A DNA stretch of 64,000 nt from Cymodocea nodosa (Eukaryota; Streptophyta; Magnoliopsida; Alismatales; Cymodoceaceae), in NCBI GenBank assembly GCA_036874045.1, contig CM072335.1, positions 11,614,001-11,678,000 on the forward strand, given 5' to 3'. The notes below the pieces were generated by a model that saw only the letters and a list, made by a program, of their open reading frames with translations, searched no databases and had not been told where the DNA came from. Positions 1-64,000 of the stretch are shown here, piece after piece. Every line of letters begins with the position of its first letter. The stretch's first letter is position 1. The position numbers and the translations under genes were made by a program.

Positions 1-938
1 TATATATTCAATAAGCTCTCTGTTGAATTACAGTTAACTCAACGGACAAAGTTCATTGAGTTATGGCTAACTCAATGGACTAACCTCGTGGACTTAAGTT
101 AACTCCACGAGCCTGTCTTTTCTTTTTAATACTGCTATTTACAAAGGAATTCAGCCAACCATTGGGCGATTCCACAAATTGTAAATAACATCAATTCAGC
201 TTTTTAATGTTAGTAAACATTGGATTTATCATTAAGCAATACTAACATTCAGATAATTCAAACAATAACTATTAAAATCTTTTGAACGAACCAATTTCAA
301 TAAACTATAAAACTAAAACAAACATAAAACAATCACAACACTGACAAAGATAACATTAATCACGATACAACACAAACAATACAACACTCAAATACAACAT
401 ACAACAAAGATAAATTATTTTTTTGGTATTTTTGTTTTAATATGAACATGGAAATGGGCGAAAGGTGAAATGTAAAGTAATCTCAGTTGACAGTAAATAC
501 TTCTATCACTACTTACAACGCGATTACACCACTAAAAATTAAACCACTTACAATCCTGTCTCCTCTCCCTATAGAATCGTGAGTCCAGAATTGTAAGATG
601 ATCTCCTCTTCAGCATACAGGCATCAACCCGAAGCCAAGGCTAAAAGCTTTACGATCTCCTAAAATATGAGTCGGCGCTTGGTGAAAATGGCTTCCCTTC
701 CCGCGACGCGATCACTCCTCACAACGGTTGTCAGGCACTGTGTTTGACTCAGAATCAACTCGACATCAAAATAGTATTCTCATAGACCTTCGATGGTTGG
801 TGATTGTAGTGGTGGTAACGATAGTTGGTGTGGTACTTTGGAGGATTGCCGATACTACTTGCAGAAAGCTCGGTGCTCCTCCTTTGTACACACTTGCTGT
901 CCATCGATCACACACACTTTTTTTCTTTTTCTTCTTCT

Positions 939-946
939 CTTTTATA
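939..946 (-). promoter_or_regulatory. Probable TATA box of the Athila LTR
   Basis: TATAAAAG on the minus strand, conserved at the matching place in the other two LTRs (46341-46348 and 59071-59078). It is a candidate core promoter for element transcription; no transcript evidence is available. Confidence 0.5.
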
Positions 947-1174
947 TTTCTTCAGTAGTAACTGCTTCTGCTTGAATGGTCGGTTGGATTTCCTTCATTC
1001 ATATCAACGGCGATGATTTCTTCTCCCTACGTGCTATGTGTAAATGTGATTTTTCTCTTCCAACTGTGTGTTCCTACAACCGCTATAGTGGCATATTAGA
1101 AAATAAATAGTCCGTGGAGTTACAGATAACTCAATGGACTTTCTTCGTTGATTTAACTATAAAACATATGCATA

Positions 1175-1345
1175 AATTTAACTATCCGATGCTCAGGTGC
1201 ATTTTGGATACTTACAAACTTAACTATCCGATGCTCAAATGCATTTCGAATAGTTACAAACTTAACTATCCGATACTCAGATGCATTTCGGATAGTTATA
1301 GACTTAACTATCCAATACTCAGATGCATTTCAGATAGTTACAGAT
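1175..1345. repeat. Four tandem copies of a ~41-bp imperfect palindrome in the LTR
   Basis: Each unit has AACTATCCGA and TCGGATAGTT flanking a short loop that often contains GATGC. The same palindrome recurs singly near 1445-1475 and 1585-1620. LTRs of element 2 carry only single copies (about 46715-46745 and 59440-59475), so the tandem expansion is private to this LTR. Confidence 0.8.
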
Positions 1346-1993
1346 AACTCACCGATATATAACTTAAATAAATCTACCAGATCTCGACACGTGTCAACAG
1401 CAGTTTAATCATAAAATAAACATTTCAGAGAGTTACAGAGCTAACTATCCGATGCTTAGATGCATTTCGGATAGTTAGAGATAACTCACCGAAAATCCAC
1501 TTAAGTCACTTTCCCAGAACATGACATGTGTCCTCAGCTATTTTATAAATAAAAAGAGATTTCAGAGAGTTACACATATAACTATCCGATGCCCAACTGC
1601 AATTTCGGATAGTTATAGATAACTCATCGAAAGTTCACTTAAGTCATGCATTATGGTTTAGACACGTGTACTTTAGGAAATAATAAAATATTCTTTCAAA
1701 ACATAACTGTTCGGAAATTTAAACATAACTATCCGACATGTTCGGTCTGTTAAACATAACTGTCCGAAATATCAGAAAATTCGGATACTTAAGAATTTTA
1801 CAGCCTACAACTTACCGACAGTTCAGAAATGTACTAAATTAACATTAATTCCCCAAAATTAAAAAAATTCTTTAATTAAAACATATAACAGTGCAATTAT
1901 AACATAATGGCTTAATTCTCATATGATAAGCTAAATATTATGCAATTAACCATCATTTAACCGTTAATAATATGCACTTTTTCATTTTAAGCA

Positions 1994-2005
1994 CTTCCCC
2001 CATAC
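1994..2005 (-). other. Polypurine tract of Athila-like element 1
   Basis: On the minus strand it reads ATGGGGGAAG, immediately upstream of the LTR start (TG at 1993). Element 2 has the same tract at 47126-47137. It would prime plus-strand DNA synthesis. Confidence 0.8.
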
Positions 2006-3752
2006 CTAAATTTTCCTAGTCCCTTAGCAAACTAAGATCTAATTAATTGGTCTTCTGAAAAATGCTAGAATTAATTCTTTTCCCCTTTTTTTTCTTCTGT
2101 TTAGCATAAAAATATATATAGATATTCTGTATGTTTCAGTAATCAACTTGCAAATAGACTTAGAATATATGCAAATTACATACAAAGTATATCATCATCA
2201 CATAGGTGTTAATTATATTATCATTTGTTCTTCTTTTCATCATCTACCATCCTAAATTTTCCAATAAGATTTCTAGAAGAAATTTCAACAACATACGAAT
2301 CAAAGTACAATCCAATTCAATATAATTAAGACAAGTAGAATAAAGAATTGTATCTCCCTTAAACAACTTCAAAAGTCAATTCTAGATTTATATTACAGCA
2401 ATTCTAGATAACAGAAAATATACTCGATTCATAAGATATCTATATTTCACAAAACAATTGTATCTTTTCAGAACAGTATATGTTTTTTTTTTTTTTCCAG
2501 TACTTTAAAAGTTAATTTGACAAGCTTGAATCATACAAGAGCTTTCTAATGTACCCATGTAACGAGCTTTCAATCAATAATCCCAGATCTGATCAGGATC
2601 TTAGGTTGCCAGATTTCAAGAGTCATTTTTCAGGTCAGCAATCCTTACATACCTATCTACTCAAGTACAAAAGGCTCGTGATCAAACAAGTTAATAAACT
2701 CTCAAAATTTTCCCTTTTTTTTTTCTTTTTTTCAATCAAACTACAAACACAAAACAAAACATTAATCACATACTGTATATGTATGTATTTCATTAATACA
2801 GATGCAGTAATCACCAATCTCATAAAGTCCTGCTTCTATCATTTACTATAAATATGAATCCATAACATTAAGCTCATACTTTTTCTATAGTTTAATAAGA
2901 TCTACACATAAATCATTCTACAAGTTCAATCAGTCAAATTAAATGTATCTTTAATCATATGTGTTTCATTTAATCTAGAATTCACATCTCAGCTCTTTTA
3001 GGACTTCAGATAATTTACTGATTTTTCATTAAGCATTCTGATTTCATTTTAAAATCGTGAAACTGTTAAACTCATGAAATTCAGAAAAAACATAAGATAC
3101 TATATCTAGATTTGCATAAATAGTAAATTCTATAGCATCTATATAGCCTTCTAAATATAACATTCAAGTAATTACAATTTATAAACATTTTACAGTCTCA
3201 ATTATCGGATAGTTACAGCAAGTTCATAAAAATTTTCAATTTCCTCAAAACTTTGGAGTACCATTTTAATTCCTTTAATTAACAAACTTACATGGCTATT
3301 ACTTTAATTACCTCCCCCCCATACCTACATTTTGTATTGTCCTCAATGTAAAAGATTTGACAATAAGTACCGTAGTTGTAGCAGGCATGAATACAGTTTT
3401 GTTGATTTAAAATTCAGGATAAGTAATTGGTTACATACCTTGTTTCGTTTGTATCTCCTTCTACATATTCTGATTTTTTGATTTTGAAAAACTTTTCATT
3501 CACAGATAAACATAGAATATAAAACAAAATAACATTTAACAGATATTAATAAATCAGTGTCTTGTGTGGAACCCAGGCTCCTATGCCTTTGGTGGCTCAC
3601 AAGCAAGCCAATTGGTTTCCCAAAACAGATACCTACAAACTAGATTGATATTTTTTTTTTTCTTTTATAAAATAAAAATGAAAACTTTAAAAAAATTTTT
3701 TTCTAAACATAAACATAGAATACACATAACATTAAACACACAAAATCACAAC
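2006..3752 (-). other. 3' untranslated region between F-box ORF and 3' LTR
   Basis: AT-rich and without a conserved long reading frame. About 2030-3400 is collinear, at roughly 60-90% identity, with the pol-to-ORF-X spacer of copia A (about 14340-15400 minus, 26460-27530 plus) and contains the strongly conserved block annotated separately. Short ORFs such as 2549-2851 plus are on the non-sense strand and broken by poly-T variation between copies. Confidence 0.7.
2536..2710 (-). other. Cross-superfamily conserved block with splice-donor-like site
   Basis: About 175 bp, near 90% identical by eye to blocks in copia A (14738-14915 minus, 26965-27145 plus) and in Athila element 2 (47666-47843). 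It has the same orientation relative to element sense in all four. On the sense strand it contains GATAG|GTATGTAAGG, a near-perfect plant 5' splice site (first intron base at 2652). It has no consistent open frame. Its role is unknown; a conserved splice donor or structured RNA is inferred. Confidence 0.75.
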
Positions 3753-4891
3753 TTAAGAATATGATTGAAAAGTAGGAACAAATGGAATAAATGTATCAGT
3801 CCAATCAAACTTTTTAGGCATAGTTCTTCTTGCTATTAATTCTATTTTAATGTAGTTCTTGTTCCTTGTTAATTTGTAAACATGTAATATATTATAAATT
3901 CTGAATACAAGTGTATTACCATTAATGATATGAAATGCAGAAAGGGATGCTTTTTGATTCCAAGGTAATGTAGCAGTTTCTATTTCTACATCTATTTCAA
4001 TATATTCCTCTTCCCACTTCCATTCATTTATGTCTTTCATAATCCATATTTGAAATTTCATCAATTCATCCCACCATCTTATCAGACATAAAGTAGGATC
4101 ATCTTCTTCATTATACCACATTCCTATTTGAATTTTATTAAATTCTTCAGATGGTGGTTTAGCTATTTCTCTCGGTATAGGTAAAATTTCTATATATTCA
4201 TCATAACTATCTATGCTCACTATGTATAAATCAGATCCAAACGCTATTAATATATCTGAGACTAGATATATATATCCATCAAGTATGACATGTGTTTGGT
4301 TAATTAATGATTTTCGTCCCAGATATATCATAATATTTTCATTCCAAGATCTATTCAAAAAGTTATACACACTTAAGTGTAAATCTTCATCCCAATTTCC
4401 TGTAGGTCTCCAATAATATAATTTTTCAGGAATTGTAGAATTTTTATCATAAAATATCAAAGTCGATCCACAATTTACAGTTGGTACTTCAAATCTATTA
4501 GGTTTCCTATATTCCATTCTTCTCCTGTTATAGGATTTCTTATCAAAATATCAGGTAATAATAAACTTGCATACCTTGGTCTCATCCTGTATATGATTAA
4601 TCCTTCATCTATCCCCATAATATGATCTATTCATTCTAATGTATTAGGTGGAATTCCAGTAGTTTCTTCCATAGCCAGATATTCATGGGTATTTGAACTA
4701 CGATTAAATGACCTCCATATAAATCCATCTCTAGTCTTAGTCACTTTTGTAGCTTGTAGTCCCTGAAAATATTTTTCTTCAATACAGTCTTTAATTTCCT
4801 TTGATACACAACACAGCCTGCATAGATCTTTAGCTGATAAATTACTCAATACTTCCCTTAGTGCATCCAATGGTAATTGCATCAATTCCAT
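3753..4891 (-). pseudogene. Captured F-box protein ORF, copy 1 (two lesions)
   Basis: About 380 codons. Residues about 5-45 form an F-box (LPLDALREVLSNLSAKDLC then RLCCVSKEIKDCI), the fold that binds SKP1 in SCF ubiquitin ligases. The rest resembles an F-box-associated beta-propeller-type domain: RNPITGEEWNI near residue 115, LYYWRPTGNW, HVILDGYIYLV, EWKWEEEYIEID and a C-terminal VYKL strand. The start is the ATG at 4891, conserved in copy 2. Lesions are an in-frame TGA at 4631-4633 and a one-base loss near 4505; the last 254 codons (4517-3753) are open. Copy 2 has different lesions, so the ancestral element probably carried an intact gene. It lies 189 bp after the Gag ORF and before the 3' UTR, inside the element. 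No introns are seen, consistent with capture through RNA. The substrate is unknown. Confidence 0.85.
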
Positions 4892-4958
4892 TTGTCGATT
4901 CTGTATAACACAAATAAAAATTTAACAGAGACAAAAATTAACATAACTACTACACACC

Positions 4959-5010
4959 TTCGTGGAGTTAAGGCATAACTCAATGAACTAAGTTCGTTGA
5001 GTTAAGGACT
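4959..5010. promoter_or_regulatory. Inverted TTGAGTTA/TAACTCAA module before F-box ORF
   Basis: Between the Gag stop and the F-box ATG lie CGTGGAGTTA, ATAACTCAATG and CGTTGAGTTA. The same cluster precedes the copy 2 F-box ORF (50097-50150) and occurs in the LTRs. It may be a promoter module or hairpin. On the sense strand a pyrimidine-rich stretch ending in TTTTTAG lies nearby (about 5024-5040), a possible splice acceptor. Function is inferred only. Confidence 0.45.
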
Positions 5011-5080
5011 AGCTCTACGATACTATTAACTAAAAATAAAAACATATATACATACAGATAGTTGCTTCAATTATACTACT

Positions 5081-6268
5081 TCATTCAGCTACCCTCCTAG
5101 AAGAGGTATCAATTTCATTAACAGATCTATTGACAGGGTTAGGTATTGCTTGTATTGGCAATCCTCCAATAGGTCTAACTTCCATTGGTTCCTTCCGTCT
5201 AAGTGGTATATTTCTATTCTGATTTTGAATTGCAGCATTTCCAAATACAAAATCTAGACGATTGTTTAATTGTTGGATTATCTTTTCTAATTTCTCTATT
5301 CTAGATCCTTGTTCAATTAATGCTTCATAACTTATGTTCGTCTCATTTATATTTTCTCCTCCTTGGAAATTATTGTTTTTCCGAGATAAATTTGGGTGAT
5401 TTCTCCAATTAGGATTATAAGAATTTCCCAAGTTATCTCTCTAGTTTCTAGCATAAATAATATCTAAGTCATTTATGTTTGCATTCTTTTCTGCTAGCTT
5501 TTGATTTAATGATAACTCTTCTATTTTCTTTGTTAATTCAGTTAATTTCACTTCAAGCATAGTACTTGAATCTATTTCATGCATTCCTCTTGGCAATTTT
5601 TTATTATCTACAATAGCTTCACCTGAGTTTTCCCACTATGCAGTTCTTTTTGCAAAGTTTTCTAAATATGCCCATGCTTCTTCACTACATAACTTTAAAA
5701 ATCCATTTTGACAAGTAGATTCTAATAAAGATTTTGTTGAAACATCTATGCCTTCATAAATTATACCTATTAATTGTGCCTTACTCATTGCATGATGTGG
5801 ACATTGAGTCAATAAATCTTTAAATCTTTCAAAATATTTCCAGAATGATTCACCCTATTTTTGGCTACACATTAATATTTATTTCTTCTTTTTAATCGTT
5901 TGATGTGTTGGATAATATTTTTCTAGAAAAATAGAGCAAAATTCAGTCCATGTAGAAATTGAATCAGGCGATAGAGTATATAACCATCTCTTAGCTGTGT
6001 CTTCTAAAGAAAAAGGGATATATCTAAGTTTAATAGCATCTATACTCATGTTCGGCATTTTCATCATTTGACAAACTTCATTAAATTCTCTAAGGAAATA
6101 ATAGGCATCCTCTCTTTCTAATCCATGAAAATGTGGCAATTGACTAATATAATTAGATTTCAGTTCAAACCTATCTCCCTCAAAGTTTGGCAATCGAATA
6201 CATGAAGGTTCATCAACTAATTCAGGATACAAAATCTCTCCTAATGGTTTTCCTACTAGAGCAGCCAT
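5081..6268 (-). pseudogene. gag: Athila-type Gag capsid ORF located 3' of pol, copy 1
   Basis: Starts at the ATG at 6268 (MAALVGKPLGEI). Residues about 70-200 match the retrotransposon Gag capsid family as seen in Athila: AKRWLYTLSPDSISTWTEF, then FLEKYYPTHQT, GESFWKYFERFKDLL and TQCPHH. The C-terminal part (5431-5081) has the Athila-like NPNWRNHPNLS motif followed by a coiled coil. Lesions are a stop at 5879-5881 and further stops between 5880 and 5430. No CCHC zinc knuckle is visible. Gag normally precedes protease and pol; here it follows integrase and ORF-X. Copy 2 has the same placement (51407-50220), so the position predates both copies. Confidence 0.85.
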
Positions 6269-7362
6269 TTCTGCGTTCTCTTTTAAAGAAAGGTTAGCTA
6301 CACCCTAAAGAATTTCGTTAAAGTTCAGTTCAGAAAATTTTTCAGTACTCCTCTACGATGAAAATTCCTGGGTAGGTGTTCTTACTAATCATTTAGTGCT
6401 TAGAGAACAGGTCCATGTGCTCATAAATAAATATCAAAAGATTAATTACATACCAGTCTGAAGCTTTCCATTCAATAAATATTTGTTGTCGGATGAAGTT
6501 GAATCAGCTGCTTCTCCTTTCAGGTCCTCCAACGCATTCTCCTTTCTTTTAAAAGTGCTGGTAACTCGTAAATAATATTCTGTTTTATATATATAATGCA
6601 CATCCATAAAGTGAATAAATCTCGTTGCAAGAATGTGTCTTGCAACGTGCATCATGGTTCCTGTTTTTATGGGTACGTGTACCACTACTAATTTCAAATT
6701 TTGGTAACCGCTAAACCAACGAAGTTTCGTTTATGGTTAAAAAAATAACTGTTCTGCTTAATCCACGAACTAACCTCATTGAGCTACAGATAACTCAATG
6801 GAACAAAGTCAGTTACTGTTGCTAACTCCACGGACTAACTTCGTTACTCAACGGAGTGACCTTATATTATATTACTAACCTCGTGGAGTTACGTTTAACT
6901 CAACGGACTTACTTCGTTGAGTTAACACTTAGCAACTTCTAAGTTTTACTCTCGTAAGTTCCTCTCTACTTTTTTTTCTTTTTCATTCTGCTTAACTGAA
7001 ATAAAGTTAAATCTATGTCATTAATGCATCATTCTAATCAAAATTCGTTTAAATCTGAACATTATATAGAGATTTAACTTGTAGGTCATTTTATGTTATG
7101 TAGAATTTACATTTTACCTTGCAACATGCAGAAATTTTTAAGCATTTATCCTATCATTCAGCAAAGTGTAAATCTATTAAACATTAATTCATAATCTTCC
7201 ACAAAATATATATAACATTCAATACATTCCATTCATTTTCACATCCAAAACACGTATGAAAATTGCATTTGAAAAATTTACATTCATTAATATGATCAAT
7301 TTACAGTATAAGTACATCATACAATTTCATACAATTTTATACAAGTAGACGAACAATATAAG
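6269..7362 (-). other. Leader between ORF-X and Gag, with motif cluster
   Basis: Contains paired CGTTGAGTTA / TAACTCAACG motifs at about 6765-6935, a TATATATAAAA-type box on the minus strand (about 6582-6594) and a splice-donor-like CTG|GTATGTAAT near 6455. This is consistent with a separate promoter and leader for the downstream Gag ORF. The 83-codon ORF at 6697-6446 is disrupted in copy 2, so I do not call it a gene. Confidence 0.45.
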
Positions 7363-9570
7363 TTAATCTCTATTCCTTAGTTCATCTACTTTCTTCTGGA
7401 GTTTTTCTAATTGAAGCTCTAATTGATTAATCCTTTCTATTGCTCCTGTAATTCCTCTAGAAGGTATAGCTAGTTCTGCTGCTACAAAATTTCTATATTC
7501 TTTCACTGAAATTGTTCTAGATCTGATCCTTTTTGATGTCCATTTAGTGAAATCGATATAGTCCACCATCAGTAGTGGAATCAAATCTCCATAAAACAAT
7601 TTCTTCTTCACTATTCTCAGCTTGGAGATAAAAATTGCAGATCAATTTATTTGAATCTTATTTACTACCGCATATGAGGCCCATTTGACAAATTGACTAA
7701 ATTCTATGTCATGGCCTTGTCGTTGATAGACAGTCTTAATCAGAATGTTAGCTACCATGTGTACTTTACCATTTAAATGCTTCAATCTGTTTAATGAAGG
7801 CACACTAGGATTGATAGCTAAACAATCCTTAATTTGCTGTTCTGTCCACTCGACTACAGTTGTATCTTCCAAAATTTTTATTCCTTCACTCTTTAAACCA
7901 AAAATGTTGTGGAGAAGCTCTAGTGTTATTTGTACATCAACTTCCTCCACGTTTGAAATTAATCCTCCTTCTCTTTCTCTTAAATTTACATAAGAACAAG
8001 GCACTAAATTCTCATAAATTGCATGCCCTCTTTCTTGAGAAATGAATTGCAGTAGACCTTGGAATTCAAATAAATCTTTGATTTCTTGCATTCCATCCCA
8101 ATTTACTGGTCTACTATAAATAATGTCATAACCCCTTATTTTTTAGTATTTGGTATAAGCTTCCTGACTACAAAAATGTACTTCATTCAAAATTGTTGTT
8201 TCAATTGGGTCAGGAAGGTGACTTTGTTGTTCCAGAGGTGTTTATTCTTGCTCTTCCTCTTCTATAGGTTGCATTTGAACATTTTCTACAGATTCCTGAA
8301 TTCTTGTTTCTATTTGTGGTGGTGAGTCAGTGGAACTCTCCACTCTGTCTTGAATTCTCTCCATAAATTGCTGAAGAGTTTTCTACTCTTCAATGGAATC
8401 TGTGAAATTATTTTTGCCCAAATGGCTTCTTTTAGCCTCTTCATTTTCTGCTCTTTCTTCTTCCTCCTGACCACCAATCTGTTGTATTACTATTCTTTCT
8501 GATTCTATAACAGGTTGGGATGGAGTCACGGGCAATTCAGTTTCTGCCCTAATTTCTATTCTTTCTTCTTGTACAGGCTGCAGACTAATTTCAGCCCGAT
8601 TTTCTTCTTATCTTTTCTCCTACTACTGTAGCTCCTCCTGCTCCTCAGAATCAGATAGCAGGTTTATAAAAATTTGCTCCACAGGCCCTGTGAAAATTGG
8701 TATTTCAGATTTAATTTCCTCAATTTCAAGCACTTTTTCTTTTCCTTTCTTTTTTTCTGATTAATTGTGTTTGTTCTTCCTCTTCTTCTTTTGAAATTAA
8801 ATCTATAAAAGTAGGCTCTACAGGCCTTCGAGCCACAGGTATTTGCTCTTCCTATTTAATTCTCTTCATAAATGCTGGTCTCAAAGGACCAGCCTCTCCT
8901 GCAGCACTTGATTTAGTTGCTGCTTGATGTTGTTCAAATTTTATTTTGTATTGGGCCCTTATCTTTTCTTCGACCCTTTTTTTCTTAATGGCATCATATA
9001 AAATATGTGCCTTAGCCGTAGCTATTTCTTGAGTATCACCTTGGTCTCTTGCTATTTTAACCAAGCTAGTAAATTCTTTCTCTTCTTCTTCAATTCTCGG
9101 CAAAGCAAAAGCTACTTGTGGCAATGGCTCTATTGGCTGAACTAGAGGTCCTGACTGTTGTTCCTCAGGAATAGGTCCTTCAGCAATTGGTTCCTCCTGT
9201 TCTCTTGCTCGTTGCTGCTCCCATATTGCCCAGCTTCCTCAACCAGCAATGCGTTTCTTAAACCACAATCTAGCTTTACGTTGAATTAGCTTTAGGGCTA
9301 CTTCATTGTTTGGCCGGATTTTTCTTTCTTTACTTACTACAATTTCAGTTTCCACTCTAATTTGTGTCTCCATTATTTGTGATATTTGTATTTCTAATTC
9401 AACCAAAACTTTTCTCAAGTTAAAGAGTTTTGATTCTACCTTTTGTAGCTCTTTCTCTCTTGTTGTATTTCGGATCTTTTGCCGCGTGTGTCATTCTTCA
9501 GATTCCTTCAGAAACTATGCGGTGTCCACTGCATCTTCCCAGAATTCAAGCGTCATCTTCCTCATCATGG
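7363..9570 (-). pseudogene. ORF-X of Athila-like element (putative plant transposon protein)
   Basis: A long broken frame. The N-terminal part has a coiled coil and the WFKKRI motif; the middle is very rich in Glu and Gln (9124-8852 and beyond); the C-terminal part, 8091-7642 (EIKDLFEFQGLLQF ... GHDIEFSQF ... NKIQIN), is the recognisable conserved domain, resembling proteins annotated as putative plant transposon protein (PF20167-like; not searched). After an in-frame TGA at 7642-7644 the homology continues as KKKLFYGDL and a terminal coiled coil ending at 7363. Homologues are in copia A (28038-30294) and copia B (42413-43250). Position after pol matches that of env-like genes, but I see no signal peptide or membrane segments. 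The start is uncertain because several stops lie near 9200-9570. Confidence 0.7.
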
Positions 9571-10135
9571 AGTTACACAATAGCATGGAATCGCTTTGAT
9601 TTCTACTGTTCTAGATTCTAAATGATTTGTCGGATAATGCCCCCAAAACCCTAGGTTTTAGTTTAAATAAGCCCTAAGTTTAGGCGGGTAATCGGGTCAT
9701 TTGCGGAACCAACTATTACTATTTTATCCACGGTCTTAGCTATAGTACTTCGTTGAGTTATAGTTAACTCAATGGAATAAGCTTGTTGACTAACTCAAGA
9801 CTCAACGGAGTAAGCTCGTTGAGTTAAGCGTAACTCAACGGACTCCTTGTACAAACAGATATAATAATAAAAATACTACAGATAATAGTTTTCTTTTTTT
9901 TTTTACCGGTTTAATCGATACTATGTTTCAGTCAAACCTAATTTTTTTTCTAGTTGAACTGATACTATGCTTTGGTAAAACCAACATTTTTTCTGAAAAT
10001 TAATATTTCCTATTTTTTTATGTTCCAATCATACCGATGGATCCAATTAGTTGAACTGCAATGATTTTTATATTTTATATATTTTTTTAATGTTTTTTTT
10101 TATACAAATATATAAACATAAAAACTAATTTCTTA
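9571..10135 (-). promoter_or_regulatory. Spacer between pol and ORF-X with inverted motif cluster
   Basis: Paired motifs CGTTGAGTTA, AACTCAACGGA and CGTTGAGTTAAG lie at about 9745-9845, followed by repeated CCGATACTATG(C/T)TT(C/T)GGT segments at 9905-10005 that are tandemly duplicated in element 2. There is no reading frame. The layout resembles the clusters in front of the Gag and F-box ORFs and in the LTRs, so this may be the ORF-X promoter. Confidence 0.45.
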
Positions 10136-12940
10136 CTAAGTAAAGCTCGAGTAGTCCTCTACTCTGACTTCTTCTATAATTCCGAAGGAGCTTTTTGGTG
10201 TTCTCAGAATAGGTCTAAGTCTTTGTCCATTTACTTTAAATATATTCTAATTTTTAAGATTTTCAATTTCAATAGCTCCATAAGGATAAATATTTCGAAC
10301 TATGTAAAGTCCTGCCCATCTAGATCTTAATTTTCCTAGATGGTTATGAAGTCTAGCCATATAAAGATATACTTCTTGTCCTATTTCAAAGCTTTTTGGA
10401 ATAATTTTTCTATCATGCCAGAAATTCATTTTCTCTTTTTCTCTTACTATCTTCGAATAAGCTTCATTTCTAAATTCTTCTAATTCAATTAATTGCATTT
10501 TTCTATTTTCAACAGCTTGATTTAAATTAGTGTTCAGAGTTTTTAATGCCCAATAAGCTTTATGTTCTATTTCAACTAGTAAATGACAACATTTTCTATA
10601 TATTAGCCTAAAAGGTGACATACCTAAGCTCATTTTATAAGCAGTTCTATAAGCCCAAAGTGCATCTATCAATCTATTAGCCTAATCTGTTCTAGTAGGA
10701 TTTACTACTTTTTCTAAGATTAACTTAATTTTTTTGTTTGCACTTTCTACTTGTCCACTTGTTTGCGGATGATATGATGTTGCAATTTTGTGGTTTACTC
10801 CATATTTCTTCATTAAGGCTTCAAAACTTCTATTACAGAAATGAGTTCCTCTATCACTGATAATAGCTTTAGGTATTCCAAATCTGGCAAATATATTTGT
10901 TCTTATAAATTGTATTACCACTTTGTTGTCATTAGTTTTTGTAGGAATAGCTTCTATCCATTTAGATACATAATCCACCCCCAATAATATGTAATTAAAT
11001 TGATTAGACATAGGAAATGGACCCATAAAATCTATTCCCCACACATCAAAGATTTCAACCTCAACAATAGGATTAAGAGGCATCATATTCCTCTTTGATA
11101 TTCTTCCTATTTGTTGACATCTTAAACAACTTAAGCAATATTTATGAGCATCTTTGAATAGTGTTGGCCAATAAAACCCACATTGCAGAATTTTTGCAGT
11201 AGTTTTCCTTGAACCAAAATGCCCTCCACAAGCTTAGTCATGATAGAAAGACAATATGCTCGGATATTCAGTTTTTGGAACACACCTCCTTAAAACCAGA
11301 TCAGGACATTTCTTAAATAAGTATGGGTCTTCCCAATAGTAATATTTTACTCTTGAGAAAAATAATTTCTTATCCTGTCTATTCCAATCTTTAGGTGTTA
11401 GACTAGTAACTAAGTAATTAACTATGTTTGCATATCAAGGTATTGTGTTGATGGTCATTAATTGTTCATTAGGAAAATTATCCTTAATTTCAATATTTGA
11501 TTTTTCTATTTGTAATATTGATAAATGATCTGCTACTACATTCTCACAACTTTTTTTATCTTTAATTTCTAGATCAAATTCTTGCAATAATAATACCCAT
11601 CGGATCAATCTAGGTTTAGTTTCTTTTTTCTTTATTAGATGTTTTAGAGCTGAATGATCCGTATATACTATTACTTTAGCTCCAATCAGATATGATCTAA
11701 ACTTTTCTAAAGCAAACACAACAGCTAATAATTCTTTTTCAGTAGTTGTGTAATTAACTTGAACATCATTTAAGGTTTTGCTTGCATAATGAATCACTCT
11801 AGCAGATTTTTCTATCTTCTGTCCCAACACTGCTCCTACAGCAAAATCAGAAGCATCGCAAATTAATTCAAATGGATAGTTCCAATTAGGTGCTTGAATT
11901 ATAGGAGTAGAAATTAAGCTAGTCTTAAGTCTAAAAAATGCTTCCTTGTAATTTTTATCAAAGTTAAATGGAACATCTTTTAATAGATTAGTTAAAAGTC
12001 TAGCTGTCTTGCTAAAGTCTTTAATAAATCTTCTATAAAAACCAGCATGTCCTAGAAATGATCTAATATCTTTTACTAATTTAGGTTCTGGTAGATTAGA
12101 AATTACTTCTATTTTAGCTTTATTTACTTCCAACCCTTTCTTAGAAAAAACATGCCCTAAGACTATTTCTTGTTTAACCATGATGTGACATTTTTCCCAA
12201 TTTAAAACCAAATTTTTTTCCACACAACGTTTTAATATTAGGTCTAAATTTTTTAAATAGACTTCATATGAGTTGCCATATATAGTAAAATCATCCATAA
12301 ATATTTCTAGAAAATCTTCAGTCATTCCAGTAAATATGCCTTGCATACACCTTTGGAAGGTAGTTGGCGCATTGCATAATCCGAATGGCATTCTCTTAAA
12401 AGCATAAGTTCCATTAAGACAGGTGAAAGTTGTTTTCTCTTGATCCTCTAATGCTACTAGAATTTGATTATACCCTGAATACCTGTCTAGGAAACAAAAA
12501 TATTCTTGCCCTGCTAATCTTTCCAGCATTTGATCTATAAAAGGTAAGGGAAAATGATCTTTCCTAGTCACAACATTCAGCTTTCTATAGTCTATACATA
12601 CTCTCCAGCCTAATTGAATTCTAGTAGGTATCATGTCTTGACTTTCATTCCTAATAACTATTAATCTTGATTTCTTGGGAACTACATGGATTGGACTAAC
12701 CCACGAGCTATCAGAAATCGAATAAATTATGTCATTATCTAACCATTTAACTATTTCCTTCCTAACTACTTCTTTAAGGTTTGGATTTAATCTCCTCTCA
12801 GGAATTCTAATAGGTTTAGCATTCTCTTCTAAATATATATGGTGATAGCATAAAGTTGAACTTAACCCTTTTATATCAATCATAGTCCATCCTATTGCTT
12901 CTTTATAACTTTTTACTACATCTTTTAATTTAGCTATTTG
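10136..12940 (-). pseudogene. pol: Athila-type pol: reverse transcriptase, RNase H, integrase
   Basis: RT occupies 12883 to about 12050: [18 protein letters not shown] and the catalytic box [10 protein letters not shown] (an FMDD variant of YMDD). RNase H follows ([39 protein letters not shown]). Integrase spans about 11300-10247: the HHCC-type zinc site (11300-11090 region), then the DDE core with D in [10 protein letters not shown] in ISDRGTHF and E in SGQVESANK. The C-terminal part (10672-10247) ends VEDYSSFT at the stop 10136-10138. Breaks include stops near 11434, 11235 and 10681. The upstream protease is missing because the element is cut at 12940. Confidence 0.92.
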
Positions 12941-12944
12941 AAAT

Positions 12945-13824
12945 TAAGATCAGGTGTCTGATGCTTTGATTTGTCAATTTCTACATCATTAAGACTTATA
13001 CTAATAGAAAAACTTGAGCTCATATTTGACTTGGATTTCATCTCAAGTTTTCTAGCAAGGGAAAATAAAGTCTCATTATCTTCATCAGTTTCAGTGTGTT
13101 CGAAACTGATGAGTTTATCAGATGCACATTAAGGTACAATGTCTAGACATACATTGTCCTCTGGAAATAAATTTTCATCTGATTTTCCTTTTTCAATAGA
13201 CTTTGTTTTCTTAGACATAATTTTTCTGACTTTCCTTCTACTATAACATTTCTGTTTCTCCTTTTCAAGTATTGCTGTTTTCTTTTCAAATTGCTCCATA
13301 AAAGTTTTCTGCTTTAATTCTTCTAGGGCACTTTCTATTGCAACGGCCTTTCGAAGACTGTCAACTTTTGTTTTGTCTACAACAATATCTGATTCTACTT
13401 GTTTTGAATATAAAGGAGTAGGGATAGCTGATTCATGCTCTTCCTCAAATGCATGCAGTCTTGTACCGTTTATAGGAGTTCGAGGAGTTCTATTTGATGA
13501 ACCTACACCTTTTTCCAAATATTTTGCATACTGTTCCAAAAATGCAATCTCAGCACATTTCATTCTGTATTCTCTATCATATTTACTACGAATACCCATG
13601 TATGTAATATTTGCATCAGTATGTTGAAGTTCTTGTCTAACTTCATCTAATATACCCTGAGGAAAGAAGTAATCTCTATAAAGTTCTACTAACCTTTTGT
13701 CCACTCGAAATATTTTCTTGAACCAAGTACGTGGAACTTCATCATTCTCTATTACTTTTCCTTTTGCATCTCTTCTGCTTTTGCCTTTTCCTCTGCCACG
13801 ACCTTTGTAAAACTTGGAGACCAT
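12945..13824 (-). pseudogene. Copia A ORF-X, N-terminal part (minus copy)
   Basis: From ATG 13824 (MVSKFYKGRGRGKGKSRRDA, a Gly/Arg/Lys-rich basic head) through KRLVELYRDYFFPQGILDEV and coiled-coil, Lys/Glu-rich sequence. It is open to TAA at 13129-13131, after which homology to the plus copy continues to about 12945 and is then lost at the junction with Athila 1. The 233 open codons here are better preserved than in the plus copy, which has stops at three places in the same stretch. The basic head suggests nucleic-acid binding, an inference from composition only. Confidence 0.75.
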
Positions 13825-15412
13825 TGTCGTAGGTTGTAACAGCAACAAGCGGGAAGGATTTTCTTGACAAAGTTTACAAATAACCTAAGTCCCCGTGTAA
13901 TAAGTTTTTAAATAGGGTTTTTAGGCATATAACTCAACGTGAAGAGAAGTCGGGTTTAGAAATTAAATAAATATTGAATAAAGTTTATTCAATCAAGGTA
14001 CCTGAAATATTCAAGTATAACTCGTTGAGTTAACTAACCTAACGAGTAAAATGCTGTTTAGAGGCAGTTTTACACATTACCTTATCTAACATAACGTCTA
14101 GTTAGTACACTTAAAACAATTTTCGAATGCTTCCAACTGAAACGTTTCGAAAACAACACACATGCTAAACTTAACATTATCTTGAGAACATTGTAAACTA
14201 TTTCAACATTTTGTCCTTTGAATCTAAAATAGTTTATTTGTCTTTTTAAATTATTTCATCAAGATTTTAAGAGGACATTAATTCAGATTAAGTAAGATTT
14301 GTATTCTAAATTATATTAATCTATTTTCGACATTGTTAATCCTCCCCCTACAAATATACTTCAAATATATTCAATCAAAATACAAAATATACTTGTAGTG
14401 ACAATAGATGTTAAGTATAACTTTACTTTTACATTTTCTTTTTAGAGACTTCTGTTATCCTGACATCATCAAAAATGATTTCCAGATTCAATTCCTACTG
14501 TATATGAATCAAAACACAACTTTGAACTCAATGCGATTAATTCAAGGAGAATAAAAGAATGCATCTCAAATAAACATTTTCAAAAGTACTAATGTTGATT
14601 CAATAAATCAGTAGTCATATTGGTATAAACTATATGCGATTCAAAGATATCTGTAATTAATGAAACAACTTTTTCTTTCCAAAATAGTAAATATTGATAA
14701 TTTTCTTTAAAAGTTAGTTTGAAAAGCTTGAATCATACAAGAGCTTTCTAATGTACCCGTGTAATGAGCTTTCAGTCAACAATCCTAGATCTAATCAGGA
14801 CCTTAGGTTGCCAGATTTAAAGAATCCTTTTTCAGGACAACAATCCTTACATACCTATCTGCTCAAGTACAAAAGGCTCGTGATCAAATTGATCAATAAA
14901 CTCTCAAAGATTTTTACTTTGTAAGCACTTTTCATTTTAAGCACAATATATATGTATTCCATTAATACAGATGCAATAAAACACAAATCTCATATAATTT
15001 TTACTTCTATGATTGTACTGAGAATATGAATCAGTTTCAATAAGCTTATACTTTTGATTAACAGTTTAAGATGAGTTACATATAACTTATTCTACAAGTT
15101 TAATCAATTAAGTCAAATTTATGCATGATCATATGCATTTTCCTTGATTCAAAGAAAACATTTAATCAAAATTTTAGAATGTCAGAAGTATTTAATGTTT
15201 TTCATTTACACTTCCACTTAAACTCGTAAAAATGATTAAAATTGATAAACTACTTAAAATCAATAAGATACTACTATGATTTTACAATAAATACATAGTA
15301 TCTTAAGCAGCAGTTTAGATATTACTTTAGATATTTATAATAAGTATATAATATCTATGAGGTGAACAACATCATCAATAATATTTATCTTTTTATGTGG
15401 AGTTTAAGCATT
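13825..15412 (-). other. Copia A spacer between pol and ORF-X (minus copy)
   Basis: Non-coding and AT-rich. Contains the cross-superfamily conserved block (14738-14915), an internal polypurine run (TAGGGGGAGG on the minus strand, 14341-14350), a TTTAAATAGGG-type promoter-like box near 13900-13920 (plus-strand notation) and CGTTGAGTT motifs. It aligns with 26459-28037 of the plus copy. Confidence 0.7.
14738..14915 (-). other. Cross-superfamily conserved block (copia A minus copy)
   Basis: About 90% identical by eye to 2536-2710 in the Athila element, and in the same sense orientation. The splice-donor-like GATAG|GTATGTAAGG is retained (first intron base at 14854). Confidence 0.75.
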
Positions 15413-16410
15413 TTACACATCACATAGCCTACAAATACCTAAATTTAATCTAATGTTGTAGAATGTATTTTCGTCTAGAGGTTTTGTAAATATATCAGCT
15501 AATTGATTTTTACTAGACACAAATTCTAATTTAATTTTTCCTTTAATTACGTTATCTCTTAGAAAATGATGACTAACCTCTATATGCTTTGCTCTTGAAT
15601 GTAATACAGGATTTTTGGAAAGATTTATTGCAAAACTACTGTCATAATAAATCTCAATTATATCATAAGATAATTCAAAATCTTCTAAAGTTTGCCTTAT
15701 CCATAAAATTTGAGTGCAACACAATGCAGCAGCAACATATTCAACTTCTATGGTAGAAAGTACTACATAGTTTTGCTTTTTACTAAACCATGACACCAAA
15801 TTATTTCCCAATAATTGACATGTGCCACTGGTACTCTTTCTATCAGATTTAGATCCTGCGTAATCAACATCAGTATATCCTATAAGATCTATTGAACTAT
15901 CCTTAGAATAATACAGTCTGAAACTTTTAGTTCCTTGTATATATCTAAATATTCTTTTAACTACAATAAGTGTGATTCTTTAGGATTAGATTGAAATCTA
16001 GCATAAACACACACAGCAAAGATAATATCAGGTCCACTAGCAGTCAAATAAAGTAAAGAACCAATCATACTTCTGTATTTTCTTTGATCTATAGATTTTC
16101 CTATGTCATCAATATCTAACTTTAAAGTAGTACTCATAAGAGTTCCTTGAATCCTTGTATCATTAAAATTAAATTTCTTAAGCATTTCATCTGCATATTT
16201 TTCTTGATTTAAAAATATACCTTTATCTTTTATGACACTCAGCAAATTAAATCCTAGGTTTCGTACATATAGTGCATTCGAAATAACACAAGTAGGAGTT
16301 ATTTGAACATTGCCCATACCTATGATTTTAGCTTTACTTTTGTTTCGAAATGTTACACTTCCTTTCATGGTATTTGTAAAATTTTGTAATAGACTTTTCT
16401 GTCCGATCAT
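15413..16410 (-). pseudogene. pol: Copia A pol remnant: gag-pre-integrase start fused to RT/RNase H end
   Basis: The open frame 16410-15961 begins in the protease/pre-integrase region (KGSVTFRNKSK, NLGFNLLSV) and jumps directly to the end of RT (KGIFLNQEKYADEMLKKF, YRSMIGSLLYLTAS). This removes integrase and most of RT, about 2.1 kb relative to the plus copy (23600-25670). RNase H follows in broken frames and is open at 15811-15413 (WFSKKQNYVVLST, LADIFTKPL). The deletion is in frame by chance or selection. It is an inactive remnant. Confidence 0.88.
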
Positions 16411-17888
16411 GTGACTTGACGCTCCACTCTCAGTTTTAATTTATCTATCTCTAATTCAAGTTCATTTATATTGTTTCTCAACATTTCATTTTCAGATTCT
16501 ATCTTTAATTTTTCAGCATTTATATTCTGTATTTGTTCATGCAAGATACGTTCATTAAATCTAAATTTTTGCAAATCTCTAGCATGATTTTCATTATCGC
16601 ATTTAAACTTTTCTAAAGTAGTAGATAGGAAACAATTTTCTTCTTCCATAATGGATGAAGATTTTCTAATATTCTTATTTTCCAGTTTACAAACTTTAAG
16701 TTTTTGTAATAATGCATGATAAGCACATAATAATTCATCAAAGTTGAAATCTGAATGACTTTCAGGATCAGATATTACCTCAAACTCATCTGCCATGAAG
16801 CACACATGAGCAACGTCTTCTAACTCTTGTTCTCCTTCTGAATGAGAAGATTTTGATGCTGATTCCTTAGATTCAAACTCTTCAGACGTGTCATCCCAAG
16901 TGACCTTCAAAGCCTTTTTCTTGTAAAACTTTTTCTGAGTTTTCTAAGCTGTCTTCTTCTGATTTGTCCTACTTTGCTTTTCATTTTTCGACATAGGACA
17001 ATCTGGAGAAAGATGTCTAGGTTTCTTATAGTTGTAACACACATACTTTCTAGATGAAGAATTCTTGTCATTTAGTGATTTTGACGTTGAGGGTTTTTCA
17101 TTTTTGTTCCTTTGCTGTTTCCTATCTTTCCATGCTTTCTTGAATTTCCTAGTCAGCAAAATCAAATCCTCGTCAGAATCAGTAGATATATCAGAATCTG
17201 AATTAATTTCGAAGGCTATTTCTTTCTTCACTTTTAGTTTGTTTTGACTCAATGATTCATTTAATTGAATTTCATAAGCTGTTAAATTTCCTATAAGTTC
17301 ATTCATAGTATAAACATTTAAATCTCGTGATTCCTCAATTGATGTTACTTTCTGAGACCATTTAGAACTTAGGGATCTAAGAATTTTCCTCACCAAATCC
17401 TTCTGTTCAAAATTCTTTCCTAAATATTTTAAAGAGTTTATGATATCAAGAAATCTGGAAAACATCTCAAAAATATTTTCATCTTCATGCATCTTAAAGA
17501 GTTCATACTTATGAATCAACATGTTTATTTTAGTCTCTTTAACTTGAGAAGTACCTTCATGTGAAACTTCTAATGCATGCCACACCTCATAAGCAGATTT
17601 ATATACCGACACTTTACTAAACTGTTCATAACTCAATGCACAAAATAAAATATTTAAGCCCTTAGCATTCAGAGTTTCATTTTCTTTTTCAGTAATTGTC
17701 CAAGTATTATAAGGAGTAGTTAACGGAGTATATGGTTTAGAAATCATGAACCACAATTTATCTTCTATACTTTGAAGAAAAACAGTTATCCTATATTTCC
17801 AATATTCAAAATGTATTCCATCAAATAAAGGAGGACGATTAAGATTTTGGCCTTCATATAAAGAAAAATTACCATTTCCAGTAGCCAT
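16407..17888 (-). pseudogene. gag: Copia A gag (minus copy)
   Basis: From ATG 17888 (MATGNGNFSLYEGQNL). Residues 20-220 match the copia Gag capsid region (FDGIHFEYWKYRITVFLQS, NMLIHKYELFKMHEDENI, KDLVRKILRSLSSKW). The zinc knuckle near residue 285 is degenerate: CYNYKKPRHLSPDC has Tyr for the second Cys and Arg for Gly. After a stop at 16944 the C-terminal half (16910-16407) is a long coiled coil (LEKFKCDNENHARDLQKF ... NELELEIDKLKLR), as known for Sirevirus Gag. It is the better preserved of the two family A gag copies. Confidence 0.88.
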
Positions 17889-18073
17889 CTTACCTTAGAT
17901 TTTTCAACCTATTTGATTTTAAATAGTCTAATGCTTTAAAACAACTTGAGCCTTAAATCAAGAAAGTTAAACGTATGCTTAGATATTAATTTCTGTTTAA
18001 AAACAAGGAAGGTAGAATAAGTAATGATATTAAATAAGTTGGTATAGATTTTATATCAAAGATTATTAACCAA

Positions 18074-18085
18074 GCTTTGATACCA
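18074..18085 (-). other. Primer-binding site, copia A minus copy
   Basis: TGGTATCAAAGC on the minus strand, two bases after the LTR end. It is a one-base variant of the tRNA-iMet-type site TGGTATCAGAGC seen in the plus copy. Confidence 0.85.
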
Positions 18086-18087
18086 CT

Positions 18088-19411
18088 TGTAGGATCGTAT
18101 GGCTACACAAGAGGGGGGTGAATTGTATATTTTAATATTTTCTGAAATATAATTGAAACTTTAAAACTCAAAAACAAGTCGAGACATTGATTTCATAAAA
18201 TCATTTTTATTCAAGGTTTCAATTACAATATAGAATTCAATTCTCCTTAGAAATTGTAGATGCAATTATATTTCGATACCATGTTTCATCTATACAATTT
18301 CATAACTACAAATAGAGAAAACTAATTTGTGAAATTTAAAACATTTCTCCTTGTTTGAGATCTTTCTTCTTCTTCTTCTTCTTTCTTCTTCAGCAATTCT
18401 TTAGTGACGAATATCTTGTCTTTTCATGCTTCACCGAATTTGCTTTCTTCTAATACTTCAAATCTTCAGTGACGAAAATCTTACCTTTTTATGCTTCACT
18501 GAATTTTCTTCCACTTGAGAGATTTTGCCTGAAGAGGTGTTTTTGATCCCTGAATAAGATTTTTCTTTTAGTGTGCAAGGATGGTTTGATTTTTGAAAAG
18601 ATTTTTCGTTTTGTGTGCAAGGATAAATTGATCAACGAGAATTCTATGCTTTTTATATTGTATCTTCATTTCATGCATATCTTTCACATTTAACCACTAC
18701 TAGTTTTCCACTACTCCACGTCTTTTCTTTTTCCTTCATCGAAACACACACGTTCTAACCCACGTTTATATTTCGAATTTTCTTTAATCATCAATCCTAG
18801 ATCTTTGAAAAATTTCCAGCAAAATAAACTTTCTCGTCCAAAAATTTTTCATTAGTGTAATAAGAAGTCGTTACTTTAATGTTTACTAAACGAGTAACAC
18901 AAGTATATATATATAACTTAACGTTTCTAACTTAATGAGTTCACCATGTGCCATTTCACATGACAAGTACTGTAGCTAACTCAACGAACTAAGTCTGTGG
19001 TGTTATGCTAACTCAACGAACCACCTTAACCTTTCTTTCGGAAGGTTAAACAATAACTCACCGAAAACATTTTAAGTTTCGGATAGTTATAGATGTAAGT
19101 CACCGAAAAACTCTTTATATTATAAAACTAGTGAGACGTGTCAAAACCTGAAAAAATGACTTAAGTTACCTTTCGGATAGTTACGACTGAAAGTCTCTGA
19201 AAAAATTTTTACTCACCGATTTAGTAATAAACAAATATTTTTATAATAAGAATTTTACCATGTGTAAAAATAACAACTTAAGTTTATAACGTTAACCTAA
19301 TGCGTTGCCTTAGTGTTCAATATAGCAACTCAACGCGTTTAGTAATGTAAACTTAACGAGTTAAACATGTGCACCTTACGTGATACAATATAACATTCGT
19401 AACTTATAATT
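18088..19411 (-). repeat. Copia A LTR, minus copy, interrupted at 19411
   Basis: Starts TGTAGGATCG (plus-strand notation of the LTR 3' end) and matches the solo LTR 36953-38564 up to CGTAACTTATAATT, where the plus copia A LTR begins. The remaining ~430 bp of U3 are absent from the window. It carries two copies of the 65-bp GTGAAGCAT repeat, against three in the plus LTR. Confidence 0.88.
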
Positions 19412-19723
19412 TGTTGAGTATTTTTGTTTTGATGATGTGTGCTGAATGAAAATAATCATATTTGCTCAATTACTATTGCTTGTGAAAAGAAATTAAAATC
19501 ATCAATTAATACAGAAAAAGCTTACTAATATAAATACTTGTCTATATTGGATCTAAAGTTAATAACTAGTCGTTTCGTTGCATTAATTTCTCATTTAGCT
19601 AAATGTTAAGTTAACGTGTGTTTTTATTGAAAAGCATGATATGTTTTAATGTTATATCTTCTGTATCATGAACAGTGCACGTTTAGACAACTCGTTAAGT
19701 TAGAGTTTTGTTTGTATAGAGGT

Positions 19724-19970
19724 CACGTGAGAACTCGTTAAGTTAGAGGCTTAAAGGTTAAAATAGGTCACGTGATAACTCGTTAAGTTAGTAAGTAAAA
19801 GAAGAGACGAACTCGTTAAGTTAGTGTTTTGCACGTGGTAAAATTCTTATTATAAAAACATTTGTTATTACTGGTTCGTTGAGTTATCATAACACAACGG
19901 AGATGGTTCGTTGAGATAGCATAACACCACAGACTTAGTTCGTTGAGTTAGCTACAGTACTTGTCACGTG
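19724..19970. promoter_or_regulatory. Cluster of four CACGTG G-boxes in copia A U3
   Basis: CACGTG at 19724-19729, 19769-19774, 19832-19837 and 19965-19970, the first two next to ACTCGTTAAGTTAG direct repeats. G-boxes are known binding sites for bZIP and bHLH factors in plants, so stress- or light-responsive transcription is possible; that is inferred. Confidence 0.55.
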
Positions 19971-20268
19971 AAATAGCACATGGTGAACTCGTTAAGTTAG
20001 AAACGTTAAGTTATATATATATACTTGTGTTACTCATTTAGTTAACATTAAAGTAATGACTTCTTATTACACTGATGAAAAATTTTTGGACGAGAAAGTT
20101 TATTTTCAGGAAATTTTTCAGAGATCCAGGACTGATGATTAAAGAAAATTCGAAATATAAGCATGGGTTAGAACGTGCGTGTTTCGATGAAGGAAAAAGA
20201 AAAGACGTGGAGAAGTGGAAAACTGGTAGTGGTTAAACGTGAAGGATATGCATGAAATGAAGATATAG

Positions 20269-20277
20269 TATAAAAGG
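20269..20277 (+). promoter_or_regulatory. Probable TATA box of copia A LTR
   Basis: TATAAAAGG, about 500 bp upstream of the AATAAA signal, is the best TATA match in the LTR. Transcription would start near 20300. A weaker TATATATATA lies at about 20012-20022. Confidence 0.6.
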
Positions 20278-20426
20278 CATAGAATTCTCGTTGATCAATT
20301 TATCCTTGCACACAAAATGAAAAATCTTATCAAGGATCAAACCATCCCTGCACACCAAAAGAAAAATCTTTTTCAGGGATCAAAAACACCACTTCGGGAA
20401 AAATCTCTCAAGTGGAAGAAAGTTCA

Positions 20427-20605
20427 GTGAAGCATAAAAAGGTAAGATTTTCGTCACTAAAGATTTGAAGTGTCAGAAGAAAGAAAATTCGGTGAAGCAT
20501 GAAAAGACAAGATTTTCGTCACTGAAGAGTTGAAGTATCAGAAGAAAGCAAATTCGGTGAAGCATAAAAAGCCAAGATATTCGTCACTGAAGAATTGCTG
20601 AAGAA
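20427..20605 (+). repeat. Three tandem ~65-bp repeats in the LTR
   Basis: Units begin GTGAAGCAT at 20427, 20492 and 20557 and contain TTCGTCACT. The minus LTRs at 18088 and 36953 have two units, so copy number varies within the family. Confidence 0.8.
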
Positions 20606-20902
20606 GAAAAAGAAGAAGAAGAAAGATCTCAAAGAGGGAGAAAAGTTTTAAATTCCGCAAATTAGTTTTCTCTGTTTGTAGTTATGAAATTGTTTAGATG
20701 ATACATGGTATCGAAATATAATTGCATCTACAATTTCTGAGGAGAATTGAATTGTATATTGTAATTGAAACCTTGAATAAAAATGATTTTATGAAAACAA
20801 TGTTTCGACTTGTTTTTGAGTTTTAAAGTTTCAATTATATTTCAGAAAATATTAAAAAAACACAATTCACCCCCCTCTTGTGTAGCCATACGATCCTACA
20901 AG

Positions 20903-20914
20903 TGGTATCAGAGC
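20903..20914 (+). other. Primer-binding site, copia A plus copy
   Basis: TGGTATCAGAGC, the typical plant tRNA-iMet-type site, two bases after the 5' LTR. Confidence 0.93.
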
Positions 20915-21100
20915 TTTGTTAATAATCTTTGATATAAAATCTATACAAACTTATTGAATATCATTGCTTATTCTTCCTTCCTTGTTTTTAAACAGAAATT
21001 AATATCTGAGCATACGTTTAACTCTATTGATTTAAGGCTCAAGTTGTTTTAAAGTTTTTGGACTGTTTAAAATCAAATAGGTTAAAAAATCTAAGGTAAA

Positions 21101-23321
21101 ATAGCTACTGGAAATGGTAATTTTTCTTTATATGAAGGTCAAAATCTTAATCGTCCTCTTTTATTTGATGGAATACATTTTGAATATTGGAAATATAGGA
21201 TGACTATTTTTCTTCAAAGTATAGATCATAAATTGTGGTTCATGATTTCTAAACCATATACTCCGTTAACTACTCCTTATAATACTTGGACAATTACTGA
21301 AAAAGAAAATGAAACTCTGAATGCTAAGGGCTTAAATATTTTATTTTGTGCATTGAGTTATGAACAGTTCAGTAAAGTGTCGACATATAAATCTGCTTAT
21401 GAGGTATGACATGCATTAGAAGTTTCACATGAAGGTACTTCTCAAGTTAAAGAAACAAAAATAAACATGTTGATTCATAAGTATGAACTCTTTAAGATGC
21501 ATAAAGACGAAAATATTTCTGAGATGTTTTCTAGATTTCTTGATATCATAAACTCTTTAAAATGTTTAGGAAAGAATTTTGAACAGAAGGATTTGGTGAG
21601 GAAAATTCTCAGATCCCTAAGTTCTAAATGGTCTCAGAAAGTAACATCAATTGAGGAATCACGAGATTTAAATGTTTATACTATGAATGTACTTATAGGA
21701 AATTTAACAGCTTATGAAGTTCAATTAAATGAATCATTGAGTCATAACAAACTAAAAATAAAGAAAGAAATAGCCTTCAAAATTAATTCAGATTCTGATA
21801 TATCTATTGATTCTGACGAGGATTTGATTTTACTGACTAGGAAATTCAAGAAAGCATGGAAAGCTAGGAAACAGCAAAGGAACAAAAATGATAAACCCTC
21901 AACGTCAAAATCACTGAATGACAAGAATTCTTCATCCAGAAAGTATTTACAACTGTAAGAAACCAGGACATCTTTCTCTAGATTGTCCTATGAGGAAAAA
22001 TGAAAAGTATAGTAGGATAAATCAGAAGAAGACGGCTTAGAAAACTTAGAAAAAGTTTTACAAGAAAAAGGTTTTGAAGGTCACTTGAGATGACACGTCT
22101 GAAGAGTCTGAATTTGAGGAATTAGCATCAAAATCTTCACATTCAGAAGGAGAACAAGAGTTAGAAGACGTTGCTCATGTGTGCTTTATGGCAGATGAGT
22201 CTGAGGTAATATCTGATCCTAAAAGTCATTCAGATTTCAACTTTGATGAATTATTATGTGCTTATCATGCATTATTACAAAAACTTAAAGTATGTAAATT
22301 GGAAAATAAGAATATTAGAAAATCTTTGTCCATTATGGAAGAAGAAAATTGTTTCCTGTCTACTACTTTAGAAAAGTTTAAATGTGATAATGAAAATCAT
22401 GTTAGAGATTTGCAAAAATTTAGATTTAATGAATGTATCTTGCATGAACAAATACAGAATATAAATGCTGAAAAATTAAAGATAGAATCTGAAAATGAAA
22501 TGTTGAGAAACAATATAAATGAACTTGAATTAGAGATAGATAAATTAAAACTGAGAGAGCAAGATTTAAATTCTACCTTTGAGAAATGGAATTTAAGTCA
22601 AACTAAGTTAGACAAACAAACTAGTACCCCTGCGGTGTCTTATAAATTTGGCTTAGGATTTGATTATCCTGAATATCCTGAATCTCAAGCCAATAAAGGA
22701 TTTATTAGTTGCAGTTCAAGTAAATCTAAGACTAAAATTCCTTTCATTATGAAACAAGGTAATAAATATGTAGAAGTAGGTACTTCAAGTGATGAATCAT
22801 GCAGTAATAATATAAATCAATGTGATTTGTCAGATTGTACTTCTAACATGACTATAAATGTTTCTAAAAATCTAGTTTCTTGTTCTGGAAATTTAGTTTC
22901 TAATGTTTCTAAAATTTCAGACAATTGTAGTAAACTGAAAATTTAGAAACCTGAGCATGTAATTCAATACACTGGTATTAGACCAATTACTCATTCTGCA
23001 TGTGATAAAACAAAAAATTCTTGTGTAGAAAAAGATTTTGTATATACAAAAAGTGTTAATACAAGTACAAAATCTTGGTATGAACTTACAGAAATGTATA
23101 AGCATGACCAAAATAAATTAACATCTGATAAAAATATGTTTGGTCTTGATTATACTACATCTGAAAACAAAAAGAATGATTGCAAAAGTAATAATGCTAT
23201 ATGTGAGTATGAAGCTAATGATAAATCAATAGTACTTACAACTAATAAGAATATAAATGATAATGTTAAACTATTTTTAAACAAAAAGAAGAAATATGCA
23301 TTTAATGAACTTGGTCCTTAA
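21101..23321 (+). pseudogene. gag: Copia A gag and gag-pol linker (plus copy)
   Basis: Homologous to the minus gag. The start codon is lost: ATA at 21101-21103 where the minus copy has ATG. An in-frame TGA at 21406-21408 replaces Trp (EVWHALEV in the minus copy). Open pieces are 21200-21409, 21467-21958 and 22179-22946. The zinc-knuckle region near 21950 is frameshifted. The C-terminal coiled coil (22350-22560) is followed by Ser/Asn-rich linker to 23321. Non-functional. Confidence 0.88.
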
Positions 23322-23349
23322 CAACATTGGGTACCAAGAAAAAGTTTTT

Positions 23350-26300
23350 CTTAATTTGTGTTGTAGGAGGAAACAACATCAAAATGGATCTTGGACAGTG
23401 GAGCGTCAAGTCACATGACTAGACAAAAAGTCTATTACAAAATTTTACAAATACCATGAAAGGAAGTGTAACATTTGGAAACAAAAGCAAAGATAAAATC
23501 ATAGGTATGGGCAATGTTCAAATAACTCCTACTTATGTTATTTCGAATGTACTATATGTAGAAAACCTAGGATTTAATTTGCTGAGTGTCAAAAAATTAA
23601 CTGAAAATGGATATTATGTAGTGTTTGAAGATAATGTATGCAAAATAATTGATAAAAATACAGATGAAATTAAGTTTATTGCTAAAAGAAAAGGTTCTGT
23701 ATGTAATTTATCTTTACCTTCTGGTGTAGTTGATTTAAATTCATGTTTGCTAGCTAAAACTAGTGATGCATATCTATGGCAGAGAAGGATTGGGCATATA
23801 AATATGAGACTGTTACATAAACTATCTAGAAAACATTTAGTGAGAGGTTTACCAAAGATTAAATACTCAAAGAACTTTATGTATGATGCATGTGAGTTAG
23901 GTAAACTTCACAAAAACTCTTTTAAATCCAAAACTGATATTTCAAGCAAGAGAGTCTTACAACTTATACATATGGATCTATTTGGACCAACAAGAATCAT
24001 GAGTCTTGGTGGTAAACGGTATGTATTTGTTTTAGTAGATGACTTCTCTAGATACACTTGGGTATATTTTCTAGCATCTAAGACAGAAGTTTTTGAAAAA
24101 TTTAAAATGTTTTACAATTTTGTTCAAAATGAGCAAAGTGTCTCTATTCAAAAACTTAGGAGTGATCATGAAACTGAATTTGATAATGATCAAATGGATG
24201 AGTATTGTAATGAGCATGGCATTGATCATAAATTTTCTTTCCCAAGAGCACCGTGTCAAAATGGTGTTGTTGACAGAAAGAATAGATCACTTCAAGAAAT
24301 GGCTAGAACTATGTTGAATGAACACAAGTTACCTTAAAATCTTTGGGCTGAAGCAGTAAATACAGCTTGTTATGTTATTAACAGAAGTCATTTAAGACCT
24401 CATGTTAATAAAACTCCTTTTTAAATTATGTTTAATAGGGTTCCAAAAATTTCCTATATGAAACCATTTGGCTGCAAGTGTTTTATTCTTAATACTAAGG
24501 ATAAAAGGGATAAATTTCAAGCCAAATCGAATGAAGGAAGTTTTGTAGGTTACTCTACTAGAAGTAAAGCCTATAGAGTATATAACAAGACTTCTAGGAC
24601 TATTGAAGAAACCCTCCATGTAATCTTCAATGAAAATTCTCTTAGAGAATCTCTATCCAAAGTTGATAATGATGATATGATCAATTTTCCAAATGAGTTA
24701 GAGATCAATAGAGAGATTGATGATTTATCTGAGAAAATAAAAAATATGAACTTAAATGATCAAACTAATGATGAAAGTGATGGACTTTCAGATGTTGATG
24801 AGAATATTGAGGAAAATCAGAGAAATTGGTGTTATTCTTCATTACATCCCATTACTCAAGTCATTGGTAATATTAATGAGGGAGTTAAAACTAGAGCTTC
24901 AGTAAATTTAAATAGTATGTGTATGTTTGTTTCTATGGTGGAACCAAGGAATATACAAGAAGCATTATCTGATGAAAATTGGATAGTGGCAATGCAAGAA
25001 GAACTAAATCAATTCATCAGAAATGATGTATGGGAATTAGTCTCTCCACTAGAAAATCAGTCCATAATAGGTACAAAGTGGATCTTTAGAAACAAAACTA
25101 ACGAAACTGGTCAAATTATAAGGAATAAAGCTAGATTAGTTGCACAAGGGTATACATAGGAAGAAGGATTAGATTATGATGAAACATTTGCTCTTGTGGC
25201 TAGGTTAGAAAGTATTAGAATATTATTGGCCTATGCTTGTTATATGGATTTTAAATTATATCAAATGGATGTAAAGAGTGCATTTCTAAATGGTTTAATT
25301 AATGAAGAAGTCTATGTAAAACAACCACCTGGATTTGAAGATATTAAAAATCCTGACTTTTTGTATAAATTGAAGAAAGCCTTATATGGTTTAAAGCAAG
25401 CACCTAGATCATGGTATGAAAGATTGTCTACTTTTTAATAGAAAAAGGCTATATCATGGGAAAAGTGAATCATACTCTATTTATTAAGAGAGATGGTAAA
25501 GATTAGATTGTTGTTCAAATATACGTGGATGATATAATCTTTGGAGCAACATCTGATAAGTTGATAGAAATATTCTCTAAAGAGATGACTAATCAGTTTG
25601 AAATGAGTATGATAGGAGAACTTTCATATTTTCTAGGACTTCAAATTAAGCAAATGGATAAATGTATATTTTTAAATCAAGAAAAATATGTAGATGAAAT
25701 GCTTAAGAAATTTAATTTTAATGATAAAAGGATTCGAGGAACTACTTTAAAGTTAGATCTTGATGACATAGGAAAATCTATAGATCAAAGAAAATACAGA
25801 AGTATGATTGGTTCTTTACTTTATTTGACTGCTAGTAGACCTGATATTATGTTTGCTGTGTGTTTGTGCTAGATTTCAATCAAATCCTAAAGAATCACAC
25901 TTAATTGCATTTAAAAGAATATTTAGATATATAAAAAGAACTAAAAATTTTGGACTGTATTATTCTAAGGATAGTTCAATAGATCTTATAGGATATACTG
26001 ATGCTGATTATGCAGGATCTAAATTTGATAGAAAGAGTGCCAGTGGCACATGTCAATTATTGGGAAATAATTTGGTGTCATGGTTTAGTAAAAAGCAAAA
26101 CTGTGTAGCACTTTCTACTACAGAAGCTGAATATGTTGCTGCTGCACTGTGTTGCACTCAGATTTTGTGGATAAGGCAAACTTTAGAAGATTTTGGATTA
26201 TCTTATGATAGAACTGAGATTTATTGTGACAGTAGTTCTGCAATAAATCGTTCCAAAAATCTTGTATTACATTCAAGAGCAAAACATATAGAGGTTAGAC

Positions 26301-26458
26301 ATCATTTTCTAAGAGATAACGTAATTAAAAGAAAAATTAAATTAGAATTTGTGTCTAGTAAAAATCAATTAGCTGATATATTTAGAAAACCTCTAAACGA
26401 AAATACATTCTACAACATTAGATTAAATTTAGGTATTTGTAGGCTATGTGGTGTGTAA
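23350..26458 (+). pseudogene. pol: Copia A pol: protease, integrase, RT, RNase H
   Basis: Protease: WILDSGASSHMT near 23385. Pre-integrase: LWQRRIGHINMRLL. Integrase core (23950-24330): D in HMDLFGP, D in RSDHETEF (usually RSDHGGEF), and NGVVDRKNRSLQE, where the catalytic Glu is replaced by Asp. RT: KARLVAQGYT, FKLYQMDVKSAFLNG, YGLKQAPRSWYE and YVDD at 25522-25533. RNase H: YTDADYAGSKFDRKSASG, ALSTTEAEYVAA, YCDSSSAI, HIEVRHHF. Stops lie at 24336, 24422, 25157, 25436 and 25504, with frameshifts near 23430, 25440 and 25860. The end TAA is at 26456-26458. The order IN before RT defines Ty1/copia. Confidence 0.95.
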
Positions 26459-26964
26459 AATGCTTAAACTCCACATAAAAAGATAAATATTATTGATGAT
26501 GTTGTTCACCTCATAGATATTATATACTTATTATAAATATCTAATGTAATATCTAAACTACTGCTTAAGATACTATGTATTTATTGTAAAATCATAGTAG
26601 TATCTTACTGATTTTAAGTAGTTTATCAATTTTAATAGTTTTTACGATTTTAAGTGGAAGTGTAAATGAAAAACATTAAATACTTCTGACATTCTAAAAT
26701 TTTGATTAAATGTTTTCTTTGAATCAAGGAAAATGCATATGATCATGCATAAATTTGACTTAATTGATTAAACTTGTAGAATAAGTTATATGTAACTCAT
26801 CTTAAACAGTTAATCAAAAGTATAAGCTTATTGAAACTGATTCATATTCTCAGTACAATCATAGAAGTAAAAATTGTATGAGATTTGTGTTTTATTGCAT
26901 CTGTGTTAATGGAATACATATATACTGTGCTTAAAATGAAAAGTGCATACAAAGTAAAAATCTT

Positions 26965-27145
26965 TGAGAGTTTATTGATCAATTTGATCACGAGCCTTTT
27001 GTACTTGAGCAGATAGGTATGTAAGGATTGTTGTCCTGAAAAAAGATTCTTTAAATCTGGCAACCTAAGGTCCTGATCAGATCTGGGATTGTTGACTGAA
27101 TGCTCATTACACGGGTACATTAGAAAGCTTTTGTATGATTCAAGC
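26965..27145 (+). other. Cross-superfamily conserved block (copia A plus copy)
   Basis: Sense-strand copy of the block in the Athila 3' UTRs. The splice-donor-like GATAG|GTATGTAAGG has its first intron base at 27017. A branch-like CTAAC at 27154-27158 and TTAATTACAG ending at 27220 could complete an intron of about 204 bases; this is untested. Confidence 0.7.
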
Positions 27146-27520
27146 TTTTCAAACTAACTTTTAAAGAAAATTATAAATATTTACTGTTTTGAAAAGAAAA
27201 AGTTGTTTCATTAATTACAGATATCTTTGAATTGCATATAGTTTATACCAATATGACTACTGATTTATTGAATCAACATTAGTACTTTTGAAAACGTTTA
27301 TTTGAGATGCATTCTTTTATTCTCCTTGAATTAATCGAATTGAGTTCAAAGTTGTGTTTTGATTCATATACAGTAATAATTGATTATGGAAATCATTTTT
27401 GATGATGTCAGGATAACGGAAGTCTTTGAAAAGAAAATGTAAAAGTATAGTTATACTTAACATCTATTGTCACTACAAGTATATTTTGTATTTTGATTGA
27501 ATATATTTGAAGTATATTAG

Positions 27521-27530
27521 TAGGGGGAGG
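27521..27530 (+). other. Internal polypurine tract-like run
   Basis: TAGGGGGAGG, conserved in the minus copy (14341-14350) and at the place where the Athila 3' UTR has its own tract. It could be a relic of that tract or act as a central polypurine tract; inferred. Confidence 0.4.
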
Positions 27531-27950
27531 ATTAACAATGTCGAAAACAAATTAATATAATTTAGAATACAAATCTTAGTTAATCTGAATTAATGTCCTC
27601 TTAAAATCTTGATGAAATAATTTAAAAAGACAAATAAACTATTTTAGATTCAAAGGACAAAATGTTCAAATAGTTTACAATGTTCTCAAGATAATGTTAA
27701 GTTTAGCATGTGTGTTGTTTTTGGAACGTTTCAGTTGGAAGCATCCGAAAATTGGTGTACTAACTAGACGTTATGTTAGATAAGGTAACGTGTAAAACTG
27801 CCTCTAGACAGCATTTTACTCGTTAGGTTGGTTAACTCAATGAGTTATACTTGAATATTTCGGGTACCTTGATTGAATAAACTTTATTCAATATTTATTT
27901 AATTTCTAAACCCGACTTCTCTTCACGTTGAGTTATACGCCTAAAAACCC

Positions 27951-27958
27951 TATTTAAA
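27951..27958 (+). promoter_or_regulatory. Possible internal TATA box for ORF-X
   Basis: TATTTAAA, 80 bp before the ORF-X ATG (28038) and just after CGTTGAGTTATAC. The minus copy keeps a similar TTTAAATA-type sequence. Confidence 0.35.
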
Positions 27959-28037
27959 CACTTATTACACGGGGACTTAGGTTATTTGTAAACTTTCTCA
28001 AGAAAATCTTTCCCACTTGTTGCTGTTACAACCTACG

Positions 28038-30294
28038 ATGATGGTCTCCAAGTTCTACAAAGGTCATGGTAGAGGAAAAGGCAAAAGCAGAAGAGATGCA
28101 AAAGGAAAAGAAATAGAGAATGATGAAGTTCCTCGTATTTGGTTCAAGAAAATATTTCGAGTGGACAAAAGGTTAGCAGAACTTTATAGAGATTACTTCT
28201 TTCCTTAGGGAATATTAAATGAAGTTAGACAAGAACTTCAACATACTGATGCAAATATTACATAGATGGGTATTCGTAGTAAATTTGATAGAGAATACAG
28301 AATGAAATGTGTTGAGATTGCATTTTTGGAATAGTATGCAAAATATTTGGAAAAAGGTGTAGGTTCATCAAATAGAACTCCTCAAACTCCTATAAACGGT
28401 ACAAGACTACATGCATTTGAGGAAGAGCATGAATCAGCTATCCCTACTCCTTTATATTCAAAACAAGTAGAATCAAATATTGTTGTAGACAAAACAAAAG
28501 TTGACAGTCTTCGAAAGGCCGTTGCAATAGAAAGTGCCTTAGAAGAATTAAAGCAGAAAACTTTTATGGAGCAATTTGAAAAGAAAACAGCAATACTTGT
28601 AAAGGAGAAACAAAAATGTTATAGAAGAAGGAAAGTCAGAAAAATTCTGTCTAAGGAAACAAAGTCTTTTGAAAAAGGAAAATCAAATGAAAATTTATTT
28701 CCAAAGGACAATGTATGTCTAGACATTGTACCTTATTGTGCATCTGATAAACTCATCAGTTCCGAACACACTGAAACTAATGAAGATAATGAGACTTTAT
28801 TTTCCCTTGGTAGAAAACTTGAGAAGAAATCCAAGTCAAATATGAGCTCAAGTTTTTCTATCAGTACAAGTCCTGATGATGCAGAAATTGACAAATAAGA
28901 GCATCAGGCACCTGACATTGAATAAGTTATTGCAAATATAATTGACAATGTTGAAGTAGTAACTAGTTCAAAGGCTGAATTGTCTGGAGTAGCAGATATT
29001 GAAATTGTTAAGACTCTAGAAGAGCTAAAAGTTAACCAGCCTTCTACAGAATCTATAGAAGCAGAGTTTGAGAATTCACAGCATGAATCAATGGAATTAT
29101 ATGTTGAACAAAATGAACAATTACAGATAGATACACCAGCTGTAGAATTTGTGGAAAAATTGTACTCTGAACATTCTATAGAGACTGAACAGATGAATGT
29201 TGAGCATATTGACAATGTTACTAACACTATTGAAGCTGAAGAATCAAGCTTACCTGAGCAGCTTCAAGATAATATTTTGGAAGAGGAACAACATGACATT
29301 CATTTTGAAGAAGAGGTTCCTGAAGATGAATTAAACTCCGAATCACGACTTTAGGTATCACCTTCTTTGTGTACAATATTAAAAATTCAAGGTAATGCAA
29401 TTCATTTTAGATCTAAAGAAGCCTTGTAGAAATACAATAATCTGATTACATGTCAGATTCTGCATGCTCGTCCAATAAAATTCAGAAATTTGATGGAAAT
29501 AAGAGATCTGTTTGAGTTTCAAGGCCTCATTAAATTCTTGCCAGTAAGAATGAAATGGAAGCAATACACAAAGCTTATTACAGCTTTTTATAGCAATCTG
29601 GTCAAGAATGGAAAATTTTTTGAAAACTCAAATAAATGAACAGGAGTTTATATTGTCTCCTAAGTTAATTTTTGAAGTTTTAGGATTAAAGAATGAAGGT
29701 GTTGTTGTTACCAACAGATTTGACATAATAAGACAACTGGAATGGAACATTCAGTCTTTATCAAAAATTCCAGATGTATATTCTGAAATGAGATTAATGG
29801 AAAATCTGAATGTAGAGGCAAGATTTATTGCAAATGTATTACATGCAAATTTATTTCAAAGAGTTGGACACAATTTGGAAGTCAGCAGAAGCTGCTTATA
29901 TGCAACTTATGGCCTGCTGAATAGAATTCAAATAAATTGATTTGATGTTTTTATGTCTCAACTACAGCATATGAGTTCAAAGTTAATTTATGGTGATGCT
30001 GTATGTAGAATCCTTGCAAGCCAATTGACTTTATATGAGTTCAAAGGCATGAGAGCATTTAGTGTCAAAGATTTGCAAAAATTTCAGGCCATGCATAAAC
30101 CTCAACGACAACAACAACAACTTGATACAGACCATATACAACAACAACAACAAAGTTATTCAGTTCAAGCAGAACAGCAAACCCAGCTACCTCCTGACTT
30201 AGATGTAGTGCTTAACGACATCAGAAATGATATTAGACATCTTGGAGATAAAATATGTAATGCTATAAGTGATATACTTAAGAGGGGTCGATAA
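28038..30294 (+). pseudogene. Copia A ORF-X (env position; putative plant transposon protein)
   Basis: ATG at 28038 or 28041. Order: basic Gly/Arg/Lys head (KFYKGHGRGKGKSRRDAKGK), RVDKRLAELYRDYFFP, long Lys/Glu coiled coil, acidic Glu-rich stretch (28980-29350), then the conserved domain 29490-29940 (EIRDLFEFQGLIKF, EVLGLKNEGVVV, VEARFIANVLHANLFQRVGH, LYATYGLLNRIQIN). After an in-frame TGA at 29938-29940 homology continues (FDVFMSQ, SSKLIYGDAVC) into a Gln-rich segment and a terminal helix ending at 30294. Further stops are at 28207, 28264, 28333 and 28896, with frame breaks near 29350-29600. No signal peptide or transmembrane segment is visible, so an envelope role is not supported. It is homologous to ORF-X of the Athila element. 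Confidence 0.78.
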
Positions 30295-30793
30295 CTATTT
30301 TTGTTTGTTTCTGAATATAAAATGTAATGTTTGTATTACTTGTTTGATTTGATTGAACTATACATTCTTCTGTAAATGTCTTCAATTATTATTCTTGTTT
30401 ACAAAAAGAGTTGTTGTAATTATATCTCTTATATATATTTTTATTCTTTGTAATTATCTTTTTGATTAATGACAAAAAGGGGGACAAATATTATAAAAAG
30501 ATGATTATGATCTTAATTGCATATATATATTATAAAAGGAGATGCTATTTAAATGGTTATTGTAATCTGACAGATGATAATTAGAAAACTGATACTTATA
30601 TAATTATTGACATCTGAGAGTTTTAGTTCTGAGAGGTAAAATTTACACAAACAATAGAAATAAGCTTAAGTGAACTTAAGTCAAGAAACAAGTTTGTTGA
30701 ATTAAAAGTTAACCCAACAAAGGTGCTTTGTTGAGTTAAACATATTTCATAATTGATTTAATATGGTTTTGTCATCATCAAAAAGGGGGAGAT
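30295..30793 (+). other. Copia A 3' UTR with two polypurine tracts
   Basis: AAAAAGGGGGA occurs at 30474-30484 and again as AAAAAGGGGGAGAT at 30780-30793, abutting the LTR. Multiplied polypurine tracts are a known Sirevirus feature. A TTGAGTTA/TAACCCAAC pair lies at about 30695-30740. Confidence 0.85.
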
Positions 30794-31410
30794 TGTTGAG
30801 TATTTTTGTTTTGATGATGTGTGCTGAATGAAAATAATCATATTTCCTCAATTACTATTGCTTGTGAAAAGAAATTAAAATCATCAATTAATACAAAAAA
30901 AGCTTACTAATATAAATACTTGTCTGTATTGGATCTGAAGTTAATAACTAGTCATTTCGTTGCATTAATTTCTCATTTAGCTAAACGTTAAGTTAACGTG
31001 TGTTTTTATTGAAAAGCATGATATGTTTTAATGTTATATCTTCTGTATCATGAACAGTGCACGTTTAGACAACTTGTTAAGTTAGAGTTTTGTTTGTATA
31101 AAGGTCACGTGAGAACTCGTTAAGTTAGAGGCTTAAAGGTTAAAATAGGTCACGTGATAACTCGTTAAGTTAGTGAGTAAAAGAAGAGACGAACTCGTTA
31201 AGTTAGTGTTTTGCACGTGGTAAAATTCTTATTATAAAAACATTTGTTATTACTGGTTCGTTGAGTTATCATAACACAATGGAGATGGTTCATTGAGATA
31301 GCATAACACCACGGACTTAGTTCGTTGAGTTAGCTACAATACTTGTCACGTGAAATAGCACATGGTGAACTCGTCAAGTTAGAAACGTTAAGTTATATAT
31401 ATATACTTGT
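30794..31410 (+). repeat. 3' LTR of copia A plus copy, truncated
   Basis: Matches 19412-20028 and stops at ATATATACTTGT; the last ~870 bp are missing and 5S repeat sequence follows. Confidence 0.92.
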
Positions 31411-31601
31411 AAGTTAAGATGTTACAAAATTAGAGTTAGAGAATACAACCCTTTGGATATGAAAGACCGTTATAATGGTACATTTAGATCATGATGTCAT
31501 TCAATATATGATATTAATTTTGGAAACTGTTATCAATAACAAGGTGGTCTCTTAGTGACTGTTTGATTTTCCAAAAGACCATCCTACCATGATGCAAAAA
31601 T

Positions 31602-31712
31602 GAGTGCAACACAAAGACTTCACAAGAGGTAACCCATCTTAGTACTCCTCTCACCCAAATACTTTGGAGTTCTAAAGAGATCCAATACTTTTGGGTTGGT
31701 ATGATCGCACCT
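31602..31712 (-). pseudogene. 5S rRNA-like unit 1
   Basis: A 5S sequence with a short deletion around box A and scattered C-to-T type changes. Confidence 0.85.
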
Positions 31713-32055
31713 ATATTTTTATATTTGTCATTTTTGAAAGATCATAAACTATGTTATTTCACACTAAAACTAGTTGAATTGGATTGTTTAAAGTTTGAAA
31801 ATAAAGATCCAATTATTTCAACTCATTTGCAATGATTACAACTCTATTGAAAAAACAACACGACACAACAGACCTTAAATGTTTCTCATTTCATGGTACT
31901 TTGATTGTTGTAAGTTAAGATGTTACAAAATTTGAGTTAGAGAATAGACCCCTTTGGATATCAAAGACCGTTATAATGGCACATTTTCATCTTGGTGTCA
32001 TTCAATATATGACATTAATTTTGGAAACCGTTATCGATAATAGGGTCGTCTCTTA

Positions 32056-33067
32056 GGGCCTGTTTGTGTACCTAGAATTTGAATTTCGCAAAATTTGAAT
32101 TCTAATGGAATTTGAATTCTATAGAATTTGATGGAAAGAATTCAAAATCTAGGTGTTTTTGCACATTTAGGAATTTGACAGAAATTATAATTTAGGTGTT
32201 TGTGCACATGACAGAATTGAAGGGAATTGAATAGAATTGATTTTTAATAAAGTTAAGTAATGAATTAAAGTAATTAGTGAAAATGTAATTAATCTAGAAA
32301 TGAATTACTTGCATTAATAAATAAACATATTATTAAATTAAATGTTTATATATCATTTATCAATTAATTAAGTATATCATTACATAAAATAAATCAAAAA
32401 TTACAAAAATTGATAACTTTTTAGTTATAATACATGTTTAAAATAACAAAAGGTTAATTATAAATTCTATATTCTTCGTAATGTAATAAGAAATAAAATT
32501 TTTAAAAATAAAATTATTATGAAGTGAATAAATGAAAGTAAATAATAAATAATTATTGAAATACTTTGATTATAAAAAAATATAATTCTGAACATTCTAT
32601 TAGCCATAAATGACTTTTGAAATTTCGTTTGTGTTAGCCACAAAAAGTTAGGAAAATTATATAGTTTTTGAAATTTTGATATCATATATTAAATAATATA
32701 ATAATAATAATTAAATTAAATTAAATTAAATGATATTTATGATTTTAATATTATAAAGTTAAAGAATAATAATAATAATAATAATATAATTAATATTTTA
32801 TTTTTAATAAAAATAATATTAAAATAATTAATTAAATAAAAAATATAAACAATATATACCCTAAGAGGCGAAGGTGAACGTCGAGCAATCTTTTGGAAAG
32901 TGAATTCCAACCTTTTAGGTTAGGAATTCATTTTCTCAACCATTACACATGATTGGAATTCAAATTCCCAAGGAATTTGAATTCTAAAATGCACAAACAC
33001 CTCATGAATCGGAATCCGATGAAAAAAATATTCAATTCTGTTAGATTCCAAGTGCACAAACCCCACC
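32056..33067. mobile_element. Tourist-like (PIF/Harbinger) MITE with TTA target duplication
   Basis: Flanked by TTA at 32053-32055 and 33068-33070. It interrupts a 5S spacer whose flanks rejoin to the normal unit sequence (TCTTAGTGA). The ends are imperfect inverted repeats: GGGCCTGTTTGTGTACC on the left, and GGTGGGGTTTGTGCAC read inward from the right. The interior is very AT-rich with subterminal GAATTTGAATTC motifs and no transposase, so it is non-autonomous. 1012 bp is long for a MITE. Confidence 0.8.
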
Positions 33068-33117
33068 TTAGTGATAGTTTGATTTACAATATGACCATCC
33101 TACCATGATGCAAAAAT

Positions 33118-33229
33118 GAGTGCTATAAAAGGACTTCCCAAGTGGTCATTAATGCTACTTTTGCCCAATCACATTTAACTTTGGAGTTCCAATGTGATCC
33201 AATGCTTCTATGTTGGTATGATCGCACCA
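33118..33229 (-). pseudogene. 5S rRNA-like unit 2
   Basis: Full-span but more diverged than its neighbours in the middle (box C region). Confidence 0.85.
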
Positions 33230-33614
33230 ATACTTATATATTTGTCATTATTGAAAGATCGAAAACTATGTTAAGTCGCACTAAAAACTAGTTGAATTAG
33301 ATTGTTTAAAGTTTGAAAATAAAGATCTAATTATTTCAACTCATTTGCATTGATTACATTGAAAAAATTGCACGACACAACAGCCATTAAATATTTCTCA
33401 TTTCTTGGTAACCTAATTGTTGTAATTTAAAATGTTACAAAATTTGAGTCAGAGAATACAACCCTTTGGATATCAAAGACCGTTATAATGGCACATTTTG
33501 ATCATGATGTCATTCAATATATGACATTAATTTTGGAAACTGTTATCAATAATAGGGTCGTCTCTTAGTGATAGTTTGATTTACAAAAAGACCATCCTAC
33601 TATAATGCAAAAAT

Positions 33615-33732
33615 GAGTGCAACACAAGGACTTCCCAAGAGGTCACCCATCTTAGTACTACTCTTGCCCAAATACATTTAACTTTGGAGTTTTGATGAGA
33701 TCCAATGCTTTTGTATTAGTATGATCACACCC
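33615..33732 (-). pseudogene. 5S rRNA-like unit 3
   Basis: Full length at 118 bp; sense start GGGTGTGATCAT at 33732. Box C and the GAGTAGTAC element are recognisable. Confidence 0.9.
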
Positions 33733-34123
33733 ATATTTATATATTTGTCATTACTGAAAGATCAAAAACAATGTGAATTCGCACTAAAAACTAGTTGAAT
33801 TGGATTGTTTAAAGTTTGAAAATAAAGATCCAATTATTTCAACTCATTTGCAATGATTACAACTCTATTGAAAAAATAACACGACACAACAGACATTAAA
33901 TGTTTCACACTTCTTAGTACTCCAATTGTTGTATGTTAAGATGTTACAAAATTTGAGTTAGAGAATACAACCCTTTGGATAGCAAAAATCGTTATAATGG
34001 CACATTTTGATCAAGATGTCATTCAATATATGACATTAATTTTGGAAACCGTTATCAATAACAGGGTCGTCTCTTAGTGACAGTTTGATTTACAAAAAGA
34101 CCATCCTATAATGATGCAAAAGT

Positions 34124-34188
34124 GAGTGAAACACGAAGACTTCCGAAGAGGTCACCCATCTAACTACTGTGTTGGTATGATCGCTCCC
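34124..34188 (-). pseudogene. 5S rRNA-like unit 4, internally deleted
   Basis: Lacks about 53 bp in the middle, including box A. This accounts for the short 455-bp spacing here. Confidence 0.85.
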
Positions 34189-34578
34189 TTATTTACATAT
34201 TTGTCATTACTAAAAGATAAAAAACTATGTTAATTCGCACTAGAAATTAGTTGAATTGGATTGTTTAAAGTTTGAAAATAAAGATCCAATTATTTCAACT
34301 CATTTGCAACGATTACAACTCTGTCGAAAAAATAGCATGACACAACAGCCATTAAATGTTTCTCATTTCTTGGTACTCTAATTGTTGTAAATTAAGATGT
34401 TACAAAATTTGAGTTAGATAATACAACCCTTTAGATATCAAAGACCATTATAATGGCACATTTTGATCATGATTCATTGAATATATGACAATAATTTTGG
34501 AAACCGTTAACAATAACAGGGTTGTCTCTTGGTGAAAGTTTGATTTACAAAAAGACCATCCTATCATGATGCAAAAAT

Positions 34579-34696
34579 GAGTGCAACGCAGGGACTTCCC
34601 AAGAGGTCAGCCATCTTAGTACTACTCTCGCCCAAACACATTTAACTTTGGAGTTTTGATGAGATCTAGTACTTTTGTGTGGGTATGATCGCACCA
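34579..34696 (-). pseudogene. 5S rRNA-like unit 5
   Basis: Full length. GAGAGTAGTAC is intact on the sense strand; box A is altered as in the other units. Confidence 0.9.
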
Positions 34697-35087
34697 ATAT
34701 TTATATATTTGTCATTAGTGAAAGATCGAAAACTATGTTAATTTGCTCTAGAAACTTGTTGAATTGGATTGTTTAAAGTTTGAAAATAAAGATCCGATTA
34801 TTTCAACTCTTTTGCAATGATTACAACTCTCTTGAAAAAATAGCACGACACAACAGCCATTAAATGTTTCTCATTTCATGGTACTCTGATTGTTGTAAGT
34901 TAAGATGGTACAAAATTTAAGTTAGAGAATACAATCCTTTGGATATCAAAGACCATTATAATGGCACATTTTGATCATAATGTCATTCAATATATGACAT
35001 GAATTTTGGAAATCATTATTGATAATAGGGTTGTCTCTTAGTGACAGTTTGATTTTCAAAAAGGCCATCCTACCATGATGCAAAAAT

Positions 35088-35205
35088 GAGTGCAACACAA
35101 GGACTTCCCAAGAGGTCACCCATCTTAGTACTACTCTCGCCCAAACATATTTAACTTTGAAGTTCTAATAAGATTGAGTGCTTTTGTGTTGGTGTAATCG
35201 CACCC
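35088..35205 (-). pseudogene. 5S rRNA-like unit 6
   Basis: Full length, with sense start GGGTGCGATTACACC. GGGCGAGAGTAGTAC and GATGGGTGACCTC are intact. Confidence 0.9.
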
Positions 35206-35597
35206 ATATTTATATATTTGTCATTACTGAAAGATCGAAAACTATGTTAATTCGCACTAGAAACTAGTTGAATTGGATTGTTCAAAGTTTGAAAATAAAG
35301 ATCCAATTATTTCAACTCATTTGCAATGATTACAACTCTGTTGAAAAAATAGCACGACACAACAGACATTAAATGTTTCTCATTTCTTGGTACTCTCAAT
35401 TTTTTTAAGTTAAGATGTTACAAAATTTGAGTCAGAGAATACAACCATTTGGATATCAAAGACCGTTATAATGGCACATTTTGATAATGATGTCATTCAA
35501 TATATGACATTAATTTTGGAAACCGTTATCGATAATAGGGTGATCTCTTAGTGACAGTTTGATTTACAAAAAGGCCATCCTACCATGATGCAAAAAT

Positions 35598-35714
35598 GAG
35601 TGCAACAAAGGACTTCATAAGAGGTCACCCATCTTAATACTACTCTCGCCCAAACACATTTAACTTTGGAATTTTGATGCGATCTAGTGCTTTTGTGTTG
35701 GTATGATCGCACCA
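35598..35714 (-). pseudogene. 5S rRNA-like unit 7
   Basis: Full length. The small ORF 35733-35548 lies across it and is not a gene. Confidence 0.9.
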
Positions 35715-36102
35715 ATATTTTAATATTTGTCATTACTGAAAGATAGAAAACTATGTTAATTCACACTAGAAACTAGTTGAATTAGATTGTTTAAAGTTTG
35801 AAAATAAAGATGCAATTATTTCTACTCATTTGCAATGATTACAACTTTGTTTAAATTACATGACACAACAGCCATTAAATGTTTCTCATTTCTTGGTACT
35901 CTGATTGTTGTAACTTAAGATGTTACAAAATTTGAGTAAGAGAATACAATCCTTTGGATATCAAAGACCTTTATAATGGCACATTTTGATCATGATGTCA
36001 TTCAATATATAACATTAATTTTGGAAACCGTTATCGATAATAGGGTCATCTCTTAGTGACAGTTTGATTTACCAAATGACCATCCTACGATGACGCCAAA
36101 AT

Positions 36103-36219
36103 GAGTGCAACACATGGATTTCCTAGGAGGTCACCCATTTGAGTATTACTCTCACCCAAACACATTTAACTTTGTAGTGTAATGAGATCTAGTGCTTTTG
36201 TGTTGATATGATCGCATCA
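36103..36219 (-). pseudogene. 5S rRNA-like unit 8
   Basis: Full length, with several extra substitutions near its 3' end and in box A. Confidence 0.88.
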
Positions 36220-36610
36220 ATACTTATATATTTGGCATTACTGAAAGATCGAAAACTATGTTAATTCACACTAGAAACTAGTTGAATTGGATTGTTTAAA
36301 GTTTGGAAATAAAGATCCAATTATTTCAACTCATTTGCGATGATTACAACTCTGTTGAAAAAATAGCACAACACAACAAACATTAAATGTTTCTCATTTC
36401 TTGGTACTCTGATTGTTGTAAGTTAAGATGTTATAAAATTTGAGTGAGAGAATGCAACCCTTCGGATATCAAAGACCGTTATAATGGCACATTTTGATCA
36501 TGATGTCATTCAATATATGACATTAATTTTGGAAACCGTTATACATAATAGGGATGTCTCTTGGTGATAGTTTGATTTACAAAAAGACCATCCAATCATG
36601 ATGCAAAACT

Positions 36611-36729
36611 GAGTGCAAAACAAGGACTTCCCCACAGGGAACCCATCTTTGGGCTACTATCTCTCAAACACATTTAACTTTGGAGTTCTGATGAGATATA
36701 GTGCTTTTGTGTTGGCATGATCACAACAA
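36611..36729 (-). pseudogene. 5S rRNA-like unit 9
   Basis: Full length but diverged in box C; the last complete unit before copia B. Confidence 0.85.
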
Positions 36730-36952
36730 TATTTGTATATTTGTCATTACTGAAAGATTGGAAACTATGTTAATTTGCACTAGAAACTAGTTGAATTGGA
36801 TTGTTTAAAGTTTGAAAATAAAGATCCAATTATTTCAACTCATTTGCATTGATTACAACTCTATTGAAAAAATTGCACGACACAACGACCATTAAATGTT
36901 TCTCAGAACATTTATCTCTATGTAAACCAGAGTTGAAATTTTCATTTCTAAC

Positions 36953-38564
36953 AGTAGGATCGTATGGCTACACAAGAGGGGGGTGAATTGTGTATTTTTA
37001 ATATTTTCTGAAATATAATTGAAACTTTAATACTCAAAAACAAGTCGAGACATTGTTTTCATAAAATCATTTTTATTCAAGGTTTCAATTACAATATACA
37101 ATTCAATTCTCCTTAGAAATTGTAGATGCAATTATATTTCGATATCATGTATCATCTAAACAATTTCATAACTACAAATAGAGAAAACTAATTTGCGAAA
37201 TTTAAAACTTTACTCCTTGTTTGAGATCTTTCTTCTTCTTCTTTTTCTTCTTCAGCAATTCTTTAGTGACGAATATCTTGTCTTTTCATGCTTCACCGAA
37301 TTTTCTTTCTTCTGATACTTCAAATCTTCAGTGACGAAAATCATACCTTTTTATGCTTCACTGAACTTTCTTCCACTTGAGAGATTTTCCCCGAGAAGGT
37401 GTTTTTGATCCCTGAAAAAGATTTTTCTTTTGGTGTGCAGGGATGGTTTGATCCTTCAAAAGATTTTTCGTTTTGTGTGCAAGGATAAATTGATCAACAA
37501 TAATTCTATGCCTTTTATACTGTATCTTCATTTCATGCATATCTTTCACGTTTAACCACTACCAGTTTTCCACTTCTCCACGTCTTTTCTTTTTCCTTCA
37601 TTGAAACACACACGTTCTAACCCACGTTTATATTTCAAATTTTCTTTAATCATCAGTCTTGGATCTCTAAAAAATTTCCTGAAAATAAACTTTCTCGTCC
37701 AAAAATTTTTCATCAGTGTAATAAGAAGTCGTTACTTTAATGTTAACTAAACGAGTAACACAAGTATATATATAACTTAACGTTTCTAACTTAACGAGTT
37801 CCTCATGTACCATTTCACGTGACAAGTACTATAGCTAACTCAACGAGCTAAGTCCATGGTGTTATGCTATCTCAACGAACCATCTCTGTTGTGTTATGAT
37901 AACTCAACGAATCATTTCTGTTGTGTTATGATAACTCAACGAACCAGTAATAAACAAATGTTTTTATAATAAGAATTTTACCACGTGCAAAAATAACAAC
38001 TTAAGTTTATAACGCTAACCTAACGCGTTGCCTTAGTGTTCAATATAGCAACTCAACTCATTTAGTTATGTTAACTTAACGAGTTAAACATGTGCACCTC
38101 ACGTGATACAATACAACATTCGTAATTTATAATTTCACCACGTGTATAACACTAACTTAACGAGTTCGTCTCTTCTTTTACTCACTAACTTAACGAGTTA
38201 TCACGTGACCTATTTTAACATTTAAGCCTCTAACTTAACGAGTTCTCATGTGACCTCTATACAAACAAAACTCTAACTTAACGAGTTGTCTAAACGTGCA
38301 CTGTTCACGATACAGAAGATATAACATTAAAACATATCATGCTTTTCAATAAAAACACACGTTAACTTAACATTTAGCTAAATAAGAAATTAATGCAACG
38401 AAACGACTAGTTATTAACTTCAGATCCAATACAGACAAGTATTTTTATCAGTAAGCTTTTTCTGTATTAATTAATGATTTTAATTTCTTTTCACAAGCAA
38501 TAGTAATTGAGCAAATATGATTATTTTCATTCAACACACATCATCAAAACAAAAATACTCAACA
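36953..38564 (-). mobile_element. Solo LTR of copia A inside copia B, TSD CTAAC
   Basis: 1612 bp matching the whole family A LTR, with target duplications CTAAC at 36948-36952 and 38565-38569. No PBS or internal sequence is attached, so unequal recombination between LTRs removed the body. It supplies the U3 part missing from the 18088-19411 copy. Confidence 0.93.
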
Positions 38565-40372
38565 CTAACATTATTTGATTTCCAATATCCGATATTCTTT
38601 AAATATGAAGAAAATTGATCAAGAATATTAAAATTCTCAAATGACTTAGCTTGATTTTTCTGAAAATTTCTTTTGACATTCTTGCATCGTGTACTATCAT
38701 TTATATGCTACATTTTATCAACTTGCACATATTTTTCTCTCTTTTTAATTACACATGGAATAGTTTTTCTCTTACTATTCTTAGTACTAGAAATAAAGAC
38801 ATTATTTTTAGCAATACCATCATGCAATATATAATTTTCAAAAGATGCATCGTGTAAACCAATACCATGATTTTCTACATTTGATATTTTACTACTAAGT
38901 TCATTTGTTATAGTTTGACTATTATTCCATTTACTTAATATAGCCTTTTGATCGCAGACCTTAATTTTTAACACATCAATTTCTGAATTTAAATCAGTAA
39001 TAGTAGTTCCAATTTTTCAATTTCACCGATCATTTTCTTCTTATCAGCAATTAAATTTTCACAATTAGCATGCAATTTTCTTTCTATTACAGTAAACTTT
39101 AAAATTTCTTCTACATGCCTTTGATTTTCTTCTTTAAATTTATTCAACGTAAAGTTCAGAAAATCAATCTTATTTTCAGATTCATCTAGCATTTTCTTAG
39201 TGTTCTTTCCTTCTATTTTTACTTTCTTATATTTTCTAGCTAGTCTATTGTATTCAACAAGTAATCCATAAAAACTATCAAAGTTAGCATTTTGATCAAA
39301 GGATACCTCACTAGATTTTGCCATGAAGCATACGTTTGCCAGATTTTCTTTTGAATCCGATGTTGATGAGGATTCATTATCTAATGTTGAATCCTTTGTT
39401 TCTTCACTTTTTGAAGCTGAAGAGTCATCCCATGTCACTTTAAGTACCCTTCTCTTTCTGAATTTCTTACTCTTAAAATTCCTCCTCGAATTCTTCTTAT
39501 CTTTGTTGAGCGGACAATCAGTTTGAAAGTGACCCGGTCTGTTGCACTTGTAGCATATGATTTTGTCTTTCGTGAATGATTTCTTCTCCATATCTCCAGA
39601 TGTCTTTGCTGACCTGAAGTTCCTACGTTTCTTCAACAAATTTCTAAATTTTCTAGTCAACAACAGTAAATCATCGTTAGAATCACTAGTGACTTCTGAG
39701 ACTTTATCAGCCTCAAAAGCCAGATCCCTTCTAGGATTTCTCCCTTTTGGATCTAAATGTTGTACTTCATAGGTTGTCAGATTTCCTATGAGATCATCGA
39801 GAGTATATGTATTTAAATCTTTGGACTCTTCAATAGATGTTGTCTTTTGAGCTCAAATTTTAGTTAAAGATCTTTCTTACCAAGTCTTTTTCCTCGAATT
39901 TATTACCTAAAGATTTTAATGAATTTACAATCTCAAGAAAACGAGAAAACATGTTAGAGATACATTCATTTTCGTGCATTTTAAAAAGCTCATATTTATG
40001 TACTAACATATTAATCTTAGATTCCTTGACCTGGTTAGTACCTTCATTGGCAACTTCTAATGCATGCCATATCTCATATGTAGTTTGATATGCAGAAACT
40101 TTATTAAATTGATCATGAGATAAAGCACAAAACAAGATATTTAAACCTTTAGCATTCAGTGTCATTTGCTCCTTTTCATCAAAAGTCCAAGTATCATATA
40201 GAGTCATAACTAACACTATAGGATTTCTAATTATATGCCATAATTTGAAATCAATTGACTAAAAGAATACTTTCATCCTATATTTCCAGTAGCCATAATT
40301 ACTAACTTCGAACATAGGAGGATGATTAGTGGTCTGTCCTTCAGTCATAACTAAGATTTCAGTATTATCCAT
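38565..40372 (-). pseudogene. gag: Copia B gag
   Basis: ATG at 40372. The capsid region (40216-39860) contains NILFCALSHDQFNKVSAYQ and NMLVHKYELFKMHENECI. The zinc knuckle ICYKCNRPGHFQTDCP lies in 39663-38989 and is an intact CCHC, unlike family A. A coiled coil follows (CENLIADKKKMIGEIEKLE), then the linker at 38974-38708. Stops are near 40260 and 39858, with a frame break near 38980. The linker resumes to the left of the solo LTR at 36952-36906. Confidence 0.88.
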
Positions 40373-40454
40373 TTTAAATAGATAATCCTAAGAAAATGAT
40401 AGGAAAAATCGATTCCTAAATAGAGAAATAAAAGCTCTTAATTATGATAATAAT

Positions 40455-40466
40455 GCTCTGATACTA
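40455..40466 (-). other. Primer-binding site, copia B
   Basis: TAGTATCAGAGC on the minus strand, differing from the tRNA-iMet-type site in its second base, two bases from the LTR end at 40469. Confidence 0.75.
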
Positions 40467-40468
40467 GT

Positions 40469-41664
40469 TGTAGGATCATTTGTATCACAAGAGGGGGGGT
40501 GAATTGTATTTTTAGTAATTAAATAAAACAAGAGCACAAAACACTCGTGAATGAAATTCTATTCTTTATTTAAAGACAGAATTTACAATATCTTTTCAGC
40601 TCAATTCCCTTCTTGAAGGTTTTGATATAGTAATGTTTGATATACAATTCAAATAGAAAAACAAAGCTCTTATTCAAAACTAATTTTGAATTGTATAAAA
40701 CCTAATCTTTATGCACACAACTTCTTTCTTTCTCTTTGCTCAGCTTCTATATCTCTTCTTCTCTAGTTGTCGAATTTCTAGACTTCTTGCGTTTGCAACT
40801 CCTTTTCTGAAATTGCTTGGAATTTCGAACTTCTTCTAATGTTGGAGAATTTTTCAAAATATGAATATTCAAACTTAACTTTTCAGTTAGGGATCTAGAT
40901 TGAATATTCAGACTTGGTTTTTGAGATTGGGATCCTCTGTTGTAATGTAGCTCGTACTCTCTATTTGTAGTCGAACTTTGTTGTCTTTCTCATTCAGCAT
41001 GTTCATCCACTTAATCCACAATCCATAATCCATGTACTAATTTTTTTTTTAATCCAAATTACTAACTTTTTGAGTTTCCACTTTCTCCACAATCATTTTG
41101 AATTTCCACGATCTCCACTCGTAGATATATCGAGACTTTTATCTTCCTAGAGTCTTGTAGAATTTATCTTCTAAGTCTTCGATTTAGTCGAACATTTATC
41201 ATTTAACTCTTGTAAAAACTCGTACACTTATCCTTTAACTCTTCGAGCTTTTGTTCACCTGCAAAACACGTGACTAAACAAGGAAACTTATCTATTCGTT
41301 AGTCCTTTTATAAAACTCAAACAGTTATCTATCCATGTGTATAAAAACTCGAACAGTCATCTAACTATTCAATTTTTCATTACCGAACACACATGGAAAA
41401 CACGTGACAACTTAAAAACATTAAAAACATGCGTGTAGATAACTTAACTATACGAGTTTTTAATATAAAGTATTCGACAAAAACGAAACGTTAATTATCC
41501 GAAAGTTTAACTATTGCAAATCTAACTCTTCGAAAATTTTTAATTTATCCGACATAAAAATGAAACTTTTCAATAATCTGTTAACTATTATACTTAGAGA
41601 ATATTATGTAGACTTATTTAAAAATGTTAATAAAGCATATATCATCAAAATTAAATACTTAACA
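40469..41664 (-). repeat. Copia B LTR, complete, minus strand
   Basis: 1196 bp. Its sense start aligns with TGTTAGGAATTTTG at 41854 and 43544. It contains CGAATAGTTA / TAACTGTTCGAG inverted motifs analogous to those in the other families. Confidence 0.88.
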
Positions 41665-41853
41665 GCACATTTTGATCATGATGTCATTCAATATATGACA
41701 TTAATTTTGGAAACTGTTATCAATAATTGGGTCGTCTCTTCGTGACAATTTGATTTACAAAAAGACCATCCTACCATGATGCAAAAGTGAGTGCAACACA
41801 AGGACTTCCAAAGAGATCACCCAACTTAATACTACTCTCGTCCAAACACATTT
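41665..41853 (-). repeat. 5S repeat fragment, 5S unit truncated at 41853
   Basis: Spacer plus the 3' half of a 5S gene (41789-41853, minus sense). It ends within the gene (CCAAACACATTTT), where a plus-strand copia B LTR starts. It shows that the array once continued here. Confidence 0.88.
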
Positions 41854-42412
41854 TGTTAGGAATTTTGTTTTGATGATATATGCTTTATTAAAGTTTTTAA
41901 ATAAGTCTAAATAATATTCTCTAAGTATAATAGTAAACAGTTTATCGGAAAGTTTCATTTTTATGTCGAATAAGTTAATGATTTCTGAAGAGTTAGATTT
42001 TCGATAGTTAAACTTTCAGATAGTTAACGTTTCATTTTTGTCGAACAGTTTATGTTAAAAACTCGTATAGTTAAGTTATCTGCACGTGTGTTTTTATTGT
42101 TTTAAGTTGTCACGTGTTTTTCATGTGCGTTCAGTAATGAAAATCGAATAGTTAGATAACTGTTTGAGTTTTTTTACGCATGGATAGATAAGTCTTCGAG
42201 TTTTATAAAATGACTAACGAATAGATAAGTTTGCTATGTTTAGTCACATGTTTTGCAAGTGTAAAAACTTGAAGAGTTACAAATAAGTGTTCGAGTTTTT
42301 ACAGGACTTAAAGGACAAGTGTATGACTAAATCGAAGACTTAGAAGATATTCTACAAGACTCTAGGAAGATAAAGTTTCGATGAATCTACGAGTGGAGAT
42401 CGTGGAAACAAA
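41854..42412 (+). repeat. Copia B LTR, plus strand, truncated
   Basis: Starts TGTTAGG and ends inside the LTR near GAGATCGTGGAAA, joining directly to ORF-X sequence; PBS, gag and pol are deleted. Confidence 0.85.
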
Positions 42413-43250
42413 CTTAACAGTGGAAGAAGGTATTCCTATTTCCAATATATAAGAAAATGACATATATTTAACTCCAGATTTACTTTATCAAGTACTTTGT
42501 TTGAAAAATGAAGGAGTTAAATTATTAGAAAGAAAATAGGTTTATCAATTGGGATGGGACATTAAAAGTTTAGGCAAAGATCCAACTGCCAACAAACCAT
42601 TGAAATTACTGAATGATTTAAATGGCCAAGCACGTTTTATTGCAAAAATACTGCATACTTCATTGTTTCAGAGGTTTGGTCATGGTGCCGAAGTTGGCAT
42701 ATATTGTCTTTATGCTACATATGCATTAATTAACCATATACAAGTGAACTAGTATGATATTTTTGTTTCTCATATCTTACATTTGCAGAGTAAATTATTT
42801 TATGGTGATACGATTTTGAGAATTGTGGCAAGTCAAACAGATATTACACCTTGGCCACAGAAAAGATTAAAGTCAAGATCTTTCTCTACAAAGGAACTCC
42901 AAAAATACCAGGAAGTAGATACACCTATAATTCAACAACAACAACAACAATAGGGTCGGCAAACACAATCACAATAGCAACAGCAACAATCAACACGATT
43001 TTCAGAACAACAACAATATACAGATATAAATACAAGTATACATACAGATATAAATACAGGTATACATATAAATACAAATACAGGTATAAATACAAACATC
43101 CATTCAGAATTTTTACAGCAACCATCACAAGTTTCACAAAATGATTTAGATCAAGCAGTAATTAACTAGATAAACAAAGTAAGTTCAGAAATTGCAAAGC
43201 AAATTTCAAATACTCTGATCAGTATTTTTCGAAGACAAAGAGGCTTGTGA
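42413..43250 (+). pseudogene. Copia B ORF-X, C-terminal part
   Basis: Homologous to copia A 29640-30294: LCLKNEGVKLLE, GQARFIAKILHTSLFQRFGH, LYATYALINHIQVN, then an in-frame TAG at 42750-42752 at the same place as the stops of the other families, then YDIFVSHI and QSKLFYGDTI. A Gln-rich stretch and an expanded Asn/Thr/Ile/His repeat (42,950-43,110; a minisatellite of ATACAGATATAAATAC type) precede the conserved terminal helix. Ends TGA 43248-43250. Further stops are in the Gln stretch. Confidence 0.78.
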
Positions 43251-43543
43251 TTATACAAATTATGTATTACATGATTTATTTCTTGTAATTTGTAACCAAA
43301 AATATTATGTAAATTGTTTACTACATTTAATGCTCACGTGCTTTTTTTTTTTTCACAGTTTATATTTATACAGTTTATGCTTAATCCATGAAAGTTATAC
43401 ATGTTTAAAAATATTTTTAACAATATGTACTTAGAATATTTTTCTTCCTTACATTTTATTTACTTTTTTATAATGCCAAAAAGGGGGAGAAGAGATAGAT
43501 TATTTGACTTATTAGGTTTTGACATCATCAAAAAGGGGGAGAT
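43251..43543 (+). other. Copia B 3' UTR with two polypurine tracts
   Basis: AAAAAGGGGGAG at 43478-43489 and AAAAAGGGGGAGAT at 43530-43543 next to the LTR, the same Sirevirus-like duplication as in copia A. Confidence 0.85.
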
Positions 43544-44157
43544 TGTTAGGAATTTTGTTTTGATGATATATGCTTTATTAAAGTTTTTAAATAAGTCTAA
43601 ATAATATTCTCCAAGTATATTTCTCTAAGTATAATAGTTAACAAATTATCGAAAAGTTTCATTTTTATGTCGAATACGTTAAAGATTTCCGAAGAGTTAG
43701 ATTTTCGATAGTTAAACTTTCGAATTGTTAACGTTTCGTTTTTGTTGAATAGTTTATGTTAAAAACTCGTATAGTTAAGTTATCTGTACGTGTGTTTTTA
43801 ATGTTTTAAGTTGTCACGTGTTTTCCATATGCGTTCGGTAATGAAAATCGAATAGTTAGATAACTGTTCGAGTTTTTTTACACATGGATAGATAAGTCTT
43901 CGAGTCTTATAAAATGACTAACGAACAAATAAGTTTGCTATGTTTAGTCATGTGTTTTGCAGGTGCAAAAACTCGAAGAGTTACAAATAAGTGTTCGAGT
44001 TTTTATAGGACTTAAAGGATAAGTGTTCGACTAAATTGAAGACTTAGAAGATATTCTACAAGACTCCAAGAAGATAAAGTTTCGATGAATCTACGAGTGG
44101 AGATCATGGAAATTCAAAATTATAGTGGAGAAAGTGAAAACTCAAAAAGATAGTAAT
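43544..44157 (+). repeat. Copia B LTR following polypurine tract, truncated
   Basis: Starts TGTTAGG directly after the tract and breaks near TTTGGATTA, where RT coding sequence begins. Confidence 0.85.
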
Positions 44158-44164
44158 TTGGATT

Positions 44165-44968
44165 AATGAGGTTACAAGAAAAATATACTCAAGATTTATT
44201 AAAGAGGTTTGGTTTAGACAACACTAAAACAAAGAATACACCAATAAGTACTATCACCAAGTTGGATAAAGATGACTTTGGAAAAACTGTAGATATAAAA
44301 AATATAGAAGTATGATTGGTTCATTACTTTATTTAACAGCTAGCTGACTAGATATTATGTTTAGTGTGTGTACTTGTGCTAGATATCAATCTAATCCTAA
44401 GAAATCACACCTACTTGCTGTTAAATGAATTTTTAAATATCTATTAGGAACCATCAATTTAGAACTGTTTTACTTTAAACACAGTTGTTTAAACTTAGTA
44501 GGTTATAGTGATGCTGATTTCGCAAGATGTAAGTCTGAAAGAAAAAGCACCAGTGGCACTTGTCAATTATTAGGAAATTCTTTAGTGTCATGGTTTAGCA
44601 AAAAGCAAAATTGTATAGCATTATCTACAACTGAAGCTGAATATATAACTACTGGACTTTGGTGTGCTCAAATCTTGTGGATCAGACAAACTTTAAAAGA
44701 TTTTAATTTAGACTATGAACCAACTAAGATTTTCTGTGACAGTAGTTCTGCAATAAGTTTGTCTAAAAATCCTGTCTTACATTCACGAGCAAAACATATA
44801 GAAGTTCGACATCATTTTCTAAGGGATAATGTTATAAAAGGAAAATTAGTATTAAATTTTGTTCCTACCATAGAATAATTAGCAGATCTATTTACAAAAC
44901 TGTTAGATGAAAATACATTTCCAAAATTATGATTAGAACTTGGTATCTGTAGGTTATCTGATGTTTAA
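44165..44968 (+). pseudogene. pol: Copia B RT end and RNase H remnant
   Basis: Starts at the end of RT (LQEKYTQDLLKRFGLDNTKTK), then SMIGSLLYL, a frame-broken middle, and RNase H open at 44585-44878 (WFSKKQNCIALSTTEAEY, CDSSSAISLSKN, HIEVRHHFLRDNVIKG). Homologous to 25660-26458 of copia A. Ends TAA 44966-44968. Several stops. Confidence 0.9.
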
Positions 44969-45195
44969 ATTGTCCTGTTCATTGCATTTTGGTTTGTTAA
45001 AAAGGTAGTTTTATAAATTAATGTCTTTATTATTGAAAAAAAAAAAAACAAAACAAGACAAAATATCTATTTTCGAATTACAGTTTTTTGGTGGTTAAGA
45101 ATTTATGAAATTCTGATTTTTATTAAAGTCAATTTATTTAAGAAAAATTTAGAAAAGATTACTTAAGGAAAGTTAAATTGATTCAATGTGAGTGC
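44969..45195 (+). other. Copia B pol-to-ORF-X spacer, first piece (interrupted)
   Basis: About 45006-45195 matches 62566-62755. It is cut by the Athila-like element 2; AGTGC at 45191-45195 is the left target duplication. Confidence 0.88.
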
Positions 45196-47125
45196 TGTTT
45201 GGTTTTTCCCAGCACTACACTAAAAAAACTTGGATTTGTTACTTCTATTTTTACTTAGTTAATTTATCTTTATGCCTATTCTTTCTTTTAGAAGTAAACA
45301 AAAAACCTTTAATACATTTAGATATTAATTCCAATTTGTACTTTAACTACAAGTGCATAGTGTCTATTGTATCATTGTGCAAGTATAGGTCGATCCTATA
45401 GGGAATTGCTGACGAATTTAAGAAATGTTTGATTATGAACAATTCAAATTTATATTCAATAAGCACTCCGTTGAGTTACAGTTAACTCAATGGACTATCC
45501 TCGTGGACTTAAGTTAACTCCACGAGCCTATCTCTTCTTTATAATACTGCTATTTACAAAGGAATTCGGCCAACCATTGGGTGATTCCACAGATTGTAAA
45601 TAACATCAATTAAGCTTTTTAATGCTAGTTAACATTGGATTTATCATTAAGCAATACTAGCATTCAGATGATTCAAACAGTCACCATTAAAATCTTTAAG
45701 TTTTTTGTACGAACCAATTGCAGTAAACTGTAAAATTAAAACTAACATAAAACAATCATAAAATTGATATAGATAACATTAATCACGATACAACACTCAA
45801 ATACAACATACAAACAAAGATAAATTGTTTTTGGTATTTTTGTTTTGATGTGAATATGGAAATGGGCGAAAAGTGAAATGTAAAGTAATCTCACTTGACA
45901 GTAAATACTTCTGACACTACTTGCAACGCGATTACACCACTGAAAATTAAACCACTTACAATTCTGTCTCCTCTCCCTATAGAATCGCAAGTCCAGAATT
46001 GCAAGATGATCTCCTCTTCAACATACAGGCATCAACCTGAAGCCAAGGCTAAAAGCTTTACGATCTCCTAAAATATGAGTCGGCGCTTGGTGAAAATGTC
46101 TTCCCTTCCCGCGACACGATCACTCCTCATAGTGGTTGTCAAGCACTGTGTTTGGCTCGGAATCGACCCGACATCAGGCAAGTATCCTCACAGACCTCCG
46201 ATGATTGGTGATTATGGTGGTGATAACGATGGTTGGTGTGATACTTCGGAGAATCGTCGATACTGTCTGTAGAAAGCTCGGTGCTCCTCCACTGTATACA
46301 CTAGCCGTCCATCGATCACACCTTCTTTTTTTCTTCTTTTCTTTTATATTTCTTCAGTAGTAACTGCTTTTGCTTGAATGATCGATTGGATTTCCTTCCT
46401 TCAGATCAACGGCGATGCTTCCTTCTCCATGCGTGATTGAATTCCTGCGTGATACGTGCAAATGTGGTTTTTCCTTCCAACTGTCTGTTCCTACAACCGC
46501 TACAGTGGCATTTTAGAAAATAACTATAAAATACATGCAATAAAGAAATAAGCCGCTAACCTAATGCGTTACCTTAGTATATATTCATGTAATTCAATGC
46601 GTACAGTTATGCTAACTTAACGAGTTATAACTTAAGTAAATCTACCAACTCTCGACACGTGTCAACAGTAGTTTAAACATAAAATAACATTTCGAAGAGT
46701 TACAAGTATAACTATCCGATGCTTAAATGCATTTTCGGATAGTTACAGCTAACTCACCGAAAATTCACTTAAGACATTCATTCTGGTTTTGACATGTGTA
46801 CATCTGGAAATAATAAAATATTCTCTCTAAACATAACTGTTCGGCAATTTAAACATAACTATCTGATACATATTCGGTCTGTTAAACATAACTGTCTGAA
46901 ATATTAGAAAATTCAGATACATAAGAATTTCATAGCCTGCAACTTACCGACAGTTCATAAATGTATTAAATTAACATTAATTCCCCAAAATTAAGCAGAT
47001 TCTTCAATTAAAGCATATAATAGTGCAATTATAACATAATGGCTTAATTCTCATATGATAAGCTAAATATTATGCAATTAACCATCATTTAACCGTTAAT
47101 AATATGCACTTTTTCATTCTAAACA
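45196..47125 (-). repeat. 3' LTR of Athila-like element 2
   Basis: 1930 bp. TATA-like TATAAAAG on the minus strand at 46341-46348. One fewer inverted AACTCAACGGA module than the 5' LTR (near 45470-45510). Confidence 0.95.
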
Positions 47126-47137
47126 CTTCCCCCATAC
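47126..47137 (-). other. Polypurine tract of Athila-like element 2
   Basis: GGTATGGGGGAAG on the minus strand, adjoining the 3' LTR. Confidence 0.85.
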
Positions 47138-48889
47138 CTAAATTTTGCTAGTCCCTTAGCAAACTAAGATCTAATTAATTGGTCTTTCAAAAAGTGCTAG
47201 AATTAATTCTTCCCCTTTTGTTTTTTTTTCTTCTGTTCAGCATAAACATATATTCTGTATGTTTCAGTAATCAACCTGCAAAGATATTTAGAATATATGT
47301 AAATTACTTACAAAGTATATCATCTTCATATAGGTGTTAATTATATTATCATTTGTTCTTCTTTTCATCATCTGTAATCCTGAATTTTCCAATAAGTTTT
47401 CTAGAAGAAATTTCAACAACATACGAATCAAAGTACAATCCAATTCAATCTGATTAAGACAAGTAGAATAAAGAATTGTATTTCCATTAAACAACTTCAA
47501 AAGTCAATTCCAGATTCATATTTCAGCAATTCTAGATAACAGAAAATATACTCGATTCATAAGATATCTGTATTCCAAAAATACTTGTATCTTTTCAGAA
47601 CAGTATATGTTTTTTTCTTTTCTTTTTTTTGTGTACTTTAAAAGTTAATTTGACAAGCTTGAATCATACAAGAGCTTTCTAATGTACCCATGTAACGAGC
47701 TTTCAGTCAACAATCCCAGATCTGATCAAGATCTTAGGTTGCTAGATTTTCAGAGTCCTTTTTCAGGTCAACAATCCTTACATACCTATCTGCTCAAGTA
47801 CAAAAGGCTCGTGATCAAATAAGTCAATAAACTCTCAAAATTTTCCCCCTTTTTTTTTTTTTTTTTAAATACACACAAAACAAAACATTAATCACATACT
47901 ATATGTGTACATATTTCATTAATACAGATGCAGTAAAACACCAATCTCATATAATCCTGCTTCTATCATTTACTAAAAATATGAATCCATAACAATAAGC
48001 TCATACTTTATCTGTAGTTTAATAAGATCTACACATAAATCATTATACAAGTTCAATCAATCAAAGTAAATGTATCTTTCTTTCATCATATGTGTTTCAT
48101 TTAATCTAGAATTCACATCTCAGCTCCTTCAGGACTTCAGATAATTTTCTAATTAAGCATTAAATATTCTGATTTCATTTTAAAATCGTGAAATTGTTAA
48201 ACTCATGAAATTCAGAAAAATCATAAGATACTATATCTAGATTTACATAAATAATAAATTCTATAGCATCTTCTATAACCTTCTAAATATAACATTCAAG
48301 CAATTTATAAAAATTTTACAGTCTCAATTATCGGATAGTTACAACAAGTTCATAAAAATTTTCAATTTCCTCAAAACTTTGCAGTACCATTTTAATTCCT
48401 TTAATTAACAAACTTACATGGCTGTTACTTTAATTACCTCCCGCCCATACCTACATTTTGCATTGTCCTCAATGTAAAAGATTTGACAATAAGTACAGTA
48501 ATTGTAGCAGGCATGAATAAAGTTTTATTTGATTTAAAATTCAGGATAAGTAATTGGTTACATACCTTGTTCCATTTGTATCTCTTTCTGCATATTTCGA
48601 TTTTTGATTCTAAAAAACTTTTCATTCCTAGATAAATACAAAATATAAAACAAAATAACATTTAACAGATATTAATAAATCAGTGTCTTGTGTGGAACCC
48701 AGGCTTCTATGCCTTTGGTGGCTCACAAGCAAGCTAGTTGGTTTCCGAGAACAGATACCAACAAACTGGATTGATATTTTGTTTTGATTGTTTTTTTTTT
48801 TATAAAATGAACATGAAAAACTTCAAAATTCCTTCTTTTTTTTTTTAAATAAATGCAGAATACACACGTGAAACACACAAAATCACAAC
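47138..48889 (-). other. 3' UTR of Athila-like element 2
   Basis: Collinear with 2006-3752. Carries the cross-superfamily block at 47666-47843. No conserved ORF; ORFs at 47500-47288 and 48661-48434 are not shared as frames with element 1. Confidence 0.7.
47666..47843 (-). other. Cross-superfamily conserved block (Athila element 2)
   Basis: Splice-donor-like GATAG|GTATGTAAGG on the minus strand, first intron base at 47785, as in the other three copies. Confidence 0.75.
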
Positions 48890-50028
48890 TTAAGAACATG
48901 ATTGAAAAGTAGAAACAAATGGAATAAATGTATCAGTCCAAGCAAACTTTTTAGGCATAGTTCTTCTTGCTATTAATTTTGTTTTAATGCAGTTCTTGTT
49001 CCTTTTAATTTGTAAACATGCAATATATTATAAATTCCAAATACGAGGGTATTACCATTAATGATATGTAATGCAGAAAGGGATCCTTTCTAGTTCTAGG
49101 GTAATGTAGTAGTTTCTATTTCTACATCTATTTCAATATACTCCTCTTCCCACTTCCATTCATTTATGTCTTCCATAATCCATATTTGAAATTTCATCAG
49201 TTCATCCTACCATCTTATCAGACATAAAGTAGGATCATCTTCTTCATTATATCACATTCCTATTTGAATTTCATTAAATTCTGTAGATGGTGGTTTAGCT
49301 ATTTCACTCGGTACAGGTAAAATTTCTATATATTCATCATAATTGTCTATGCTCACTATGTATAAATTAGATCCATATGCTAATGATATCTCCGTGACTA
49401 AATAGATATATCCATCAAGTATGACATGTGTTTGGTTAATTAATGATTTCTGTCCTAGGTATATTATATTATTTTCATTCCAAGATCTGTTTAGAAAATT
49501 ATACACACTTAAGTGTAAATCTTCACCCCAATTTCCTGTAGGTCTCCAATAATATAATTTTTCAGAAATTGCAGAATTTTTTTCAGAAAATATTAAAGTT
49601 GACCCAAAATTTATAGTTGGTGCTTCAAATCTATTAGGTCTTCCTATATTCCATTCTTCTCCTGTTATAGGATTTCTTACCAAAATATCAGGTAATGATA
49701 AACTTGCATACCTTGGTCTTGTCTTGTATATGATTAATCCTTCATCTATCCCCATAATATGACTCATTCCTTCTAATGCATTGGGTGGAATTCCAGTAGT
49801 TTCTTCCATAGCCAGATATTCATGGGTATTTGAACTACGATTAAATGACCTCCATATGAATCCATCTCTAATCTTAGTCATTTTTGCAGCTTGTAGTCCC
49901 TAAAAATATTTTTCTTCAATACAGTCTTTAATTTCCTTTGATACACAATATAGCCTGCATAGATCTTTAGCTGACAAGTTACTTAGTACTTCCCTTAGTG
50001 CATCCATTGGTAATTGCATCAATTCCAT
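48890..50028 (-). pseudogene. Captured F-box protein ORF, copy 2
   Basis: ATG at 50028 (MELMQLPMDALREVLSNLSA). The F-box helices are present (CVSKEIKDCI), followed by a stop at about 49900 (after EKYF). The longest open piece, 49881-49252, spans most of the associated domain (RNPITGEEWNIGRPNRF, HVILDGYIYLVTEI). More stops come after residue ~260. Roughly 90% identical by eye to copy 1, but its lesions are at different places. The start, stop and neighbours (Gag upstream, 3' UTR downstream) are the same. Confidence 0.85.
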
Positions 50029-50096
50029 TTGTCAATTTTATAAAACATAAACAAAAATTTCGTAGAGACAAAAATTAACCTAACTACTGCACACCC

Positions 50097-50150
50097 TCGT
50101 GGAGTTAAGGCATAACTCAACGGACTAAGTTCGTTGAGTTAAAAATTAAC
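50097..50150. promoter_or_regulatory. Inverted motif module before F-box ORF, copy 2
   Basis: CGTGGAGTTA, ATAACTCAACGGA and CGTTGAGTTA in the 190-bp gap between Gag stop and F-box ATG. Confidence 0.45.
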
Positions 50151-50219
50151 TCTACGATACTATTAACTAAAAATAAAAATATATATATACATACAGACAG
50201 TTGCTTCAGATATGCTACT

Positions 50220-51407
50220 TCATTCAGCTGCCCTCCCAGAAGAGGTATCAATTTCATTAACCGTTCTATTGACAGGATTAGGTATAGCTTGTATTGGCAA
50301 TCCTCCAGTAGGTCTAACTTTCATTGGTTCCTTCTATCTAAGTGATATATTTCTATTCCGATTTTGAATTGCAGCATTTCCAAATATAAATTCTAGACAA
50401 TTGTTTACTTATTGGATTATCTTTTCTAATTTCTCTATTCTAGCTCCTTGTTCAATTAATACTTCATAACTTATGTTTTTCTCATTTATATTTTCTCCTC
50501 CCTGGAAATTGTTGTTTCTCCAAGATAAATTCGGGTGATTTCTCCAATTAGGATGATAAGAATTTCCCAAGTTATCTCTCTAGTTTCTAGCATAAATAAT
50601 ATCTAAGTCATTTATGTTTGCATTCTTTTCCGCTAGCTTTTGATTTAATGATAACTCTTCTATTTTCTTTGTTAATTCGTTTAATTTCACCTCAAGCATA
50701 GTATTGGAATCTATTTCATGCATTCCTCTTGGCAATATTCTTTTATCTGCAATAGCTTCAGCCAAATTTTCCCACTGTGTACTTCTTTTTGCAAAGTTTT
50801 CTAAATATGCCCATGCTTCTTCACTACACAATTTTAAAAATCCATTTTGACAAGTAGATTCTAATAAAGATTTCGTTGAAACATCTATGCCTTCATAAAT
50901 TATACCTATTAATTGTGCTTTACTCATTGCATGATGTGGACATTGAGTCAGTAAATCTTTAAATCTTTCAAAATATTTCCAAAATGATTCACCCTGTTTT
51001 TGGCTACACATTAATATTTCTTTCTTCTTTTTAATCGTTTGATGTGTTGGATAATATTTTTCCAGAAAAATAGAGCAAAATTCAGTCCATGTAGAAATTG
51101 AATTAGGCGACAGAGTATATAACCATCTCTTAGCTGTATCTTTTAAAGCAAAAGGGATATATCTAAGTTTAATAGCATCTATACTCATGTTCGACATTCT
51201 CATCATTTGACAAACTTCGTTAAATTCTCTAAGGAAATAATAGGCATCCTCTCTTTCTAATCCATGAAAATGTGGCAATTGACTAATATAATTAGATTTC
51301 AGTTCAAACCTATCTCCCTCAAAGTTTGGCAATCGAATACATGAAGGTTCATCAATTAATTCAAGATACAGAATCTCTCCTAATGGTTTTTCTACTAGAG
51401 CAGCCAT
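50220..51407 (-). pseudogene. gag: Athila-type Gag capsid ORF 3' of pol, copy 2
   Basis: Open for 275 codons from ATG 51407: CIRLPNFEGDRFELKSNYI, DTAKRWLYTLSPNSIS, FLEKYYPTHQTIKKKKEI, QGESFWKYFERFKDLL, SKAQLIGIIYEGID and a C-terminal coiled coil. One TAG (50580-50582) separates it from the NPNWRNHPNLS-type tail, which runs in the same frame with more stops to 50220. No CCHC motif is found; the only one in the element is in the ORF upstream of protease (57789-56776). Best-preserved Gag of the window. Confidence 0.9.
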
Positions 51408-52509
51408 CTCTACATTCTCTTTTAAAGAAAGATTAGCTACACCCCAAAGAATTTCGTTAAAGTTCAGTTCAGAAAATTTTTTAGTACTCCTCTACAATGA
51501 AAATTCCTAGGTAGGTGTTCTTACTAATCGTTTAGTGCTTAGGGAACGAGTCCATGTGCTCATAAATAAATAACAGAAGATTAATTACATACTAGTCTGA
51601 AGCTTTCCATTCTATAAATATTTGTTGTCGGATGAAGGTTGAATCAGCTACTTCTTCTTCCAGTTCCTCCAACGCTTTCTCCTTTCTTTTAAAAGTGCTG
51701 GTAACTCATAAATAACATTCTGTTTCATATATATATTGCTCATCCATAAAGTGAATAAATCTCGTTGCAAGAACGTGGCTTGCAACGTGCATCGTGGTTC
51801 CTGTTTTTATGGGTATGTGTACCACTACTAATTTCAAATTTTGGTAACCACTAAACCGACGAATTTTCATTTGTGGTTAAAAGAATAACCGTTCTGCTTA
51901 ATCCACGAACTAACCTGGTTGAGTTACAGAAAACTCAACAAAACACAGTCAGTTACTGTTGCTAACTCCACGGACTAACTTCGTTGAGTTATAGATAACT
52001 CAACGGAGTGACCTTATATTATATTACTGACCTCGTGGAGTTACGGTTAACTCAACGAACTAACTTCGTTGAGTTAACACTTGGCAACTTCTAAGTTTCA
52101 CTCTCGTAAGTTTTCTATTCTATTTTTTTTTCTTTGTTTTTCATTCTGCTAACTGTAATAAAGTTAAATCTATGTCATTAATGCCTCATTTTGATTAAAA
52201 TACATTTAAATCTGAGCATTATATAAAGATTTAACTTGCAGGTCATTTTACGTTATGCAGAATTTACATTTTACCTTATAACACAGAAATTTTTTAAGCA
52301 GTTATCCTATCATTCAGCAAATTGTAAATCTGTTACATATTCATAAGGTTCCACAAATTACATAATATTCAATAAATTCCATTCATTTCACATCCAAATA
52401 CGTATGAAAATTGCATCTGAAAAATTATATTCATTAATATGAATCAATTACATTACAAGTACACCATACAATTTCATACAATTTTACACAAGTAGACGAA
52501 CAATACAAT
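51408..52509 (-). other. Gag leader of element 2
   Basis: Paired CGTTGAGTTA / TAACTCAACG motifs at about 51915-52085, as at 6765-6935. AT-rich sequence to 52509 contains nothing else I recognise. Confidence 0.45.
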
Positions 52510-52560
52510 TTAATCTCTATGCCTAAATTCATCTACTTCCTTTTGGAGTTTTTCTAATTT
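52510..52560 (-). pseudogene. ORF-X C-terminal scar
   Basis: The last ~17 codons of ORF-X (KLEKLQKEVDEF) remain. The preceding ~2.3 kb found in element 1 (7415-9725) is deleted, and the upstream promoter-like spacer follows directly at 52561. Confidence 0.85.
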
Positions 52561-53121
52561 TAGGTCTTAGCTGCAGTACTCCGTTGAGTTACAGTTAACT
52601 CAACAGAATAAGCTCGTTAACTAACTCAAGACTTAACGGAGTATGCTCATTGAGTTCAGCGTAACTCAACGGACTCCGTACAAGCAAATATAATAATAAA
52701 AATATTATAGAGAATAGTTTTTCTATTTTTTTACCGATTTAACCGATACTATGCTTCGGTCAGACCTAAATATTTTTTATTTTTTTTATTTTTCTTTCGG
52801 TTGGACCGATACTATGTTTCGGTAAAACCAATATTTTTTTCTGAAGATTAATATACATTTTTTTGCCAGTTTAACCAATACTATGCTTCGGTCAGACCTA
52901 AATATTTTTTATTTTTTTATTTTTCTTTTGGTAGGACCGATACTATGTTTCGGTAAAACCAATATTTTTTTCTGAAAATTAATATACAATTTTTTTTAAT
53001 GTTCTGGTCATACCGATGGATCTAGTCGGTTAAACCACAACTATTTTTATGTTTTATATATATTTTTAATCTTTTTTTTTTTTTTAAACATATATATATA
53101 AACATAAAAACTGATTTCTTA
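52561..53121 (-). promoter_or_regulatory. Post-pol spacer with motif cluster and 132-bp duplication
   Basis: AACTCAAC-type inverted motifs at about 52580-52675. Two tandem ~132-bp units (about 52732-52995) each contain CGATACTATG(C/T)TTCGGT twice; element 1 has one unit. Confidence 0.6.
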
Positions 53122-55869
53122 CTAAGTAAAGCTCGAGTAGTCCTCTACTCTGACTTCTTCTATAATTCCAAATAAGCTTTTTGGTGTTTTCAGAATAGGT
53201 TTAAGTCTTTGTCCATTTACTTTAAATATATTCTGATTTTTAGGATTTTCAATTTCAATAGCTCCATAAGGATAAACATTTCGAACTATGTAAGGTCCTG
53301 CCCATCTAGATCTTAATTTTCCTAGATGGTTATGGAGTCTAGCCATATAAAGATATACTTCTTGTCCTATTTCAAAGCTTTTAGGAATAATTTTTCTATC
53401 ATGCTAGAATTTAATTTTCTCTTTTTCTCTTACAGTCTTCGAATAAGCTTCATTTCTAAATTCTTCTAATTCAATTAGTTGCATTTTCCTATTTTCAACA
53501 GCTTGATTTAAATTAGTGTTCAGAGTTTTTAATGCCCAATAAGCTTTATGTTCTATTTCAGCAGGTAAATGACAACTTTTTCCATATACTAGCCTAAAAG
53601 GTGACATACCTAAGCTCATTTTATAAGCAGTTCTATAAGCCCAAAGTACATCTATCAATCTATTAGCCCAATCTGTTCTAGTATGATTTACTACTTTTTC
53701 CAAGATTAATTTAATTTGTTTGTTTGCACTTTCTACTTGTCCACTTGTTTGCAGATGATATGATGTTGCAATTCTGTGGTTTACTCCATATTTCTTCATT
53801 AAGGCTTCAAAACTTCTATTTCAGAAATGAGTTCCTCTATCACTGATAATAACTTTAGGTATTCCAAATCTGGCAAATATATTTGTTCTTATAAATTGAA
53901 TTACCACTTTGTTATCATTAGTTTTTGTAGGAATAGCTTCTATCCATTTAGATACATAATCCACCCCCAACAATATGTAATTAAATTGATTAGACATAGG
54001 AAATGGACCCATAAAATCTATTGCCCACACATCAAAGATTTCAACCTCAACAATAGGATTAAGAGGCATCATATTCCTCTTTGATATTCTTCCTATTTGT
54101 TGACATCTTAAACAACTTAAGCAATATTTATGAGCATCTTTGAATAGTGTTGGCCAATAAAACCCACATTGCAGAATTTTTGCAGCAGTTTTCCCTAAAC
54201 TAAAATGTCCTCCACAAGCTTGGTCATGACAAAAAGACAATATGCTTGAATATTCAGTTTCTGGAACACACCTCCTTAAAACCAAATCAGGACATTTCTT
54301 AAATAAGTAAGGGTCTTCCCAATAGTAATATTTTACTCTTGAGAAAAACAATTTCTTATCCTGTCTATTCCAATCCTTAGGTGTTAAACCAGTAACTAAG
54401 TAATTAACTATGTCTGCATACCAAGGCATTGTGTTGATGGTCATTAATTGTTCATCAGGAAAATTATCCTTAATTTCAATATTTGATTTTTCTATTTGTA
54501 ATCTTGATAAATGATTTGCTACTACATTCTCACAACCTTTTTTATCTTTAATTTCTAAATCAAATTCTTGCAATAATAATATCCATCGGATCAATCTAGG
54601 TTTAGTTTCTTTTTTCTTTATTAGATGTTTTAGAGCTGAATGATCCGTGTATACTTTTACTTTAGCTCCAATCAGATATGATCTAAACTTTTCTAAAGCA
54701 AACACAATAGCTAATAATTCTTTTTCAATAGTTGTGTAATTAACTTGAGCATCATTTAAGGTTTTGCTTGCATAATGAATCACTCTAGCAAATTTTTCTA
54801 TCTTCTATCCTAACATTGCTCCTACAACAAAATCAGAAGCATCACACATTAATTCAAATGGATGATTCCAATCAGGTGCTTGAATTATAGGAGTTGAAAT
54901 TAAGCTAGTCTTAAGTCTGAAAAATGCTTCCTTGCAATTTTTATCAAAGTTAAATGGAACATCTTTTAATAGATTAGTTAAAGGTCTAGCTATCTTGCTA
55001 AAGTCTTTAATAAATCTTCTATAAAAACCAACATGTCCTAGAAATGATCTAATATCTTTTACTGATTTAGGTTCTAGTAGATTAGAAATTACTTCTATTT
55101 TAGCTTTATCTACTTCCAACCCGTTTTTAGAAACAACATGCCCTAAGACTATTCCTTGTTTAACCATGAAGTGACATTTTTCCAAATTTTAAACCAGATT
55201 TTTTTCCACACAGCATTTTAATATTTGGTCTAAATTGCTTAAACACACTTCATATGAGTTGCCATATACAGTAAAATCATCCATAAATATTTCTAAAAAT
55301 TCTTCAGTCATTCCAGTAAATATGCCCTGCACACACCTTTGAAAGGTAGCTGGCGCATTGCATAATCCGAATGGCATTCTTTTAAAAGCATAAGTTCCAT
55401 TAGGACAGGTGAAAGTTGTTTTCTCTTGATCCTCTAATGCTACTGGAATTTGATTATACCCTGAATACCTGTCTAGGAAACAAAAATATTCTTGCCCTGC
55501 TAATCTTTTCAGCATTTGATCTATAAAAGGTAAGGGAAAATGATCTTTCCTAGTCACAGCATTCAGCTTTCTATAGTCTATACATACTCTCCAACCTGAT
55601 TGAATTCTAGTAGGGATCAAGTCTTGACTTTCATTCCTAATAATTGTTAATCCTGATTTCTTGGGAACTACATGGATTGGACTAACCCACGAGCTATCAA
55701 AAATCGGATAAATTATATCATTATCTAACCATTTAACTATTTCCTTCCTGACTACTTCTTTAAGGTTTGGATTTAATCTCCTCTCAGGAATTCTAATAGG
55801 TTTAGCATTCTCTTCTAAATATATGTGGTGACAGTATAAAGTTGAACTTAACCCTTTTATATCAGTCAT
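53122..55869 (-). pseudogene. pol: Athila-type pol: RT, RNase H, integrase (element 2)
   Basis: RT 55869-55189 ([42 protein letters not shown]), continuing in 55185-54805 (LGHVVSKNGLEV). RNase [40 protein letters not shown]. Integrase: zinc site [10 protein letters not shown] ... CLSCLRC, D in [10 protein letters not shown] in ISDRGTHF (53821 region) and E in [12 protein letters not shown] (53799-53404). C-terminal domain 53346-53122, ending VEDYSSFT. Breaks are near 55187, 54804, 53820 and 53403. Catalytic residues are all readable despite the breaks. Confidence 0.94.
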
Positions 55870-55884
55870 AGTCCATCCTATTGC

Positions 55885-56220
55885 TTATTTATAACTTTTT
55901 ACTACATCTTTTAATTTAGTTATTTGATCCTCTTTTAAATCTGAAGCAATAATGACTGGATAGGTTCGTTTATCTTCCAGAAATATATAGGTTAATTCAG
56001 GAGGAAAAAGTTTTAATACAAAATGCTGCCCATTAGAAGCTAGAGCTCCTAATTGAATATCATCATTTTTTAAATTAATTTCTTCCTGATCTCCTTCTAT
56101 ATTTATGCTTTCACTTTCTTCTAAAGTTTCAGAATTGATTTGCCTATTTAATTCTTCTTGAATCACATCATCTAACATATCTCCTTCATCCTCTAAAAAG
56201 TCTATGGTATGTAAGGACAT
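55885..56220 (-). pseudogene. Pol linker between protease and RT
   Basis: Acidic segment with LPPELTYIFLED-like FPPELTYIFLEDKRTYPVII, the usual Athila link between protease and RT. One stop separates it from RT. Confidence 0.85.
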
Positions 56221-56259
56221 TTGTAACTCCTCAAACCTTTCTGGTTTGAAAATATTTAA

Positions 56260-56772
56260 TTAAGTATCCTCATTACCATATGCTAACTTCATTACTCCAA
56301 TTTTACAATTTATAATAGCCCTTGATGTTGCTAAAAATGACCTTCCCAAAATTAAAGATGTATCACTATTTTTATGTTTAATTTGTTGGGAATCCAAAAT
56401 TACAATATCAATAGGATATATAAAATTCTTGATTTTAATTAAGACATCCTCTATTTTTCCTCTAGGGTATCTTATACTTCTATCAGCTAATTGAATAACC
56501 ATACTAGTAGGAGTTATTCCTTCTAATCCTAAGGATGCAAATATATCACTTGGCATAACATTTATACCTGCACCTAAGTCTATTAAAGTTCTTTCTAGAA
56601 TGGTATTTCCTATGGTGCATGATATAACAGGGATTCTAGGATCAGATAACTTTTTAGGAATTTGTGGCAGAAATAGGGAACTACTTTGCTCAGCTAAAAA
56701 GACCTTTCTAAGAACTTTTCGCTCTCTTTTCTTAGTACACCAATCCTTCAGAAATTTAGCACAATGTGGCAT
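56260..56772 (-). pseudogene. Athila-type aspartic protease
   Basis: RIPVISCTIGNTILERTLID then LGAGINVMPSDIF: the catalytic Asp is present in DLGAG, where DTGA/DSGA is usual. ILGRSFLATSRAIINCKIG is the flap-side conserved block. It is separated by single stops from the ORFs on both sides, so it was part of one polyprotein. Confidence 0.9.
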
Positions 56773-56775
56773 ATT

Positions 56776-57789
56776 CTACAATAGATCTAACAAAGGATTG
56801 TTAACTTTTACTTTTTCAAAAATTTCTCTAATTTTTTCTTGTTTTTCAGGAATTGTTTGTTGTAATCTTTCAGGATAGGGTGCTAAAGATTTTGATTTCA
56901 AAGACTCTTTTTCTTTCAATTGATTTGTTTGATCATTTTTAGCTTCATTCGCTGATTCAGATTGTTCTTTAGTGATTTGTAGATTTTCAGCTATATTTTC
57001 ATTATCATTTTGATTTTTACTCTTGTCCACTTTCATATCATTTTCATTTTGAGTTCTTGGTGGTATATCAGTTCCAGATCTTAATGTTACACATACATCT
57101 TCCAGATTTTCGTTACTTTCATGATGTTTTTGTATATCATTTTCGTGATTATGATCTTCAATTATTTTTAGTTTTAAAGTGCATTCTTTAAATTCTCTCA
57201 CATTAGTGTTTTCTGTTTGTTGTATATTTTGCAAGTTGTGTAGGTTTATAACATTATAATTTTCATTGTCCTGTTGCAAAACTTGTATTTTCATTGCATT
57301 TTTGTCTAATGCTTTTAATTTTGTTTCCAGATCATCTAATTTCATTGCATTCAATTTTTGATCAATTTTCTTTATGGCTTTTTCAGTTTCATAAATTATA
57401 TCATGTTTAGGTTCTGAATATGCCTCCTTATAGTTTAACCGGTTGACTTCTTGTTGTTGACACACAAAGTATTCTAGTTTGTTCAGATTTTGCTCTATAC
57501 TATGCTCCAGTCTGTCATAGCTATCCCAAACTTCAGTGTCTCTCATCATATTACACATTCTATACTGACCATCAGTTGGGCAAACTATAGGATTCTCATA
57601 CTCGGCTCTATTATATTGAGGATAATTCATTTGTTGTACATGGGATCTAATAATCTGTAAATGTCTCAATTTCAAACAATCAGAAATGTCGTGTCCTTCA
57701 AAATTGCAGAATTCACATATGCTAATTAAAAGTTTCAGAAATCTTTGAGCATAAGCATATGCCATATTCTCAATTACAAAAGAAAACAC
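56776..57789 (-). pseudogene. N-terminal Gag-Pol ORF with zinc knuckle but no capsid
   Basis: 337 codons, the first ORF after the PBS. A CCHC zinc knuckle lies near residue 27 (CEFCNFEGHDISDC). A long Glu/Asn/Lys-rich coiled coil follows, then the Athila signature VTLRSGTDIPP and PYPERLQQ before protease. The capsid domain that should precede the knuckle is absent; only about 25 codons lie before it. The matching capsid ORF is 3' of pol (51407-50220). Confidence 0.82.
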
Positions 57790-57850
57790 ACAACTCTAGC
57801 TATTAAAACTAAACAACTCTAACAGTTACTTATATTAATTCAATTCAATT

Positions 57851-57867
57851 CCCCGGCAACGGCGCCA
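57851..57867 (-). other. Primer-binding site of Athila-like element 2
   Basis: TGGCGCCGTTGCCGGGG on the minus strand, complementary to the 3' end of plant tRNA-Asp and typical of Athila elements. Seven bases separate it from the LTR. Confidence 0.92.
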
Positions 57868-57874
57868 TAAAACT

Positions 57875-59855
57875 TGTTTGGTTTTTCCCAGCACTACACT
57901 GGAAAAACTTGGATTTGTTACTTCTATTTTTACTTAGTTAATTTATCTTTATGCCTATTCTTTCTTTTAGAAGTAAACAAACAACCTTTATTACAATTTA
58001 GATATTAATTCCAATTTGTACTTTAACTGCAAGTGTATAGTGTCTATTGTATCAGTGTGCAAGTACAGGTCGATCCCATAGGGAATTGTTGACGAATTTA
58101 AGAAATGTTTGATTGTGAACAATTCAAATTTATATTCAATAAGCACTCCGTTGAGTTAACTATAACTCAACGGACTAAGTTCGTTGAGTTATGGCAAACT
58201 CAACGGACTATCCTCGTGGACTTAAGTTAACTCTATGAGCCTGTCTCTTCTTTATAATATTGTTGTTTACAAAGAAATTCGGCCAACCATTGGGCGATTC
58301 CACAGATTGTAAATAACATCAATTAAGCTTTTTAATGCTAGTTAGCATTGGATTTATCATTAAGCAATACTAACATTCAGATGATTCAAACAGTTACCAT
58401 TAAAATCTTTAAGTTTTTTGTACGAACCAATTGCAGTAAACTATAAAATTAAAACTAACATAAAACAATCATAAAACTGATATAGATAACATTAATCACG
58501 ATACAACACAAACAATACAACACTCAAATACAACATACAAACAAAGATAAATTGTTTTTGGTATTTTTGTTTTGATGTGAACATGGAAATGAGCGAAAGG
58601 TAAAATGTAAAGTGATCTCACTTGACAGTAAATACTTCCGACACTACTTGCAACACGATTACACCACTGAAAATTAAACCACTTACAATTCTGTCTCCTC
58701 TCCCTATAGAATCGCGAGTCCAGAATTGCAAGATGATCTCCTCTTCAGCATACAAGCATCAACCCGAAGCCAAGGCTAAAAGCTTTACGATCTCCTGAAA
58801 TATGAGTTGGCGCTTGGTGAAAATGTCTTCCCTTCTCATGATGCGATCACTCCTCACAATGATTGTCAGGCACTGTGTTTGGCTCGGAATCGACCCGACA
58901 TCAGGCAAGTATCCTCACAGACCTTTGATGATTGGTGATTATGATGGTGATAACGATGGTTGGTGTGATACTTCGGAGAATCATCGATTCTGTCTGCAGA
59001 AAGCTCGGTGCTCCTCCTCTGTATACACTGGCCGTCCATCGATCACACCTTCTTCTTTTTTTCTTCTTTTCTTTTATATTTCTTCAGTAGTAACTGCTTC
59101 TGCTTGAATGATCGGTTGGATTTCCTTCCTTCAAATCAACAACTTTGCTTCCTTCTCCATGCACGATTGAATTCCTACGTGATACGTGCAAATGTGGTTT
59201 TCCCTTCCAACTGTTTGTTCCTGCAACTGCTACAATGGCATTTTAGAAAATAACTATAAAATACATGCAATAAAGAAATAAGCCGCTAACCTAACACGTT
59301 ACCTTAGTGTATATTTTTGTAACTCAACGCGTACAGTTATGCTAACTTAACGAGTTATAACTTAAGTAAATCTACTAGCTCTCGACACGTGTCAGTAGCA
59401 ATTTAAACATAAAATAACATTTCGGAAAGTTACAAGTATAACTATTCGATGCTCAGATGCATTTCCGGATAGTTACAGCTAACTCACCGAAAATTCACTT
59501 AAGACATTCATTCTGGTTTCGACACGTGTACATCTGGAAATAATAAAATATTCTCTCTAAACATAACTGTTCGGCAATTTAAACATAACTATCCAATACA
59601 TATTCGGTCTGTTAAACATAACTGTCAGAAATATCAGAAAATTCGAATACTTAAGAATTTCACAGCCTGCAACTTACCGACAGTTCATAAATGTACTAAA
59701 TTAACATTAATTCCCCAAAATTAAGTAGATTCTTCAATTAAAGCATATAATAGTGCAATTATAACATAATGGCTTAATTCTCATATGATAAGCTAAATAT
59801 TATGCAATTAACCATCATTTAACCATTAATAATATGCACTTTTTCATTCTAAACA
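57875..59855 (-). repeat. 5' LTR of Athila-like element 2
   Basis: 1981 bp. TATA-like TATAAAAG on the minus strand at 59071-59078. Two inverted AACTCAACGGA modules at 58148-58215. Confidence 0.95.
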
Positions 59856-61623
59856 AGTGCCAACTATATTTTTGTTACTTATGTATATGCTATTACAAAG
59901 ATTTTAATAGGAAAATACATAGAAAGTATGCACTTTTTATTAAAGGAAAGTTATTAACATTCTATTAGAAAAATTAAGTCTTGCAGTTGCCTCTAATTTA
60001 ATTTACTATTTTGTTTTATTACTTTTTTATTTGCAATTACTTGAGTAATTAAGTCCGTTGGGGGATCTTAAATCCTAGTCACTTAAACCAATTGGTTTGG
60101 GATGTGCTTACTAAAAACTCATTTTGCAAGTAATTCAGATTATATTAAAAAAAAAATTTTACTTGTTCTCACTTGTCATTGAGTAACTAGTTATCTTTCC
60201 CTTAAGCAAGGGATTGTGATCACGTAAAAAGATGATATCGTGGGAGCTAATACATAAAATATATATATATATGAATATATAAAAAAAAAGGGGGGGCAAT
60301 GTACTCAAGCTTAATTTATTTTTCACAGTGTTATCGCAATCCTGCCATAATCTGTGCATATAATCTTTGTTATTCTTCCTTGATGTTATCTATTTTTTAC
60401 ACATAATATACGTTATTTATTTTCATAAGTTCGTGTACTTATTATTGAATTCTTTTAAAGTTCTTGAAAGTACATCTCTATGAATTATCTTTTGTAAACT
60501 GAATAAGATAAAAGAAAGAAAGTCTAAATTGTTAAATCTACTACTTATTTCTGTATTTGATTCATATTTAAAATATATATATATAGAGAGAGAGAGACTC
60601 AAATCTATTTAAGGCTTAGCATCCTTTTTAAGTAAGCTATTTGACCTTTTAAAGCCAAATCTACTTGGGGCTTGGCAACCCAGTTTAAGTACGCCATAGA
60701 TTCTTTAGACTACATTTATGTAGGGAGAGCAATTTCTTATATAATAATTCAACTCTTATGAACTATTATATGTTTTCATGAAAGAATCTGCATAATTTCA
60801 GGAAATTAACATTAATTAAGTACATTTCTAAACTAACGGTGAAATACAGGTTTTTTTTTAATTCTTAAGTATCTGAATTTTTTACAATTTCGGAAGACTA
60901 TATTATATGTATATCGGACAGTTATGTTTTAAACGTTCAATAGAATATTTTATTATTTCTTGAAGTACACGTGTCGAAGCCTAAATGTATATCTTAAGTG
61001 AATGTTCGGTATGTTATCTGGTAACTCTCCGAAATGCATTCGAGCGTCGGATAGTTAGGTTTATAAGTATCCAAAAATATCTGAATACCTTAAGTTAGAA
61101 TTATGCACGTGTTGAATTACATTGCATTATTATGTCTCAGTTGAAACTCGAACAGTTATGTTTAACCCTTCGACTTTCACACCTATCCATTCGAGAAACT
61201 CGAACAGTTAACTTAATATTCTTATATTTTTCTGAAAGACTTAATCTCTAATAATAACCATTCTCATTTGTCATATAGTTATGTGCTTTACTACTCACAA
61301 AACTCGAATAGTTATCATAAGTCTTCGAGTTTTCTCACTTTTCACTTAGCCCGAAGTTATTTTCTTTACACGAATAATTACGCTAAGTATTTTGCTTTTA
61401 TCGGTTGTAAAACTCATACAATTATTGTAAGCACTCGAGTTATTTATCAATAACGGATCTTATATTTATGATTTCAATGATTGAATCTATTTATCCATTT
61501 ATAAACTCAAAGAGTTATAAATGTTTTACTAACAACCTTTCGTGTTTCTACCTTGGTAAAACCCTAGCTTTACAATCTTTACTTCCACTTAGTTCTATAG
61601 TGCACAACGAAGATTAATCGACA
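59856..61623 (+). other. Copia B pol-to-ORF-X spacer, second piece
   Basis: Resumes the sequence cut at 45195 (AGTGC at 59856-59860). About 60720-61100 is clearly homologous, at roughly 75-80% by eye, to the first ~400 bp of the Athila LTR in sense orientation (landmarks TTAAGTACATTTCTAAACT, AATTCTTAAGTAT, CGGACAGTTATGTTT, GTACACGTGTCGAAGCC). A stretch at about 60211-60405 is missing from the second spacer copy. CGAACAGTTA / AACTCGAA motifs fill 61140-61520. No gene. Confidence 0.75.
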
Positions 61624-62550
61624 ATGTCAGGACATGGAAGAGGACGTGGTAGAATGACAAAAGTATAGAAAAGGGAGCTGAAACTTTAGAAAATACAAAG
61701 TGAAATCAACGACATCTACTCAAGGTACACTTTTACAAATGAAGTACTACATGAAATTAGAAAAGCTGTTCAAAAAGAGAAAAATTTTTGTTGGAAGTTT
61801 ATTCGCAATTATGCTGAAACACAATTTAGACTAAAATAGACTAAACTTTTCGCATTACAACTATGGAAACGAACTTTACAACCTAACCCTACGGTTGTTA
61901 CAAGTTCTGGACATGTACCAGAAAAATCGGTACAGTCTATCATTTACTATGGAAAGAAATGGGGACCAATGATAGAAAATGCAAACAGAGAATTAGAATC
62001 CTTGTATTTCCAACATTATTTTCCCACGGCTGTTTTAGATGACATTCAACAGTATATAGATGAACAGAAAACTACCATTAGGAAAATGGGCATTCGAAGT
62101 GAAGGACAAAAAGTTTATCAACTAAAAATGGCAAAGGTTGAGAGCTTAAAACTCTATATTCCATTATTACCACCTAGGCATCATGGTGAAGGACCATCAC
62201 GACCACAAGTGCCTTTAACAAGAGAAATTAAGAAAATTTTAGAACTTCCTGAACAACCAGAAACATTGTAGACATATAGTCAGAAAAAGAAAAAGACAAT
62301 AGAATATTTTGGACTAACTACAGATGTACAAGGAATATTGCAGCAAAAAGAAGAATCATTGAAAAATGGAAAATTATGTTCCATTGCAGAAGCTAGACAG
62401 ACGTTTGTGACAAGAATCCCAATAGATGTGACAAATATTGGATTACACGCATACACTCTAAGGTATTATGTCACATTAGTGCATAATGTATCTTTTAATA
62501 CAATGGAAATTCCAACTGGGATATTTAAAATTTGGATATTTAAGAATTAA
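61624..62550 (+). pseudogene. Copia B ORF-X, N-terminal part
   Basis: ATG at 61624 with a Gly/Arg basic head (MSGHGRGRGRMTKV) like family A. The region 61969-62271 aligns with copia A 28150-28330: NRELESLYFQHYFPTAVLDD and TIRKMGIRSEGQKVYQLKMA against KRLAELYRDYFFP and MGIRSKFDREYRMK. Stops are at 61666, 61687, 61837 and 62269. The C-terminal domain is not attached; it lies at 42413-43250. Sequence breaks into the second spacer copy near 62566. Confidence 0.7.
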
Positions 62551-62565
62551 AAGAAACCTATATTT

Positions 62566-64000
62566 CACTAATAGTTTTAGAAATTAATGTCTTTATTATT
62601 AAAAAAAAATGAAACAAAATATCTATTTTCGAATTACAGTTTTCTAGTAGTTAAGAATTTATGAAATTCTGATTTTTATTGAAGTTAATTTATTTAAGAA
62701 AAATTTAGAAAAGATTACTTAAGGAAAGTTAAATTGATTCAATGTGAGTGCCAACTGTATTTTTGTTACTTATGTATATGCGCTATTATAGAGATTTTAA
62801 CAAGAAAATACATAGAAAGTATGTACTTTTTATTAAAGGAAAGTTATTAACATTCTGTTAGAAAAATTAAGTCTTGCGGTTGCCTCTAATTTAATTTACT
62901 GTTTTGTTTTATTTCTTTTTTGTCTGCAATTACTTGGAGTGGTTAAGTCTGTTGGGGGATCATAAACCCTAGTCACTTAAATAAACTAGTTTGGGATGTG
63001 CTGACTGAAAACTCATTTTGCAAGTAATTCATATTATATTAAAAAAGTTTTACCTATTCTCACTTGCCATTGAGTAACTAGTTATCTTTCCCCTAAGCAA
63101 GGGATACCTTTTTACACATAATATACGTTATTTATTTTCTTAAGTTCATGTACTCATTATTGAATTCTTTTAAAGTTCCTAAAAGTACATCTCTATGAAT
63201 TATCTTTTGTAAACTGAATAAGATAAAAGCCAAAAAGTCTAAATTGTTAAATCTACTACTTATTTCTATATTTAATTCATATTTTAAAATATATATATAT
63301 ATATATCTATAGAGACTCAAATCTATTTAAGGCTTAGCATCCTTTTTAATTAAGCTATTTGACCTTTTAAAGCCCAATCTACTTGGGGCTTGGCAACCTA
63401 GTTTAAGTATGCCATAGATTCTTTAGACTACATTTATGTAGGGGAAGCAATTTCCCATATAATAATTCAACTCTTATGAACTATTATATGTTTTCATGAA
63501 AGAATCTGCATAATTTTAGGAAATTAACGTTAATTAAGTACATTTCTAAACTATCGGTGAAATACAGGTTTTTTTTTTAATTCTTAAGTATCCGAATTTT
63601 CTGTGATTTCGGAAGACTATATTGTATGTATATCGGACAGTTATGTTTTAAATGTTCAATAGAATATTTTATTATTTTCTGAAGTACACATGTCGAAGCC
63701 TAAATGAATATCTTAAGTGAATTTTCGGTAAGTTATCTGGTAACTCTCTGAAATGCATCCGAGCATCGGATAGATAGGTTTGTAAGTATCTGAAAATATC
63801 TGAACACCTTAATTTAGAATTATGCACGTGTTGAATTTCATTGCTTTATTATGTCTCAGTTGAAACTCTAACAATTACGTTTAAATCTTCAACTTTCACA
63901 CCTATCCATTCGAGAAACTCGAATAGTTAACTTAATATTCTTATATTTTTTTGAAAGGCTTAATCTCTGACAATAACTATTCTCATTTGTCGTATAGTTA
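62566..64000 (+). repeat. Second copy of the copia B spacer (runs off window)
   Basis: Repeats 45006-45195 plus 59856 onward at roughly 93% by eye, without the Athila insertion. The uninterrupted site GAGTGCCAACT is at about 62748-62758. Athila-LTR-like part at about 63440-63860. No gene. Confidence 0.85.

What the first reader, a model, noticed from the sequence alone, without database searches (positions are those of the whole stretch)
3753..4891. F-box protein gene carried inside an Athila-like retrotransposon, in two copies
An F-box plus F-box-associated domain ORF lies between the element's Gag ORF and its 3' UTR in both copies (also 48890-50028). Start, stop and neighbours match, and the lesions differ. 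Seen directly: F-box consensus and RNPITGEEW-type propeller motifs. Known: F-box proteins select substrates for SCF ubiquitin ligases, and one plant virus protein (polerovirus P0) uses an F-box to destroy AGO1. Inference: the element may have used a captured F-box protein against host silencing or another target.
Basis: partly seen in the sequence, partly recalled or inferred. Interest (0 to 1): 0.88.

Follow-up and report, generated by a model that had tools for sequence, protein, structure and literature searches.

The report
F-box gene inside a plant retrotransposon
Two separately inserted copies of a plant jumping gene each carry, near their far end, a decayed gene for an F-box protein (a host-type protein that marks others for destruction), so the element copied this gene along with itself, but what the protein did is not known.

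Summary
An F-box domain (PF00646, E 2.7e-11) starts a reading frame of about 379 codons at the same place in two Ty3/gypsy elements. Element B (45196-59855, minus strand) is bounded by LTRs and a 5-bp target duplication, with an empty-site paralogue nearby; copy A lacks its 5' part. LTRs of A and B differ by 12.6-12.8%, B's own two by 5.5%, so these are separate insertions. No lesion is shared, so their common source had an open frame. No insertion boundaries around the F-box were found. It lies 3' of pol, where plant elements carry extra ORFs, behind a capsid Gag ORF that oddly also sits 3' of integrase. Evidence for selection is weak: raw dN/dS 0.36, but counts split by transition and transversion are not significant (nor for Gag or RT), and overall divergence equals that of the 3' non-coding stretch. 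The anti-silencing idea is untested. The window's genome did not answer in nine tries, so other copies and a host parent could not be sought there. Gene capture by plant LTR elements is known; an F-box in this role did not appear in nine paper searches. New variant of a known kind.

The parts
3753..4891 (-). F-box ORF, copy A (broken: one premature stop, one single-base frameshift)
   Evidence: PF00646 43.3 bits on 4634-4891; FBA_1 below cutoff on 3756-4517
48890..50028 (-). F-box ORF, copy B (broken: five premature stops, one single-base frameshift)
   Evidence: differs from copy A at 7.5% of sites
45196..59855 (-). complete element B, 14.66 kb
   Evidence: TSD AGTGC at 45191-45195 and 59856-59860; empty-site paralogue at 62572-63105
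57875..59855 (-). 5' LTR of element B
   Evidence: 5.5% different from the 3' LTR
45196..47125 (-). 3' LTR of element B
57850..57867 (-). primer-binding site, tRNA-Asp type (tRNA identity recalled)
   Evidence: sequence read, 7 nt inside the 5' LTR end
47126..47138 (-). polypurine tract
   Evidence: read
56263..57795 (-). gag C-terminal remnant without a capsid match (label from recalled motifs) and protease, element B
   Evidence: no Retrotrans_gag match on 56779-57789; PF13650 Asp_protease_2 E 2.2e-05 on 56263-56775
53122..55927 (-). RT, RNase H and integrase, element B
   Evidence: PF00078, PF17917, PF17921, PF00665
50220..51407 (-). Gag (capsid) ORF placed 3' of integrase, element B (broken)
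   Evidence: PF03732 E 6.7e-21 on 50583-51407
1..12941 (-). copy A, from its 3' LTR (about 1-1993, cut by the window edge) to RT; its 5' part is missing
5081..6268 (-). Gag ORF 3' of integrase, copy A (broken)
7366..9490 (-). extra ORF region ('ORFx', broken) between integrase and Gag in copy A; A 7413-9731 is absent from B (joint 52559/52563)
   Evidence: 32% identity over 110 aa, E 9e-17, to an ORF at 29608-29937 +
4956..5022 (.). palindromic hairpin unit just upstream of the F-box start, copy A
   Evidence: (z -2.4)
50097..50157 (.). same hairpin unit, copy B
   Evidence: (z -4.4)

Best explanation
An Athila-like Ty3/gypsy retrotransposon lineage acquired an F-box-type protein gene downstream of pol, in the position where such elements carry extra sense ORFs, and replicated it as part of itself. 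Shown: the F-box ORF lies inside a bounded element, at the same place in two separate insertions, and their common source had an open frame. Inferred: while the element was active the ORF was made as its own cistron (a hairpin unit also found in the LTR stands just before it), and the protein joined the host's SKP1-CUL1 ligase through its F-box and used its C-terminal part to bind some host or element protein. The likeliest benefit is removal of a host factor that limits the element; the target is unknown. Both copies here are dead.
For: F-box domain at E 2.7e-11. TSD, LTRs, PBS, purine tract and empty-site paralogue for B. A's LTR differs from B's two by 12.8% and 12.6%, B's LTRs from each other by 5.5%. 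0 shared lesions among 6 premature stops and 2 frameshifts. Indels: F-box 2 in 1138 sites, internal non-coding 26 in 3055, p 0.017; transversions 17/1138 vs 87/3055, p 0.014, and like Gag+pol at 55/4189, p 0.66. Raw dN/dS 0.36 (bootstrap 0.22-0.59; 2.3% of 1000 neutral simulations as low), near Gag at 0.34; wrong frames 0.63 and 0.81, 3' non-coding pseudoframes 0.53-0.57. Hairpin unit: 19 places in elements A and B, 6 in LTRs and 13 in the gaps before ORFx, Gag and F-box, 0 in coding parts or in the stretch 3' of the F-box.
Against: Only two copies, both broken. Overall A-B divergence of the F-box (7.5%) equals that of the 3' non-coding stretch (7.7%) and exceeds Gag and INT-RT (both 5.5%). 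With homopolymers left out, the indel and transversion contrasts weaken (p 0.055 and 0.10). Counts split by transition and transversion do not depart from neutral (p 0.07 and 1.0). Beyond the first 45 codons raw dN/dS is 0.42, P 0.068. RT-RH gives 0.63, so the test has little power. No transcript, intact copy, host parent or SKP1 data. FBA below cutoff. The structure model was useless (mean pLDDT 35).
Confidence: 0.55

Rival explanations
1. Passenger capture: the F-box gene was transduced by chance (template switching onto a host mRNA or read-through) and carried for a few cycles without any use, as captured genes in plant LTR elements can be.
For: [quoted passage not shown] Selection tests here are not conclusive, and overall divergence equals that of the 3' non-coding stretch. 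Outside homopolymers the F-box has 2 indels in 1080 sites, Gag+pol 1 in 3672; with homopolymers in, the difference is not significant (p 0.2).
Against: The frame was open in the common source although A and B LTRs had diverged beyond B's own LTR distance. If as free as neighbouring DNA, about 7.9 indels outside homopolymers would be expected; 2 were seen (P 0.015).
Confidence: 0.35
2. The element is a chimera: the 3' block (capsid Gag plus F-box) comes from another, non-autonomous element joined by template switching to a pol-bearing one, and the F-box served that other element.
For: Capsid Gag lies 3' of integrase in both copies while B's 5' gag has no capsid match. Hairpin units also found in the LTRs stand at each module boundary.
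Against: No LTR similarity of 150 bp or more appears between pol and Gag. Both copies share the order, so any join is older than both and was propagated. This rival is compatible with the best explanation.
Confidence: 0.3
3. Assembly or segmental-duplication artefact: one damaged locus duplicated, not two elements.
For: Both copies lie within 64 kb, with 5S rDNA and a large inverted duplication between them.
Against: A-B LTR distance is more than twice the distance between B's LTRs. B has its own TSD and empty-site paralogue. B lacks 2.3 kb that A has.
Confidence: 0.04

Closest known systems
[quoted passage not shown] PMC7264820 part 1 of 3)
   Same: Position and sense orientation 3' of pol; thought to be acquired from different sources.
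   Different: 'F-box' does not occur in either main text. That survey removed elements with domains in unexpected order, as this one has.
AlkB-type RNA demethylase ORF in Phalaenopsis Gypsy elements (PMC9289625: abstract, one section, word search)
   Same: A host-type regulatory protein fixed as an extra ORF in a plant Ty3/gypsy lineage, proposed to act on host control.
   Different: Active in vitro and found in 38 and 23 consensus sequences; here an F-box protein, two dead copies, no assay.
Polerovirus P0, an F-box silencing suppressor (PMC11371168 passages)
   Same: A genetic parasite of plants with an F-box that plugs into SCF.
   Different: P0 promotes AGO1 degradation; target unknown here; sequence relation not tested.
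[quoted passage not shown]
   Same: Host-type gene carried by an LTR element.
   Different: Not compared here by sequence; the captured-gene lists are in supplements not seen, so F-box genes may be among them.
LTR-linked F-box gene in Thlaspi arvense (PMC8764390 passages); nematode F-box genes with a captured transposase domain (PMC12062965 passages)
   Same: F-box genes and mobile elements joined.
   Different: A host gene family expanded by, or fused with, elements; the passages do not describe an F-box ORF as a resident part of an element lineage.

Membership tests
F-box protein | N-terminal F-box domain above the curated cutoff | tested here: met
   PF00646 43.3 bits vs 20.5
F-box protein | Binding to SKP1/ASK | not testable with these tools
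   needs an assay
F-box/FBA subfamily | C-terminal FBA domain above the curated cutoff | tested here: inconclusive
   FBA_1 14.8 vs 21.1 bits, E 0.026, on A; no family on the B piece; no PDB match with one sequence or a two-row profile
LTR retrotransposon (element B) | paired LTRs with TG..CA ends, TSD, PBS, purine tract | tested here: met
Ty3/gypsy | domain order protease, RT, RNase H, integrase | tested here: met
Ty3/gypsy | capsid Gag 5' of protease | tested here: not met
   in B the only Retrotrans_gag match lies 3' of integrase; the 5' gag piece has none. A's 5' part is not in the window. A displaced part, not a reason to doubt the RT/INT assignment
Athila lineage | RT/RH/INT phylogeny within Athila; no second RNase H; sense extra ORF 3' of pol; non-Met PBS | tested here: inconclusive
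   PBS and extra ORFs fit; Athila ORF-1 did not match the ORFx pieces scanned; no reference RTs in reach for a tree
Element-encoded silencing suppressor | reduces host RNA silencing or AGO level | not testable with these tools
   needs an assay

The most novel reading that the evidence does not exclude
A plant Ty3/gypsy lineage kept its own SCF adaptor: the F-box protein, expressed as a separate 3' cistron, steers the host ubiquitin ligase to destroy a factor that silences or restricts the element, a retrotransposon parallel to polerovirus P0 made from a full host-type F-box protein.
Probability: 0.15. Interest if true: 0.85.

Novelty: new variant of a known kind. Interest (0 to 1): 0.6.

Why it matters
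Few proteins are known by which plant retrotransposons act on host control. An element that carries its own substrate selector for ubiquitin ligases would offer a direct test: find what it binds. Even as a passenger it shows a whole host-type regulatory gene riding in the extra-ORF slot, in an element whose capsid gene lies behind integrase.

Tried and rejected
Structure prediction of the 254-aa piece alone gave mean pLDDT 35 and was not used for a fold search. Protein searches with two F-box pieces gave no hit (533 candidates at E 0.001; 76 at E 0.01); Gag gave 3 relatives at 51-54% identity without a named organism. Scans of viral contigs with the FBA piece, Gag and RT, and of genome contigs with RT, gave 6, 8, 0 and 19 pattern matches, none a relative. 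Segmental duplication of one insertion was rejected on LTR distances. A separate insertion of the F-box was looked for and not seen. A processed-mRNA origin (an A-run about 100 nt after the stop) was considered and dropped as too weak in AT-rich DNA. An earlier count gave the hairpin split as 7 and 12; the output gives 6 in LTRs and 13 in gaps.

Full report
Anatomy. Self-comparison of the window shows two related elements on the minus strand. Element B is complete: LTRs at 57875-59855 and 45196-47125, ends TGTT..AACA, target duplication AGTGC on both sides, a PBS of tRNA-Asp type (identity recalled) 7 nt inside the 5' LTR, and a purine tract before the 3' LTR. A paralogous repeat at 62572-63105 shows the empty site. 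From 5' to 3' its inside reads: a gag remnant (label from recalled motifs) without capsid match, protease, RT, RNase H, integrase, a capsid Gag ORF, the F-box ORF, 1.76 kb without a clear ORF, and the 3' LTR. Copy A is cut by the window edge inside its 3' LTR and stops at 12941 in RT, where it meets sequence that I take for copia-type from recalled motifs. It has the same order plus 2.3 kb (7413-9731) with most of an extra ORF, absent from B; the joint lies inside the last ORFx piece, which points to a deletion in B.

The F-box ORF. The N-terminal 86 residues of copy A match the F-box model at 43.3 bits, E 2.7e-11; the 254-residue remainder touches FBA_1 below the cutoff, and a 209-residue piece of B matches no family. 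PDB searches found nothing for the C-terminal part and only marginal F-box matches for the N-terminal part (best E 0.51). A and B differ at 7.5% of sites and by two single-base gaps. A has one premature stop and one frameshift, B five stops and one frameshift; none is shared.

Two insertions. The 3' LTR of A differs from B's two LTRs by 12.8% and 12.6%, while B's LTRs differ by 5.5%. A duplication of B after insertion would put A nearer to B's 3' LTR than B's LTRs are to each other. So the block was carried through separate retrotranspositions from a source with an open F-box frame.

Selection. Raw Nei-Gojobori dN/dS is 0.36 for the F-box ORF (bootstrap 0.22-0.59; 2.3% of 1000 neutral simulations as low), 0.09 for its first 45 codons (7 differences only), 0.42 for the rest (P 0.068), 0.34 for Gag (P 0.019) and 0.63 for RT-RH (P 0.68); 3' non-coding pseudoframes give 0.53-0.57 and wrong frames of the F-box 0.63 and 0.81. 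Integrase was not tested. Split by class, F-box transitions are 29 synonymous and 39 nonsynonymous (p 0.07) and transversions 2 and 15 (p 1.0); Gag and RT are not significant either. Part of the difference arose after insertion, when no selection is expected. By region, indels are 2/1138 in the F-box vs 26/3055 in internal non-coding DNA (p 0.017) and transversions 17/1138 vs 87/3055 (p 0.014); without homopolymers p 0.055 and 0.10. Against this, overall divergence of the F-box (7.5%) equals the 3' non-coding stretch (7.7%) and exceeds Gag and INT-RT (5.5%). I read this as weak support for constraint, weaker than for Gag and pol.

Expression. A palindromic unit of 29 bp occurs 28 times in the window at 9 or fewer mismatches, against a mean of 0.1 in 10 simulations. 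Of the 19 in A and B, 6 are in LTRs and 13 in the gaps before ORFx, Gag and F-box; none is in coding parts or 3' of the F-box. The 8 stretches folded as RNA, chosen for holding the unit, were all more stable than the mean of their shuffles (z -2.4 to -6.1). The units may be signals for separate cistrons, or sites where modules were joined; nothing here decides.

Literature. Plant Ty3/gypsy elements often carry extra ORFs 3' of pol. In one survey the extra-ORF proteins of Ty3/gypsy fell into 314 groups, 21.4% of extra-ORF proteins (Ty1/copia included) resembled known domains, and elements with unexpected domain order were removed (PMC6317226, passages). A screen of 121 angiosperm genomes found 15 unusual domains; the section read names nine, none an F-box, and 'F-box' does not occur in its main text (PMC9289625: abstract, one section, word search). 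'F-box' is also absent from the main texts of PMC7264820 (part 1 of 3 read), PMC13317346, PMC11963269, PMC3726574, PMC6317226 and PMC5408684, all seen as passages otherwise. PMC8764390 mentions an 'LTR-gene' of the F-box family in Thlaspi (passages), and PMC3852528 lists 10 F-box sequences among sunflower repeats (passages), so F-box genes linked to repeats are on record. Nine paper searches showed no F-box ORF as a resident part of a plant LTR lineage; of most papers I saw only the listing, several lists were cut, and supplements and subscription papers were not seen. P0 of poleroviruses as an F-box suppressor is described in PMC11371168 (passages).

Limits. The species is unknown, the window's genome did not answer in nine tries, and the protein search returned only three Gag relatives and no F-box relative, so other copies and the host parent remain unsought or unfound.

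Noticed in passing
35-110, 6758-6931, 9744-9860, 58149-58240 and others: A palindromic unit around TAACTCAACGGACTAAGTTCGTTGAGTTA recurs in LTRs and in the gaps before the 3' ORFs of both elements, and at 9 further places at 18977-19950, 30710-31332 and 37836-37932.
   Followed up: partly
50220-51407 and 5081-6268: The capsid Gag ORF lies 3' of integrase in both copies, while B's 5' gag piece has no capsid match.
   Followed up: partly
7645-8142 and 29608-29937: The extra ORF of gypsy element A and an ORF beside genes that look copia-type (recalled motifs) are related: 32% over 110 aa, E 9e-17. Two element classes may share an extra ORF.
   Followed up: partly
2503-2961, 14705-15135, 26736-27166, 47636-48075: A block of about 430 bp in the gypsy elements' 3' stretch occurs also inside the inverted duplication (first 210 bp 89-92% identical, the rest 76-79%).
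   Followed up: no
31601-36728: Tandem 5S rRNA genes, most about 500 bp apart, 8 Rfam matches on the minus strand.
   Followed up: no
12950-28915: Large inverted duplication, arms 95-96% alike.
   Followed up: no
45196-47125 and 57875-59855: B's two LTRs differ by one 33-bp hairpin unit among 4 indels, so the units can be gained or lost.
   Followed up: no
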